From NCBI GenBank assembly GCA_903824675.1, contig CAIJXV010000089.1:1-51318 (forward strand): 51,318 nt of DNA, written 5' to 3'. A program made the position numbers and the translations under genes. This stretch comes from an uncultured bacterium (GTDB lineage Bacteria > Verrucomicrobiota > Kiritimatiellia > CAIKKV01 > CAIJXV01). The notes beneath the pieces are model-generated. The model was not told the DNA's origin, searched no databases, and saw nothing but the letters and a program-made list of their open reading frames with translations. Shown here one piece after another: positions 1 to 51,318 of this stretch (position 1 is its first letter; every line of letters starts with the position of its first letter).

Positions 1-205
1 AAATTCGATCTTCCTAACCCCATGCGCCAGTTCCGATCTCGGTCGCACCTCGTTGTGTGATGTGACCTAACGGCCTAAAGCCTAATCCCCTACAGCCTGG
101 GTGTCCCTTTAGGACGCCAGCAATTTCTGATTGTCGTTCAGCCCCAGGGTCAGCACCCGGAGATTCGGCGTGGAATAAAGGATTTTTACAGGGATTGCGG
201 CGCAC

Positions 206-394
206 TTATTTCCCGAATGGAATTCCGAGATCCTTACAAATCTTGCGGGCAAGATGATCGTTGATTTCTGTGTGGCGCGGAACGGAGGATCGCCGGTTCT
301 GCTGAGGTTTCCCCCACCACGAGTGACTTCCCCCTTCACGAATGAAGACGCACCCTTGCTCGCGCAGATGCTTGAGCAGCGCCAGTCGCTTCAT
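206..394 (-). CDS. hicA: HicA-family mRNA interferase toxin
   Basis: A 62-residue protein of the HicA (YcfA) type, a small double-stranded-RNA-binding-like toxin that cleaves mRNA when not bound by HicB. The expected signature is visible: an N-terminal helix (LLKHLREQGCVFIREGGSH) and the catalytic histidine at about residue 24 in GGSHSWW, followed by a C-terminal stretch ending in ARKICKDLGIP that is typical of the family. Length matches the usual 60-80 residues. It overlaps the end of hicB by four bases (ATGA), so the two are translationally coupled with the antitoxin first. It appears intact. Confidence 0.9.
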   Translation of the reverse strand: MKRLALLKHLREQGCVFIREGGSHSWWGKPQQNRRSSVPRHTEINDHLARKICKDLGIPFGK

Positions 395-603
395 ACGGTG
401 ACCCGTTCTTCACTATATTGTGAAACCGCCGCATTAATGGCGTCTTGACGATTGAATTCGATGGCTTCGGCCAGCGTAACCCGGAGACTCTCAAGTAGTC
501 CTTCATGGGTGTGTTCCTGACAGTTCACGCCAGGAACCTCTTCAATCCATCCGATCCACCATTGACCATCCTGTTTCGTTACCGCTGTATAGGTGTTTGC
601 CAT
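391..603 (-). CDS. hicB: HicB-family antitoxin
   Basis: A 70-residue HicB-type antitoxin. It has the partial RNase-H-like fold sequence of the family: YTAVTKQDGQWWIGWIEEVPGVN, then a region (SLRVTLAEAIEFNRQ) matching the usual LREALELYLE-like helix. The start chosen is the ATG at 603, preceded by CAAGG about seven bases upstream; an upstream in-frame start would add 44 residues with no family resemblance. It lacks the longer C-terminal DNA-binding domain found in some HicBs, so autoregulation may rely on other contacts. It overlaps hicA by four bases. Its last 27 codons are duplicated at 1325-1406. Confidence 0.85.
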   Translation of the reverse strand: MANTYTAVTKQDGQWWIGWIEEVPGVNCQEHTHEGLLESLRVTLAEAIEFNRQDAINAAVSQYSEERVTV

Positions 604-626
604 TTGTTTGCCTTGATTCGGAAATA

Positions 627-845
627 TTACACTATTGCTTCGAAAACTCTGCGCTTTGCTTCGTCCAGATCCAAAAAATTCGCTTTCCCCTCTTGAATCT
701 TTTTCTCCCGCACTTGCAGTACGTCCGCGTGCCAATCCGGAGATGGTATGGCGTCTTGTATTTGGCTAAGATCGGCCCAAATCTCCTCCAAAGCGGTGAG
801 TTTCTCCGATACGATCATTCTGTCTAAGGGTATGGCGATTTGCAT
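627..845 (-). CDS. PF09720-type addiction module antitoxin, without its own toxin
   Basis: A 72-residue protein that resembles the putative addiction-module component family (PF09720/TIGR02574): an N-terminal helix (KLTALEEIWADL) followed by the recognisable IPSPDWHADVL motif and a helix EGKANFLDLDEAKRR. These antitoxins are normally followed by a RelE/ParE toxin. Here the next gene, only 23 bases downstream on the same strand, is hicB rather than a RelE-type toxin. Either the cognate toxin was lost or the three genes act as one unit. The start could also be the second methionine at residue 10. Confidence 0.75.
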   Translation of the reverse strand: MQIAIPLDRMIVSEKLTALEEIWADLSQIQDAIPSPDWHADVLQVREKKIQEGKANFLDLDEAKRRVFEAIV

Positions 846-891
846 AATTCTTACCTAACCTATAGATTATAAAAACAATGGGCATGGTGCA

Positions 892-1324
892 ATGTTGTTT
901 TTCGATTCTCGATCAATCTCGAGCGGGCCGACCGCCGGGTTGAGTTATTCGCACATCAACCAACGCCTGACCAAGATTCAATCCTTGATGGCGAAAGCCA
1001 CCCACGATTGGGAATCCGCTCTTCTGCAGTTGGAGACGGTGGAGAAGGAGAATCCACTGGAGGCAGAAGGGAAGTCGGGGGATACAGAGCATGGAACGTC
1101 TGGCCCAGGCGGCGAAGCAGGAAAAGGTGTCCGGTTCTTGGCTGATGGCGCTCAATATCTCCATCTTTATCAACCGGATCCGACTGGGGCTGAGTTTGCG
1201 TCGGAAAGCATAGTCCGGTCTTTTTTATGGAACGCAAAGGTCCAATTATATAGCCATGTGTTGCTAAGCCTTTCCGCGCTGGACAGCGCCGAGCGTTCTA
1301 ACCAGCCGGTACATTTCGGTGATT
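892..1324 (+). other. possible decayed coding sequence, unknown
   Basis: An open frame runs through here into the duplicated hicB fragment, but its composition changes midway. Residues 24-55 of that frame look like a helical segment (INQRLTKIQSLMAKATHDW). A second protein-like stretch (MERLAQAAKQEKVSGSW and onward) lies in another frame from about 1091. This is what a frameshifted remnant would look like. I do not recognise a family. The open frame ending near 1350 is unlikely to be an intact gene because its end is read antisense through the hicB fragment. Confidence 0.2.
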
Positions 1325-1406
1325 GTGACCCGTTCTTCACTATATTGTGAAACCGCCGCATTAATGGCGTCGTGACGATTGAATACGATGGCTTTGGCCA
1401 GCGTAA
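1325..1406 (-). pseudogene. duplicated 3' fragment of hicB
   Basis: These 82 bases match 398-479 (the last 27 codons of hicB) with only three differences, and the similarity stops abruptly on both sides. Read on the minus strand it encodes TLAKAIVFNRHDAINAAVS and the same tail as hicB. There is no start codon or N-terminal part, and no hicA copy follows. It is a gene fragment, probably from a fairly recent segmental duplication or a recombination scar. Confidence 0.85.
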
Positions 1407-1434
1407 TTGGAACCCAACGGACAACCAGAGGTCG

Positions 1435-2175
1435 TTAAAGATCTTGTTTCTTGCGTGTGCCTGTAACCTCTGAAAGGCGATTTCTTATCCATCTTCGGAT
1501 CCAGCCTGGCGCCTTGCCCGATGGGCGCTTCGTTCGTTCCGCATCCGCGTATCTCCATTCCGGAAGCAGGTGATCGTACCCGGCGGCTTCATTTTTGACC
1601 GTCGATGCAAAGCGACCTTGCTTGCTGCAAATCCAACGCTCGGCATCATATCGGTTTGACGACGATCGGGGCACAGGAAGCGTCTTTACGTATTCCGCCT
1701 TTGTCCACCACATGTTTCCGGAAAAATGCGTACCCCATGAGTGATCCACGACAAAATTGGCTCCGCAGGCATCACAGTGCTCCAATAACTTTATACATTC
1801 CAAATAGTTATCTATAACGCTGTGTTCCATAAAACGTCTCCAGTCCGTGCAAGGAACATCATGAGGGGTGGCGAATTTAGAGACGCCTTTTGTATGCAAA
1901 TACAAAAGATGACCGGTGCCCTGTTGAATAGAAAAATCGTGAAGTCCCTGTAAAGCAGGAAACTCAAAATTGTCCAAAGGCCCGCCGTACTGGAGGACGA
2001 AATTGTCTTTTGAAATCAAGCTCTTACATTCATCAAATAGCGATTCCGGCCCAACCGCATACGCGAATACCGGCGCGTTCCGGGGACCGCGTGAAGCTAA
2101 TCGCAGGACTTGCTCTTCGACCACGTCTTTCCACCGGCCCACCATGGCTATGTGATAAAAAATGTGTATGTTCAT
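1435..2175 (-). CDS. glycosyltransferase-like protein of the YLHTKG type
   Basis: A 246-residue protein with no signal peptide. The middle contains LLYLHTKGVSK (about residues 90-100), a WRRFMEH segment, and CGANFVVDHSWGTHFSGNMWW split over residues 137-155, a pattern seen in lipopolysaccharide/rhamnan-type glycosyltransferase-like proteins, where the HFSGNxWW part is diagnostic. The C-terminus is strongly basic (WIRRWIRNRL). The most likely role is transfer of a sugar during surface glycan synthesis; substrate unknown. No other glycan genes adjoin it, and the neighbours are toxin-antitoxin genes and repeats, which suggests an isolated acquisition. The family call rests on motif memory only. 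Confidence 0.6.
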   Translation of the reverse strand: MNIHIFYHIAMVGRWKDVVEEQVLRLASRGPRNAPVFAYAVGPESLFDECKSLISKDNFVLQYGGPLDNFEFPALQGLHDFSIQQGTGHLLYLHTKGVSKFATPHDVPCTDWRRFMEHSVIDNYLECIKLLEHCDACGANFVVDHSWGTHFSGNMWWTKAEYVKTLPVPRSSSNRYDAERWICSKQGRFASTVKNEAAGYDHLLPEWRYADAERTKRPSGKAPGWIRRWIRNRLSEVTGTRKKQDL

Positions 2176-2531
2176 GTATTCGTGATCCCGGCTTTCATAT
2201 TACTTTTAACCGGCTTCATGTCAATGTGCTCTTTCATGGAGATAGGGCAAGTGCAGTTACGGAGCACGGCGTAGATTTGGTCGGTACGCAATTAATATCG
2301 CGCTTGTGCTTTAGGCCCTGCTCGGGCACACTTTTCCCAACGAAAGCGCTTCTTCATGCCGGCCTCCACGGGCGTGTGCCCGAACCACCCGAAAAGCGAT
2401 TTCTTATCAATCTTCCGGCAACTGCTCGAAGAAGCGGCGGTGCGGGGAATTTTCAAGTTGGAACATGATGAAAAATCCGGCGGCATTGTGGTCCGCCGGT
2501 GCCGGCCATAAGGCATAGGAAAGGATCGAAT
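2176..2531. other. intergenic region, mostly unassigned
   Basis: No convincing gene. Around 2385-2425 a segment read on the minus strand repeats about 27 bases of the 3' end of the preceding glycosyltransferase-like gene (the part encoding RRWIRNRL, near 1477-1505) with a few differences. It could be a decayed copy of that tail, or chance similarity of basic codons. AGGAAAGGA at about 2517-2525 is the likely ribosome binding site of the next gene. Confidence 0.3.
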
Positions 2532-3950
2532 ATGATTACTGGAACGATGAAAATCGGTTGGGCCCGGGTGGACATCACGCCCCCTAAAAAGACGTTGTTG
2601 CAAGGTCAGTTTCATGCCCGAGTTTCCAAGGGGACCCTCAGCCCGCTGACTGCTACGGCTCTGGCTTTGGAGGTGTGTGCTGCGGATGGAACGACCGGAC
2701 AGGTGGTGTGGCTTTCCTGCGATTTGCCCGCAGAGAGTTTCAAGGCGGAACTCGTGGCCAAACTGGCACGGCGCTGCCCCGGTTTTGATCCGACCTATCT
2801 CACCCTTAATTGCACGCATACCCACAATGCGTCACCCGTTCGGCGGGGTATGTATGAAGAACCGCAAAATGATCCGGATTTCATGAATCCCGACGAGTAC
2901 CGTAATTGGCTGACGGGTCGGCTGGCAGAAGCGATTGTTTCAGCGTGGAAGAAACGCCAGACGGGAACGATCAGCCGCGGGTTCGGTTACGCGGTGGTGG
3001 GGCGCTGTCGCCGGGCCACCTATACGGATGGATCGGCGCGGATGTACGGACAGACCCAGTCGGCAGATTTCCAAGCGCTAGAGGCGTGTGATGATCACGC
3101 GGTCAATTTTCTGTTCACGCACAATGCCGCGGGAAAAGTCAGCGGGGTGATCATCAATTTGGCCTGTCCGTCCCAATGTGACGAGAACGGGGAGGAATTC
3201 TCATCCGACTTTTGGCATGAGGTGCGCGCGGGGATTGCCAAGCGATTTGGCGCCCGGGCCCACTTGCTTCCGCAATGCGCGCCGGCGGGGGATGCCTCGC
3301 CGCATCTCATGCTGGACCAGAATGAAGAGAAGGATCTCCGGGATCGAATGAAGGTGAACGACAAGCAGATCATCGCCCGGCGGATTCTCGCGGCGGTCGA
3401 TGAGGCGAGGACCCATGCTTCTCCGCCCGTGGCAGAGGTGGCGTTTGCGCACGAAGTGAAGACCTTCCGACTTCCGCGGCTCATGGTTACGCCGGAGCAA
3501 TACGAAATGGAGAAACGCATTCCGACTCTCAGCGAGGCGGAACGTCAAAAGAATCCATGGGGATTTGAGCGGATCTGGCCGTTCGGTCCGGTTTGTAACA
3601 TCGTCCAGCGCTATGAACAGCAGGCGGCGAATCCCCTTCACGAGACGGAATGCCATGTCGTTCGCGTGGGAGACGTGGTGTTTGCCACGAATCCCTTCGA
3701 ATTATTCGTGGATTACGGGACCCGGATGCGCGCCCGGAGCAAGGCTCTGCAGACATTTCTGGTCCAGCTTGCGGATGGGTCGGGCAACGGATTTTACCTG
3801 CCGACGGCGCGGGCCTTTGCGGGGGGGCACTACAGCGCCCTGATCAAGTCCAACTGGGTGGGGCCGGAGGGCGGCCAAGTGTTGGTCGACGAGACGGTGT
3901 CGGCCATCAATACGCTCTTCACCGCAGAGGAATATCCCCGGGCCCGGTGA
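2532..3950 (+). CDS. neutral/alkaline non-lysosomal ceramidase-type domain protein
   Basis: A 472-residue protein matching the N-terminal domain of neutral ceramidases (PF04734): the opening IGWARVDITPP, the metal-binding segment NCTHTHNASPV (about residues 100-110), and later VRVGDVVFATNPFELFVDYG and NGFYLPT. No signal peptide is visible, unlike true secreted ceramidases. In PVC bacteria such stand-alone domains are common among sugar-metabolism genes and their substrate is generally unknown. The ATG at 2532 is preferred over an upstream GTG at 2499 because AGGAAAGGA lies just upstream of it. It is followed by a long gap, so it is probably monocistronic. Confidence 0.8.
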   Translation: MITGTMKIGWARVDITPPKKTLLQGQFHARVSKGTLSPLTATALALEVCAADGTTGQVVWLSCDLPAESFKAELVAKLARRCPGFDPTYLTLNCTHTHNASPVRRGMYEEPQNDPDFMNPDEYRNWLTGRLAEAIVSAWKKRQTGTISRGFGYAVVGRCRRATYTDGSARMYGQTQSADFQALEACDDHAVNFLFTHNAAGKVSGVIINLACPSQCDENGEEFSSDFWHEVRAGIAKRFGARAHLLPQCAPAGDASPHLMLDQNEEKDLRDRMKVNDKQIIARRILAAVDEARTHASPPVAEVAFAHEVKTFRLPRLMVTPEQYEMEKRIPTLSEAERQKNPWGFERIWPFGPVCNIVQRYEQQAANPLHETECHVVRVGDVVFATNPFELFVDYGTRMRARSKALQTFLVQLADGSGNGFYLPTARAFAGGHYSALIKSNWVGPEGGQVLVDETVSAINTLFTAEEYPRAR

Positions 3951-4424
3951 GGTTTCAATAGAGGGTGAAACTCGTTCCATCAGAAACCCGCGTTTCGTAG
4001 TCACCCATATCCACCAGGGCGCGACGGTTCCGATCGTGGCGAGGCCGGCAGATGGCTATCGCTTCGGCTGGTGGGCGGGTGCGGAGGAACAGGGACAGGT
4101 TATCAGTCGGGATAGGAGTTGACGAGGGGCGGAGTGGGGCGTAGAGAATAAGGCGGGGAGGGTTTTTATGCGTATGCCACGGGTGAAGGCAGAGGGATAA
4201 GGGTTTTATCATTGCATCTCGCGAATCATCGAACGCCGGTACATTTTCCAGGATGAACAAAAGGATTTTTTTATTTAATTCTGCATAGCGGCTATAGCGA
4301 AGCCGTGGCTGGAAAACAAATCGTCCGCAAAATCGCCGCAAAGGCTTGCTTAAGAAAAATAAAACTAATAACCTTTCCCTAATCAAACATCATGATCTTA
4401 TGATCTTTACCGGAGGATAGGCTA
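3951..4424. other. intergenic region with no recognised gene
   Basis: This 474-base gap is more AT-rich at its right end (poly-A/T tracts near 4260-4385) than the surrounding genes, consistent with a promoter for the downstream fusion gene. A GGAGG ribosome binding site sits about seven bases before the ATG at 4425. Open frames on the minus strand here have no family resemblance. A small CGGCT/AGCCG stem lies near 4288-4304. Confidence 0.5.
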
Positions 4425-6737
4425 ATGGTCAAAGACTGGCTATTCGAGGATGAGGATGCAGTTGCAGCCCACGCGGTGATGGCCGGGCTGCCGGCAAAGC
4501 TATTCGATATCCATGCGCATCTCTACCGGAAAGACACGCTGTCCGTTGCGCCAGAAAACCTTTTTGTTACGGGGCCGGATGATGGCACACCGGATCTGTG
4601 GCGGAAATATCTCGGTCGGCAGGTCGGATGCGACCGTCTGACAGGCGCGCTCTTTATCCCCGTGCCTTTCGTCGCGCGGGAGCGGATCGTCGAAGTCAAC
4701 GCAGGGATCATGCAGATGCTCGCCGGGGAAGATGAGAGCAAGGCGCTCGCCCTCGTGGTGCCGGGCATGACGCCAGCGGATGTGGAGCCCCTGCTCAAGC
4801 ACAAGCCATTCGCCGGGTTCAAGCCTTATCACACTTATAGTCGCACCCAACCCACGTTTGATGCGCTGCCGGGTGACTACATCCCCGAATGGGTGTGGCC
4901 CATGGCGCATGAACACGGCTTGGTTATCACTCTCCACCTGGTGCGGTCTGGCGCGATGGCGGATGCCGGTAACATTCGATATGTGCGCGACCATTGCGAG
5001 CGATTCCCCGGTGCGCGCCTGATCCTGGCGCACTGCGGCCGTTCATTTCATGCGCCCAATGCCGCCGCGGGCATTACCAGCCTATGCGACCTGCCGAACA
5101 TCTGGTTCGATACGGCGGCAATCTGTGAAGCAGAACCCCTCAATGCTCTGCTGAACGCCTGTGGTCCACGCCGCCTGCTCTGGGGTAGCGATTTCCCGGT
5201 CTCCGAACAGCGGGGGCGCTGCGTAACGGCCGGCGACGGCTTTTTCTGGCTGACATCCGATGTCGTGAAGCCGGTGCCGCCGGCATGCCGCCTGCTGCCT
5301 GTCGGGGTGGAGAGTCTGCGGGCTTTCCAAACGGCGGCCGCGGGATTCGGTTTGAATGCGTCCGATCTCCAGGATATTTTTGCCGATAATGCCCGGCGCT
5401 TACTGGGACTGCTGCCGGCGAATGAATCCCTCACGCAGGATACGTATCGCCATGCCAAGCAGCGCATGCCCGGCGGGACGCAATTGCTGAGCAAGCGCCC
5501 CGAGATGCTCGCGCCCGACCAATGGCCGGCGTACTTCCGCGAAGCGCGCGGGTGCGAAACCTGGGATCTCGACGGACGCCACTACTACGATTTTTCCACC
5601 AACGGAATTGGTTCCTGTATGCTTGGATTCCGCGATCCTGACGTGACGCAGGCGGTGAAGCGTCGGATCAATCTCGGCAGCATGTGCACTCTGAATCCAC
5701 CTGAGGAAGTGGAGTTGGCCGATCTGTTATGCGAGATTCATCCCTGGGCTGAGCAGGTCCGTTTCGCCCGCTGCGGCGGCGAAGCCTGTGCGGTGGCGGT
5801 GCGCATTGCCCGCGCCACCACGGATCGTTCGATCGTGGCGATCTGCGGCTATAGCGGATGGCAGGACTGGTACTTGGCAGCGAATCTCGGCGAATCAGAT
5901 TCTTTGCGCGGACATCTCCTGCCCGGTTTAAGTCCTTTGGGCGTACCCCGTGAACTGCGTGGGACGACTCTTACGTTCAGCGCCAACAACAGGGATGAAT
6001 TTCAGGCACTGCTCGACAAACACGGCGACCAGTTGGCCGCGGTGATTATGGAGCCGTGTCGTTCTAACGATCCCGACCCGGGCTTCCTTGAGTTTGTTCG
6101 TGACGGTGCACATCGTGCAGGGGCTCTGCTGGTCTTCGATGAAATCACCATCGGTTGGCGCCTGCACTTTGGCGGCGCCCATCTCAAATTTGGCGTCACC
6201 CCGGATCTGGCTGTGTTTGCGAAAGCCATCGGTAACGGCCACCCCATGGCTGCCATTGTCGGCACCCGGACGGCCATGGCCGGCGCCCACGGCTCATTCA
6301 TCAGCAGCACCTACTGGACGGAGAGCGTCGGGCCGGTGGCGGCCTTGGCGACGCTTCGCAAAATGCAGACCATAAACGTGCCGGAGCATGTTGCCCGGGT
6401 TGGCGCCCGCGTGCAGCACGGCTGGGCGGCGAGCGGGCGCCGCCATGGCTTGCCCGTGCAGGTCGATGGCTATCCCTGCCTGGCCCACTTTCGCTTTGCA
6501 CATGAGAAGACAGATGTGTTGCGAACTCTTTATACCCAATATATGCTCGAACGAGGTTTTTTGGCTGGGACAGGGCTCTATCCGACCATGGCCCACACCG
6601 AGGCCATTGTCGAACGTTATGAAAAGGCAATCGATGAAGTTTTTGGCCGGATCGCGCAGGCGCTGGCCGATGGAAATGTGGAACAGCGGTTGCGCGGCCC
6701 AGTCGCGCACAACGGGTTTCGTCGCCTGACGGGATGA
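4425..6737 (+). CDS. amidohydrolase / class III aminotransferase fusion protein
   Basis: A 770-residue two-domain protein. Residues 1-330 are an amidohydrolase-2 TIM barrel (PF04909): H30 and H32 in DIHAHLYR, H171 in ITLHLVR, H203 in LILAHCGRS, and D256 in LLWGSDFPVS, so the metal/catalytic set is present. Residues 335-770 are a PLP fold-type I class III aminotransferase close to glutamate-1-semialdehyde aminomutases: GGEACAVAVRIARA near 451, D572-E573 in VFDEITIGW, and the PLP lysine K600 in FAKAIGNGHP. Both halves look catalytically complete and there is no stop or shift between them. It probably acts on successive steps of one pathway in the cytoplasm; the substrate is not deducible. A separate, related amidohydrolase is encoded at 44828-45892. 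Confidence 0.85.
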   Translation: MVKDWLFEDEDAVAAHAVMAGLPAKLFDIHAHLYRKDTLSVAPENLFVTGPDDGTPDLWRKYLGRQVGCDRLTGALFIPVPFVARERIVEVNAGIMQMLAGEDESKALALVVPGMTPADVEPLLKHKPFAGFKPYHTYSRTQPTFDALPGDYIPEWVWPMAHEHGLVITLHLVRSGAMADAGNIRYVRDHCERFPGARLILAHCGRSFHAPNAAAGITSLCDLPNIWFDTAAICEAEPLNALLNACGPRRLLWGSDFPVSEQRGRCVTAGDGFFWLTSDVVKPVPPACRLLPVGVESLRAFQTAAAGFGLNASDLQDIFADNARRLLGLLPANESLTQDTYRHAKQRMPGGTQLLSKRPEMLAPDQWPAYFREARGCETWDLDGRHYYDFSTNGIGSCMLGFRDPDVTQAVKRRINLGSMCTLNPPEEVELADLLCEIHPWAEQVRFARCGGEACAVAVRIARATTDRSIVAICGYSGWQDWYLAANLGESDSLRGHLLPGLSPLGVPRELRGTTLTFSANNRDEFQALLDKHGDQLAAVIMEPCRSNDPDPGFLEFVRDGAHRAGALLVFDEITIGWRLHFGGAHLKFGVTPDLAVFAKAIGNGHPMAAIVGTRTAMAGAHGSFISSTYWTESVGPVAALATLRKMQTINVPEHVARVGARVQHGWAASGRRHGLPVQVDGYPCLAHFRFAHEKTDVLRTLYTQYMLERGFLAGTGLYPTMAHTEAIVERYEKAIDEVFGRIAQALADGNVEQRLRGPVAHNGFRRLTG

Positions 6738-6751
6738 TGAGATGAGAATCA

Positions 6752-7033
6752 TCAGGGACAGGTTAATAATTTCCATTGTGCCGGGGTCACCTCATATTGG
6801 CCCATGTAGAACGGTTTGGTAAGCGTGACTTTATGAACCGGTTGATCGTGTCCGTCCACAGCCGAGCCCATCATGAAAGATCCCGGCTGAATCAGCCCCA
6901 AAGCCATTGTTACCCCGTGTCCCACATCCCAAGAGAGGGATTTGTCCGACTCCTGGGCTGGGGGAACCGTTGGGTCGGCAGACAGAGGGGATGCAATTAT
7001 CAGTAATACGGAAACGATAACGATTGACCGCAA
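6752..7033 (-). pseudogene. truncated formylglycine-generating enzyme/SUMF1-like gene
   Basis: The 93-residue frame begins with a convincing signal peptide (IVIVSVLLIIASPLSA) and then the start of a SUMF1/FGE-sulfatase domain: IQPGSFMMGSAVDG, VTLTKPFYMGQYEVTPAQW. The family domain normally runs about 200-250 residues with the catalytic cysteines near its C-terminus. Here it stops after roughly 55 domain residues, a few bases from the stop codon of the convergent fusion gene. The missing part is not found next to it, so this is a deletion remnant, not a frameshift. Confidence 0.75.
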
Positions 7034-7142
7034 GACAAAAATGAGCGGGTCATGATAATCATATGATCTCCTTCCCAGGGTTCGTGTGTCGCTGTTAATG
7101 GGGCTTCAACTCTTTGGATAAACAGATGAAAACGCGGCCGGA

Positions 7143-8717
7143 CTATTTTTCAGTTTTCCTCGATGGGATATCGGAGTTTGCGGGAGGCAACGCATAGAGG
7201 GCCAATTCCGGAGCAAGCATCGTGACCCCTTTGGGCCGATACCATACCGGCGATCCGCTTGCGCGTAGGGTATTATAGAACGGTAAACGTATCGGGGCAT
7301 CCGCGAATTGGCCATTCGCCATATGTGCCAGTGGGCCATTTTGCTGGTACCGGGCCACATAATCGAGGTTTATCGCCACATGGGTTACCCCTTTCTGGCG
7401 TAGATCCGATAGGGGATCGTAGCCTTTTAGCCCATACCAGTGCGGGAGCTGCATCAATCGTGTGTGCGGAGTCCAGCCATGCCAGTTTCTTTCAGGTATT
7501 CCCGAATCAGGAATATCGGCCATGAAATCGTAAGCCACAAAGGCCTGGGGATGGTTTTGATCCAAATATCGCGCCAGTTCTATCCGGTAATCTTCCCGAC
7601 CCAATCGGAGAGTCCATTGCAAAGCGATGTAAACCTGAAAAATCACTACGACCGGTGCCGTCCAGCCGGTTAACCGTCGTATCCATCCCGGACGGGTTCG
7701 CCCCTGCCATGCCTGGGCTAAAGCCAACCCCGCAAGAATCGAAGCCATTCCCCAGAGAGGGAGGTAGTAGCGTGACACGACCCGTGCAATGAATAACAGA
7801 AGAAGGGAATAGAATGCAGCCCAACATAGAATCACGCCTTCGATCCAACTCGTTTTGCGTTCACGACGGATAAGTTGAATCAGATAAAGGGCGAATCCCC
7901 ATCCGGTTACCACCCCCATGCCGTGGATGAAATTATACCCCGGGAAAGGCGTATAAACGGAATCATGAAACAAAAAATCGATTTCACGCGCCATTTCATG
8001 TCGAAAAACCGTCAGCCCGGTCAGTATCTGATAATTGATCATGCACCAAGCCGCCATCATGGCTATGAGAGCGACGAACACTCGTTTCCATCGGGTGCGA
8101 TGATCGGAAGCCGGCAGCATCCATGCGACCGGAAGAGAGATGGCCGCCGCCATCCAGCCGATATGTTTGCCCGATGCGCATAAGGCCGCCGCCACGCCGA
8201 CCATGACCCAACTGTAGGCCCCGTGTTTTTTTTGAGCGGATTGAATGGCCAGCAGGGTTAAAGCCCAGCCGAACCAAAGGGCGGTATCTTCCTTAAAATG
8301 ATGTGCCGCCCACAGGGCGTTTATGTTTGAGCTCACGAGGATTCCTGCGAATATTCCCGCGGACGGTCCCGCCAATCGCCAGGCCAGTAACGAGCAGCAA
8401 AGCGCGGCGCCTATCGAAAATCCAGCCGAGATCAGGCGTCCGATGAAGGCTGCATTTTGTAAATCGGGAGGGGATGCGAGAAGGCGATAACAGGCTTCAG
8501 TGGTATTGATCAGCAGAAGAGGATGATGTAAATCCCGGTTGCCTGAAACAACCTGTGCCGCCTTGCCGCCTTCATCCCATGTGTACCAAAAGGGAAAATT
8601 CTGATTTCGAGAATAACCCCATAAAAGAAATAATCCAAAGAACAGTAACCATGCAACCAGACCCCACGATGGCCGAGTGCCATCGGCCGATGAGGCTGAA
8701 CTCTTAATCATGGGCAT
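7143..8717 (-). CDS. GT-C fold membrane glycosyltransferase (ArnT/PMT-like, family 39 type)
   Basis: A 524-residue polytopic membrane protein. The first membrane segment (LVAWLLFFGLFLLWG) is followed by a loop with the acidic pair in YTWDEGGKAAQV, the catalytic/metal-binding position in GT-C enzymes, and by HHFKEDTALWFG, matching the second conserved loop of dolichyl-phosphate-mannose-type transferases. About ten hydrophobic segments follow and the C-terminal 150 residues are an extracytoplasmic soluble part. It should transfer a sugar from a lipid-linked donor on the outer face of the membrane. It is a stand-alone gene; the acceptor is unknown. The start may be the third codon (second ATG). 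Confidence 0.75.
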   Translation of the reverse strand: MPMIKSSASSADGTRPSWGLVAWLLFFGLFLLWGYSRNQNFPFWYTWDEGGKAAQVVSGNRDLHHPLLLINTTEACYRLLASPPDLQNAAFIGRLISAGFSIGAALCCSLLAWRLAGPSAGIFAGILVSSNINALWAAHHFKEDTALWFGWALTLLAIQSAQKKHGAYSWVMVGVAAALCASGKHIGWMAAAISLPVAWMLPASDHRTRWKRVFVALIAMMAAWCMINYQILTGLTVFRHEMAREIDFLFHDSVYTPFPGYNFIHGMGVVTGWGFALYLIQLIRRERKTSWIEGVILCWAAFYSLLLLFIARVVSRYYLPLWGMASILAGLALAQAWQGRTRPGWIRRLTGWTAPVVVIFQVYIALQWTLRLGREDYRIELARYLDQNHPQAFVAYDFMADIPDSGIPERNWHGWTPHTRLMQLPHWYGLKGYDPLSDLRQKGVTHVAINLDYVARYQQNGPLAHMANGQFADAPIRLPFYNTLRASGSPVWYRPKGVTMLAPELALYALPPANSDIPSRKTEK

Positions 8718-8913
8718 ATTCCTTGCGGGATGGGAACATATTTGAAATAGGAATAATTATCCTCGTTGGAGTGAAAGTCAAGTTTTCACACTTGTTTCCC
8801 GAAGAAATGGGTATTATTGACCCTGACTTTTGCGTTTGATAGCTACACAAATACCCGGGCGTGTAAGGTCAGGGAAAGCCGGCCCCTGACAGAGGGTGCG
8901 TGTGGAATGAAAA

Positions 8914-8945
8914 AAATAGGGGACAAGTTGGCTTGTCCCCTATTT
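8914..8945 (-). terminator. rho-independent terminator of the NifU-like gene
   Basis: A perfect 14-base inverted repeat (8914-8927 with 8932-8945) separated by a four-base loop. Read on the minus strand the stem is followed by a run of T residues (the A run at 8910-8916 on the plus strand). It lies about 40 bases past the stop codon of the minus-strand NifU-like gene at 8986. Confidence 0.9.
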
Positions 8946-8985
8946 GGAGGTTCGTCTGCAGGATTTGTCGTTCTATTCTGCGAAA

Positions 8986-9207
8986 CTATTTCACCTGGGT
9001 AATGGTGATTTCTTCGTCGATTTCTTCACGCAGGATCCGCTCGAGTCCCTGCTTGATGGTCATCGTGGCATGCGGACAGCAACCGCAGGCGCCTTTGAGG
9101 CGGAGTTGGACCGCCTTTCCGGTAATTGAAACCACTTCGAGATCGCCGCCGTCGGCTTGGAGCATGCTCCGAAGTTCTTCCAGCTTGGCCTTGATTTTTT
9201 CGTCCAT
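8986..9207 (-). CDS. NifU C-terminal-domain Fe-S scaffold protein
   Basis: A 73-residue protein that is just the NifU C-terminal domain (Nfu type), which holds a transient [4Fe-4S] cluster at a CxxC pair for delivery to target proteins. The motif is clear: LQADGGDLEVVSI near residues 17-29, then CGCCPHATMTIKQGLE with the CxxC pair around residues 41-44. Length fits the minimal Nfu family. It is followed by a strong terminator and stands alone, with GGGAG about seven bases upstream of the ATG. It is a plausible supplier of clusters for the many Fe-S proteins encoded at 16.7-24.4 kb (inference). Confidence 0.9.
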   Translation of the reverse strand: MDEKIKAKLEELRSMLQADGGDLEVVSITGKAVQLRLKGACGCCPHATMTIKQGLERILREEIDEEITITQVK

Positions 9208-9553
9208 TTGAGACTCCCTATGGGGTTAAAACAGGCACTTATTTTCGCATGATGCCAGGCGAAACAAAAGCGAAAAGTGTGCATCGCAAGGTTAAGAGCG
9301 GGTACGCCAACCGATTCTTATCGCTGTCGGCCCGCCCTCGGTGGCGGGCGTCTGGAGAGGGAGGGGGCTGGATCCGCGGACGCCGGGCGCAGAGGCCCAG
9401 CCTACAACAACGGGGAATCGGGTTGCGGGCGAAACCCCACCTGTTTGCACCGAATCGCAGATGCGCCCAAGGGTAAAGAGCGCATGGAGGCTCTATGCGA
9501 GAGACTCCCTCCTGTACTTTTAACACCAATTTGATTAATATCCGGCGCTACAA
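9208..9553. repeat. intergenic region with dispersed repeat (copy 1, 9331-9441)
   Basis: No gene is supported. The segment 9331-9441 shares three blocks, in the same order, with 15043-15240: a CCCGCC/GGCGGG hairpin followed by CGTC, GGACGCCGGGCGCAG (9378-9392), and GGGTTGCGGGCGAA (9420-9433). Between the blocks the two copies diverge. This is a family of non-coding dispersed repeats rather than a protein remnant. Open frames read through it change frame between copies. Confidence 0.6.
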
Positions 9554-10321
9554 ATGGACACCCATCAAATCATATCTGCGCTCTTAATTGCCTTGGCGGG
9601 CGGGATATTACAGGGGATGGTGGCGTTCGGCTTTGGTCTGTTTTCAGTTCCGTTGCTCCTGTCGGTGGGGTTTTCCATGCCGATGGTCCTGGCCATTTCA
9701 GCCATCTGCACCGTGATCCAATCGCTCAGCGGGGTTCACCACTTGCGGCATGTCGTCCCCTGGAAAGAGGTTTGGCTTTCGGTCGTTCTCCGCGGGGTGA
9801 CTCTGTTGTTGGGGATTTGGGTGGTGCAGGTTCTGGTTAATTATCCGGTGTTTTCACTGAAATTCTGGATCGGCCTGGTCATGCTTTTGATGACCCTCTT
9901 ACAGGCGGCCTGGCAACCCAAACCGCGGCCGAAATTGCACAGCGGCTGGAATGTCGCCGCTTTTCTGGTCAGCGGTTTTACCGGAGGGCTGTGTTCGATG
10001 GGTGGCCCGCCGCTGGTATTATGGGTGATGGCGCACGACTGGCCGGTGGACCGGACGCGGGCCTTCCTCTTCGCCTCGTTCATGAGCCTGGTGCCGTTGC
10101 AATTGGCCATTCTCTATTGGACGTTTGGGCATGATGTCCTGAGCGGCATGATGCTGGGGATTGCGCTTTCGCCGGCCGTTCTGCTGGGTTCGGTGATTGG
10201 GTTGCGAATCGGGGGGCGTTTTTCCAAGCCCATTCTACGCAAGGTGGCCTTCCTCGTCCTATTGGCAATCGCCTTGTATTCGATGTATCCGCAGATCCTG
10301 CGGTGGATGCCTGCGCACTGA
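9554..10321 (+). CDS. TauE/SafE-family (TSUP) anion permease
   Basis: A 255-residue membrane protein with about eight hydrophobic segments and the duplicated family signature: GGILQGMVAFGFGLFSVPLL in the first half and SGFTGGLCSMGGPPLVLW in the second. Family members export or import sulfite, sulfoacetate or related small organic anions. Length is typical. No strong ribosome binding site precedes the ATG, and no sulfur-metabolism gene adjoins it, so the substrate cannot be named. The downstream side is a tandem repeat array. Confidence 0.85.
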   Translation: MDTHQIISALLIALAGGILQGMVAFGFGLFSVPLLLSVGFSMPMVLAISAICTVIQSLSGVHHLRHVVPWKEVWLSVVLRGVTLLLGIWVVQVLVNYPVFSLKFWIGLVMLLMTLLQAAWQPKPRPKLHSGWNVAAFLVSGFTGGLCSMGGPPLVLWVMAHDWPVDRTRAFLFASFMSLVPLQLAILYWTFGHDVLSGMMLGIALSPAVLLGSVIGLRIGGRFSKPILRKVAFLVLLAIALYSMYPQILRWMPAH

Positions 10322-10353
10322 GATTCGACCCTGCGGGGCCCTCATGCCGCTAG

Positions 10354-10613
10354 GCGTATCGCGGGGCTGAACTTCCCGAGAGCCATCCCATAGGTCTGGC
10401 TCTACACTCGAGTCGGTCTCTCCTGTACAGCCATGCGTATCGCGGGGCTGATCTTCCCGAGAGCCATCCCATAGGTCTGGCTCTACACTCGACTAGGTCT
10501 CCCCGTACAGCCATGCGTATCGCGGGGCTGAACTTCCCGAGAGCCATCCCATAGGTCTGGCTCTACACTCGAGTCGGTCTCTCCTGTACAGCCATGCGTA
10601 TCGCGGGGCTGAT
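10354..10613. repeat. tandem REP-like array, about 3.2 copies of an 80/81-bp unit
   Basis: Units start at 10354, 10435, 10515 and 10596 (spacing 81, 80, 81); the last is cut off after about 18 bases. Each contains two imperfect palindromes: one around GCGTATCGCGGGGCTG and one around AGCCATCCCATAGGTCTGGCT. Units differ by only a few bases. Related palindromes occur singly at 37168-37231 and 49751-49798. There are no unique spacers, so it is not a CRISPR array. The array fills much of the 462-base gap between the permease gene and the large secreted protein. Confidence 0.9.
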
Positions 10614-10783
10614 CTGTAGTGCCCTCAACAAGCGCGGCTTTCACCTGTTTCTCGGAAATTTATTCAGCTCCCATTTCCGCATAAGATTGCTTTTTGAGCC
10701 CGATTAGGGCACAGTTTCGCTCTTAATTTTTTGCCGGGCTCACTGAACAACTGGTCAGCGGCTTGGAATTTGAGGAGGACATC

Positions 10784-13700
10784 GTGAAAGTAATGCGCGT
10801 GATGCGAATGCTGGGTTGGGGTCTGATTGTTTTCCAGGGTTTAACCGCGGGCGCGGCTCCGGCGGCGCCCAAGGCTAAAAAGGTGCCCCCGGCGCCCGTT
10901 TGGGAATCGATTGCCGTGGAGCCGACGTTGGAGCAGGCGTTAGTTCCGGTTTTAGGGACCAATGCCGGCAAAGAATGGTCGACCCAGCCGGCCCGTAAAG
11001 GCTCGGGAATGATCTTTACCCTGATTCAGGATGGACAACTGGGGCTACCGGCGGTCAAGGCCGAAGGCCGCACCCAGGTCTTGCGGCGGGAATGGGCGGG
11101 CGAACCTTTTGAGATCGAGTATTATGTTAAATTCAAGGGGGACAAAGGGGCTACCTTGAATCTCCTGCTGTATCCCCGCGAAGAGACCTCGGCGCCGCCG
11201 GCGTTGTTAAATTTGAGTTTGCGCGCGGCCAAGGGGCAAATGACGGTCAGCGCTTTCAAGGATAAAGGGATTTTTAAGTCCAGGGCATATGACACCATCC
11301 TGCCGATGTGGCCCGATTTCGTGCGCATTCCCATGGAACAGGACATGGCGACCCTGCCGGATATCGATCACCGGTGGTTTCAAGTTCGTGTGACCAGTGT
11401 TGGGGACCGTGTTCAGGTGTGGGTCGATGATCGCTTTATTGCGGAACAGACATTGCCCGGCCCGGATGCCGTGCGCCGGATCGAGCTGAGAATAGCCGGT
11501 GAAATAGAGTTGGCGGGTTGGACTCTGAAAAACCCGCCCGTCACAGACCCCGCCTATACGATCCTGCCGTTGGATGGGTATGCCCGCGATCGGCAGTTAC
11601 GTCCGAAAGGGGTGGCCTTGGCCGATAGCGCATTACCCTTCGGACAAAAGATGGAGGTGGGGGGGGTGCCGTTTCAACTGGTCCGACGTCCCCAGTCGAC
11701 CGCACCGGATCATATCGATGTGGGCCGCAGTCTGATCCGGCAAGGTGCGATGGAAGGGTATTTTCCAGCCACCGACCAACGATTGGGAAATGCCTTTACC
11801 CCGGATCCGGCCCGCATTCAGCTCCGTCTGCCCCAGGACCAATATGATACCCTTTATGTTCTGGCCGCCTTTGATGAGGAATCCGACAGCATCCCTTTGT
11901 TTTCCGCCGCCTTTTACCGTCCCAAAGCCGGGTTTCATGAGATTTTCGAGGGCCAGGTTCCCGGCTTGACCGCCGATCCGAAACAGAATGCCAATTGTAT
12001 GGCGGTCCCCGTCAAATTAACCGATGGAGCCGCCGCCCGGCTGTGGCGGGTGGCCGTGCCGCTCGATCCGGCGCGCTTGGCGGCGTTTTCGGATTTGGAT
12101 GCGGTGGAACTCGAGTTGACCAAAAAGATGACGATTTACCGGTCGTTCCCCGATCCCATCAATTATGGTTGGCATGGCGCCGGCTTGCCGAGCGGTGTCC
12201 GGATTTACGCCCTGACCCTGCACCGGGCGGCGGTTGAGGTGCAACTGACCCCGGACGTGTTCGGTCATGTCTGGACCGATCCGGCGGTGCCCGCCTACCA
12301 TGTCGGCCTGACCAACCGCACCGGGGTCGCCCGGACGGTACGACTGACCGCTGAGACGGTGAGTTACGACGGTCGCGAAAAAACCACACAAACGCAGACG
12401 AAGCGCTTGGCGTCGGGGGGCGGGGTTGACGTGCCCTTCAAATTCAAAGTGACCCGGAATGGATTGCATACCCTGACCCTGCGAATGGAGACGGAGGGGG
12501 TGACGGAGCGGCAGGAGGTTCGGTATTTTGCGCGCCTGGCGAAGGACACCCGGGCGCCCTTCTGGGAGGAAGGACAGGGTCCGCTGTTTGGCTACTGGTC
12601 CTACCAGGGCGGGCATGACACACCGCCTGCGGCGGATATCATGCGGGTCATGTATGCGGCCGGAGCCCGGGCCGTACCTCATGCGCCCCAATCCGGGGAA
12701 GCCCTCCAATTATATGACGAATGGAAATGGCGGGATGTCGGAGTTCCCCGCGCGATCAATGTCTATCGCGACTGGAATGACCCTGTCAAAACCGAGGCCT
12801 TCTCGAATAACACGACCGCGGCCATTCGTAAATATTTTGGCGATTCACCCGAGCTGGTGACCTTTTATGCCGAGCCGGCGATTTCGCGCGAGCTGACGGC
12901 CGGGCACCCGCCGGAGTATTGGGGCGACCCGTCCTATGTCATGAATGGGGCGGAGAGCAATTCGTTGGCGAACTTCATGCAGACGTCCCGTTATGTGTCA
13001 GAAATCGTTCGCGCGAATTGGCCGAAGGCCAAGGTTTTGATCCCCTGGGGCGATCCGCTGTTTGTGGTGCCGATGTTACGCGCAGGTTTTCCCCGAAATC
13101 TGGTGGATGGGAGCGGGTTGGATATGATCGGATTCGAGCGTCTGCCCGAACAACAGATTCACCAGATGAGTACCCATCGCCTGTATATCCTCCGGGAAGA
13201 ATTCCGCAAGGCCGGCATCACCAACCCGCTCCTCGCCTATGTCGAAGGAACGTTTGAGCCCACGGAGCCCGGCGCGCTGACCTGGGATGAGCAGGCCGAG
13301 CGGTATCACCGCTGGACCCTGATTTCGCTGGCGTATGGCGTCGACCGGTTTTATTCCGGATGGTTTGCCTACGATTGCGGTGATTATTACGGGGCGGAAC
13401 ACTATGGGGGGTGCGGTATTCAGCGTCGCATTCCGTATAGCGATCCCAAGCCGGCGTATGCCCATTATGCCACACTGACCCGCCAGTTGGATCGCTCGCA
13501 TTTCGCCGGCTGGCTACCGACGGGGTCGCACTCCGTGTACGCCCTGAAATTCGACCGGCCCACCGGTCCGGTGCATGTTTTCTGGACTGTGCGCGGCCGC
13601 CAGCCGGTTGAATTGGAACTCGATCAGGATGCGAAACTCCAGGTGACCGATGCGATGGATAACACGGATGTGTTGCCGACCACCGGTCGCCGGGCCACGC

Positions 13701-14941
13701 TAACCGTCGGCACCTCGCCGGTGTATGTCTCGGGCGTGAATTCCCTGAAGGTGGCTTCGCTCGGCGCGCCGGACCATTCGGATTCCGTCGTCGAAGCCCG
13801 GACTCGGGACGAAAAAACCTGGCGGACCGGTCTCCTTCCGCCGGAGCAACCGGTTGCGGTTGAAAAAACCATTGCCCGGCTGGGCGACGGACAATGGACC
13901 CTGGCGGCCTCGGCGCGGGATGAGGTTTACGAGCAGAACAATTTTGACACCAAACGGTTTCCCGGCGCGATGACCGCGACCGTGACGAATGATCCCGGCC
14001 GGCCAGAGCCGGCCCTGGCGATCCATTTGGAAGCTCAGGAACGGGAGCGGCAACTGATGCCCTGGTATTCGATTCTGAAGCCCGTGAAACCCGTGGAGGT
14101 GCCCGGCAAGGCGGTGGCGTTGGGGCTTTGGGTGAAGGCGGCCAGCGATTGGGGGCGGGTGGTTTATAACCTGAAGGATGCCCAAGGTGAACGCTGGATC
14201 AGCATTGGCACGAAGGACCAGTGGAATTGCAACGATCCGCATGGGTGGTCCATGTTCAATTTCGATGGTTGGCGCTATTTGCGTTTCGAGTTGCCCGCGA
14301 ATTCACCCTATGACCGGTATCGGGAAAGCGGAACCGTTTGGTGGGGCCATTTCGGCGGCGATGGGATCGTCGATCTGCCGGTGAAATTGGAATCGATCAT
14401 CGTCGAACGGCGGACCCATGTCCTCTACGTGAACGATATTCAGCCGGCCAATCCCGCGGATGTTCTGTTGGGGGATTTGGTGGCGGAATATGCGACGGAA
14501 GCCGACGCGACTCCGGCGGCGATGAAACTGGACCGGATCCGCCGTCCGCTTCCCCGCAACCCGGCCGCCATGGCGAATCCCATTGCCGATCTGGCGGCAC
14601 AGGGTACGTTGCCGGCCGTGACCTTGGAGAAGGTGACCATGCCCGATTGGGGCTATGACGGCACGCGGGCTCATGTTCATTTCAACGAAATGCCGGATGC
14701 CAAGGAATACCAGGTGTGGGTGGCGGCCTATCCGGACGGGCGGGGCGCGGTTAAAATCGGGACAATGAAAAAGAGCGGCGGGTTGGTAAATAATCTGCGT
14801 CCGGCGATGAAACTGTATCTGTGGGTGACCTATTCCACCGCCGCCTCTCCCGCGAAGGGTAAAAAGGCCGAGGCGGGCGAGGCCAGCCGGCCGTCGAACC
14901 CGCTGGAAATCGAATTGGTGGATGCCTTCAGTCAAAAATAG
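10784..14941 (+). CDS. large exported glycosidase-like multidomain protein
   Basis: A 1385-residue protein with a signal peptide (LGWGLIVFQGLTAGAAPA). The GTG at 10784 is chosen because GAGGAGG lies five bases upstream; an earlier TTG has no such site. Residues about 80-260 resemble a concanavalin-like/DUF1080-type sandwich (WFQVRVTSVGDRVQVWVDD). Residues about 480-590 look like a beta-sandwich. Residues about 600-900 look like a TIM barrel (LFGYWSYQGG, LVTFYAEPAIS, DMIGFERLP, LLAYVEGTFEP) ending with an aromatic-rich patch. Residues about 1050-1210 look like a carbohydrate-binding sandwich, and a fibronectin-like end follows (VHFNEMPDAKEYQVW). It probably acts on polysaccharide outside the cytoplasm; E residues in the barrel (YAEP, YVEGTFEP) are candidate catalytic acids. 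No exact family is recognised. Confidence 0.6.
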   Translation: MKVMRVMRMLGWGLIVFQGLTAGAAPAAPKAKKVPPAPVWESIAVEPTLEQALVPVLGTNAGKEWSTQPARKGSGMIFTLIQDGQLGLPAVKAEGRTQVLRREWAGEPFEIEYYVKFKGDKGATLNLLLYPREETSAPPALLNLSLRAAKGQMTVSAFKDKGIFKSRAYDTILPMWPDFVRIPMEQDMATLPDIDHRWFQVRVTSVGDRVQVWVDDRFIAEQTLPGPDAVRRIELRIAGEIELAGWTLKNPPVTDPAYTILPLDGYARDRQLRPKGVALADSALPFGQKMEVGGVPFQLVRRPQSTAPDHIDVGRSLIRQGAMEGYFPATDQRLGNAFTPDPARIQLRLPQDQYDTLYVLAAFDEESDSIPLFSAAFYRPKAGFHEIFEGQVPGLTADPKQNANCMAVPVKLTDGAAARLWRVAVPLDPARLAAFSDLDAVELELTKKMTIYRSFPDPINYGWHGAGLPSGVRIYALTLHRAAVEVQLTPDVFGHVWTDPAVPAYHVGLTNRTGVARTVRLTAETVSYDGREKTTQTQTKRLASGGGVDVPFKFKVTRNGLHTLTLRMETEGVTERQEVRYFARLAKDTRAPFWEEGQGPLFGYWSYQGGHDTPPAADIMRVMYAAGARAVPHAPQSGEALQLYDEWKWRDVGVPRAINVYRDWNDPVKTEAFSNNTTAAIRKYFGDSPELVTFYAEPAISRELTAGHPPEYWGDPSYVMNGAESNSLANFMQTSRYVSEIVRANWPKAKVLIPWGDPLFVVPMLRAGFPRNLVDGSGLDMIGFERLPEQQIHQMSTHRLYILREEFRKAGITNPLLAYVEGTFEPTEPGALTWDEQAERYHRWTLISLAYGVDRFYSGWFAYDCGDYYGAEHYGGCGIQRRIPYSDPKPAYAHYATLTRQLDRSHFAGWLPTGSHSVYALKFDRPTGPVHVFWTVRGRQPVELELDQDAKLQVTDAMDNTDVLPTTGRRATLTVGTSPVYVSGVNSLKVASLGAPDHSDSVVEARTRDEKTWRTGLLPPEQPVAVEKTIARLGDGQWTLAASARDEVYEQNNFDTKRFPGAMTATVTNDPGRPEPALAIHLEAQERERQLMPWYSILKPVKPVEVPGKAVALGLWVKAASDWGRVVYNLKDAQGERWISIGTKDQWNCNDPHGWSMFNFDGWRYLRFELPANSPYDRYRESGTVWWGHFGGDGIVDLPVKLESIIVERRTHVLYVNDIQPANPADVLLGDLVAEYATEADATPAAMKLDRIRRPLPRNPAAMANPIADLAAQGTLPAVTLEKVTMPDWGYDGTRAHVHFNEMPDAKEYQVWVAAYPDGRGAVKIGTMKKSGGLVNNLRPAMKLYLWVTYSTAASPAKGKKAEAGEASRPSNPLEIELVDAFSQK

Positions 14942-15397
14942 GGGCCTTTGGTTATTCGTAAAGTAGCGCAAGCTTCCAGCTTGCTCCCCGCCCAGAAAAA
15001 CAGGTGGAAGCCTGTTTCTCTTCCTTAACCTCCCGCGATGTCGGTCCGCCCTCTGTGGCGGGCGTCGGGGGATGAGGCGGGGCGGGGATCAACCGGACGC
15101 CGGGCGCAGCCGGCCGAGACGGAGGTTGTCCCTCCATAGTCTCTATAATGAACCGCGTCGCCTCGGTGGAGCTGAAGCGGCATGGGTGTATGGCGGTCGT
15201 GGTCGTCCACCCTCCAGTTGGGGTTGCGGGCGAAGCCCCCCTTGGGCACTCACGGACACACACTACCCCGGTTTTTTGAAGGGATTCAGCCGTTCGTAGT
15301 GACGCCGTCAGACGTTTCTTCGCCATAAATTACAATTGCCTCCCCGACGCGCTGGGATTGCACGATGGCGCCAGATTCAGTACGATACCAGTTCATC
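14942..15397. repeat. intergenic region with dispersed repeats (copy 2, 15043-15240)
   Basis: No gene is supported in this 456-base gap. It starts with a short element in which AAGCTTCCAGCTTG and GGTGGAAGCCTG pair up (about 14969-15012), then carries the second copy of the repeat seen at 9331-9441: TCCGCC/GGCGGGCGTC hairpin, GGACGCCGGGCGCAG (15095-15109) and GGGTTGCGGGCGAA (15221-15234). A promoter for the downstream operon could lie at its right end but no clear -35/-10 pair was found. Confidence 0.6.
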
Positions 15398-16423
15398 ATG
15401 AATAAAAAGCTATCGATCGGCGCCTTGACGGTGGCCATTTTGTTGCCCGTGATTCTGGTGGGGATCACGCTTCTAGCCTTATGGGCCTGGCATGATAATG
15501 TCTCGGCCCCTCCCTACACACCCGCGTACTCTTCCAATCCCGCCCAGTCCCTGCCGGTTCCGGAATCGCCCTATCAACTCGTCGGGGTCGTCACCAGTGG
15601 GTTGGACCGGGCGGAATGGCTGTGTTTCGAAACACCGGACCGTTTATGGGTCGGTTCGGCGGAGGCCGCCGTGGGATTGGATTTGAAAGGACGACTCCAA
15701 GCCCGAATGGAGCTACCCTCCGGGGCCCGTGCGATGACGGCCGATCCGGCTCGGGGTTGTTATTATGTGGCATTGACCGACCGGGTGGTTGTCGTTAAGA
15801 GCGGCGGCGAAAAGGGGGCCGAATGGGTTTCGCCGGGGAAACGGGCTTTATTGACGGCACTGGCGTGCGACGAACGATTTGTTTATGCCGCGGATGCCGG
15901 ACAACGGGTCGTCTGGCAATTCGATAAAAATTCCGGTGAACTTCTGCTCCGTCTGGGCCTGCGCGATCCGGAGCGGGATATTCCGGGATTCATCGTTCCG
16001 TCGCCCTACTTTTCCCTGGTCATGGCGCCGGATGGCCTTCTGCGGGTGGTGAATCCGGGGCGACATTCGATCGAAGCCTACACGGGGGAGGGTCATTTGG
16101 AGACGCGATGGGGGCGGGCATCCTGGGATATCGAGGGTTTCGTGGGATGTTGTAATCCCTCCTATTTGGTGATGTTTGGTGATGGCCGGTTTGTGACCAG
16201 TGAAAAAGGACTCCGGCGGATCAAGGTGTATGATGCCCAGGGTCGTTTCGAGGCATGGGTCGCCGCACCCTCTCAATTGGCGTCCGGCAATGGGATTTCA
16301 GGGTCGGAAACCGAACCCTGTCCCGTGGCGGTCGATCCCCGTTCTTTCGGGGATGGGCGGATCTGGGTCTTGATTCCGGGAACGGGTTTGATCCGGATTT
16401 TTGAACCTGCCCAAAATGATTAA
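15398..16423 (+). CDS. membrane-anchored NHL-like beta-propeller protein
   Basis: A 341-residue protein with one N-terminal membrane anchor (residues about 6-31, ALTVAILLPVILVGITLLAL) and the remainder outside the cytoplasm. The soluble part has repeated beta-blade patterns (RAMTADPARGCYYVALTD, FVYAADAGQRVVWQFD, LRRIKVYDAQGRFEAWV) typical of NHL/SMP30-like propellers, and a distinctive GCCNPSYLVM segment in the C-terminal third, whose two cysteines could hold a cofactor or disulfide. The ATG at 15398 is chosen over one 33 bases earlier because it gives the canonical positive start before the anchor. It heads the electron-transfer gene cluster but is separated from the next gene by 325 bases holding a large palindrome. 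Confidence 0.6.
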   Translation: MNKKLSIGALTVAILLPVILVGITLLALWAWHDNVSAPPYTPAYSSNPAQSLPVPESPYQLVGVVTSGLDRAEWLCFETPDRLWVGSAEAAVGLDLKGRLQARMELPSGARAMTADPARGCYYVALTDRVVVVKSGGEKGAEWVSPGKRALLTALACDERFVYAADAGQRVVWQFDKNSGELLLRLGLRDPERDIPGFIVPSPYFSLVMAPDGLLRVVNPGRHSIEAYTGEGHLETRWGRASWDIEGFVGCCNPSYLVMFGDGRFVTSEKGLRRIKVYDAQGRFEAWVAAPSQLASGNGISGSETEPCPVAVDPRSFGDGRIWVLIPGTGLIRIFEPAQND

Positions 16424-16503
16424 AATGCATGAATTGAGGAAAACCATTTTACAGGATATAATCGGCACATGAATCACCACGACCAAGTTCGGGAATTCAT
16501 ATT

Positions 16504-16619
16504 CTTCCCTCCCCCCGGCGCGGGGGAGGGTAGGGTGAGGGGGATCGATGGGAATTGGGGCCTCGTTTCGGAGGATCCCCCTCACCCTGGGCGCTCCCCC
16601 GCGCCGGGGGGAGGGAAGA
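16504..16619. repeat. large GC-rich inverted repeat
   Basis: The arms 16504-16546 and 16574-16619 are near-perfect inverted copies (TTCCCTCCCCCCGGCGCGGG... against its complement) around a short unpaired centre. Each arm itself holds CCCCCGGCGCGGGGG, which can fold alone. A related half-copy, GGCGCGGGGGAGGGTGGGGTGAGGGG, occurs near 50089-50114. The element fills much of the 325-base gap between the propeller gene and the ferredoxin gene. Transcribed, it would form a very stable hairpin, but there is no T run, so it is a repeat first and a terminator only possibly. Confidence 0.85.
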
Positions 16620-16748
16620 GCGAAAAGCCGCTGGCAACTTTCCCCCATCCCATCCTCAACTTTATCACTAGTTTGATCCGCCACGCTCCGCGCCGTTGGG
16701 TTAGGCGACGGTGATGGCAGTTGAAGTAAAAGTCGGCGGAGGAAAACC

Positions 16749-17312
16749 ATGAACGATTCGCGGCGGACCTTTATTCGAAGTCTGGGTCGGGCGGCAGTGG
16801 CCGTCGCCTTGGGCGGCGTGGCGGTTGCGCTGGGACGCCGGTACGCGGGACGTCGGTCGGTCTGGCAGCTCGATCCGCATAAGTGCATTGCCTGTGGCCG
16901 GTGTGCCACGCAGTGTGTGATGGCGCCCTCGGCGGTGAAATGTGTGCATGCCTTTGGGATGTGCGGGTATTGCGATTTGTGTACCGGTTATTTTCCGCCC
17001 GAACCGCCCAGCCTGACCACCGCGGCGGAAAATCAATTGTGCCCGGTCGGTGCGATCCAGCGGCGATTTGTCGAGGATCCCTATTTCGAATACACGATCA
17101 ATGAATCGCTCTGCATCGGATGCGGCAAATGCGTCAAGGGCTGTGGCGCCTTCGGGAACGGGTCGCTCTATTTGCAGGCCCGTCATGATCGATGCCTGAA
17201 CTGCAACGAGTGCGCCATCGCCCAGTCGTGCCCCGCCGATGCCTGGCGAAGGGTGCCCGCCGAGGAACCCTATCGGGTGAAGGATCGTCCGTCGCAGGAT
17301 CAGAAGGGTTAA
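16749..17312 (+). CDS. Tat-signal polyferredoxin (multiple [4Fe-4S])
   Basis: A 187-residue iron-sulfur protein. It begins RRTFIRSLG and a hydrophobic stretch, a twin-arginine export/anchor signal, so it is probably exported folded. Cysteines group as C46/C49/C52/C56, C65/C72/C75/C78, C98, C122/C125/C128/C132 and C149/C152/C155/C161, enough for four [4Fe-4S] clusters, in the style of NapG/electron-transfer subunits. GGAGG lies just upstream of the ATG. It sits ten bases before the membrane ferredoxin gene, as napG precedes napH in nitrate-reductase loci, but no nitrate reductase is present. It likely passes electrons between the membrane ferredoxin and an extracytoplasmic partner. Confidence 0.85.
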   Translation: MNDSRRTFIRSLGRAAVAVALGGVAVALGRRYAGRRSVWQLDPHKCIACGRCATQCVMAPSAVKCVHAFGMCGYCDLCTGYFPPEPPSLTTAAENQLCPVGAIQRRFVEDPYFEYTINESLCIGCGKCVKGCGAFGNGSLYLQARHDRCLNCNECAIAQSCPADAWRRVPAEEPYRVKDRPSQDQKG

Positions 17313-17322
17313 GGGTTGTTAA

Positions 17323-18690
17323 ATGAGTCAGAAATCGAGACCGTTGAGTTTCCAGTTTCCAATTTCCAGTTTCAGGTTGAGATTCCCATTCCTCAGGTTC
17401 ATTCTTTTGCTTCTAGCTCTCGGATTGTTCGCCGGCCTGCTCCAAGCGGCAGAACGATTCCCGCCGCCGGATTTTTCTTCCGGATACCAGATTCCCGCCG
17501 GAAACTTTCCCGCCGGCGTTGCCGTTTGGCGGGAGTGGGGTGATGTTTTGCTTCTGGCCGGCGCATTGAGTTTGGCCTCCTGGCTGGCGATCAAGCGCCG
17601 GTCCCGCGCGCTGATTTTAAGTCTGGCCGTGTTGAGCCTGCTCTATTTCGGTTTTTATCGACGGGGCTGTGTCTGTGTCATCGGTTCGATCCAGAATGTG
17701 GCGGTGGCCCTGACCAATCCCGGGGTGGTTCTGCCGCTGAGCCTTTTGGCCTTTTTTCTCCTGCCGTTGATTTTCGCCCTGTTTTTCGGGCGAGTCTTCT
17801 GTTCGGCGGTCTGTCCCCAAGGGGCGATCCAAGAGGCGGTATTGGTCAAGCCGGTGCGACTTCCCGAATGGCTGGCGCGTCCGTTGGAATGGCTTCCGTT
17901 CCTCACCCTGACCCTGGGAATTTTGACCGCCGCCACCGGGTGCGGTTTTATGATTTGCCGTCATGATCCCTTCATCGGGATATTCCGGTTGGGCGGACCC
18001 CGGGTGATCCTGTCGATCGGGTTCCTGTTCCTGGTGCTGTCGACCTTCATCGGTCGGCCCTATTGCCGGTTTGCGTGTCCCTACGGGGCACTCCTGCGAC
18101 TGGTTTCATTTTTGAGTTGGCGCCCGGTGACCATCACGCCGGATGAATGCATCCGTTGCGGTTTGTGCGCCGAGGCCTGTCCCTACGGGGCCATCAACAC
18201 GCCGGTCCCCGACGAGGTGGCCCGGGATCGACAGACAGGCAAGGGAACCCTGCGGTGGATTTTGCTGGCCTTTCCGCTCCTGTTGATGGGGGGAGGCGCC
18301 CTGGGATATGTTTCAGGTTCGGCGATCGCGCGGCTTCATCCCGGGGTCCGGATGGCGGACTATGAACAAGCCCGGCCGTCGCTGGTTTCGGACCGGAATC
18401 TACCGGAACGTCTGGCGGTTTACCGTCAGGCGGGCGGGGCGATATCGGAGCTTCAACGCCAGGCTGATCAGGTGATTCAGCGGGTTCGTTGGGGGGCATT
18501 GGCTGCGGGGGTGTTCATGGCGGGAGTGATAGGATTTTCGTTGATCGGCACGTGGGTCCGTCGGGCCCAACCCGATTGGCGAGCCGATCCGGCGCGGTGT
18601 GTCGGATGCGGTCGGTGTTTTCGGTATTGTCCGCGTGAGTTTCGCCGGTTGCGGGCGGCGGGTTCGTCGCCGGGAGGGTTGACGACGTGA
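17323..18690 (+). CDS. NapH/NosR-like membrane polyferredoxin
   Basis: A 455-residue membrane protein with about seven hydrophobic segments. It carries GCVCVIG (C116, C118), two CxxxCP motifs (C160/C164 in CSAVCPQGAI; C248/C252 in CRFACPYGAL), a ferredoxin set C276/C279/C282/C286 and, after a last membrane segment, a further set C426/C429/C432/C436. This is the NapH/NosR-type organisation, in which the protein accepts electrons from quinol or a cytoplasmic donor. The first 20 residues (FQFPISSFRLRF) come from a TTTCCAGTTTCC-type repeat, so the true start may be inside or the repeat has become the N-terminus. Its stop overlaps the next start by four bases (GTGA). Confidence 0.85.
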   Translation: MSQKSRPLSFQFPISSFRLRFPFLRFILLLLALGLFAGLLQAAERFPPPDFSSGYQIPAGNFPAGVAVWREWGDVLLLAGALSLASWLAIKRRSRALILSLAVLSLLYFGFYRRGCVCVIGSIQNVAVALTNPGVVLPLSLLAFFLLPLIFALFFGRVFCSAVCPQGAIQEAVLVKPVRLPEWLARPLEWLPFLTLTLGILTAATGCGFMICRHDPFIGIFRLGGPRVILSIGFLFLVLSTFIGRPYCRFACPYGALLRLVSFLSWRPVTITPDECIRCGLCAEACPYGAINTPVPDEVARDRQTGKGTLRWILLAFPLLLMGGGALGYVSGSAIARLHPGVRMADYEQARPSLVSDRNLPERLAVYRQAGGAISELQRQADQVIQRVRWGALAAGVFMAGVIGFSLIGTWVRRAQPDWRADPARCVGCGRCFRYCPREFRRLRAAGSSPGGLTT

Positions 18691-20429
18691 CTCCAGTAGA
18701 AACCGGGTTGCCCGGCCGACGCTGGGCCTGGTGGGTCACCGCCGGGATAACGTTGGTCTTTCTGGGTGTGGGCATTTTGATCTGGGCTCGCGAAGAGCGG
18801 GATTTCAAAACGGCTCAGGACCAGAACGACCGGATGCGGGCTGAATGGGATGCGCGACTCCAGGTCGATCGGACCAATGGCCCGCTGCAACGCGAGGTGC
18901 GTGAATCGGATCGCCTGTGGCGGGCGCGTTATTTTCATCATCTGCAATTTCAGCGGCGGGGGATTAACGTCCTGGCCTTGACGGCGGCATTAGCCATCTG
19001 GGCCTTGCATCGCGGCCGGCGTCGCCGTCTGCCGACGGTGCGCACCGGTGGCGGGCATTCACCTTCCGCGGGAAATTTCTTTTTTGCCCATCGCCGTAAA
19101 CTGTTTTGGGCCCTTTTGATTTTTGCTGCGGTATGGGTGATTCCGGTGGGCCGGAATGCGCTTCGTTTTTCACGCCTGTCACGTCCGTCGGTGGCGCTTG
19201 CGAACCCGTCTGCCGGAGTAGGATCGGCCGGGGGTCCGGCGGTCGGCGAAAAACGGGAGCCGGTGGTGTGGGGTGCATTCCGGGGCAATGAAGGAAACGG
19301 CATCAGTGGGTCCCTCCGGATTCCGACGGGATGGGATGGAACCCGGGGCGAATCGGTGGTTTGGACCTCGTCCATTCCCTATCCCGGCAACAGTTCCCCG
19401 ATTGTGGTGGGCGACCGGGTGATACTGACCGGCGCGACGCGGACGGATCACGCCGTCTGGGCTTGCGATCTGGCGACCGGGCGCGAAATCTGGCGCTGGC
19501 ATCGGACGGCGCAACCGACCCAACCTGAAACCGTGCTGGAGGAAACCGGGTTTGCGGCGCCGACCCCGGCCACGGATGGACGAGTGGTGGCCGCGATTTT
19601 TGCGGATGGCGATGTGGTGGGACTCAGCCTGGGCGGGCGTGAGTTATGGCGACGCGCGTTAGGTGTTCCCGAGAATATGTATGGACACGCCTCATCGCTG
19701 GTCTTTGCCGGAAATCAACTGATGGTTCAGTGGGATCAAGGTCGGGCGGAAGAGAAACAATCCCGCTTGTTGGCGCTCGATCCGCTGACGGGCGCCACCC
19801 GGTGGGAGACGTTGCGCCCGGTTAATGCGTCATGGGCGACCCCTCTGGTGATTCGTGACGGAACCGGATCCGTGGTGGTGTTGGCGGCCACCCCGTGGGT
19901 GATCGCCTATGAAGCGGAGACCGGACGCGAACGGTGGCGGGCGGAGGGTATGCAGGGAGATGTGGCGCCCTCGCCCGTGTCGGGAGGCGGCCGTGTCTAC
20001 GCGTTGAACGCCGGTGCGCCCCTCATGGCGATCCGGTTGGGGGGGACGGGTGATGTTACGGCTACCCATGTGGATTGGTCGGTAACGGGCGACCTGCCCG
20101 ACACCTGCAGTCCACTGGTTGTTTCGAACCGCGTGTTCACTTTGGTTTCCTGGGGAATCCTGACCGCTCGCGACGCGGAGACCGGCCGGACGATTTGGGA
20201 AAAGGATCTGGGGCTTAATTTTACGGCTTCGCCCGCGCTGGCCGACGGCCGGCTTTACCTGGTGGCCATCGACGGCACGACTGTGATTGCGGAACTGGCT
20301 GATGAATACCGGGAAATCGCACGGTGTTCCTTGGGCGAACCGGTTCATGCCTCGCCGGTGTTCGGCGATGGCTGGATTCTTCTGCGGGGACGGCAGGGTC
20401 TCTGGCGGATCGGGGGAGTTCACGAATGA
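18687..20429 (+). CDS. membrane-anchored PQQ/BamB-like beta-propeller protein
   Basis: A 580-residue protein. Membrane segments lie at about residues 15-34, 92-108 and 138-156, with a charged helical stretch (35-80) between the first two. The remainder is a PQQ-type eight-blade-like propeller with the repeated pattern SSPIVVGDRVILTG, WACDLATGREIWRW, LLALDPLTGATRWE, IAYEAETGRERWR and TARDAETGRTIWEKD. The start of the propeller, FRGNEGNGISGS, is typical of BamB/PQQ-like proteins in planctomycete-type bacteria. The residues needed to call a true PQQ dehydrogenase are not evident. It starts at GTG within the stop of the preceding ferredoxin gene and ends overlapping the next gene by four bases, so it is an obligate part of the operon. 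Confidence 0.8.
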   Translation: MTPVETGLPGRRWAWWVTAGITLVFLGVGILIWAREERDFKTAQDQNDRMRAEWDARLQVDRTNGPLQREVRESDRLWRARYFHHLQFQRRGINVLALTAALAIWALHRGRRRRLPTVRTGGGHSPSAGNFFFAHRRKLFWALLIFAAVWVIPVGRNALRFSRLSRPSVALANPSAGVGSAGGPAVGEKREPVVWGAFRGNEGNGISGSLRIPTGWDGTRGESVVWTSSIPYPGNSSPIVVGDRVILTGATRTDHAVWACDLATGREIWRWHRTAQPTQPETVLEETGFAAPTPATDGRVVAAIFADGDVVGLSLGGRELWRRALGVPENMYGHASSLVFAGNQLMVQWDQGRAEEKQSRLLALDPLTGATRWETLRPVNASWATPLVIRDGTGSVVVLAATPWVIAYEAETGRERWRAEGMQGDVAPSPVSGGGRVYALNAGAPLMAIRLGGTGDVTATHVDWSVTGDLPDTCSPLVVSNRVFTLVSWGILTARDAETGRTIWEKDLGLNFTASPALADGRLYLVAIDGTTVIAELADEYREIARCSLGEPVHASPVFGDGWILLRGRQGLWRIGGVHE

Positions 20430-22855
20430 CAGAAGGCTGGACAGAGAACGACCCAACCACGGTGCAGAAAATTCTCGACGAAGTCGGGACGGCGCCGGAA
20501 TGCGCGCTGGCTTTTTTGCAAGCGGTTCACCGGCATTATCAATACCTGCCCCGGTTGGCCCTCGAACAGGCTGCCGCCTCGAGCCGCATGACCCTGGCTC
20601 AACTCAGCGGGGTGGCTTCCTTCTATCCGCATTTCCGACTCAAACCCGTCGGCCGGCATCGGGTCCGAATTTGTACCGGTACGGCCTGCCACGTCAAAGG
20701 CGCGCCCCTGATCTGGGAAGCCTTGCGACGGGAGTTGAAAATCACCGGGGATGAGGATACCGATGCCGCGCGTCAGTTCACGCTGGAAAAAGTGGCCTGC
20801 CTCGGCTGTTGCACTCTGGCGCCGGTCATGCAGGTCGGAGATTGGATCGTTGGACGGGTGACCCCGGATCGGGTGGGATCGATTCTGGCCGATTATCTGG
20901 CGCGTCCCAAGCCGAGTACCGGGGGTGCAACCTTCACTCCATCACCCGCTGCCGATCGGTCAGTGGCCGGTGAAATCCGCATCGGATTGGGATCCTGTTG
21001 TCAGGCCCGGGGGAGCGCGGCGGTCTGGGAAGGTTTTGAGACGGCGATCCGCAAGACGAAAAGCAAGGTCCATTTGAAACGCGTCGGTTGTGTCGGGATG
21101 TGTTCGCAAACGCCGCTGGTCGAGGTGATCCCCTCCGGACAGGAGCCGACCCTTTACCCCCAGGTTCAGGCGGGGGATGCCGATTTGATTTTACGGCGGC
21201 ATTTTGCCCCGGCCTCGGTTTCGGTGCGGTGGCGCGACTCGTTCGACCGGTGGGTGGAATCGGTTTTGACCGATGCCGGGCGCCGTCGGCAGGCGGAGCT
21301 GAAGGCGGCGGATGCCGACGGGGTGACGGATGAATTTCTCCGGGCGCAGGTTCGGATTACCACCGACCATTTGGAGGCGATGGACCCGCTCGATGGCGCG
21401 GAATACGGGCACGCCGGCGGCTTCGAAATGCTCCGAAAAAGTCTGGCGGAAAATGATCCGGAAGGGGTTATCCGGTTGATTACGGCGAGCGGATTACGAG
21501 GACGGGGCGGCGCGGGATTCCCGACCGGTTTGAAATGGAATCATGTCCGTCGCGCATCCGGCATTCCCAAATATGTGATCGTCAACGGCGATGAGGGGGA
21601 TCCCGGTGCGTTCATGGACCGCATGCTATTGGAATCTGCGCCGCATCGGATTTTGGAAGGGATGCTGATTGCCGCGTATGCGGTTGGTGCGTCCGAAGGA
21701 ATCTTCTATGTCCGCGCCGAATATCCGTTGGCGTTGAAGCGCTTGCGGGAAGCGATCCGGCAAGCCGCTGAAGCCGGCTGGCTGGGGCCGCGGGTGGGCG
21801 GGACCGGATGGTCTTTCCACGTCCGGGTGGTGGAAGGGGCCGGGGCTTTTGTCTGCGGCGAGGAAAGCGCCCTGCTGGCCTCGATCGAAGGCCAGCGCGG
21901 TCATCCCCGATGGCGTCCGCCCTATCCGGCGGAACGCGGTTTGCACGGAATGCCGACCCTGGTGAATAATGTCGAGACCCTGGCCGCCGTGCCCTGGATT
22001 CTGCGGCAGGGCGCCGGGTCCTATGCCGCGCTGGGGACGGTGCGGAGTAAGGGGACCAAGGTTTTTGCGCTGGCCGGTAAAGTACGGCGAGGCGGACTCA
22101 TCGAGGTGCCGATGGGGATTTCGATTCGTCGAGTGGTCGAGGAGTTGGGCGGGGGCGTTCTGCCTGGACGGGTTTTTAAGGCCGTCCAGATGGGCGGACC
22201 GTCCGGCGGCTGTCTGCCGGCAGACCAGTGCGATCTGCCCATCGATTACGAAGCGTTGACGGCCGCCGGTGTGATCATGGGGTCGGGTGGATTGATCGTG
22301 CTGGATGATACCGATTGCATGGTGGAAATGGCTCGTTATTTTCTGGAATTCACCCAGGATCAATCGTGTGGAAAATGTGTCTATTGCCGGGTGGGCACCA
22401 GTCGTTTGCTGGAAATTCTGACCCGCTTGTGCAACGGAAAGGGGCATGCCCAGGATCTTGATCTGTTGAAGGAGCTGGCGGAAGGCGTGCGCCGGTCCAG
22501 CCTGTGCGGCTTGGGTCGCACCGCGCCCAATCCGGTGCTGACGACCCTGCGATATTTTTCCGACGAAGTGAAGGCGCATATGGAAGGGCGGTGCCCGGCG
22601 GGTCGATGTCGGGGGCTGATCTCCTTTGAAGTGACCGACCGGTGCATCGGGTGTACCCTCTGTGCCCAGCATTGCCCGGTTCAGGCCATCGCGCCCCGGC
22701 CGTACGAAACCCAGTCCATCGATCAGGAGATTTGTGTCCGGTGCGGGATTTGCCGGGAGATCTGCCCGGAACAGGCGATCCGGTTACTTTCGGGCCGTAG
22801 CGACACGAAATTAATAAAGGGCGAACAAAAAGGGAGCCCTGATGGCAGACATTAA
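20426..22855 (+). CDS. NuoE-ferredoxin-NuoF-ferredoxin fusion (NADH-oxidising diaphorase module)
   Basis: An 809-residue soluble fusion. Residues 1-160 are a NuoE-type [2Fe-2S] domain (C83, C88, C125, C129). Residues 183-262 are a second thioredoxin-like [2Fe-2S] domain (C191/C192, C222, C226). Residues 320-710 are NuoF/HydB: the FMN/NADH site GRGGAGFPTGLKW (359-371), NGDEGDPGAFMDR (387-399), an SLBB part and a [4Fe-4S] site C648/C651/C654/C694. Then C723/C728 and two [4Fe-4S] sets, C740/743/746/750 and C770/773/776/780. This is the NADH-binding unit of bifurcating hydrogenases and formate dehydrogenases, but no hydrogenase or dehydrogenase gene adjoins. The ATG at 20426 overlaps the previous stop (ATGA). 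The last two ferredoxin sites probably feed the neighbouring flavoprotein or membrane ferredoxin. Confidence 0.9.
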   Translation: MTEGWTENDPTTVQKILDEVGTAPECALAFLQAVHRHYQYLPRLALEQAAASSRMTLAQLSGVASFYPHFRLKPVGRHRVRICTGTACHVKGAPLIWEALRRELKITGDEDTDAARQFTLEKVACLGCCTLAPVMQVGDWIVGRVTPDRVGSILADYLARPKPSTGGATFTPSPAADRSVAGEIRIGLGSCCQARGSAAVWEGFETAIRKTKSKVHLKRVGCVGMCSQTPLVEVIPSGQEPTLYPQVQAGDADLILRRHFAPASVSVRWRDSFDRWVESVLTDAGRRRQAELKAADADGVTDEFLRAQVRITTDHLEAMDPLDGAEYGHAGGFEMLRKSLAENDPEGVIRLITASGLRGRGGAGFPTGLKWNHVRRASGIPKYVIVNGDEGDPGAFMDRMLLESAPHRILEGMLIAAYAVGASEGIFYVRAEYPLALKRLREAIRQAAEAGWLGPRVGGTGWSFHVRVVEGAGAFVCGEESALLASIEGQRGHPRWRPPYPAERGLHGMPTLVNNVETLAAVPWILRQGAGSYAALGTVRSKGTKVFALAGKVRRGGLIEVPMGISIRRVVEELGGGVLPGRVFKAVQMGGPSGGCLPADQCDLPIDYEALTAAGVIMGSGGLIVLDDTDCMVEMARYFLEFTQDQSCGKCVYCRVGTSRLLEILTRLCNGKGHAQDLDLLKELAEGVRRSSLCGLGRTAPNPVLTTLRYFSDEVKAHMEGRCPAGRCRGLISFEVTDRCIGCTLCAQHCPVQAIAPRPYETQSIDQEICVRCGICREICPEQAIRLLSGRSDTKLIKGEQKGSPDGRH

Positions 22856-24428
22856 AGCGGTCCAATTAACCATTGATGGGCGGACGACGCAGGCGGCCGT
22901 GGGGACGACGATCCATGCGGCCGCAGTGACCATGGGTATTCAAATCCCGACCCTGTGCTGGAAGCCGGGTTTTCATCCGAGCGGGTCCTGCATGGTGTGC
23001 GCGGTGCAGGTGGTGGGACGCTCCGGATTCATTCCCTCCTGTACGGCCGTGGTGGAGGAGGGACTCCAAGTCGAGACCTCAACCGATGCGGTCCGTGCCG
23101 CGCGCCGCACTGCGCTGGAACTTTTGTTGAGTGACCATGCGGGCGATTGTGAGGGATTATGCCAGCGGGGGTGTCCGGCCGGGTTGGACATTCCGGCGAT
23201 GATCCGGGCGATGGCGTCCGACCGGATGGAGGAGGCGCTGGCGATCACTTGGAAGAAAATCGCCTTACCGGCGATTTTGGGGCGGATTTGTCCGGCGCCC
23301 TGCGAAAAGATTTGTCGACGGGGAGCGGCGGATGCACCGGTTTCGATTTGTTTATTGAAACGCCGGGTGGGCGATTGGGCCCTGTCCCAGGATCCACCCC
23401 GGATTCCGGCGTGTAAACCGCCGACGGGTCAGAGGGTGGCGATTATCGGCGCCGGACCCGCGGGATTAGCGGCCGCCTTTGAATTGCTCCAAGCCGGACA
23501 TGCGTGTGATATTTATGACGATCATTCGGTTGCCGGCGGGGGATTACGCCACGCCGAAGAAGAGGGTCGGTTGCCTGCCGAAGTGCGGGCCGGAGAAATT
23601 GAACGATTAACCCGAATGGGTGCGCATTGGCGGTTGGGCACACGGGTGAACCTGCCCGGTGAACTGACCGATTTACGGCGCGATCACGACGCGGTGATAC
23701 TGGCCTTGGGGCCCCTGGTTGCGGGTTGGGAGAAGGACTGGGGCCAGCCCTATACGGACGGATCGGGTTGGCTTGCGGATCGGGTGACGGGGGCGACCGG
23801 GCACGCTGGAATTTTCGTGGCCGGGGGGATTAACCATTCATCCCGCCTGGCGGTGCGCGCGCTGGCTGATGGTCGACGGGTGGCCCGAGGGGTTGATCAC
23901 TGGTTACAGCAGGGGCAGGTGGTTGGCGAGCCACACCGCTATACCCACCAGGCCGGACCCTTGACTGAAGCGGAACTGGGAATGTTGATGCAAGGGGCGG
24001 ATGCCGCGCCCCGGCGTGAACCCGTTCACCCTGATTTTACTCCGGCAGAAGCCCAAGAAGCCGCCGGGCGTTGTCTGCAGTGCGATTGTCGGCGTAAGAC
24101 CGATTGCCGATTGCGCGATCGGGCCGATGAATTATGTGCTCATCCGGCTCGATTCAAAGGGCATCGCCGGGCGTGGGAGATTGACCGGACCCATCCGGCT
24201 CTGATTTACGAGTCCGGCAAATGCATTGCATGCGGACTCTGCATTGAGGTCAGCCGGCGCCCGGGGGCGGCTGAAGGCGGCGGCTTGACTTTTTGGAAAC
24301 GGGGACTGGGGATCGAGGTGCGTCCCCCGTGGGGCCGGGATTGGAGGCAAACCCTGACGGGTGATCCAGCCGCCTATGTGGCGGCCTGCCCGACCGGGGC
24401 CCTGGCGATGGAGAGACGTTGGTGTTGA
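22842..24428 (+). CDS. [2Fe-2S]/GltD-like flavoprotein lacking the NAD(P)H subdomain
   Basis: A 528-residue protein. Residues 1-80 are a NuoG/HydA-type [2Fe-2S] domain (C39, C50, C53, C67). Residues 99-160 carry the GltD-type double [4Fe-4S] ligands (CEGLCQRGCPAGLDIP and C150/C154/C158 in CPAPCEKIC). The FAD-binding GAGPAGLAAAFELL begins at 203 and the second FAD contact GIFVAGG is at 323-329. In GltD-like enzymes these are separated by an NADPH-binding Rossmann unit of well over 100 residues; here only about 32 residues lie between VILALGP and GIFVAGG. Further iron-sulfur ligands follow (C411/414/416/422 and C461/464/467 with C516). It overlaps the NuoEF fusion gene by 14 bases, with AAAGGGAG before its ATG. 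Confidence 0.85.
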   Translation: MADIKAVQLTIDGRTTQAAVGTTIHAAAVTMGIQIPTLCWKPGFHPSGSCMVCAVQVVGRSGFIPSCTAVVEEGLQVETSTDAVRAARRTALELLLSDHAGDCEGLCQRGCPAGLDIPAMIRAMASDRMEEALAITWKKIALPAILGRICPAPCEKICRRGAADAPVSICLLKRRVGDWALSQDPPRIPACKPPTGQRVAIIGAGPAGLAAAFELLQAGHACDIYDDHSVAGGGLRHAEEEGRLPAEVRAGEIERLTRMGAHWRLGTRVNLPGELTDLRRDHDAVILALGPLVAGWEKDWGQPYTDGSGWLADRVTGATGHAGIFVAGGINHSSRLAVRALADGRRVARGVDHWLQQGQVVGEPHRYTHQAGPLTEAELGMLMQGADAAPRREPVHPDFTPAEAQEAAGRCLQCDCRRKTDCRLRDRADELCAHPARFKGHRRAWEIDRTHPALIYESGKCIACGLCIEVSRRPGAAEGGGLTFWKRGLGIEVRPPWGRDWRQTLTGDPAAYVAACPTGALAMERRWC

Positions 24429-24635
24429 GTTGCGGGTTGACGGTTGGAAAGACGCATAGGGCAGAGAGCACCGTTGGTTTTGCCGGGCAAAAACCGAGAT
24501 GAGGGGAGAAGGCAGACCGGCGGGAGTCTGGAGACGCGGGAAACCAAGGCCGAGGGCCGAATTTCGAACCGCAGCATGACGCAGTAAAATCAGAATTAAA
24601 AGTTGATTCGTTCTTCTTCGGGCTTCTTTTTCGGC

Positions 24636-25637
24636 TCAATCCCGTTCGGGTCTTGCTTCGCGGCCCATTAAATCGGTGACCGCCTGACGGGGATTCAAAT
24701 TTTCGTAGAGAACCGAGTAGATGGCCTGAATGATAGGGGTGTCGACTTTGACCGATTGCGCGAGTTTTAATGCCGTCCGACTATTCGGCACGCCTTCGGC
24801 GACCTGTTTCATCCCGCCTAGAATATCGGCGAGTTTTTCGCCGCGGCCGAGTTTTTCCCCAACGCTATGATTGCGACTGAGCTGGCTGGTACAGGTGACG
24901 ATCAGGTCACCTAATCCGCTCAGGCCGGAAAAGGTGATCGGGTGGGCACCGAGAGCGACGCCGAGTCGCGTGATTTCCGCGAGGCCGCGGGTGATGATCG
25001 CGGCGCGGGTATTCCCGCCGAATCCGAGGCCATCACTGGTGCCAACGGCCACTGCGATGACATTTTTCAGCGCCCCCCCCAATTCGACTCCAACCACATC
25101 ATCCGAGGTATACACCCGCAGGCGGGGAGTGCCGAAAACGGACTGCAGGGCACGGGCCTGGGCGGCATCGCGCGAGGCGATGACCACGGCGGTGGGAATT
25201 CCGCGGGCCACTTCATCCGCGAGGCTCGGTCCCGAGAGGGCGGCGACGGATTCGCGCTGGAGTTCGGTTTCGGCCACACGGCTCATCCGGTCGAGAGTTT
25301 CGGAATCGAGTCCTTTGGCGACGCTGACGATTTGGGCGCAGGCGGGGATCAAGCCGGTGAAACGTTTGAGCGTGGCGCGAAAATATTGGGTGGGAATCGC
25401 CAGGACGACGACGGCTGCGTCGGCGACGGCTTCGTCCGGATTGGCGGTCCAGCGAATTTCCCGGGGGAGTGAAATGCCGGGGAGATAGAGCCGGTTTTCA
25501 TGTTTAGTGCCGACTTCGCGGGCATAGTCGGGAAAGGGTCCCCAGACGGTGACGGAGTGGCCGGCGGATTCAAGCGAGAGCGCCAGTGCGGTTCCCCATC
25601 CCCCATCGCCGATGACTGCGATACGTTCAGCCGACAT
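24636..25637 (-). CDS. gpsA: NAD(P)-dependent glycerol-3-phosphate dehydrogenase
   Basis: A 333-residue GpsA that reduces dihydroxyacetone phosphate to sn-glycerol 3-phosphate for membrane lipids. Visible features are the N-terminal Rossmann motif GDGGWGTALALSL (residues 10-22), SVAKGL with K108, the catalytic K191 in GALKNVIAVA, and the NTRAAIITRG loop at 209-218. Length and motifs are complete. Its start lies 11 bases inside the end of plsY, the next enzyme of the pathway, so the two are coupled. A 207-base non-coding gap follows; a weak GGTTTTGCC/GGCAAAAACC pairing at about 24475-24494 is the only structure seen there. Confidence 0.97.
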   Translation of the reverse strand: MSAERIAVIGDGGWGTALALSLESAGHSVTVWGPFPDYAREVGTKHENRLYLPGISLPREIRWTANPDEAVADAAVVVLAIPTQYFRATLKRFTGLIPACAQIVSVAKGLDSETLDRMSRVAETELQRESVAALSGPSLADEVARGIPTAVVIASRDAAQARALQSVFGTPRLRVYTSDDVVGVELGGALKNVIAVAVGTSDGLGFGGNTRAAIITRGLAEITRLGVALGAHPITFSGLSGLGDLIVTCTSQLSRNHSVGEKLGRGEKLADILGGMKQVAEGVPNSRTALKLAQSVKVDTPIIQAIYSVLYENLNPRQAVTDLMGREARPERD

Positions 25638-26283
25638 GGGCGGTGTCCTTCTGTTCTTTTTTGCGGCCGAACCGATTTTCGGTCCCGGCGCGCAGGCGTT
25701 GAATATTGGCTCGATGCCGGATGATGATAACGGCGCCCAGAACGGTCAGGACGCCCGGTAGAAGTGGACCGCGTTGGGGGAGATAGAGAATCCAGCCGGC
25801 GATGGGGACGGCGATGGCCGCGGCGATGGACGCCAGGGAGACGTAGCGCGAGACGGCACAGACGACGCCCCAGCAGAGGGCGCCGACGAGGACGGCGGCG
25901 GGGGCGATACCGATGAGGACTCCGGCGCTGGTGGCGACCCCCTTACCGCCTTTGAATCCCAGGTAGACGGGCCAGTTATGCCCGGCAATGGCCGCGACGC
26001 CGAAAAAGATGCCGAAATCGCGATTGACCGGCTGGCCGGTTAAGCGGGCCAGGAGGAGCGGGAAGACGAATGCGGGAATCCAGCCTTTGAGCGCATCGAG
26101 GACGAAGGTGAGAATGCCCCATCCCTTGCCGAGCGAGCGAAAGACATTGGTGGCGCCGATATTTCCGCTGCCGACCTGGCGGATATCGACCCCGTTTATC
26201 CGGCCGATGAGGAGCCCATTGGGGATGGCTCCCAGCAGGTAGGCGACGAGGGCAAATCCGATCGGGAGGAAGGGGCCGTTCAT
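25627..26283 (-). CDS. plsY: acyl-phosphate:glycerol-3-phosphate acyltransferase
   Basis: A 218-residue membrane enzyme that acylates glycerol 3-phosphate with acyl phosphate to give lysophosphatidate. The three conserved loops are clear: GSGNIGATNVFRSLGKGWG near residues 38-56, AGHNWPVYLGFKGGKGVATS near 102-121, and a third in the last part. About five membrane segments are visible. The ATG at 26283 is preferred to an upstream TTG because GGAG lies six bases before it. It is paired with gpsA downstream. The V-type ATPase K gene ends 55 bases upstream, with an intervening hairpin. Confidence 0.95.
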   Translation of the reverse strand: MNGPFLPIGFALVAYLLGAIPNGLLIGRINGVDIRQVGSGNIGATNVFRSLGKGWGILTFVLDALKGWIPAFVFPLLLARLTGQPVNRDFGIFFGVAAIAGHNWPVYLGFKGGKGVATSAGVLIGIAPAAVLVGALCWGVVCAVSRYVSLASIAAAIAVPIAGWILYLPQRGPLLPGVLTVLGAVIIIRHRANIQRLRAGTENRFGRKKEQKDTAHVG

Positions 26284-26298
26284 GGATGACTCCAAAGG

Positions 26299-26324
26299 CC
26301 CGGCGATTCGGAAGAATCGCCGGG
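26299..26324 (-). terminator. hairpin between atpK and plsY, terminator- or attenuator-like
   Basis: A perfect 11-base stem (26299-26309 with 26314-26324) and a four-base loop (UUCC on the minus strand) sit in the 55-base gap after the V-type ATPase K gene. Only three T residues follow on the minus strand, so termination may be partial and let some transcription enter plsY-gpsA. It could also protect the 3' end of the ATPase mRNA. Confidence 0.6.
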
Positions 26325-26338
26325 GTGAGGCGTTAGAA

Positions 26339-26794
26339 TCAGGGAATAGCCTTGCCGATGAAGACCAGGATGAAGATGGCGACGGTTTCGATGATGCCGA
26401 GGGCCATCAGGTAGTTACCGGAGCCCTTGCCGGTTTCCGCGAGGGCGTCCGAGGCGGCGGCGCCAGCCTTGCCCTGATAATACGCCGAGGCGCCCATGGC
26501 GAGTCCGCCAAAAATTCCGACGGCCAGCAGGGCCGGCCAGCAGGCCGGCAGACTCGCCGCTCGGGCCACCATTTTATTCATGACGATCATGCCATAAATC
26601 GTTTGCGAGAGGGGAGCACCGATAAACGCCAGGAGCATGAAGGGGGCTGTTTTGTTTTGCGCATAACATTTTTTCCAGGCTCCGATGGCCGCGGGGGCCG
26701 CAGCGCCGGCGCCCAAAGCTGAGCCCAGGGCTGACAGGGATAACATGGCTGCGCCACCGAAACTGCCGAGTGCCGTCATTGTTGCTGCTTCCAT
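26339..26794 (-). CDS. atpK: V-type ATPase subunit K (rotor ring proteolipid)
   Basis: A 151-residue, four-helix, duplicated proteolipid that forms the ion-carrying rotor ring. The ion-binding glutamate is E136 in GIIETVAIF. Aligning by eye to Enterococcus hirae NtpK, the other Na+ ligands also have counterparts: S63 and Q64 in PLSQTIYG (T64, Q65 in NtpK), Y67 (Y68), and Q107 in YYQGKAG (Q110). This supports Na+ coupling by motif only. AAGGAGA stands eight bases before the ATG. It is the last gene of the ATPase operon. Confidence 0.93.
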   Translation of the reverse strand: MEAATMTALGSFGGAAMLSLSALGSALGAGAAAPAAIGAWKKCYAQNKTAPFMLLAFIGAPLSQTIYGMIVMNKMVARAASLPACWPALLAVGIFGGLAMGASAYYQGKAGAAASDALAETGKGSGNYLMALGIIETVAIFILVFIGKAIP

Positions 26795-26839
26795 TATCGC
26801 ATCTCCTTTATTTAATTGAACAGGTTAAGGGTTTTGAAA

Positions 26840-28636
26840 TCAAGAGGGAACCGACTTCAGGGCTGGCGGGGTCGCGGAACGGCGGGCCAGCGGGGCATAG
26901 GGCATGCCGGTCCATTGCATTCCCAAATGGCCTGAAAATTCAAGAGTGTTCAACCGGACGCCATGCACGATTACGGCCAGGGCGCACAGAATGATATTCA
27001 GCGAGTGGGCCAGAAAAAGGATGATCACCGCCGACACGCCCGACGCCCAGCTGTGGATGCCGTCGCCCACGGCCATTTGGTTGAAGGCGATGCTGATGGC
27101 GGCACCGGCGCTGCCGACGGCGAACAGCCGCACATAAGAAACCACATCGCCGAAGGCATTGATGACGGAGAGAGGGAGCATGATATGGTTATACCATTCG
27201 GTTTTCATCGACTTCAGCGGGGTCATGAACAGGATCACCAGGACCAGACTGCTGATGAACAGGGGGAGGAGAAAGCCGGGCAGTGTCTTGTCGAGAATCA
27301 TGTTGCCGGCCATGAAGTACATGGTCCAAATCAGGCCGATCCAGCCGATTTGGGCCAGGAGGGCAGGTTGTCGCCAGGCGCGGAAGAGATTCCAGATATG
27401 GGCCAGGGTCAGATGGATGGATCCGATCAGGAAGCAGAGTTGCATAAGATGGCCTTCGTCAGAGAGCCATTTGATGCGCAAGTCAGCCAGCGGTCCGGGC
27501 AGGTGGGCGATCCCAAAATAGCTTCCGGTCAGAACGCCCCAGATGATGGTTCCGCCGCTCAACACCAACAGCAGGCGAATCAAATCTTTCGGCACGGTTT
27601 TGACCTTGACCTTAACGATCAGGGTAATGATCAGGAATAATGCGCCATAGCCCGCATCGCCGACTAACATGGCGAAAAAGAGACTGTAGAATCCGAGAAA
27701 AGCCGCGCTGATGTCGACTTCATTATAGCCGGGAACCACTCCGATCAGTTCAAACAGGAAGCGGATGGGCCGGATCCAGGCGGGGTTTCGGATCAGGGTC
27801 GGAACGGGATCGCTTTCCTGTGGGTCTTCCACCCGGATGGCCCAGCCTTTGGTGGCCGCGGTATGGCTCAAGGGGGGCAGGGCATCTCCGGGGCAATATC
27901 CCTTAAGACAGGCAATGCGGCCGGCGGTTTTCATTCCGGCCCGGGCGTCTTCAAACAGGACTTGATCTTCGGTTTCTGCGAGGAGACGGTCGAGTTGAGG
28001 GAGTAAATAAGACCATGCGCGCAGTTCGGTTACGATGCCCGTCAACCGTTGATGGAGTTGAACGTGATGGGCTTCGAGGTCCCGGAGCGACCGGGTTGGT
28101 AGCGGATATTCCATGCCGATGAGGGGGTGATCGTCGAGGGCGGCCACGGCGAAAAACCCTCCATCGCTCGTTTGTTTTATCAGAAGGGCCTGGACCGAGT
28201 CGGGGAATACGGGTGTTTTTTTGCCGGGGATAAAGAGTAATTTAACCCGGACGCCATGATGGGCCAACGCCTGGATTTGACCTAAATCGAAATGGCCGAA
28301 GGGTTCCCACCGTGCGATTTCGGTCCGGACGGCTTCGATTTGGATCTTGAGCTCCCGCTGTTCGGCATCGAGGAGGCGGATCCGATCCATTTTTTCATCC
28401 AGACTTGGGGTCGGAAAAGGGGGCGGCTGTTTTGCCTGGGGATCCACCCAGGTGAGCAAAATAGCCCGGGCGACGCCGATGGTTTCGCGACGGGCGCGGA
28501 TGGCGGCGACATCGCTGTTTTCCGGCGGTTGGAGGGGTTCGATATGGATCAGCCCCATATCTTGGAGCGTTGAGACGGCCTGGGCTTGATCGGAGTCCAG
28601 ACAGAGCATCGTGACTTTTTTCATCGGAACGATCAT
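26840..28636 (-). CDS. atpI: V-type ATPase subunit I (membrane stator)
   Basis: A 598-residue two-part protein. The N-terminal half (about 1-320) is cytoplasmic and rich in helices, forming the stator arm that contacts subunit E. The C-terminal half has about seven membrane segments (starting near VDISAAFLGFYSLFFAMLVGD) that form the ion half-channels beside the K ring. The essential membrane arginine is in VIVHGVRLNTLEF near the C-terminus, matching the family. Its start overlaps the end of subunit D by four bases. Confidence 0.95.
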   Translation of the reverse strand: MIVPMKKVTMLCLDSDQAQAVSTLQDMGLIHIEPLQPPENSDVAAIRARRETIGVARAILLTWVDPQAKQPPPFPTPSLDEKMDRIRLLDAEQRELKIQIEAVRTEIARWEPFGHFDLGQIQALAHHGVRVKLLFIPGKKTPVFPDSVQALLIKQTSDGGFFAVAALDDHPLIGMEYPLPTRSLRDLEAHHVQLHQRLTGIVTELRAWSYLLPQLDRLLAETEDQVLFEDARAGMKTAGRIACLKGYCPGDALPPLSHTAATKGWAIRVEDPQESDPVPTLIRNPAWIRPIRFLFELIGVVPGYNEVDISAAFLGFYSLFFAMLVGDAGYGALFLIITLIVKVKVKTVPKDLIRLLLVLSGGTIIWGVLTGSYFGIAHLPGPLADLRIKWLSDEGHLMQLCFLIGSIHLTLAHIWNLFRAWRQPALLAQIGWIGLIWTMYFMAGNMILDKTLPGFLLPLFISSLVLVILFMTPLKSMKTEWYNHIMLPLSVINAFGDVVSYVRLFAVGSAGAAISIAFNQMAVGDGIHSWASGVSAVIILFLAHSLNIILCALAVIVHGVRLNTLEFSGHLGMQWTGMPYAPLARRSATPPALKSVPS

Positions 28637-29265
28637 GCCGAGCGCTCCAAAGGATCGGGTTCAATGTCAGCGGCGCGGGAGGAGGAACGATTTTTGGCAT
28701 TTTTAGCGCGGGCGACACCGGCGGTTTGCTCGTCGCCGAGGAAAATTTTGATGATGCGGATATGTTCGCGGGATTCGGGAATCTTGACTTTTTCGAAGAG
28801 ATTAACGCGTTGGGACGTACTGCGCAGTTCTTCCACGATCAAGCGGCGTTGTTCGGCTAAAATATCCAGTTCGGTATGGAGGGAGATCAGTTGTTCAAGG
28901 GTTTCCAGGCCTTCATCGATCCAGGGGGGCGAATCGAAGAGATCGATGGGTTCGCGTTTGAAGAAGATGCCGGCAAAGACGGGGATGGTGACGCCGGCGA
29001 TATTGCTTTCGGATTGTCCGACGCTTTCAACGGAGAGGAGGGATTCGATGGGGAAAGGGTCGGCGAACATTCGGAGCCAGGGGCGGAGCGCCTGGATGAC
29101 GCGTTCCTCATCGGCCTTTTTCTGGGCGATGGCGGCATCGATGGACTGGATTTCCATCTGCAATTGCTGTTTTTTGAGTTGAAGCATGGGGAGAAAGCGT
29201 TCGAAGCGCCGCAAGGCTTCGCGCTGGGCTTTCAACTCGTTCTTGGTATGTTTGATGGCGGGCAT
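28633..29265 (-). CDS. atpD: V-type ATPase subunit D (central stalk)
   Basis: A 210-residue coiled-coil protein that forms the rotating shaft inside the A3B3 head. The N-terminal helix (KHTKNELKAQREALRRFERF) and the C-terminal helix (RLIVEELRSTSQRVNLFEKVKIP, residues about 150-175) are the long antiparallel coil; the middle is a less conserved foot. The ending IRIIKIFLGDEQTAGVARAK resembles other bacterial D subunits. It starts seven bases after the B gene stop. No separate F or C gene accompanies it, as in Chlamydia-type operons. Confidence 0.93.
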   Translation of the reverse strand: MPAIKHTKNELKAQREALRRFERFLPMLQLKKQQLQMEIQSIDAAIAQKKADEERVIQALRPWLRMFADPFPIESLLSVESVGQSESNIAGVTIPVFAGIFFKREPIDLFDSPPWIDEGLETLEQLISLHTELDILAEQRRLIVEELRSTSQRVNLFEKVKIPESREHIRIIKIFLGDEQTAGVARAKNAKNRSSSRAADIEPDPLERSA

Positions 29266-29272
29266 GAGAAGA

Positions 29273-30598
29273 TCAGAGGGCGGGGGAAGCCGGTTCGAGG
29301 GCGGAGGCTTTGGGCCAGAACTTTTCGATCAACTGGGAGGAGATGCCGGTTTCGACAGGATCGAAGCAATCGGCCAGAATGCGCCACGCCCGATCCAGCG
29401 CTCCTTCGAGGGGGATATTGACGGAGAGATCCATCATTTCCCTTTCGAAGCGCACTCCGTATTGGAGGAGTTTTTGATCCCAGGCGCTCATGCGGAAACC
29501 CATCGACTGTTTTTCGAGGGTTTCGCGGTAGGCGGCAAAGAGCTGGATCAGGGTGTTCATAATGGTCCGGTGATCTTCGCGGGTCCGGCCGTTAACCTGT
29601 TGCTTGAGACGGCTGAGAGAACCGAAGGGCTCGATGCGTCCATTCCGGAGATAGAACTGGCCTTCGGTGATATAGCCGGTATTGTCGGGCACCGGGTGGG
29701 TGACGTCATCCCCCGGCATGGTGGTGACGGCGAGGATGGTGATCGAGCCGGCACCCTCGAAATCGACCGCTTTTTCGTAGCGGGAGGCGAGCTGACTATA
29801 GAGATCGCCGGGATAACCGCGGTTGGAAGGGACCTGCTCCATCGTGATGGCGATTTCCTTCATGGAATCGGCAAAGTTGGTCATGTCGGTGAGGAGTACG
29901 AGAACCCGCTTACCCTGAAGGGCGAACTGTTCGGCGACGGCGAGGGTGATATCAGGGACGAGCAGGCATTCGACGACGGGATCAGCGGCCGTATGAATGA
30001 AGAGCACGGAACGGGAGAGTGCGCCATTTTCTTCAAGGGTATCACGGAAGAAAAGGTAATCGTCGTATTTCAGCCCCATCCCGCCCAGCAGGATGATGTC
30101 GACCTCGGCCTGGAGGGCAATGCGGGCGAGGAGCTGGTTATAGGGTTCCCCGGCGCGGGCGAAGATGGGCAGTTTTTGGGACTCCACGAGCGAATTAAAA
30201 ATATCGATCATGGGAATGCCGGTGCGAACCATTTTGCGGGGAATGATGCGTTTGGCAGGGTTGACTGAAGGGCCGCCGATGGGAATGAGGTTGTCCTTGA
30301 GGGCCGGACCCCGGTCGCGCGGTTCGGCGCTTCCGGTGAAAATCCGGCCGAGGAGGGCGTCCGAGAACGGCACGCGCATGGGGTCGCCGAGGAAACGGAC
30401 GCGGGCATCCGTGGCAACGCCACGGGCGCCGGCGAAGACCTGGAGCGCGACCGTGTCGCCCTGAAGACGGATAACCTGGGCGAGGGAGGTTCCCCGGCGC
30501 GAAGTGATTTCGGCGAGTTCCCGATAGGAGACAGAGGGGGCCTTGAGCGTGACCACATTGCCGGCGATGGTATCGATTCGATGGTAAACCTTATGCAT
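29273..30598 (-). CDS. atpB: V-type ATPase subunit B (non-catalytic head)
   Basis: A 441-residue regulatory head subunit alternating with A. The order of motifs is typical: [13 protein letters not shown]-like segment (here [15 protein letters not shown]), the degenerate P-loop region [18 protein letters not shown], and the conserved [13 protein letters not shown] and [19 protein letters not shown] stretches. It lacks a functional Walker A lysine, as expected. The start overlaps the end of the A gene by eight bases. Confidence 0.96.
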
Positions 30599-32324
30599 GG
30601 TCGGTCACCTCCGCGAGCATATCCTGCAAGCGTTTTTCATGTTCTGTAAAGGCCGGGGTGTTGGGGGGGATCCGGTTCCAGTCGCGGGTGGCCTGAGTGA
30701 GGCGCTGGAAGAAGCGGCGGGCGGCGTCCTTGTCTTCAAACCGCAGGGCGGCATCGATGAAGGCGCCGATCGTGGCGAAAACATGTTGCTGGCGCGGTCC
30801 GTCGGTGGCGCAATCGACGGGGTCATAGGCGTCCTGCTGGAGATAGACGGCGTCGAGGTATTCGGATTTGAGGTAGAGGGTGAAATCGGCCAGGGAGGTG
30901 CCTTCTTCGCCGACGACTTTCATCATCTGGTTGATCTCGTTGCCGCGATGGAGGAGGGCGCGGGCCCGGGCGACGCGGCCTTCGTCGACGACACTGGGAT
31001 ATTTGCTCCAACTATCGAGGGGATCGATGGCGGGATAACGGCGGGCATCGGATCGGGCGCGGGAGAGGCCGTGGAAGGCACCGACGACCTTGAGGGTTGA
31101 TTGGGTGACGGGTTCATCGAAATTGCCGCCGGCCGGACTGACGGTGCCGCCGATGGTAATGGAGCCGGATCGTCCATCGCGAAGGGTCACGATGCCGCCG
31201 CGCTCGTAGAAACTGGCGATAACGGATTCCAGGTAGGCGGGGAAGGCTTCTTCGCCGGGAATTTCCTCAAGTCGGCCGGACATCTCGCGGAGGGCCTGGG
31301 CCCAGCGGGAGGTGGAGTCGGCCAGGAGCAGGACGTTAAGTCCCATCTGGCGATAATATTCTGCGAGGGTCACAGAAGTATAGACCGAGGCTTCGCGGGC
31401 GGCGACGGGCATCGAGCTGGTATTGCAGATGATGATGGTGCGGTCCATCAGGCTCTTGCCGGTGCGGGGGTCGGAGAGTTCGGGAAATTCGCGCAGGGTT
31501 TCAACCACTTCCCCGGCACGCTCGCCGCAGGCGGCGATGACAACGACATCGACATCGGCATACCGGCTGGTGAGCTGCTGGAGGACGGTTTTACCTGCGC
31601 CGAAGGGGCCGGGGATGCAATAACAGCCGCCGCGGGCCACAGGGAAAAACGTGTCGACGATCCGGATGCGGGTGACCAGGGGATCGACGGGCCGCAACCG
31701 TTCCGTATAACAACGGATGGGGATTTTAACGGGCCAGCGTTGAATGAGGGTGACCTCGCGGGATTCGCCCGATTCAGACTGGAGCCGGGCGACAACCTGG
31801 GTCAACTCGCAGGTGCCAGCCGGAAGGATTTCGGTGACGGTTTGTTTCCCGGAAAGATTGAACGGAGCCATGATGCGGTGCTGAAAGATTCCTTCGGGGA
31901 CGGTACCCAGCGTGTCGCCGGCGAAAACCGTGTCGCCGGCTTTGACAACCGGGGAGAACGCCCACCGGGAATCGCGGGGGAGCGCGGGCAGATAGGTTCC
32001 GCGTTGCAGAAAAAAACCGCATTTTTCGGCGAGGCGCGGAAGGGGATTTTGCAGCCCATCAAAAACCTGGGTCAGGAGTCCCGGGCCCAGTTCGACGGAC
32101 AGCATTTCTCCGGTGAAATCGACCGTGTTGCCGATGGCCAATTGGGTGGTGTCCTCAAAAACCTGCAGGTCGGCCTGGGTGCCGCGGATACGGACCACTT
32201 CGGCCATCAGGCGCATTTCACCCAGGTGGGCATAGGCCACCTCGTTTTGTCCGACTGCGCCGTCGAAGGCGACGGAAATCATATTGCCGTTCACCCCGGT
32301 GATCGTGCCCTTGGTTGTATTCAT
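30591..32324 (-). CDS. atpA: V-type ATPase subunit A (catalytic head)
   Basis: A 577-residue catalytic subunit. Walker A is GPFGAGKT at residues 239-246, inside [16 protein letters not shown], preceded by the A-subunit-specific non-homologous insert (residues about 115-190). Walker B and the following switch are in [19 protein letters not shown], then GEEAFPAYL and [19 protein letters not shown]. All the catalytic segments are intact. The protein hydrolyses or makes ATP coupled to ion flow through subunits I and K. It starts about 28 bases after the DUF2764 gene. Confidence 0.97.
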
Positions 32325-32351
32325 GGTCGGTGCCTATTGGTTGAAAAAAGA

Positions 32352-32870
32352 TTAGAGGGTCAGGATGCGTTCGACCCGTTCGCGGCCCAGCGGTTCGGTC
32401 AGGGTCTGCCAGCGTGCAACGAGACCCAACTTGATCGCGTAAGCGAGCACGGCGTCGAAGGCAAAGGGATTAAAACCCGTGAGTTCATCAGCGGTCCGCC
32501 AGCGGATCCGATCGAGATCGAGTTCCCGATCGGCGGGGTGGCTGCGGGCAAAGGCCTCTGCGACATTTTTTTCCAGGGTCAGATCGATACCGGTGGCGGG
32601 GCGCAGGTGCGGGGTGGGATCAATTCCCCGGCGGGTGGCCCGGGCTTTGGCAATGGCATTGCGCAGGCGGGTTTCGCATTCCCGCCAGGCCTTGCAGAAC
32701 GGATGATCGGGGGGCTGGGCGGGATTCGGATGGAGAAAGGATTCCAGCAGAGCCTGATCGGTCGGGGTGAGATGGGTTTGTCCGAGCGCCCGGAACTGGT
32801 CGAGGGAGAAGGGGGCCGGGGTCTCCAGAGAGAGACCGGGCAACGAGGCAATCAGGTAATAATAGTTCAT
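32352..32870 (-). CDS. DUF2764 protein of V-type ATPase operons
   Basis: A 172-residue protein starting MNYYYLIASLPGL, the hallmark of DUF2764 proteins, which sit between subunits E and A in the ATPase operons of Chlamydiae, Bacteroidetes and relatives. It is usually interpreted as the functional replacement of subunit C (the d-type adaptor between head and ring), which is inference. The C-terminal half is basic and helical. Its start overlaps the end of the E gene by four bases, and the A gene follows. Confidence 0.88.
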   Translation of the reverse strand: MNYYYLIASLPGLSLETPAPFSLDQFRALGQTHLTPTDQALLESFLHPNPAQPPDHPFCKAWRECETRLRNAIAKARATRRGIDPTPHLRPATGIDLTLEKNVAEAFARSHPADRELDLDRIRWRTADELTGFNPFAFDAVLAYAIKLGLVARWQTLTEPLGRERVERILTL

Positions 32871-33511
32871 GCCGAGGCGGACGGAGATTTGGATTTGAAG
32901 GCGGCGCGGACGATTTCACCCAACTGGGGGCGAAGCAGGCGGCTGAATGCTTCGGCCAGGGCCACGGGAGTAAAATCGTGCTCGACGTGGTTGGCAACGA
33001 TTGAGACCTTGAATCCTGCGAGGAGGGATCGGTCGCCCTGAAGGGTCAGACCCTGGGCGAGGGCATCATGGAATTGGGCCATGAAATAAGCGGTTAATTG
33101 TTGCTGTTGGGCGGCGGGAACCAGGAGTTCGATCGGCTGGGGATTGGGCGAGTGGAAGTAGGCGCGGACGACTTCGACGAGCAGGGCCTGCAATGTCTCG
33201 GGCGTGAGGGCGGATTCGATTTTGCGGACGGCGATTCGTTGGAGGGTTTCCGCGAGGGTTTCCTGCAGGCCCAAGACGACGTCGCGGGCGGCCTGTCGGA
33301 GGGCGCTGATGGAACGTTCCTGGGTTTGGGCGGCCTGCTCTTCGGCGGTTTTGCGGATCTGGCTGGCCTGGGCCTGGGCTTCGGCCAGCAGGCGGACCGC
33401 CTGGGCTTTGGCTGATTCAACGATTTGTCGGGCTTCCGCCTGAGCCTTGTCAACGCCGTCTTTCTGGATCCGGTCCAACAGACTTTGAAGATCATCCGCC
33501 ATAAGACACAT
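32867..33511 (-). CDS. atpE: V-type ATPase subunit E (peripheral stalk)
   Basis: A 214-residue protein with a long N-terminal alanine/glutamine-rich helix (residues about 5-70, DKAQAEARQIVESAKAQA) and a folded C-terminal domain that binds the A/B head. It has the expected stalk composition. Two starts three codons apart are possible (33511 and 33502). It is the first gene of the seven-gene operon E, DUF2764, A, B, D, I, K. No subunit G partner gene is seen, although E usually pairs with G or H in other V/A-type ATPases. Confidence 0.9.
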   Translation of the reverse strand: MCLMADDLQSLLDRIQKDGVDKAQAEARQIVESAKAQAVRLLAEAQAQASQIRKTAEEQAAQTQERSISALRQAARDVVLGLQETLAETLQRIAVRKIESALTPETLQALLVEVVRAYFHSPNPQPIELLVPAAQQQQLTAYFMAQFHDALAQGLTLQGDRSLLAGFKVSIVANHVEHDFTPVALAEAFSRLLRPQLGEIVRAAFKSKSPSASA

Positions 33512-33644
33512 CCCGGGTTAAGGGTCTGGGTCGATTCATTGGGGTAACCGACCACAAATTGAAACGAAAAATGTAACCGAAGCGAAGCGAAGGAACAAGA
33601 TCATTTATTATGGGGGAATGGATCGCGAATCCCCGGCGAGGATG

Positions 33645-35789
33645 TCATTCCGACCGATAGACGAAGCCAGGGATGGATTCGAGCGACACGGGGTGAAGCG
33701 TATTCGTGCCCGGCATGCGTTCCCAGGGGAAAGACCAGTCGTCCTTCCATCCTGAACCGGAAATCGTGAGCGATGGGCGGGGATCCGTGGCCGCGCTTTC
33801 GAGGCGGACCTGTTGCACCGTATTGGAGGGTTGATCGGTCAGTTCGTAAACCGCGATCCAGAGTGCGGTATCGGTTTTTTGCCGGCGGATCAGGAAGGGG
33901 ATTCGTTCGCCCAGGGATGTTCCGATCGCCTGGCCCATAAACCAGGTTTCCGGGGTTTTGGATTCGGGAACATGCAGGGTGATGGCCCGGGCGCCCTCGA
34001 CGGGCCACGTCAGCATTCCGGGAGTGAGCCCTTTCCGGGTAACCACTTTTTCCAAATGCGGATAGCCATCGCCGGTGCCGAGTCCCATTTTCAGGGCGCT
34101 GAAATCAGGGGTGAGAGGAGACTGGCCGCGGATATGCAGGGTCCAGTCATAGGTATGCTGATGGTCGGAAACGGCCCGGTAACAATCGAGAATATAGCGG
34201 TCGGTCAATCCCACCATGCGTTCGAGCCGGATGCCCCCATAGGCATCATCGGTTCCCACGCAAGCGGCCTGGACCTTCGGGTTGACGCCAAACCAGGCGC
34301 AATAACCCGTGGCGGGATTTTGGGATTTTTCATCCACGGTAACGGTATTGTGCGCGATGCTTTGTTTGCACCAGGACTTGTATTCCGGGACCGAGTAAGT
34401 GATGCGTCCGGGATCGACGAATCGGTCACGACCCCAGGCGTGGAGCAGGAGATTGAGTTTGTCGGGGTGGCCGTGGTCGCCACCGTGCGGGCCGTAATCC
34501 AGGACGAGCGACACGGGGGACGGACCGGACTGGCCGTTCATGAAGAGATAGCCGATACCGGTCAAGTTGCGGCTTTCCTGGGCGACGAGACCGGATGTGG
34601 CGGGGAGTTCCGGCCGGCCGACCAGCCAGGACCAAAGGCTTTGACGCTTTCCGGTGGCGGCAACGGCGGCGTAGCGGGGGTCGCCATAAACGGCAAAGGC
34701 CCACTCATACAGATCGGCCATGGAGCGGATGTTGAAGGGGTCTGAATCATTGATGATCGGATAGGAGCCATCGGGGTAGGCGGACAGCAAGGGGCCATCG
34801 AAAAGCGATCTGACACGGGGATCCTCATCGAGTTTTAAACCCGCCCGGCGCGCCATGTGAACGTGCTTGACCAGGGGTTCCATCGCGTAGCGTTGGTAGG
34901 CCATGGTCCCTTCATGCCATAGTCCGTCGGACGTGACGCAGCGATTCATCTGGTAATTGAACCCAAAACGGCCCGAGATGCTTTCGTCGATGAGCGCGGA
35001 ATCGTGGAGGGTGAATCCAACCGAGGCGATGGCGGCGTTGATCCAGGTCTGATGGTTATTGTCTTCCTGAAAGGTTCGCACCTGGAGTTCCCGCGCGGCA
35101 GCCCGCAAAAATCGGTCTTCGATGTGCGCGGCGGATTCAGGGGTGAGGATATCGGAGTCCCGGATCAGGTCGTAAGCCCAGGCGCAGGGGATGAGGTTGA
35201 CGGCTTCGTCAAGGGCCTGGGCATACCGCTTGCCGCCCATGAAGGCGAAAAATCCGGTCCGGCCCCAGCGGTCGTGCCGGACATAACCGTCGTAAAGCTC
35301 CGCATAGCGGAGAAGAAGATCGGCGGTGAGTTTGGCGAATTCACGACGACCGGTGAGACGGTAGGCCAGGGCCAGGGTTTGGACGCCTTGGGCGGCACGG
35401 TCGTGCTGGGTGGTGCGCCAGGCGGCTTCCGCCTTGGGGTTGGCGTTGGTCAGTTTTTCAGCGGGACACACAAACACGCCGGGGTCGACGCGGTGGAAGA
35501 GCGCATTGTCTTTGGGACAATAGAGATCGAAGATCCAGCCCCCGCCTTCACTGGGAATGACGGGCGGATCCTTCAACAGGGCTTCGGCTTCACGGATGAA
35601 TTGTTGGGACTGCTTGACCTGGAGTTCCCAGGTCGAATTATGGATGCGATCAAAACCGGCCTGATCGAGGAATAGAGTTGGGCCTGGGGGAGAATTTGTG
35701 GCGGAGGCTGCCCATTCAACGGAAAGGGCAAAAAAGAGGACCCACCCGAGAAGGGCGGCCGGGCGGCGGACGCGGAAAGAATTTTTCAT
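33645..35789 (-). CDS. exported heparinase II/III-type polysaccharide lyase
   Basis: A 714-residue protein beginning with a signal peptide (RRPAALLGWVLFFALSVEWAASA). The first 350 residues are a helical toroid typical of alginate/heparin lyases (FQEDNNHQTWINAAIASVG with an N-H-x-T-W signature; LWHEGTMAYQRYAM). The second half is the beta-sandwich heparinase II/III domain, with the conserved DYGPHGGDHGHPDKL, FVDPGRITYS and IAHNTVTVDEKSQ segments. Candidate catalytic histidines and tyrosines are in these segments. It most likely degrades an acidic polysaccharide outside the cytoplasm. The ATG at 35789 is chosen because it opens directly into the signal peptide. It lies ten bases after the MgtC-like gene. 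Confidence 0.85.
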   Translation of the reverse strand: MKNSFRVRRPAALLGWVLFFALSVEWAASATNSPPGPTLFLDQAGFDRIHNSTWELQVKQSQQFIREAEALLKDPPVIPSEGGGWIFDLYCPKDNALFHRVDPGVFVCPAEKLTNANPKAEAAWRTTQHDRAAQGVQTLALAYRLTGRREFAKLTADLLLRYAELYDGYVRHDRWGRTGFFAFMGGKRYAQALDEAVNLIPCAWAYDLIRDSDILTPESAAHIEDRFLRAAARELQVRTFQEDNNHQTWINAAIASVGFTLHDSALIDESISGRFGFNYQMNRCVTSDGLWHEGTMAYQRYAMEPLVKHVHMARRAGLKLDEDPRVRSLFDGPLLSAYPDGSYPIINDSDPFNIRSMADLYEWAFAVYGDPRYAAVAATGKRQSLWSWLVGRPELPATSGLVAQESRNLTGIGYLFMNGQSGPSPVSLVLDYGPHGGDHGHPDKLNLLLHAWGRDRFVDPGRITYSVPEYKSWCKQSIAHNTVTVDEKSQNPATGYCAWFGVNPKVQAACVGTDDAYGGIRLERMVGLTDRYILDCYRAVSDHQHTYDWTLHIRGQSPLTPDFSALKMGLGTGDGYPHLEKVVTRKGLTPGMLTWPVEGARAITLHVPESKTPETWFMGQAIGTSLGERIPFLIRRQKTDTALWIAVYELTDQPSNTVQQVRLESAATDPRPSLTISGSGWKDDWSFPWERMPGTNTLHPVSLESIPGFVYRSE

Positions 35790-35799
35790 GGGGAATGAT

Positions 35800-37074
35800 T
35801 TAGAGCAGGAACGCGCAGAGCAGGCCGGTGATAATAAGGCTGCCAAAGGCGGGAATGAGGTACCGGCGCAACGCGGGACTGCCGAAAAGAAGGGCGATGC
35901 CGCCTTTCATGGCGGTATTGGCGGTGGCGGCGAGAAGGATGCCCTGGCCGGCGAGTTTGACGGAAATATCGCCTTCGCGCGCGAGGTTGGCCAACGAGAG
36001 GGAGATGGCGTCGACCTCGGCGAATCCGGCGACGATACTGGAGAGATAGATGCCGGCGTTGCCGATGAAGAGTTGGGCGGCCTTGGAGATGATCAGGATC
36101 AGGCCGAAGAGGATTCCAAACTTGATGGCAGACCAGATTTCCAACGGGTTGGAGATGGGAACGAGGGCGGTTTCCCCCGTGCCATGGTCCTCTTTGCGCA
36201 GGAACCAGATCATGGCGAGGCCGGCAAAAATTCCGACCGTCATCGCGGCGCCGAGGGGCGCGATCAGGTGCAATCCGGTTTCGCGGTGGACACTGGTGCA
36301 GATGATCAAGATCCGGGCATACATGAGCGTGGAGGCGATGACAATGGCCAGTCCGAAGGCGGCGGAAAGTTGGGGCTCGCGCTGGCTGCGCCGCGAAAAG
36401 CCGAGCGTCAGGGCGGTGCTGGAGGCCAGGCCTCCGAGAATACCCGAAGCCGCGATTCCCTGGCGGGCGCCTAGAATTTTGATCAGTGTATAACCGAAGA
36501 GGTTGACTCCGGCGATGAGGATGACCATGACCCAGAGGGTATGGGGATTCAAGACATTCAAAGGCCCCATGGTTTCATTGGGCAATATGGGCAGAACGAT
36601 CAGCGTAATGACCCCGAACTGGAGGGTGGCCATGATGTCCTCATGACCCAGACGTCCGGCGAGATCCTCCAGCGGTCGTTTGGCGGACAAAAGGAGGGCG
36701 GTCAGAACGGCCGCGGCTGCGGCGAAAAACGTCAGATCCCACCAAGCCAGGGCCCCGAAGAGGAAGGTGAGCAGGGCGGAAACTTCAGACGTGATGCCCG
36801 GCGAATCAAGGGTCCCGGTGAGTTGGTAGGATTTAAGGACGAAGGCCGCGACGATGACGAAGGCCACCAGGAAGGTCAGCGGTGCAAAGAGATCCTGAAT
36901 CATGGCTGCGGCGCAGCCCAGCAGACAGATCAAGGGGAAGGTTCGTATCCCGGCGAAAATGCCACCCTTTTCGCGTTCGCGTTCGGCCCCGATAAGCAGA
37001 CCCAACAAGAGCGCAATCCCGAAGCGTTTAAAGAGGACCGCAAGGTCCGGCACCAAACCCGGATTGATGTCCAT
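35800..37074 (-). CDS. MgtC/SapB-DUF4010 membrane protein
   Basis: A 424-residue membrane protein. Residues 1-150 match the MgtC/SapB domain, with LLIGAEREREKGGIFAGIRTF being its signature loop. Residues about 180-424 match DUF4010, with SGILGGLASSTALTLGFSRRS and GFAEVDAISLSLANLAREG. About twelve hydrophobic segments are seen. Function is not established; MgtC relatives affect membrane potential and Mg2+-limited growth. The ATG at 37074 follows GGGAG at seven bases. The heparinase gene is ten bases downstream, but a functional link is not obvious. Confidence 0.85.
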   Translation of the reverse strand: MDINPGLVPDLAVLFKRFGIALLLGLLIGAEREREKGGIFAGIRTFPLICLLGCAAAMIQDLFAPLTFLVAFVIVAAFVLKSYQLTGTLDSPGITSEVSALLTFLFGALAWWDLTFFAAAAAVLTALLLSAKRPLEDLAGRLGHEDIMATLQFGVITLIVLPILPNETMGPLNVLNPHTLWVMVILIAGVNLFGYTLIKILGARQGIAASGILGGLASSTALTLGFSRRSQREPQLSAAFGLAIVIASTLMYARILIICTSVHRETGLHLIAPLGAAMTVGIFAGLAMIWFLRKEDHGTGETALVPISNPLEIWSAIKFGILFGLILIISKAAQLFIGNAGIYLSSIVAGFAEVDAISLSLANLAREGDISVKLAGQGILLAATANTAMKGGIALLFGSPALRRYLIPAFGSLIITGLLCAFLL

Positions 37075-37167
37075 GGAATTCTCCCTCAAATGACGTGGCA
37101 ATAACGGCTAGATTAGTTTGAAACGAGGGAGGGGGTCAATGGCCAAATGCATGGCTTGAGGGGGGAG

Positions 37168-37231
37168 CAGCCACGCGATACGCGTGGCTGTACTGGGGGA
37201 GAAGAAGTAAAGCCAGACCTACGGGCTGGCT
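37168..37231. repeat. REP-like element, two palindromes
   Basis: A perfect palindrome with an 11-base arm (37168-37190, around CCACGCGATACGCGTGG) is followed by a second one (37211-37231, AGCCAG...CTGGCT). Both resemble the two palindromes of the tandem units at 10354-10613 and of the element at 49751-49798. The second palindrome overlaps the last codons and stop of the family 2 glycoside hydrolase gene, which ends at 37219. Confidence 0.8.
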
Positions 37232-39015
37232 TGAGCCGGGCGGGACGCCAGGAGAGCCTTGATGGCGTTGAAGGCGAGTTTGGGACGACGCCAGGGATCG
37301 ACGAGCCCTTTGGAATTGATGCCCAGAATGCCGATGGAGGCGCATTCATAATCCATGAAAAGCCAGAGGAAAAAACCGGCCATTTGCGGACGGTCCAGGA
37401 TGGCGGAGACATGCCGGCTCAATAGCTCGGCCTGGTAATCCTCGGTCCACGGTTCCAGGGTCAGGCTACGGTGTCCGGGAATACCTTCGGCGCCGAATTC
37501 GGTGACCAGCAGAGGTTTGTTGGGGATGAGTTCGATCAACCGATCGAGTTTTTCGGCGAGGACTTGGGCTTTGTCCGAATACCAGCCGGCATAGATGTTG
37601 ACTCCGACCACATCGACAACGGCGCAGGTGGGCGGGGGGCGATCGAAGGACGTCGAGGGGGCATTGATGCCGCCGATATGTTGGGGCGGGGTGGGATGTT
37701 CTGCGGAGACCGTAAACCGGGTGGGATCGCAGCGCTTGAAGGTTTGGGCGATGGCTCCGTAGAAATCGACCGCGCCCTCGTCGAAGGTCTTGGATTCATT
37801 TTGGATGATCCAACCGACAATCGAAGGATGGTTGTCGAGTTGGCGGACCATCTCTTCAGCCATGTGACAGCAGAACGTTTTGAAATCCGGGGATGTGAAA
37901 TGATCCGAGGTCATCTGCCAGCAGGGCAACTCGGCCAGGGTCGGCATTCCGAATCGGTCGCAGGTTTCGTAAAATGAGGCCGCATAGGGATAATGCGCCC
38001 CGCGAATGGCGTTCAAACCGCAGTGGCGCATCAGGTCGAGATCCTGTCGAATTTGCCAGGGGGGCAGAGTATTGCCGAAAACGGGATGCTGTTCATGCCA
38101 GGCCACGCCGCGGAATTGAAAGGGTTCATCGTTGATCAGGATGTTCCGTCCGGAAATCCGGATGGAGCGGAATCCGAAATCCTTGGAGATCCGGTCCGCG
38201 GTAAGATCCTTGGGGTCGAGCGTCATCTCACAGTGGCTCAGGCCGCCTTGACCGGGTTTCCAGAGAAGAGGATCCGGAAATGGAATGTCAAGCGATAGAG
38301 AGTCGGCTCCATTGAAATCCAGGGTCGCCTGGCGGGACATCGATCCGGAAACGATTGTAGCCAAGCCCTTGAGTCGCGTGGCTTGGGAGAGCGCAAGGGA
38401 GAGGGTGACCTTCCATTGGGTGCCTTCGCGGTGGGGTCTGATCCGGCATTCGCGGATATGGAGGACCGGGCGCCATTCGAGGAAAAGGGGGCGGACCAGT
38501 CCGCCGAAATTTTTCCAATTGAACTGTTCCTGGGGGCAGGCCCATTTGCGGCGGAGATTGTCGACCCGGAGAACCAGATCATTATCGCCGGAACGAAGGG
38601 TGGACGAGAGGTCGAATTCAAAGGCGAGGTGGGCCCCGTCATGCATTCCGATGACCTGATCATTGAGGCTGATTTCGGTGTGATAGGAACTCCCTTCGCA
38701 GACCAGGAAACAGCGGGCCTGTCCGGCGCGGATGCGGTTGAGCTGATCCGCGGAAAAAGAGAGGGTTCGACGATAGGTGATCGTGCCTTCGTTCCATTTA
38801 CGGGCAATGTCGCGGAAGTTCTGGTTTTGGACCGGGCGAACGGCACCCGAGAGTTCCTGGTCGGGCCGGGGCCAGCGCTCGGCGAGAATTTGTTGGTTCC
38901 AGGCGAGGGGGACGAAGAAGGGTTGGCGAATGACGGGGGGAGCCGCCACATCGACCTCGGGATTGAGGACGAGTTCGCCATCCCAGAAGCCGCTTAAATC
39001 AATACGTTCACGCAT
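37219..39015 (-). CDS. glycoside hydrolase family 2 protein
   Basis: A 598-residue family 2 enzyme (beta-galactosidase/beta-glucuronidase type) without a signal peptide. The N-terminal jelly roll begins LSGFWDGELV, the sandwich domain ends near 290, and the catalytic barrel follows with GAHYPYAASFYETCDRFG (339-356), acid/base E407 in GWIIQNES and nucleophile E507 in LLVTEFGAEG. The barrel glutamates are intact. The ATG at 39015 lies seven bases inside the end of the methyltransferase gene; a longer reading would add over 100 residues without family similarity. The final codons are provided by a REP-like palindrome. Confidence 0.9.
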   Translation of the reverse strand: MRERIDLSGFWDGELVLNPEVDVAAPPVIRQPFFVPLAWNQQILAERWPRPDQELSGAVRPVQNQNFRDIARKWNEGTITYRRTLSFSADQLNRIRAGQARCFLVCEGSSYHTEISLNDQVIGMHDGAHLAFEFDLSSTLRSGDNDLVLRVDNLRRKWACPQEQFNWKNFGGLVRPLFLEWRPVLHIRECRIRPHREGTQWKVTLSLALSQATRLKGLATIVSGSMSRQATLDFNGADSLSLDIPFPDPLLWKPGQGGLSHCEMTLDPKDLTADRISKDFGFRSIRISGRNILINDEPFQFRGVAWHEQHPVFGNTLPPWQIRQDLDLMRHCGLNAIRGAHYPYAASFYETCDRFGMPTLAELPCWQMTSDHFTSPDFKTFCCHMAEEMVRQLDNHPSIVGWIIQNESKTFDEGAVDFYGAIAQTFKRCDPTRFTVSAEHPTPPQHIGGINAPSTSFDRPPPTCAVVDVVGVNIYAGWYSDKAQVLAEKLDRLIELIPNKPLLVTEFGAEGIPGHRSLTLEPWTEDYQAELLSRHVSAILDRPQMAGFFLWLFMDYECASIGILGINSKGLVDPWRRPKLAFNAIKALLASRPAQASP

Positions 39016-39856
39016 AAGACGCCGCCGGGGTTTGAGGGTTGATGAAATCGTTGCGGACCAGCCAGACGTCCTGATGGAGGCCGCGGCAGAGAGGCGGCGG
39101 CAAGAACGCGAGGATGGGCCGACCAGGGAGGAGTTGGTTTCGGACAAAGGCTGGGGGGTGGAAGGCGGAAAAGGATTTGCTGCCCTCATGGGCCTCGGAG
39201 CGGACGATGAGCCGTCCATCAGCGAAGCGGGACCGTTCGGCGGGTAGGAGGTGCGACCGATAGCTTTCGCCCAGGGTGGTGAAGAGGAGGAGGCCTCCAG
39301 GTCGGAGCACGCGCAATACCTCACCCATCCACATTTCCTGCTGGGCGGCGGAGAGATGGGTGAAGATCGAACGGGCGATCAGGGCGTCTAAAAAGGCATC
39401 GGCGAAAGGCAAGGGGGGCGTCAGGGCATGGGTCTGAAACTGGATGCCGGGCAAGTGGGCTTGGCACCAGTTGATACAGTGGGGGTCGAGATCCGTGCCG
39501 AAGAGTTGGATGGTCGGGGGATAAAAACGGCGCAGGGGTTCAAGAAGAAGACCGGTGCCACAGCCCCACTCGCCGATATGGTGCAAGGCATGAAGGGGAC
39601 AGTGTTCTTCAAGCAGAGCCTTGAATCGCGCAGCCTGATCCTCTCCGGATTCGGCATAACGGGTGTATCGGGTGTGATGGCTGGCTCCGTAGATGAGAGA
39701 CAGGGGCGGGAGGGGGCGATCGGGGTGTGCCTGGTGGAAGGCGCGATTTTCGAACTGGGCACATGCGGCGCGAATCAGGAAGGCGACTCGATCGACGGCG
39801 GCGAGGAGGCGCAGCTTACGCAGAAACCACAGGATCTGATGGCGGTTGATAAGCAT
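39008..39856 (-). CDS. class I SAM-dependent methyltransferase
   Basis: A 282-residue protein with the SAM-binding motif GEWGCGTGLLLEPLRRF (motif I), LFGTDLDPHCINWCQ (motif II), and LPFADAFLDALIARSIFTHL leading to VLRVLRPGGLLLFTTLG. These match type 11/25 methyltransferases. The N-terminal 80 residues have an uncommon sequence and may set the substrate, which is unknown. Its end overlaps the glycoside hydrolase start by eight bases, so the two are co-expressed. Confidence 0.85.
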   Translation of the reverse strand: MLINRHQILWFLRKLRLLAAVDRVAFLIRAACAQFENRAFHQAHPDRPLPPLSLIYGASHHTRYTRYAESGEDQAARFKALLEEHCPLHALHHIGEWGCGTGLLLEPLRRFYPPTIQLFGTDLDPHCINWCQAHLPGIQFQTHALTPPLPFADAFLDALIARSIFTHLSAAQQEMWMGEVLRVLRPGGLLLFTTLGESYRSHLLPAERSRFADGRLIVRSEAHEGSKSFSAFHPPAFVRNQLLPGRPILAFLPPPLCRGLHQDVWLVRNDFINPQTPAASYA

Positions 39857-40036
39857 GATTGCCGCGAGATTCTGGCATATGGACGGGATAGATCAACTTA
39901 TTTTCGTTCAATTTTAAGATCAATACGGTTTTTTTCTTGCGGTCAGCGGGGCGAAAAGCCAATGATCATCCCTGTGCCGCGTGTGGCATCGGGAACAACA
40001 CAAGGGGGCGGTTGATGACCGCCGGGGGAGGGGACC

Positions 40037-41101
40037 ATGGGGCAGGGAAAGGGCTGGGTTTGTGGGCTGGTTTTAGGTGCGGGGGTTTGTGGGGGACCGG
40101 CAGATGCGGGGGAGGTCGAACGTCCATCGATAACCCAGGCCGAATCGGTTTTGGCCGATTTGGGTTGGATTGAGGACGCCTTGAATGAACGGGCCGTCCT
40201 GCTGGGGGTGGCGACGTTATCGAGTCCCGGCTCCAATGATTTTGCCGCGTTAAAAAGATTCTGTTGCGACCTGTTGCCCTATTTCGTAGATCCCCACCAC
40301 GCCGATGGGGAGGGTGATTTTTCAGCCTATTTGGATGCGCACTCCGGCGTGCTTCCGGGTTTGAAAATCGAGGACGTCACCGTGCGGCTCAGGATGCCGA
40401 TGAATTATTTTATGTATACGCCGGCGCCCTGGGGAGTGAAAGCGGTTACAAACGCGCAGACGGCGGCAGGAGGAACCGCTTTTCCGCCGGGACAAACCGC
40501 ATGGACCGAAGCCGATTATGGTCCGTCGGGATTACGGCGGTTCATCGGTCAAATGGTTTGGACCCGGGCAATGCCCTATTGGAATGGGGGCGGGGGGGAG
40601 ATCAATGTGCGCTCCACCGGAAACGAATGGAGTGAATCCTGGATTGCCTGCCTTGAGTACGCCGCGGCGAATTGGCCGGAGCAGACCTATCATTTCAACT
40701 GTCGTCCGCTATCGGCGACAACGGGCTACATGTTTGGCGAGGGCGGTTTTGCCTTCAGCTATACCAAAATTTGGAACGATCTGGAGGTTTCGAACCTTTC
40801 GACCCAGCAGGCCCATGCGATCGATTTCTATTTAAAATGCGGCATTTTTGAGAGTAGTTATTATCCCGTGGGCTATTTTGATAATCAGGGAGTTCCCCAT
40901 ATCCGAAATGGCTATAGCCGGATCGCGCAGATGGCGGCCGATTTCCAAGACCGAATTTCGGTCCGGGTCGGGGATGACGGGGACGCTCCGTTAAATTGGT
41001 GCGATGAACCCGAGGTTGACGCCGGAACATACAGGGGATGGGAGGCCAAACAGACCTGCGCCGTAATCCGGTGGGATGTGCCGGGTGGGTTGATGAAGTA
41101 A
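40037..41101 (+). CDS. unrecognised exported protein
   Basis: A 354-residue protein with a weak signal peptide (KGWVCGLVLGAGVCGGPADA). The mature part has a high content of W, Y and G (MPMNYFMYTPAPWG, YSRIAQMAADFQDR) and does not resemble a family I know. A GFAFSYTKIWNDL segment, and many aromatic residues scattered through, suggest a beta-rich, possibly carbohydrate-binding, fold. A GGGGGAGGGGA stretch lies before the ATG. No partner gene adjoins it; the minus-strand methyltransferase gene diverges upstream. Confidence 0.55.
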   Translation: MGQGKGWVCGLVLGAGVCGGPADAGEVERPSITQAESVLADLGWIEDALNERAVLLGVATLSSPGSNDFAALKRFCCDLLPYFVDPHHADGEGDFSAYLDAHSGVLPGLKIEDVTVRLRMPMNYFMYTPAPWGVKAVTNAQTAAGGTAFPPGQTAWTEADYGPSGLRRFIGQMVWTRAMPYWNGGGGEINVRSTGNEWSESWIACLEYAAANWPEQTYHFNCRPLSATTGYMFGEGGFAFSYTKIWNDLEVSNLSTQQAHAIDFYLKCGIFESSYYPVGYFDNQGVPHIRNGYSRIAQMAADFQDRISVRVGDDGDAPLNWCDEPEVDAGTYRGWEAKQTCAVIRWDVPGGLMK

Positions 41102-41143
41102 TCGTCTGATGAGCGGTGGGTCACCCGGTCGTCACCCGTTCCA

Positions 41144-41917
41144 TCAGGGAATGGGGGCTCCGGCCATTTTAATCCAATAGTCCAGCCAGGCATCCATTCC
41201 TGCGCCGGTTTTGGAACTGAGTTCAAAGATGAAAACGCCCGGCCGGATGCGACGCAGATTCTCACGACAGGCGGCTATATTCCAATCGAGATGGGGGATC
41301 AAATCGGTTTTGGTCAGAACGGCAATCGGCGATTGAGAGAAGAGGGAGGGATACTTAAGGGGTTTGTCCTCCCCTTCGGTGGTGGACAGGAGGGCGACCT
41401 TGAAATGTTCGCCGAGATCGAAGGCTGCCGGGCAGACCAGGTTGCCGACATTTTCGATAAACAGCAGACGGGCTCCGTCGGCGAGGACCTCGTCCAGCGA
41501 CGTTTCGATCTGATGGGCATCCAGGTGACACGCGTCGTGTGTTTCGATCTGGCAAACCCGTGCTCCGCGTCCCTGCAAGCGGCGAGCATCGTTGTCGGTT
41601 CGCTGGTCCCCGGTAATCACCGCGCAGGGGAGCCGTCCGGCAAGCTGGTCCAGGGTTTTTTCAAGTAACGCAGTTTTTCCCGATCCAGGCGATGAAATCA
41701 AATTGACGGCCACAATGCCATTGCGGGCCAATCGGCGACGGACCCGCTCGGCGGCGACGTCGTTTTCTTCGAGGATGCGGCGTTCCAGGCGCACGGTCCG
41801 GGTGGCGGGAACGGATTCGTCGTCCGCCGCATGGGGGTGGGGGTGTTCGTACGGGTGGTCGTGATCATGCGGATGGGCATGAGAATGAGGAGTTTGGCAA
41901 CCACAGGATTTACACAT
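41144..41917 (-). CDS. hypB: HypB-type nickel-insertion GTPase
   Basis: A 257-residue HypB, the GTPase that, with HypA, delivers Ni2+ to NiFe hydrogenase. The N-terminus has the high-affinity nickel site CKSCGC (C2, C5, C7) and a histidine-rich tail with at least ten His. The P-loop is SSPGSGKTALL (residues 75-85), and the metal-site segment ETHDACHLDAHQIE and GTP-specificity LTKTDLIPHL are in place. No hypA, hypC-F or hydrogenase structural gene is within the window, so the partner is elsewhere, or the protein serves another Ni enzyme. It is convergent with the unknown exported gene, with 42 bases between. Confidence 0.95.
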   Translation of the reverse strand: MCKSCGCQTPHSHAHPHDHDHPYEHPHPHAADDESVPATRTVRLERRILEENDVAAERVRRRLARNGIVAVNLISSPGSGKTALLEKTLDQLAGRLPCAVITGDQRTDNDARRLQGRGARVCQIETHDACHLDAHQIETSLDEVLADGARLLFIENVGNLVCPAAFDLGEHFKVALLSTTEGEDKPLKYPSLFSQSPIAVLTKTDLIPHLDWNIAACRENLRRIRPGVFIFELSSKTGAGMDAWLDYWIKMAGAPIP

Positions 41918-42045
41918 GAAAACGCCTTTCAGATGGGGGGCAATATGCGATTATTTTTAAATTGCCGCAACCGAAAAAGCATCGCATATTTCAGCGATAA
42001 ATACGATAAAGAAGATGCGAATTCATTTCCCGAAAGGATGAAACG

Positions 42046-43053
42046 ATGCAAATGCGATCTCTGGGTGCCAGTCGGATTGAAGCTTCGGTGGTGGGTTTGG
42101 GAACGTGGGCGATAGGCGGATGGATGTGGGGGGGGACGGATGATGCGGAATCGATGGTCGCCATCCAGACTGCGATTGAGTCCGGCATAACGCTCATCGA
42201 TACGGCGCCGGCCTATGGTTTCGGTCACGCGGAAGAAATCGTGGGGCGGGCGTTGGCCGGGCGGCGCGACCGGGTGGTTCTGGCCACGAAATGCGGATTA
42301 GTCTGGCATTGCCGGAAAGGCAAACTGTTTTTTAATTCCGAGGAAGGCAGTATCACCCAGGGGGAAGGCAAATATCAGGTGCATCGCTACCTGGGGCGCG
42401 ATGCGATCCGCTATGAAGTGGAGCAGAGTTTGCGCCGGCTGAAGGTGGATTACATCGATCTTTACCAGACCCATTGGCAGGATGTGACGACGCCGATTGA
42501 CGAGACGATGGACGAGTTGTTGCGGCTCAAACAGGCCGGAAAAATCCGGGCGATTGGCGTGAGCAATGCCACGCCGGCGGAGATGGATCAATATCGCGCC
42601 GTTGGCCAACTCGATGCTGATCAGGAAAAATACAGCCTCTTGGATCGCCAGCCTGAGGCTGAACAACTGCCTTATGTTCGGAAGGCCGGCCTGGCTTTCC
42701 TGGCCTATTCTCCGTTGGCCCAGGGTTTGTTAACCGGCGCGATCGGGCCGGATCGCGTCTTTGACAAGGATGATTTGCGATTTACCCGCAGCCGGTTCAA
42801 TGTCGACAATCGTCGCCGGGTGGCGCAGTTACTGGCGGCCTTTCGTCCGGTGGCTGAAAAACACCGGATCAGCCTGGGCCAGTTGGCCATTGCTTGGGCT
42901 TTTCACCAGCCGGGTTGTACGCATGCGCTCATCGGTGCACGGAACCCGAAACAGGCGGAGGAAAATGCCCGGGCCGGTGCCGTGGTGTTGGACGCCGCCG
43001 ATTTGGCCGCGATGAGCCGGGCGCTGACAGCCTGGGAAGGACTTCAGGAATAA
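42046..43053 (+). CDS. aldo/keto reductase
   Basis: A 335-residue cytosolic oxidoreductase using NADPH. The catalytic tetrad is visible: D and Y in IDTAPAYGFGHAEEIVG, K in VLATKCGLVW, and H in YIDLYQTHWQD. The C-terminal cofactor segment IGARNPKQAEENARAG is typical. Length and layout match AKRs of the YeaE/Gfo-adjacent type, often found with sugar-catabolic genes. The ATG is preceded by AAAGGA. It may interconvert sugar acids or sugars with the neighbouring oxidoreductase. Substrate unknown. Confidence 0.9.
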   Translation: MQMRSLGASRIEASVVGLGTWAIGGWMWGGTDDAESMVAIQTAIESGITLIDTAPAYGFGHAEEIVGRALAGRRDRVVLATKCGLVWHCRKGKLFFNSEEGSITQGEGKYQVHRYLGRDAIRYEVEQSLRRLKVDYIDLYQTHWQDVTTPIDETMDELLRLKQAGKIRAIGVSNATPAEMDQYRAVGQLDADQEKYSLLDRQPEAEQLPYVRKAGLAFLAYSPLAQGLLTGAIGPDRVFDKDDLRFTRSRFNVDNRRRVAQLLAAFRPVAEKHRISLGQLAIAWAFHQPGCTHALIGARNPKQAEENARAGAVVLDAADLAAMSRALTAWEGLQE

Positions 43054-43210
43054 AGTGCACGGTGTTGGATAAGGACCCCAAGCAGGTTGTGACCGATCAA
43101 ACCCATTCCGGCTCGCTCGGAGAGCTCGCCCTCCCTTTGGAATTTGAAAGGGTCGGATTTTGCGATCTCCTAAGCGTTTCTAACAGCCTACAGTCTAAAA
43201 TCCTTTTGTT

Positions 43211-44623
43211 ATGAACTATGATCTCTGCATCATGGGCGGCGGGAGCGGGGGCACTGCGGCGGCGATTGCCGCCGGCCGGTTCGGTTTAAAGACCCTGCTC
43301 GTGGAAGCCGCTGACCGCCTGGGCGGCACTTCGGTTCGCGCCGGCGTTTCGACCTGGGAGGCGGGCTGCGGCGGGACGGGAATTCCCTTCGATCTGTACC
43401 GGGGTCTCCAGACGATGCCCGGCGCCGTGGGAATCTATCGGATTAACCGCCATTGTTGCTGGCCGGAAGACGGGTTTTATCCCGGTGCCGAATGTTTACT
43501 GGATTCCACCCTGACGTACCCGGACACTTTATGCCGCCATTCCCGGGGCGCCTTGAGTTATCTGCGACCGGAGGATAAACCCCTGATCCGGGCTCGCTGG
43601 CATGGGGTCTCGATCGAGCCGGAGGCCTTGTCGCAGGCGATGACCGAGGCCTGCCGGGAAACCAATCGGGTGACGATCCGCTTGGGGGTGAGCCTGGACC
43701 AGGTCGAAACGCAGGCCGGAACCGTGCGGGCGATAAGGTTATCCGACGGAACCCGGGTGACGGCTGCGACTTTTATCGATGGGACGGGGGATGGCGCGTT
43801 GTGTGCCGCGTGTGGATGCGAACGACATTTGGGACGGGATCCCCGGTCGCGCTATGATGAACCCGGTGCGCCGGAAAATGCGGACGATCAGATCAACGGG
43901 GTCAGCTTGATTTTTCGAATCACCCCGAAATCCGTTCCGGGCATCGATGTCCCTCCGATTCCGGTCCCGGACAAGTGTTGGTGGCGTCCTGATTTTTCGA
44001 TGGCGTCCTGTGTCCAATATCCCGATGGCGATTTTAACGTCAATATTCTTCCCACTATGGAAGGGCGTGAATATTTACGATTGGGGCCGGAGGCGGCCTA
44101 TGCCGGAAGTCTGCGCCGGGTTCACGCTTTTTGGAGGCATTGGCAGGAACGTTTTCCGGAATGGCGGTCCTATTGTATTCGCTGGATTGCCCCGGCGTTG
44201 GGCGTGCGCGAGAGTTACCGGGTGGTCGCTGAAACAATGCTCACCCGGCATGATCTGGAGGCCGGGCTTCGGCGGCAGACTCAACCGGATCTCATCGCGT
44301 TGAATGATCATCCCTGTGATGTTCATGGCGGGGGAGAGGGGGGCACGACCGGGGTGGCTTCGGCATACGGGGTTCCCTTTAGGTGTTTGATTCCCAAGGG
44401 TTGGGCCAATTTATTGATTGCCTCACGGGCGGCGGGGATGAGCGCCCAGGCGGCCTCGAGTTGCCGATTGACGCGCGTGATCATGACGTTGGGGCAGGCT
44501 GCGGGCACGGCGGCCGCGCTGGCGAGTGAGACAGGGGTGGGTGTGGCGCGGGTGGATCCAGCTGCCTTGCGCCAAAGGTTGCGCGAACAAGGCGTGCAAT
44601 TGTCGAGTCCGGACATAGGGTGA
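43211..44623 (+). CDS. FAD-dependent oxidoreductase (PF12831 type)
   Basis: A 470-residue flavoprotein. The N-terminal FAD motif is CIMGGGSGGTAAAIAAGRFG; then GGTSVRAGVSTWE, the GxGD-like FIDGTGDGALCAACG (near 190-205), and the C-terminal LLIASRAAGMSAQAASS with VIMTLGQAAGTAAALA. This layout is that of the PF12831 family, which in PVC bacteria often sits in sugar-degrading loci. No signal peptide is seen. The substrate is unknown. It follows the aldo/keto reductase by 157 bases. Confidence 0.85.
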   Translation: MNYDLCIMGGGSGGTAAAIAAGRFGLKTLLVEAADRLGGTSVRAGVSTWEAGCGGTGIPFDLYRGLQTMPGAVGIYRINRHCCWPEDGFYPGAECLLDSTLTYPDTLCRHSRGALSYLRPEDKPLIRARWHGVSIEPEALSQAMTEACRETNRVTIRLGVSLDQVETQAGTVRAIRLSDGTRVTAATFIDGTGDGALCAACGCERHLGRDPRSRYDEPGAPENADDQINGVSLIFRITPKSVPGIDVPPIPVPDKCWWRPDFSMASCVQYPDGDFNVNILPTMEGREYLRLGPEAAYAGSLRRVHAFWRHWQERFPEWRSYCIRWIAPALGVRESYRVVAETMLTRHDLEAGLRRQTQPDLIALNDHPCDVHGGGEGGTTGVASAYGVPFRCLIPKGWANLLIASRAAGMSAQAASSCRLTRVIMTLGQAAGTAAALASETGVGVARVDPAALRQRLREQGVQLSSPDIG

Positions 44624-44647
44624 AAAGGGAATGAATAGACTGAGAAC

Positions 44648-44708
44648 GGACGGGACGGAGCCCGTCCCTCCAGGGGAATGGACTGCGCTGGATGGAGGGT
44701 CGCCCTCC
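44648..44708. repeat. two short hairpins after the oxidoreductase gene
   Basis: GGACGGG (44648-44654) pairs with CCCGTCC (44661-44667), and GGAGGG (44694-44699) pairs with CCCTCC (44703-44708). Both are parts of GGAGGG/CCCGTCC-type dispersed sequences also seen at 49820-49905. They could form mRNA hairpins after the oxidoreductase stop codon, but neither has a T run. Confidence 0.55.
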
Positions 44709-44827
44709 TGTCAGGAGCAACATCGAAGGGCCGTGGGGAACGGGAGATGGACTGGGACTGGAATTGACAATTTTCGACGGTTCTGGAACGATGCCAGATG
44801 GTTTCCAATATCACTAATGAGGATCCA

Positions 44828-45892
44828 ATGAAAACAACTCCCTCCCTATTCGAGGTTAAAGACGTTGATCGCCAGTTTTATGCCAAGCGCTTGGCCGCAT
44901 TTTTGCCCGAACGAATCATCGATATTCACACCCATGTCTGGCGGGCGGAAGACCAGCCCCCCGAGCCTCCCGTCCAGGATTCGCGGTTGGTCAGTTGGCC
45001 CGCTCGCGTGGCCGCGGTCAACCCAATCGAAGACCTGATGGAAACCTACCGCCTGATGTTGCCGGGCAAGACGGTGACCCCCTTGATCTTTTCCGGACTT
45101 CCCCAGGGAGGAAATCTGCCTCGCATCAATGCCTATGTCGCCCGCTGTGCCCGGACCCATCACGTTCCGGCATTGATTTTCAGCGATCCGTCCTGGTCGG
45201 CGGAGGAACTGGAACGGCGGGTGAAGGCCGGCGGATTTTTGGGTGCGAAAAGCTACCTGGCTCTGGCGCCGTCTTACATCCCCGGCAAGGAGATCCGGAT
45301 CACCGATTTCTTCCCGCCCCACCAGTTGGAGGTTCATGATCGCAACGGGTGGATCGTGATGCTGCATATTCCCCGCGACGGCCGGCTCAAGGATCCGGTG
45401 AACCTGGCCCAGTTGGTGGATATCGACAAGGCCTACCGGCGTCTCAAGTTGATTGTGGCCCATGTGGGACGGGCGTATTGCGACGAGGATGCCGGCAATG
45501 CCTTTGATGTCCTGTCCGCCACGCGCCGCCTCGTATTTGATTTCTGCGCCAACACCAATGCCCATATTTTCGAGATGGCCCTGCGTACCGTGGGACCTCG
45601 CCGGCTATTATTCGGAACCGATCTCCCCATCACCCGGATGCGCATGTGCCGGATTACGCACGATGGGCATTACGTCAACCGCGTTCCCCGCGGACTCTAT
45701 GGCGATGTGTCCGGCGACAAGAATATGGAAGAAGTGTCCGGCCCTGAGGCCGACCGCCTGACTTTTTTCATGTACGAGGAAATCGACGCCTTCCGTCGGG
45801 CGGCTGAACGGCTGAAACTCACGCGCCGGGATGTCGCCAATGTCTTTGCCGGTAATGCCGCGCGGATCATTCGGGCCGCCGGAGGGCGATGA
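44828..45892 (+). CDS. amidohydrolase-2 family protein
   Basis: A 354-residue TIM-barrel amidohydrolase. Metal/catalytic residues are visible: H-x-H in IIDIHTHVW, the K in GFLGAKSYLAL, H in VMLHIPRDG, H in LIVAHVGRAYC, and D in LLFGTDLPITR. It is the same family as the N-terminal half of the fusion protein at 4425-6737 (compare AHCGRS/AHVGRA and LLWGSDFPVS/LLFGTDLPIT) and so probably acts on a related substrate. The ATG at 44828 is preceded by TGAGGA. Its last codons and stop are part of a 56-bp direct repeat. Confidence 0.88.
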   Translation: MKTTPSLFEVKDVDRQFYAKRLAAFLPERIIDIHTHVWRAEDQPPEPPVQDSRLVSWPARVAAVNPIEDLMETYRLMLPGKTVTPLIFSGLPQGGNLPRINAYVARCARTHHVPALIFSDPSWSAEELERRVKAGGFLGAKSYLALAPSYIPGKEIRITDFFPPHQLEVHDRNGWIVMLHIPRDGRLKDPVNLAQLVDIDKAYRRLKLIVAHVGRAYCDEDAGNAFDVLSATRRLVFDFCANTNAHIFEMALRTVGPRRLLFGTDLPITRMRMCRITHDGHYVNRVPRGLYGDVSGDKNMEEVSGPEADRLTFFMYEEIDAFRRAAERLKLTRRDVANVFAGNAARIIRAAGGR

Positions 45893-46090
45893 GACTTCTC
45901 AGCTACGCTCGAAATGACGGAAGTAAATACCGAGATGACGAAGGTAAATTCGGATCGTTGTTTTTGGGGTAATTCGGACCGGTGTTTTCGGGTTTGTCAT
46001 CTCGAGCGAAGTCGAGAGATCACATCCGGCAGGAGAGGGCGATGAGATTTCTCGACTACACTCGAAATGACGGAAGTAAATATTGAAATG
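45882..46090. repeat. 56-bp direct repeats with an inverted element between them
   Basis: 45882-45937 and 46035-46090 match with about eight differences (GAGGGCGATGAGA, then CTCGAAATGACGGAAGTAAAT). The first copy supplies the final codons and stop of the amidohydrolase gene. Between them, at about 45998-46018, CATCTCGAGCGAAGTCGAGA is an inverted version of the repeat's CTCGACTACACTCGAAATG part. The same core recurs at 48001-48021. It is a dispersed non-coding repeat of the TCTCGACTNCGCTCGA type. Confidence 0.8.
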
Positions 46091-46150
46091 CCGGGCTCAA
46101 ATATTGAACCCTGGGGAAATGACCGTAATTAAAGTTAGGAGATGAAACAA

Positions 46151-47551
46151 ATGCCGGTGAATCTAAAACCAAAAGTTGGCATCCTGGGATTGACGCTGGA
46201 TTTTTACGAAAACAACCCCAAAATTCGTGAAGGACGTGACGCTTGGGTCCGCAAGGCGGTTCTGCCCGCGCTGGCGTCCCAAGTTCGTCCCCTCTATCAC
46301 GGGGCTGTTTTCCAACGGGCCGCGATCGAGGCGGAGGTCCGGCGGCTCGAACGGGAAGGGGCTGAGGTGTTGATGGTCGTCTTGTTGACCTATTCCACCA
46401 GTCTGTCGAGTTTGCAGGCCCTGTTGCAAACCCGCCTGCCCATCGTGATCTGGAACACGCAGGAGCTGTACAGTGTCGATGAAAATTATGGCATTCAGGA
46501 ATTGATTGCCAATCACGGGGTCCATGGAACCTTCGACCTGAGCAATGTGTTGGTTCGGAGTGGCGTCCGGTTCTGGTATCACACCAGTCATATTACGGAT
46601 CCCGGGGCAATGGATCAATTGAGCGGGGTTCTCAAGGCGGCGACCGGAGTCACGGCCTTTCGCAATCTGCGCCTGGGTGTTCTGGGTTTTCCCTTCCCGG
46701 GCATGGGTGATTTCGGGCTGGATACGACTTTTATGACCGCCTCCCTGGGATGTTCAGTGGAATCGTTGTCGATGGGCGAATATCATGGACACGTGGCTCG
46801 CGCGCCCAAGGCCGCCGTGGCGAAGTTGGTCGCCACCTATCGCCAGAGTTACCGGCTGAATGCCAATGTCAAGGCTGAGGATCTGGCCGCAACCGCCCGC
46901 GCCGAATGGGCGTTGAGAGCCTTGATCGAAGCGAAATCCCTCGATGCCTACAGTTATCAGTTCCTGGCCTTTGAAAACGACAGCCGGGCTGAAACCGTGC
47001 CGTTCGTGGCGGCCACCCGCCTCTTGGGCGAAGGAATCGGATTCGGCGGGGAAGGGGACCTGATTGCCGCCGCGTTTGCGACCGTGTTGAATCGCGTCGC
47101 CCATCCGGCCACGTTTACCGAAATCTTTACGATCGATTTTGCCGGTAACGGGTTGATGCTGGCGCACATGGGCGAGTCCAATATCGCCATGGCCCGAAAG
47201 GATCGTCCGGTGGAACTGCGTCAACGCGGTCCCATCGTCAAGACCCGTTACAACCAATTGGTCTTGACCGTGTTTTATGAACCCGGTCCGGCCACGTTGG
47301 CAGTGTTGACCCTGGTGGACCATCAACGCTGGCGGATTATCGCCTCTCCGGTGGAGGTGGCCGATTTCGGTCCTCTGCCCCAGGCGGATACGCCGCAGAC
47401 CAAGGTGGTCGTTCGGCAGGATGTCCGCGATTGGTTGAATGCGTATGGCAGTGCCGGTGGGCCCCATCACATGGCGATGTGTTTCGGCGATGCCTGCGGG
47501 CAACTGAAAGTTTTAGCCCATCTGCTCGGCGCTGATTTCGTGGTCATTTGA
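46151..47551 (+). CDS. L-arabinose/L-fucose isomerase-like protein
   Basis: A 466-residue cytosolic protein whose layout matches the arabinose/fucose isomerase superfamily: N-terminal KPKVGILGLTLDFYENNP, a VLLTYSTSLSSLQALLQ segment, GFGGEGDLIAAAFATVLNR (the metal-site glutamate region), FTEIFTIDFAGNGLMLAHMGESN and a C-terminal AGGPHHMAMCFGDAC with the expected His pair. It probably isomerises an aldose to a ketose using Mn2+; the sugar is not deducible. The ATG at 46151 is preferred because AGGAG (46137-46141) lies nine bases upstream, whereas the ATG at 46142 touches it. A xylulokinase-type gene lies 0.6 kb downstream beyond two tRNA genes. Confidence 0.8.
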   Translation: MPVNLKPKVGILGLTLDFYENNPKIREGRDAWVRKAVLPALASQVRPLYHGAVFQRAAIEAEVRRLEREGAEVLMVVLLTYSTSLSSLQALLQTRLPIVIWNTQELYSVDENYGIQELIANHGVHGTFDLSNVLVRSGVRFWYHTSHITDPGAMDQLSGVLKAATGVTAFRNLRLGVLGFPFPGMGDFGLDTTFMTASLGCSVESLSMGEYHGHVARAPKAAVAKLVATYRQSYRLNANVKAEDLAATARAEWALRALIEAKSLDAYSYQFLAFENDSRAETVPFVAATRLLGEGIGFGGEGDLIAAAFATVLNRVAHPATFTEIFTIDFAGNGLMLAHMGESNIAMARKDRPVELRQRGPIVKTRYNQLVLTVFYEPGPATLAVLTLVDHQRWRIIASPVEVADFGPLPQADTPQTKVVVRQDVRDWLNAYGSAGGPHHMAMCFGDACGQLKVLAHLLGADFVVI

Positions 47552-47642
47552 CGGATGAGCAGGGGGGTGTTCCCGCAACCCGTCCATTTTGAGCTGTTGA
47601 CTTGCCGGGTTATTTTTTCTATAAATTGTCGCTCTGTTTTAT

Positions 47643-47729
47643 GCACCCGTGGTGAAATTGGCATACACGCAAGGTTCAGGTCCTTGTGGCCGCAAGGTCG
47701 TGGAGGTTCAACTCCTCTCGGGTGCACCA
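47643..47729 (+). tRNA. tRNA-Leu (CAG)
   Basis: The acceptor stem GCACCCG (47643-47649) pairs with CGGGTGC (47719-47725), and discriminator A plus a genomically encoded CCA follow. The anticodon arm is CAAGG-TTCAGGT-CCTTG, giving anticodon CAG. A long variable arm (TGGCCGCAAGGTCG) marks it as a class II tRNA, and the T loop is GGTTCAACTCC. All parts of a leucine tRNA are present. Confidence 0.95.
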
Positions 47730-47735
47730 TCCCCA

Positions 47736-47811
47736 GGCGGGATAGCTCAGTTGGCAGAGCAAGGGACTCATAAGCCCTGGGTCGCCGGTTCGACTCCGGC
47801 TCCCGCCACCA
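47736..47811 (+). tRNA. tRNA-Met (CAT), elongator type
   Basis: The acceptor stem GGCGGGA (47736-47742) pairs with TCCCGCC (47801-47807), with discriminator A and CCA. The D arm is GCTCAGTTGGCAGAGC, the anticodon loop CTCATAA, and the T arm CCGGTTCGACTCCGG. The first acceptor base is paired, which points to elongator Met rather than initiator. CAT could also be a lysidine-modified Ile tRNA. It is six bases after tRNA-Leu, so they are co-transcribed. Confidence 0.9.
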
Positions 47812-47844
47812 TTTCATTTCTCGATGCGATATCGGGAAAAATAA

Positions 47845-47873
47845 GCCGTCCGGCAGATGCCGGACGGCGTTTT
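47845..47873 (+). terminator. rho-independent terminator after the tRNA pair
   Basis: GCCGTCCGGC (47845-47854) pairs with GCCGGACGGC (47859-47868) through a four-base loop, followed by GTTTT. It is 34 bases past the tRNA-Met gene. Confidence 0.85.
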
Positions 47874-48141
47874 GAATTGCTCCGCGCATGGTCATCCGAG
47901 CGCGAGCCATTGATCCTTCTCCTCTGTGTTGTGGGGGCGGTCGCTGACCGCCCTTCCTCTGGCCTTGTGTAGCGCGCGAAGGCTGCCATTCTAACTGATC
48001 TCTCGACTCCGCTCGAGATGACCAGTGGGAAAGAATTCGATTATTCCTTAGAGGCTAAACCATTCCCGGCTTGAAGTCGCCCCCCCCCTTTGGCATACTG
48101 CCTGCGTTTTTCATTTTTCTTGCGGACTTCAGGAGGAACCC
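47874..48141. other. intergenic region before the kinase gene
   Basis: No gene is seen. A GGGCGGTC/GACCGCCC hairpin lies at about 47935-47953, and 48001-48021 holds a TCTCGACTCCGCTCGAGATGA element of the same type as the repeats at 45882-46090. AGGAGGAA before the ATG at 48142 is a strong ribosome binding site for the kinase. Confidence 0.6.
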
Positions 48142-49728
48142 ATGTCTGACGCCCCGTTATTTCTTGGATTGGACAGCAGTACGCAAAGTTTGAAGGCGAT
48201 CCTGATCGACGATCAACTTGGGGTTCAAGGCGAGTGGTCGGTTAATTTCGACGCCGATTTGCCGCACTATAAAACTCGGGGTGGGGTCCATGTTGCGGCG
48301 GATGGGTTGGGGGTCACCTCGCCTCCCGTGATGTGGGTGGAAGCCCTCGACCGGTTGTTGGAACGGATGCATCAGGACCATTGCCCCTTCGCCCGTATTG
48401 CCGCGGTATCGGGGTCCGGCCAGCAACATGGCAGTGTCTATTGGCGTCGCGGCGCCCGTGCCCGGCTCGCAGCGCTCAATCCCCAAACCTCGCTGGCCGA
48501 TCAGTTGCGCACCGCTTTTGCCGTTGAGGCTTCGCCGATCTGGATGGATTCCAGCACCGGCGCCGAATGTCGGGAACGGGAACAGGCGATGGGGGGAGCC
48601 CAGGCCCTGGCCGATTTGACCGGATCACGTGCCTATGAACGGTTCACCGGCAATCAAATCGCCCGGATCTACCGGCTGAACTCGGACGGTTATGCCGCCA
48701 CCGAGCGGATCGCCCTGGTCAGTTCTTTCATGGCCAGCCTGTTGATCGGCGATTACGCGCCGATCGATGTCAGCGATGGCTCGGGAATGAACCTGATGAA
48801 TTTGCGGATGCGCCAGTGGGATCCGCGTTCGCTCGAAATCACCGCGCCGGATCTGGCTGGGCGGTTGGGCCCGCTGGCCCTCGCGCACGAGACCGCCGGA
48901 TATGTTTCCGCCTATCATCAGCAACGCTACGGATTTGGACCGCAAACGCCGGTGATCGTTTTTTCGGGAGACAACCCCAATAGTTTGGCCGGACTGCGTT
49001 TGAAGGAAGCCGGGGATGTGGCGATCAGCCTGGGCACCAGCGACACGATGTTCGCCGCCCTGCGCGATCCGACGCCCTCCGGAGAAGAGGGCCATCTCTT
49101 TGCCAGTCCCGTCGACCCGGAAGGCTATATGGCGCTGGTTTGCTATAAAAACGGCTCCCTGACCCGCGAGGCGATCCGCGAAAGTTGTGGCGCGAAAAAT
49201 TGGGCCGATTTCGCCCGCCTGCTGGAACAAACTCCACCCGGCAACCGGGGGCGTTTGGGTTTCTATATCGAGGTTCCCGAGATTACGCCGCCCCTGCTGA
49301 TTCCCGGACGCCGCCGGTTTGATGCCGAGGATCGGCCCGTTGCGGCATTCGATCCTGCGGCCGAAGCCCGGGCGGTTTACGAGAGCCAGATGTTGTCGAT
49401 GCGCTGGCATGGGGACCGATTGGGCATCCGGCCCAAAACGATCCTGGCCACGGGTGGCGCTTCACGGGACCTCGCGTTGTTGCGCGTGATGGCCGATGTA
49501 TTCGGCGTGCCGGTCTGGGTTGCCGAACAGGCCAATTCGGCGGCGCTGGGCGCGGCCTACCGGGCCCGGCACGGCAGGATGTGTCGCGATCGCGGCCGGT
49601 TTGTTCCGTTTGGCGAGGCGGTCGCCCAGGCCCCCGCCTTCCGCAAAGCCATCGATCCTGACCCCAACGCCCAACGCCTTTATGCGGACCTGCGGACCCG
49701 TTTCGGGAACCTCGAACAACGGCTTTAG
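48142..49728 (+). CDS. FGGY carbohydrate kinase, xylulokinase type
   Basis: A 528-residue sugar kinase. The two ATP/sugar-binding halves are evident: FLGLDSSTQSLKAILID at the N-terminus and ILATGGASRDLALLRVMAD near 433-451, with the phosphate loops SGSGQQHGSVYW and ISLGTSDTMF. The SGSGQQHGSVYW form is that of eukaryotic-like xylulose kinases (XYLB). It most likely phosphorylates D-xylulose or another ketopentose supplied by the isomerase-like protein encoded 0.6 kb upstream. Substrate specificity is inferred. A strong AGGAGGAA precedes the start. Confidence 0.85.
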   Translation: MSDAPLFLGLDSSTQSLKAILIDDQLGVQGEWSVNFDADLPHYKTRGGVHVAADGLGVTSPPVMWVEALDRLLERMHQDHCPFARIAAVSGSGQQHGSVYWRRGARARLAALNPQTSLADQLRTAFAVEASPIWMDSSTGAECREREQAMGGAQALADLTGSRAYERFTGNQIARIYRLNSDGYAATERIALVSSFMASLLIGDYAPIDVSDGSGMNLMNLRMRQWDPRSLEITAPDLAGRLGPLALAHETAGYVSAYHQQRYGFGPQTPVIVFSGDNPNSLAGLRLKEAGDVAISLGTSDTMFAALRDPTPSGEEGHLFASPVDPEGYMALVCYKNGSLTREAIRESCGAKNWADFARLLEQTPPGNRGRLGFYIEVPEITPPLLIPGRRRFDAEDRPVAAFDPAAEARAVYESQMLSMRWHGDRLGIRPKTILATGGASRDLALLRVMADVFGVPVWVAEQANSAALGAAYRARHGRMCRDRGRFVPFGEAVAQAPAFRKAIDPDPNAQRLYADLRTRFGNLEQRL

Positions 49729-50256
49729 TTCGGGCTTGTTCAAGCCAGTACAGCCACGCGTATCGCGTGGCTGATCTCTCTGTGAGCCATCCCATAGAAG
49801 GTAAAAAAATTGGTTGAGAGCGGTCGGGGTGGCACCCGACCCTCCCAATTTCCAAGAAAAATAGTCTGATTAATTCAAGGGAGGGACGGGTGCCACCCCG
49901 TCCGCGGATTCATTCGCCGCTTCATAAGTCTGGCTTTATTTCATCCGATAGCCGCCAGCAAAATAGTTCTGGATCACGGTGATGCCAGGGTGTTCGCACC
50001 CCTCTCTTTTCCGAGGAGATTACGGGGCAGCTCTCCCCGCGAGCCATCCCATAAGTCTGAGCCCGGCTTCTCCCTCCACCCGGCGCGGGGGAGGGTGGGG
50101 TGAGGGGTTCCCTCCCCATCTTCTTCGTCATTTTAATTAAGCCCAAAAAATGTTTGTGCCTCAAAACATTTATGGGTAGCATCGGGCTGGTTATCACACA
50201 ACAAAATCAGCAACCCGTGGAAGATCTCAAATTCACGCGGTTGCGAGGAGACATCC
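49729..50256. repeat. repeat-rich intergenic region
   Basis: 49751-49773 is a perfect palindrome around CACGCGTATCGCGTG, followed by GAGCCATCCCATAG (49784-49797), as in the REP-like units at 10354-10613. 49820-49846 and 49879-49905 are inverted copies of a GGTCGGGGTGGCACCCGACC element. 50036-50060 has a partial REP motif (GAGCCATCCCATAAGTC), and 50089-50114 has the GGCGCGGGGGAGGG element of 16504-16619. No protein gene is supported. GAGGAGA before 50257 serves the next gene. Confidence 0.8.
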
Positions 50257-51165
50257 ATGTCCTTATCGATCCTTAAAGTTCCCTTCAATGGCTGGACGAA
50301 CAATTACCTGCTGAGCAACGGCCAGGTCGAGGTCGTCATCACGGCCGATGTCGGCCCGCGGATTTTGCGCTTTGGTTTCAAGGGCGGTCGGAACGTGCTC
50401 TGCGAAATGCCCGGCCAGCAGGGGAATTCAGGCGAAAAGGATTGGCAAATCCGCGGTGGACATCGCCTCTGGCTCGCGCCCGAAGCGAAGCCCTGGAGTT
50501 ATGAGCTGGACAATGTGCCTGTCAATGTGACGCCGATCCTGGATGGCGTTCGGACGATCCAGGCGCCCGGCAAAATCTCGGGCATCCAGAAAATGATGGA
50601 AATCACCCTGTCGCCCAAGCGCAATGAACTCACGGTGGTCCACCTGTTGAAAAACACCGGCCGCAAAGCGGTATCCCTGGCGCCCTGGGCCCTGACCGTC
50701 ATGGCCAAAAAAGGGATGGCGATCATTCCCTTGCCGGCCAAGATTGCGCACAGCCAGCGCTTGACCCACAACCAGGAATGGAGCATCTGGGGCTATACCG
50801 ATTTCACCGATCCGCGCTGGACGTTGGGTTCGCGTTACCTCTTTTTCCGGCAGGATCCCCGTCGTGGCCCGAATAAACTGGGGATTGCGCACCGCGAAAA
50901 ATGGATTGGCTACCTGTTGGATAACACCTTGTTCGTCAAACGGTTCGACTGGGTTGATGGCGCGACCTATCCGGATGGCGGCGTGAATTTCGAGACGTTT
51001 TCGAACGAGGATATTTTGGAATTGGAAAGTTTGGGCCCGCTGGTCCGCCTGCCGCCGGGCCGGACCGTCTGCCACCAGGAAACCTGGCAACTGTTCGACA
51101 AGGTCCCGGCGATTCGGACTGAAGCCGATGTTGACCGGAAAATCCTGCCCTTGCTGAAGAAATAA
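50257..51165 (+). CDS. DUF4380-like protein, mutarotase-type fold
   Basis: A 302-residue protein that resembles DUF4380 proteins: LSNGQVEVVITADVGPRILRFGFKG near the start and GGHRLWLAPEA (about 68-78) are the family markers. The pattern of beta strands is that of galactose-mutarotase-like sandwiches. No signal peptide. In PVC bacteria it is often found beside sugar-catabolic genes, as here downstream of a sugar kinase. Enzymatic activity is not established. GAGGAGA stands just upstream of the ATG. Confidence 0.75.
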   Translation: MSLSILKVPFNGWTNNYLLSNGQVEVVITADVGPRILRFGFKGGRNVLCEMPGQQGNSGEKDWQIRGGHRLWLAPEAKPWSYELDNVPVNVTPILDGVRTIQAPGKISGIQKMMEITLSPKRNELTVVHLLKNTGRKAVSLAPWALTVMAKKGMAIIPLPAKIAHSQRLTHNQEWSIWGYTDFTDPRWTLGSRYLFFRQDPRRGPNKLGIAHREKWIGYLLDNTLFVKRFDWVDGATYPDGGVNFETFSNEDILELESLGPLVRLPPGRTVCHQETWQLFDKVPAIRTEADVDRKILPLLKK

Positions 51166-51206
51166 AGAATCTTTTTTCTGTCGGGGGATTTTCAAAAGCG
51201 AACGGC

Positions 51207-51253
51207 TGGAGCGAGCAAAAGCGGACAAAGCGTGGAGCGAGCAAAAGCGGACA
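51207..51253. repeat. short tandem repeat
   Basis: TGGAGCGAGCAAAAGCGGAC occurs twice, starting at 51207 and 51233 (period 26), in the otherwise unassigned 153 bases at the right edge of the window. Confidence 0.8.
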
Positions 51254-51318
51254 GCCTGACAAGGAGAAGGCGTTGATAGGGAGAGGGTTGTGAGGGGAAG
51301 CAGGAATAGGATCGCCCC

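Follow-up and report, generated by a model that had tools for sequence, protein, structure and literature searches.

Why should an amidohydrolase and a class III PLP enzyme be made as one polypeptide? The question is raised by a 770-residue open reading frame (ORF) in a 51,318-nucleotide stretch of DNA, hereafter the window, from an uncultured bacterium of the Kiritimatiellia. A preliminary description of the window had reported one unbroken frame with both sets of catalytic residues and a domain combination that it did not know from described pathways, and had suggested that a hydrolysis or decarboxylation-type reaction is channelled into an amino transfer or aminomutase step. We refer to the amidohydrolase half as AH, to the PLP half as AT, and to the fusion as AH-AT. 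The ORF is intact, and Pfam assigns residues 142-329 to PF04909 (Amidohydro_2; 69.8 bits, cut-off 26.4) and residues 368-686 to PF00202 (Aminotran_3; 135.6 bits, cut-off 30.5). Both catalytic sets are intact as well: H30, H32, H171, H203, and D256 are invariant in an alignment of 46 AH sequences, and D572, E573, and K600 are invariant throughout the AT family. We found no description of an AH-AT fusion in open-access papers, in agreement with the preliminary description. Coordinates are collected in Table 1.

Table 1 Features of the AH-AT gene and of the genes discussed with it; positions refer to the window unless a locus is named.
Feature	Position	Strand	Basis or remark
Amidohydrolase / class III PLP enzyme fusion (AH-AT), 770 aa	4425..6737	+	Single ORF; full-length homologues at 58-71% identity
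Shine-Dalgarno-like GGAGG, 8 nt 5' of ATG	4412..4416	+	Sequence read
N-terminal amidohydrolase-superfamily TIM barrel, residues 1-334	4425..5426	+	Pfam, alignment, AlphaFold2 model, Foldseek/VIA matches
Junction, about residues 330-337	5412..5435	+	Gap between homologous regions of the fusions
C-terminal glutamate-semialdehyde-aminomutase-like class III PLP domain, residues 335-770	5427..6734	+	Profiles, alignment, solved relatives
AT-domain marks: D572-E573, PLP lysine K600, LLSKR motif R358	within residues 335-770		
Free-standing PF04909 amidohydrolase, 364 aa	44798..45892	+	25-28% identical to fused AH; candidate member of the same pathway
GFO	L254 4278-5231		Window genome, contig C47
HpcH	L254 9203-10030		Window genome, contig C47
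SDR	L254 9996-10781		Window genome, contig C47
AKR	L254 10778-11677		Window genome, contig C47

The AH-AT fusion is genuine. We counted 41 non-identical fused ORFs, spread over Kiritimatiellota, Lentisphaerota, Verrucomicrobiota, Planctomycetota (complete genomes too), and Armatimonadota; a few of the 41 are truncated at contig ends or broken by a frameshift. Named metagenome-assembled genomes with the fusion belong to Kiritimatiellae, Lentisphaerae, Verrucomicrobiia, Planctomycetota including Brocadiaceae, and Armatimonadota/Zipacnadia. Recurrence on this scale, across five or more phyla and in complete genomes, means that the fusion is not peculiar to a single assembly and rules out an assembly artefact or a chance fusion. 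No stop or frameshift was found near residue 330, where the preliminary description had placed the critical point, and the junction is read through in every complete fusion found, including those on single contigs of 7-9 Mb. In most fusions, just 3-7 residues separate the homologous region of AH from that of AT. Besides the full-length homologues in Table 1, which include the relatives of the window protein with both domains, a second fusion group at ~48-51% identity comprises ~15 more Planctomycetota genomes, several of them complete single contigs. The fusion of one genome (G1384, L236:2268-4527) has a frameshift near the start of AT, which is either real or an assembly error.

The two halves also occur elsewhere as neighbouring separate genes, an arrangement that had been proposed as a point to check. 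They adjoin in Clostridia (L055; L054 with one gene in between) and in four Planctomycetota of a deeper AT clade (L186/L238, L188/L239, L189/L240, and L190/L241), and in L156 AT and AH genes lie in one cluster. In the AT tree, every AH-fused row falls into one clade (37 rows, SH-aLRT 98), inside which unfused ATs are also found; the fused state requires at least six changes, and fusion or fission has therefore occurred repeatedly. The nearest relative of the window AH domain, at 75% identity, is an unfused AH (G004, L013:8070-9164). Its C-terminal end is a degenerate sequence reminiscent of how AT begins (TQDLYPHDKSV...SGG), so this gene looks like a former fusion that has since lost its AT.

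The AH half carries the metal set HxH...H...H...D, with His and Asp at the ends of barrel strands. K133, N183, R206, and D229, which were missing from the residue list of the preliminary description, are also invariant in the 46 AH sequences; K133 sits where barrel strand 4 ends. An AlphaFold2 model of AH (pLDDT 95.7) finds its best solved match in the COG3618 enzyme 4do7/4dlf (Z 23.7, 18% identity), which we take to be L-fucono-1,5-lactonase, followed by 6uvz (Z 21.6), isoorotate decarboxylase (21.4), the LigI lactonase (20.6), and ACMSD (19.5), all listed matches being only 10-20% identical. AH thus shares barrel fold (Z 19-24) and metal set with the COG3618/COG2159 lactonases and decarboxylases, of which the solved members, unlike AH-AT, have no fused PLP domain. 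The lead of the lactonase over the decarboxylases, which are 16-18% identical, is 2-4 Z units and does not fix the reaction. This small lead, together with the sugar-type partner genes described below, leads us to favour a lactonase: the barrel would belong to the lactonase/decarboxylase branch of metal-dependent hydrolases and most likely open a sugar lactone.

The nearest solved relatives of AT are glutamate-semialdehyde aminomutases (GSAMs), with which it shares the PLP lysine and the Asp-Glu pair; R358 aligns with the N-terminal GSAM arginine that binds the substrate carboxylate. To that extent the proposed aminomutase step is possible, but AT stays far short of the cut-off of every GSAM equivalog model (226.8 versus 486 bits for NF004856 and 180.3 versus 527.3 bits for TIGR00713). 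A role as the GSAM of haem synthesis is ruled out by these scores, and the genome holds other GSAM-like genes; AH-AT further differs from HemL in being fused and in its gene context. In the first structure model, the AT domain was poor owing to a thin alignment.

More distantly related AT genes of other genomes, at 46-57% identity, reside in nonulosonate biosynthesis clusters with DegT, AKR, CTP_transf_3, GNAT, and NeuB genes, a tie that the preliminary description had missed, as it had missed a catabolic gene set elsewhere in the window genome. Among N-terminally extended AT forms, 51 of 52 are fused to a CTP_transf_3 (CMP-sugar synthetase) domain; such CTP+AT fusions lie in DegT-AKR-[CTP+AT]-GNAT-NeuB clusters of many phyla (L060-L116, e.g., L063:9281-11350 and L114:9122-11290). 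AH-AT resembles these fusions in its AT (46-50% identical, same invariant active-site residues) and in being joined N-terminally to a sugar-acid-processing domain, whereas its partner domain is an amidohydrolase and its neighbours are an aldolase and dehydrogenases instead of NeuB or PseG. No position separates AH-fused from CTP-fused ATs by a fixed difference, and ~70 positions stay invariant across the AH-fused, CTP-fused, and deep-clade sets. Since this AT is common to nonulosonate clusters and no position is fixed differently, AH-AT likely acts on a substrate related to that of the nonulosonate-cluster AT. The class III aminotransferase of Pse-type clusters is a separate gene in the flagellin glycosylation islands of Aeromonas (PMC7874193).

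Which genes accompany AH-AT? Four families recur as partners: GFO/IDH/MocA proteins (GFO), SDRs, aldo/keto oxidoreductases (AKR), and HpcH/HpaI pyruvate aldolases (HpcH); their conservation around the fusion is patchy. In L228 (Armatimonadota), the fusion is followed on one strand by GFO (70%), HpcH subfamily A (HpcH-A; 66%), SDR (60%), and AKR (54%), the percentages being identities to the window genome's own copies. Those copies lie on C47, a different contig from the fusion, and no partner gene was found beside the window copy of the fusion itself. On C47 (L254; G000:C47:41000-60000), the stretch 2114-11677 encodes a PF01979 amidohydrolase, a 311-aa protein found again in L256, L052, and L265, GFO, and then a tightly linked HpcH/HpaI-SDR-AKR group. 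L239 (Planctomycetota) encodes on one strand an SSF symporter, an HpcH/HpaI aldolase, GFO/IDH/MocA, PhyH, SDR, AT, and AH. The PDB relatives of this aldolase are the 2-keto-3-deoxy-sugar aldolases YfaU, GarL, and HpcH; those of the SDR are gluconate/hexonate dehydrogenases, and those of GFO/IDH/MocA are inositol or sugar dehydrogenases.

A GFO subfamily 67-73% identical to the window genome's copy immediately adjoins the fusion in L039, L042, and L046, and orthologous GFO genes are present in 12 of the 20 genomes with AH-AT-type genes, adjoining in these three loci and in L228. HpcH comprises two subfamilies, each recurrent beside AH or AT genes: subfamily A (50-71% identical) in Armatimonadota, Clostridia, Hydrogenedentota, and Verrucomicrobiota, and subfamily B in Planctomycetota. 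Within the class of the window genome, 10 of the 12 genomes that have AH-AT-type genes also have HpcH-A, versus 19 of 334 others (p = 2e-10, a value that ignores relatedness), and none of the 11 genomes with a nonulosonate-type AT has it; within the window's order, the figures are 5/5 versus 4/12 (p = 0.03). A Pfam tally of near versus far neighbours revealed weak enrichment only (BNR_2 6/97 versus 3/104, GFO 4 versus 0, SDR 3 versus 0, GDSL 3 versus 0) and none for HpcH (3 versus 3). This tally was ORF-based, and in GC-rich loci partner genes lying under longer antisense ORFs escaped it; partly because true genes were masked in this way, subfamily-level searches were needed.

Based on these findings, we propose, with about even confidence for and against, that the product of the ORF is bifunctional and acts in the catabolism of an amino-sugar acid, possibly a nonulosonic (sialic-acid-like) acid. 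Its placement in a catabolic pathway is moderately supported. AH is probably a lactonase-type hydrolase, and AT would remove the amine. In the step order that we propose, GFO or AKR would oxidize the sugar to a lactone, and AH would open the lactone ring. The product would then be handed to the PLP domain inside the same polypeptide, where AT would convert the amino acid-like sugar acid to its keto form by transamination. SDR or AKR would reduce the keto compound, and the HpcH/HpaI aldolase would finally release pyruvate from a 2-keto-3-deoxy (ulosonic) acid. More tentatively, and with distinctly lower confidence than the assignment to catabolism, these steps (GFO/SDR/AKR oxidation, hydrolysis and deamination by AH-AT, and aldol cleavage by HpcH/HpaI) may constitute an undescribed pathway for nonulosonic or amino-sugar acids, in which a PLP enzyme shared with pseudaminic-type biosynthesis was taken over for degradation and linked to a hydrolase. 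Under the same tentative proposal, the pathway would be found largely among uncultured bacteria, and also in some planctomycetes whose genomes are complete.

The kinship of AT also allows a biosynthetic interpretation, which we consider improbable: AT would aminate a nonulosonate or another surface-glycan sugar as in Pse-type clusters, and AH would trim a precursor. It would account for the membership of AT in the same family as the enzyme of the DegT-AKR-[CTP+AT]-GNAT-NeuB clusters, and about half of 20 fusion genomes have a strong NeuB. In the window genome, however, hits of the NeuB model are weak (28-33 bits), and several other fusion genomes are without a strong NeuB. Nor were NeuB, CTP_transf_3, or PseG-type genes seen beside any full-length fusion; the partners are instead a pyruvate aldolase and oxidoreductases. 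The window fusion itself begins with PF04909, not with a cytidylyltransferase, and has no NeuB/PseC-like DegT/AKR cluster beside it. In the AT tree, moreover, the clade of the AH-fused ATs is distinct from the CTP-fused forms.

One can also ask whether AH is a decarboxylase, in line with one of the two reactions suggested in the preliminary description. AH would then be of the ACMSD/resorcylate type, and AT, as an omega-transaminase or aminomutase, would take over the product left when an aromatic or amino acid is decarboxylated. Isoorotate decarboxylase, ACMSD, and dihydroxybenzoate decarboxylases do belong to the fold family (Z 19-21), and GSAM is the nearest solved PLP family. The partners are nonetheless of sugar type, namely a gluconate/hexonate-like SDR, a GFO/IDH/MocA protein with inositol/sugar dehydrogenase relatives, and a 2-keto-3-deoxy-sugar-type aldolase, and the relatives of AT are members of sugar-nucleotide pathways, which makes this chemistry unlikely in our judgement.

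A third possibility, which we also regard as doubtful, is that AH is an N-deacylase of an amino-sugar acid, whose freed amine AT would go on to remove, a mirror image of biosynthesis by AT followed by an N-acyltransferase. Such a deacylase would explain the fusion directly, and a GNAT gene often adjoins the biosynthetic AT genes. In binuclear amide-hydrolysing members of the amidohydrolase superfamily, a carboxylated lysine is located at the end of barrel strand 4, the site at which K133 is invariant. On the other hand, the closest solved folds are lactonases and decarboxylases and not amidases, and the PF01979 amidohydrolase of the C47 locus, also found near the L228 fusion, might be the deacylase instead. 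A role in methyl transfer, hinted at by MTTB-family methyltransferase genes adjoining AT/AH genes in Planctomycetota and Clostridia (L045:12353-13786, L050:2239-3642, and L054:3083-4537) and by URO-D-like genes adjoining fusions in L039 and L045 and neighbouring in L264, was set aside, as these occurrences are scattered.

For catabolism of an amino-sugar acid, the nature of that acid is of interest, and sialic-acid uptake genes lie near some relatives of AH-AT. In G176 (L119), AT adjoins a NanM-like domain (N-acetylneuraminate epimerase) fused to an SSF symporter. A homologue of this NanM-SiaT fusion in the G176 genome, located in a GFO-SDR-HpcH-A locus, contains a stretch matching E. coli YjhT/NanM and has Proteus SiaT (5NV9) as its best match, with 338 versus 146 bits for the next; another, independent homologue reaches 144 bits with the NanM model of Pfam. 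An AT homologue adjoins or lies near an SSF symporter in G176, G182, and G187, the last (L127) with an adjoining SiaT-like symporter and GFO upstream, while the SSF protein beside the L045 fusion is ambiguous (148.6 versus 134 bits). NanM-like/SiaT-type sodium symporter fusions of ~900 aa were observed in L119, L259, and L260, where their neighbours are AT or HpcH-A genes. Sialic-acid-like substrates are therefore plausible for part of the AH-AT family as far as gene neighbourhoods go. At E <= 1e-60, SiaT-like proteins were detected in G174, G176, G1142, and G935, and none in the window genome (G000) or in 15 more of the 20 genomes; because most fusion genomes lack such symporters, sialic acid itself is only a candidate substrate.

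Canonical sialic acid catabolism proceeds through NanA-NanK-NanE or the Bacteroidetes pathway (PMC10570557), with NanM, SiaT, and YjhC as an accessory set (PMC7535918). The loci of some AH-AT relatives are similar in having NanM-SiaT fusions, GFO/IDH/MocA, and pyruvate aldolases nearby, whereas the HpcH/HpaI aldolase, SDR, AKR, and AH-AT are without counterpart there, and no NanA-K-E set was identified together with the fusion. If our proposal is correct, AH-AT would mark a route by which amino-sugar acids, for instance bacterial analogues of sialic acid, are broken down; open-access papers yielded no pathway for the catabolism of pseudaminic or legionaminic acid. It would also offer a handle on the function of the class III aminotransferase of pseudaminic-type clusters, for which we found no assigned reaction in the open-access literature, and the fusion would reveal a hydrolase working directly before or after that aminotransferase.

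Two other regions of the window bear on its gene content. The free-standing amidohydrolase that had been described as a member of the same family is real (PF04909, 57.3 bits), but its ORF starts at 44798 and not at 44828, and at ~25-28% identity it is not a close paralogue of the fused AH. It is the last of three genes in a row (42046-45892), after an aldo/keto-reductase-like gene and a 470-aa gene whose 27-28% identical homologues lie beside fusion/HpcH loci (L230 and L236); this row is possibly a paralogous module. The pair of genes at 48142-51165 has counterparts of 61-62% identity elsewhere in the window's order, in a genome where they lie ~5 kb from an HpcH-A aldolase gene (L261:13844-16354).
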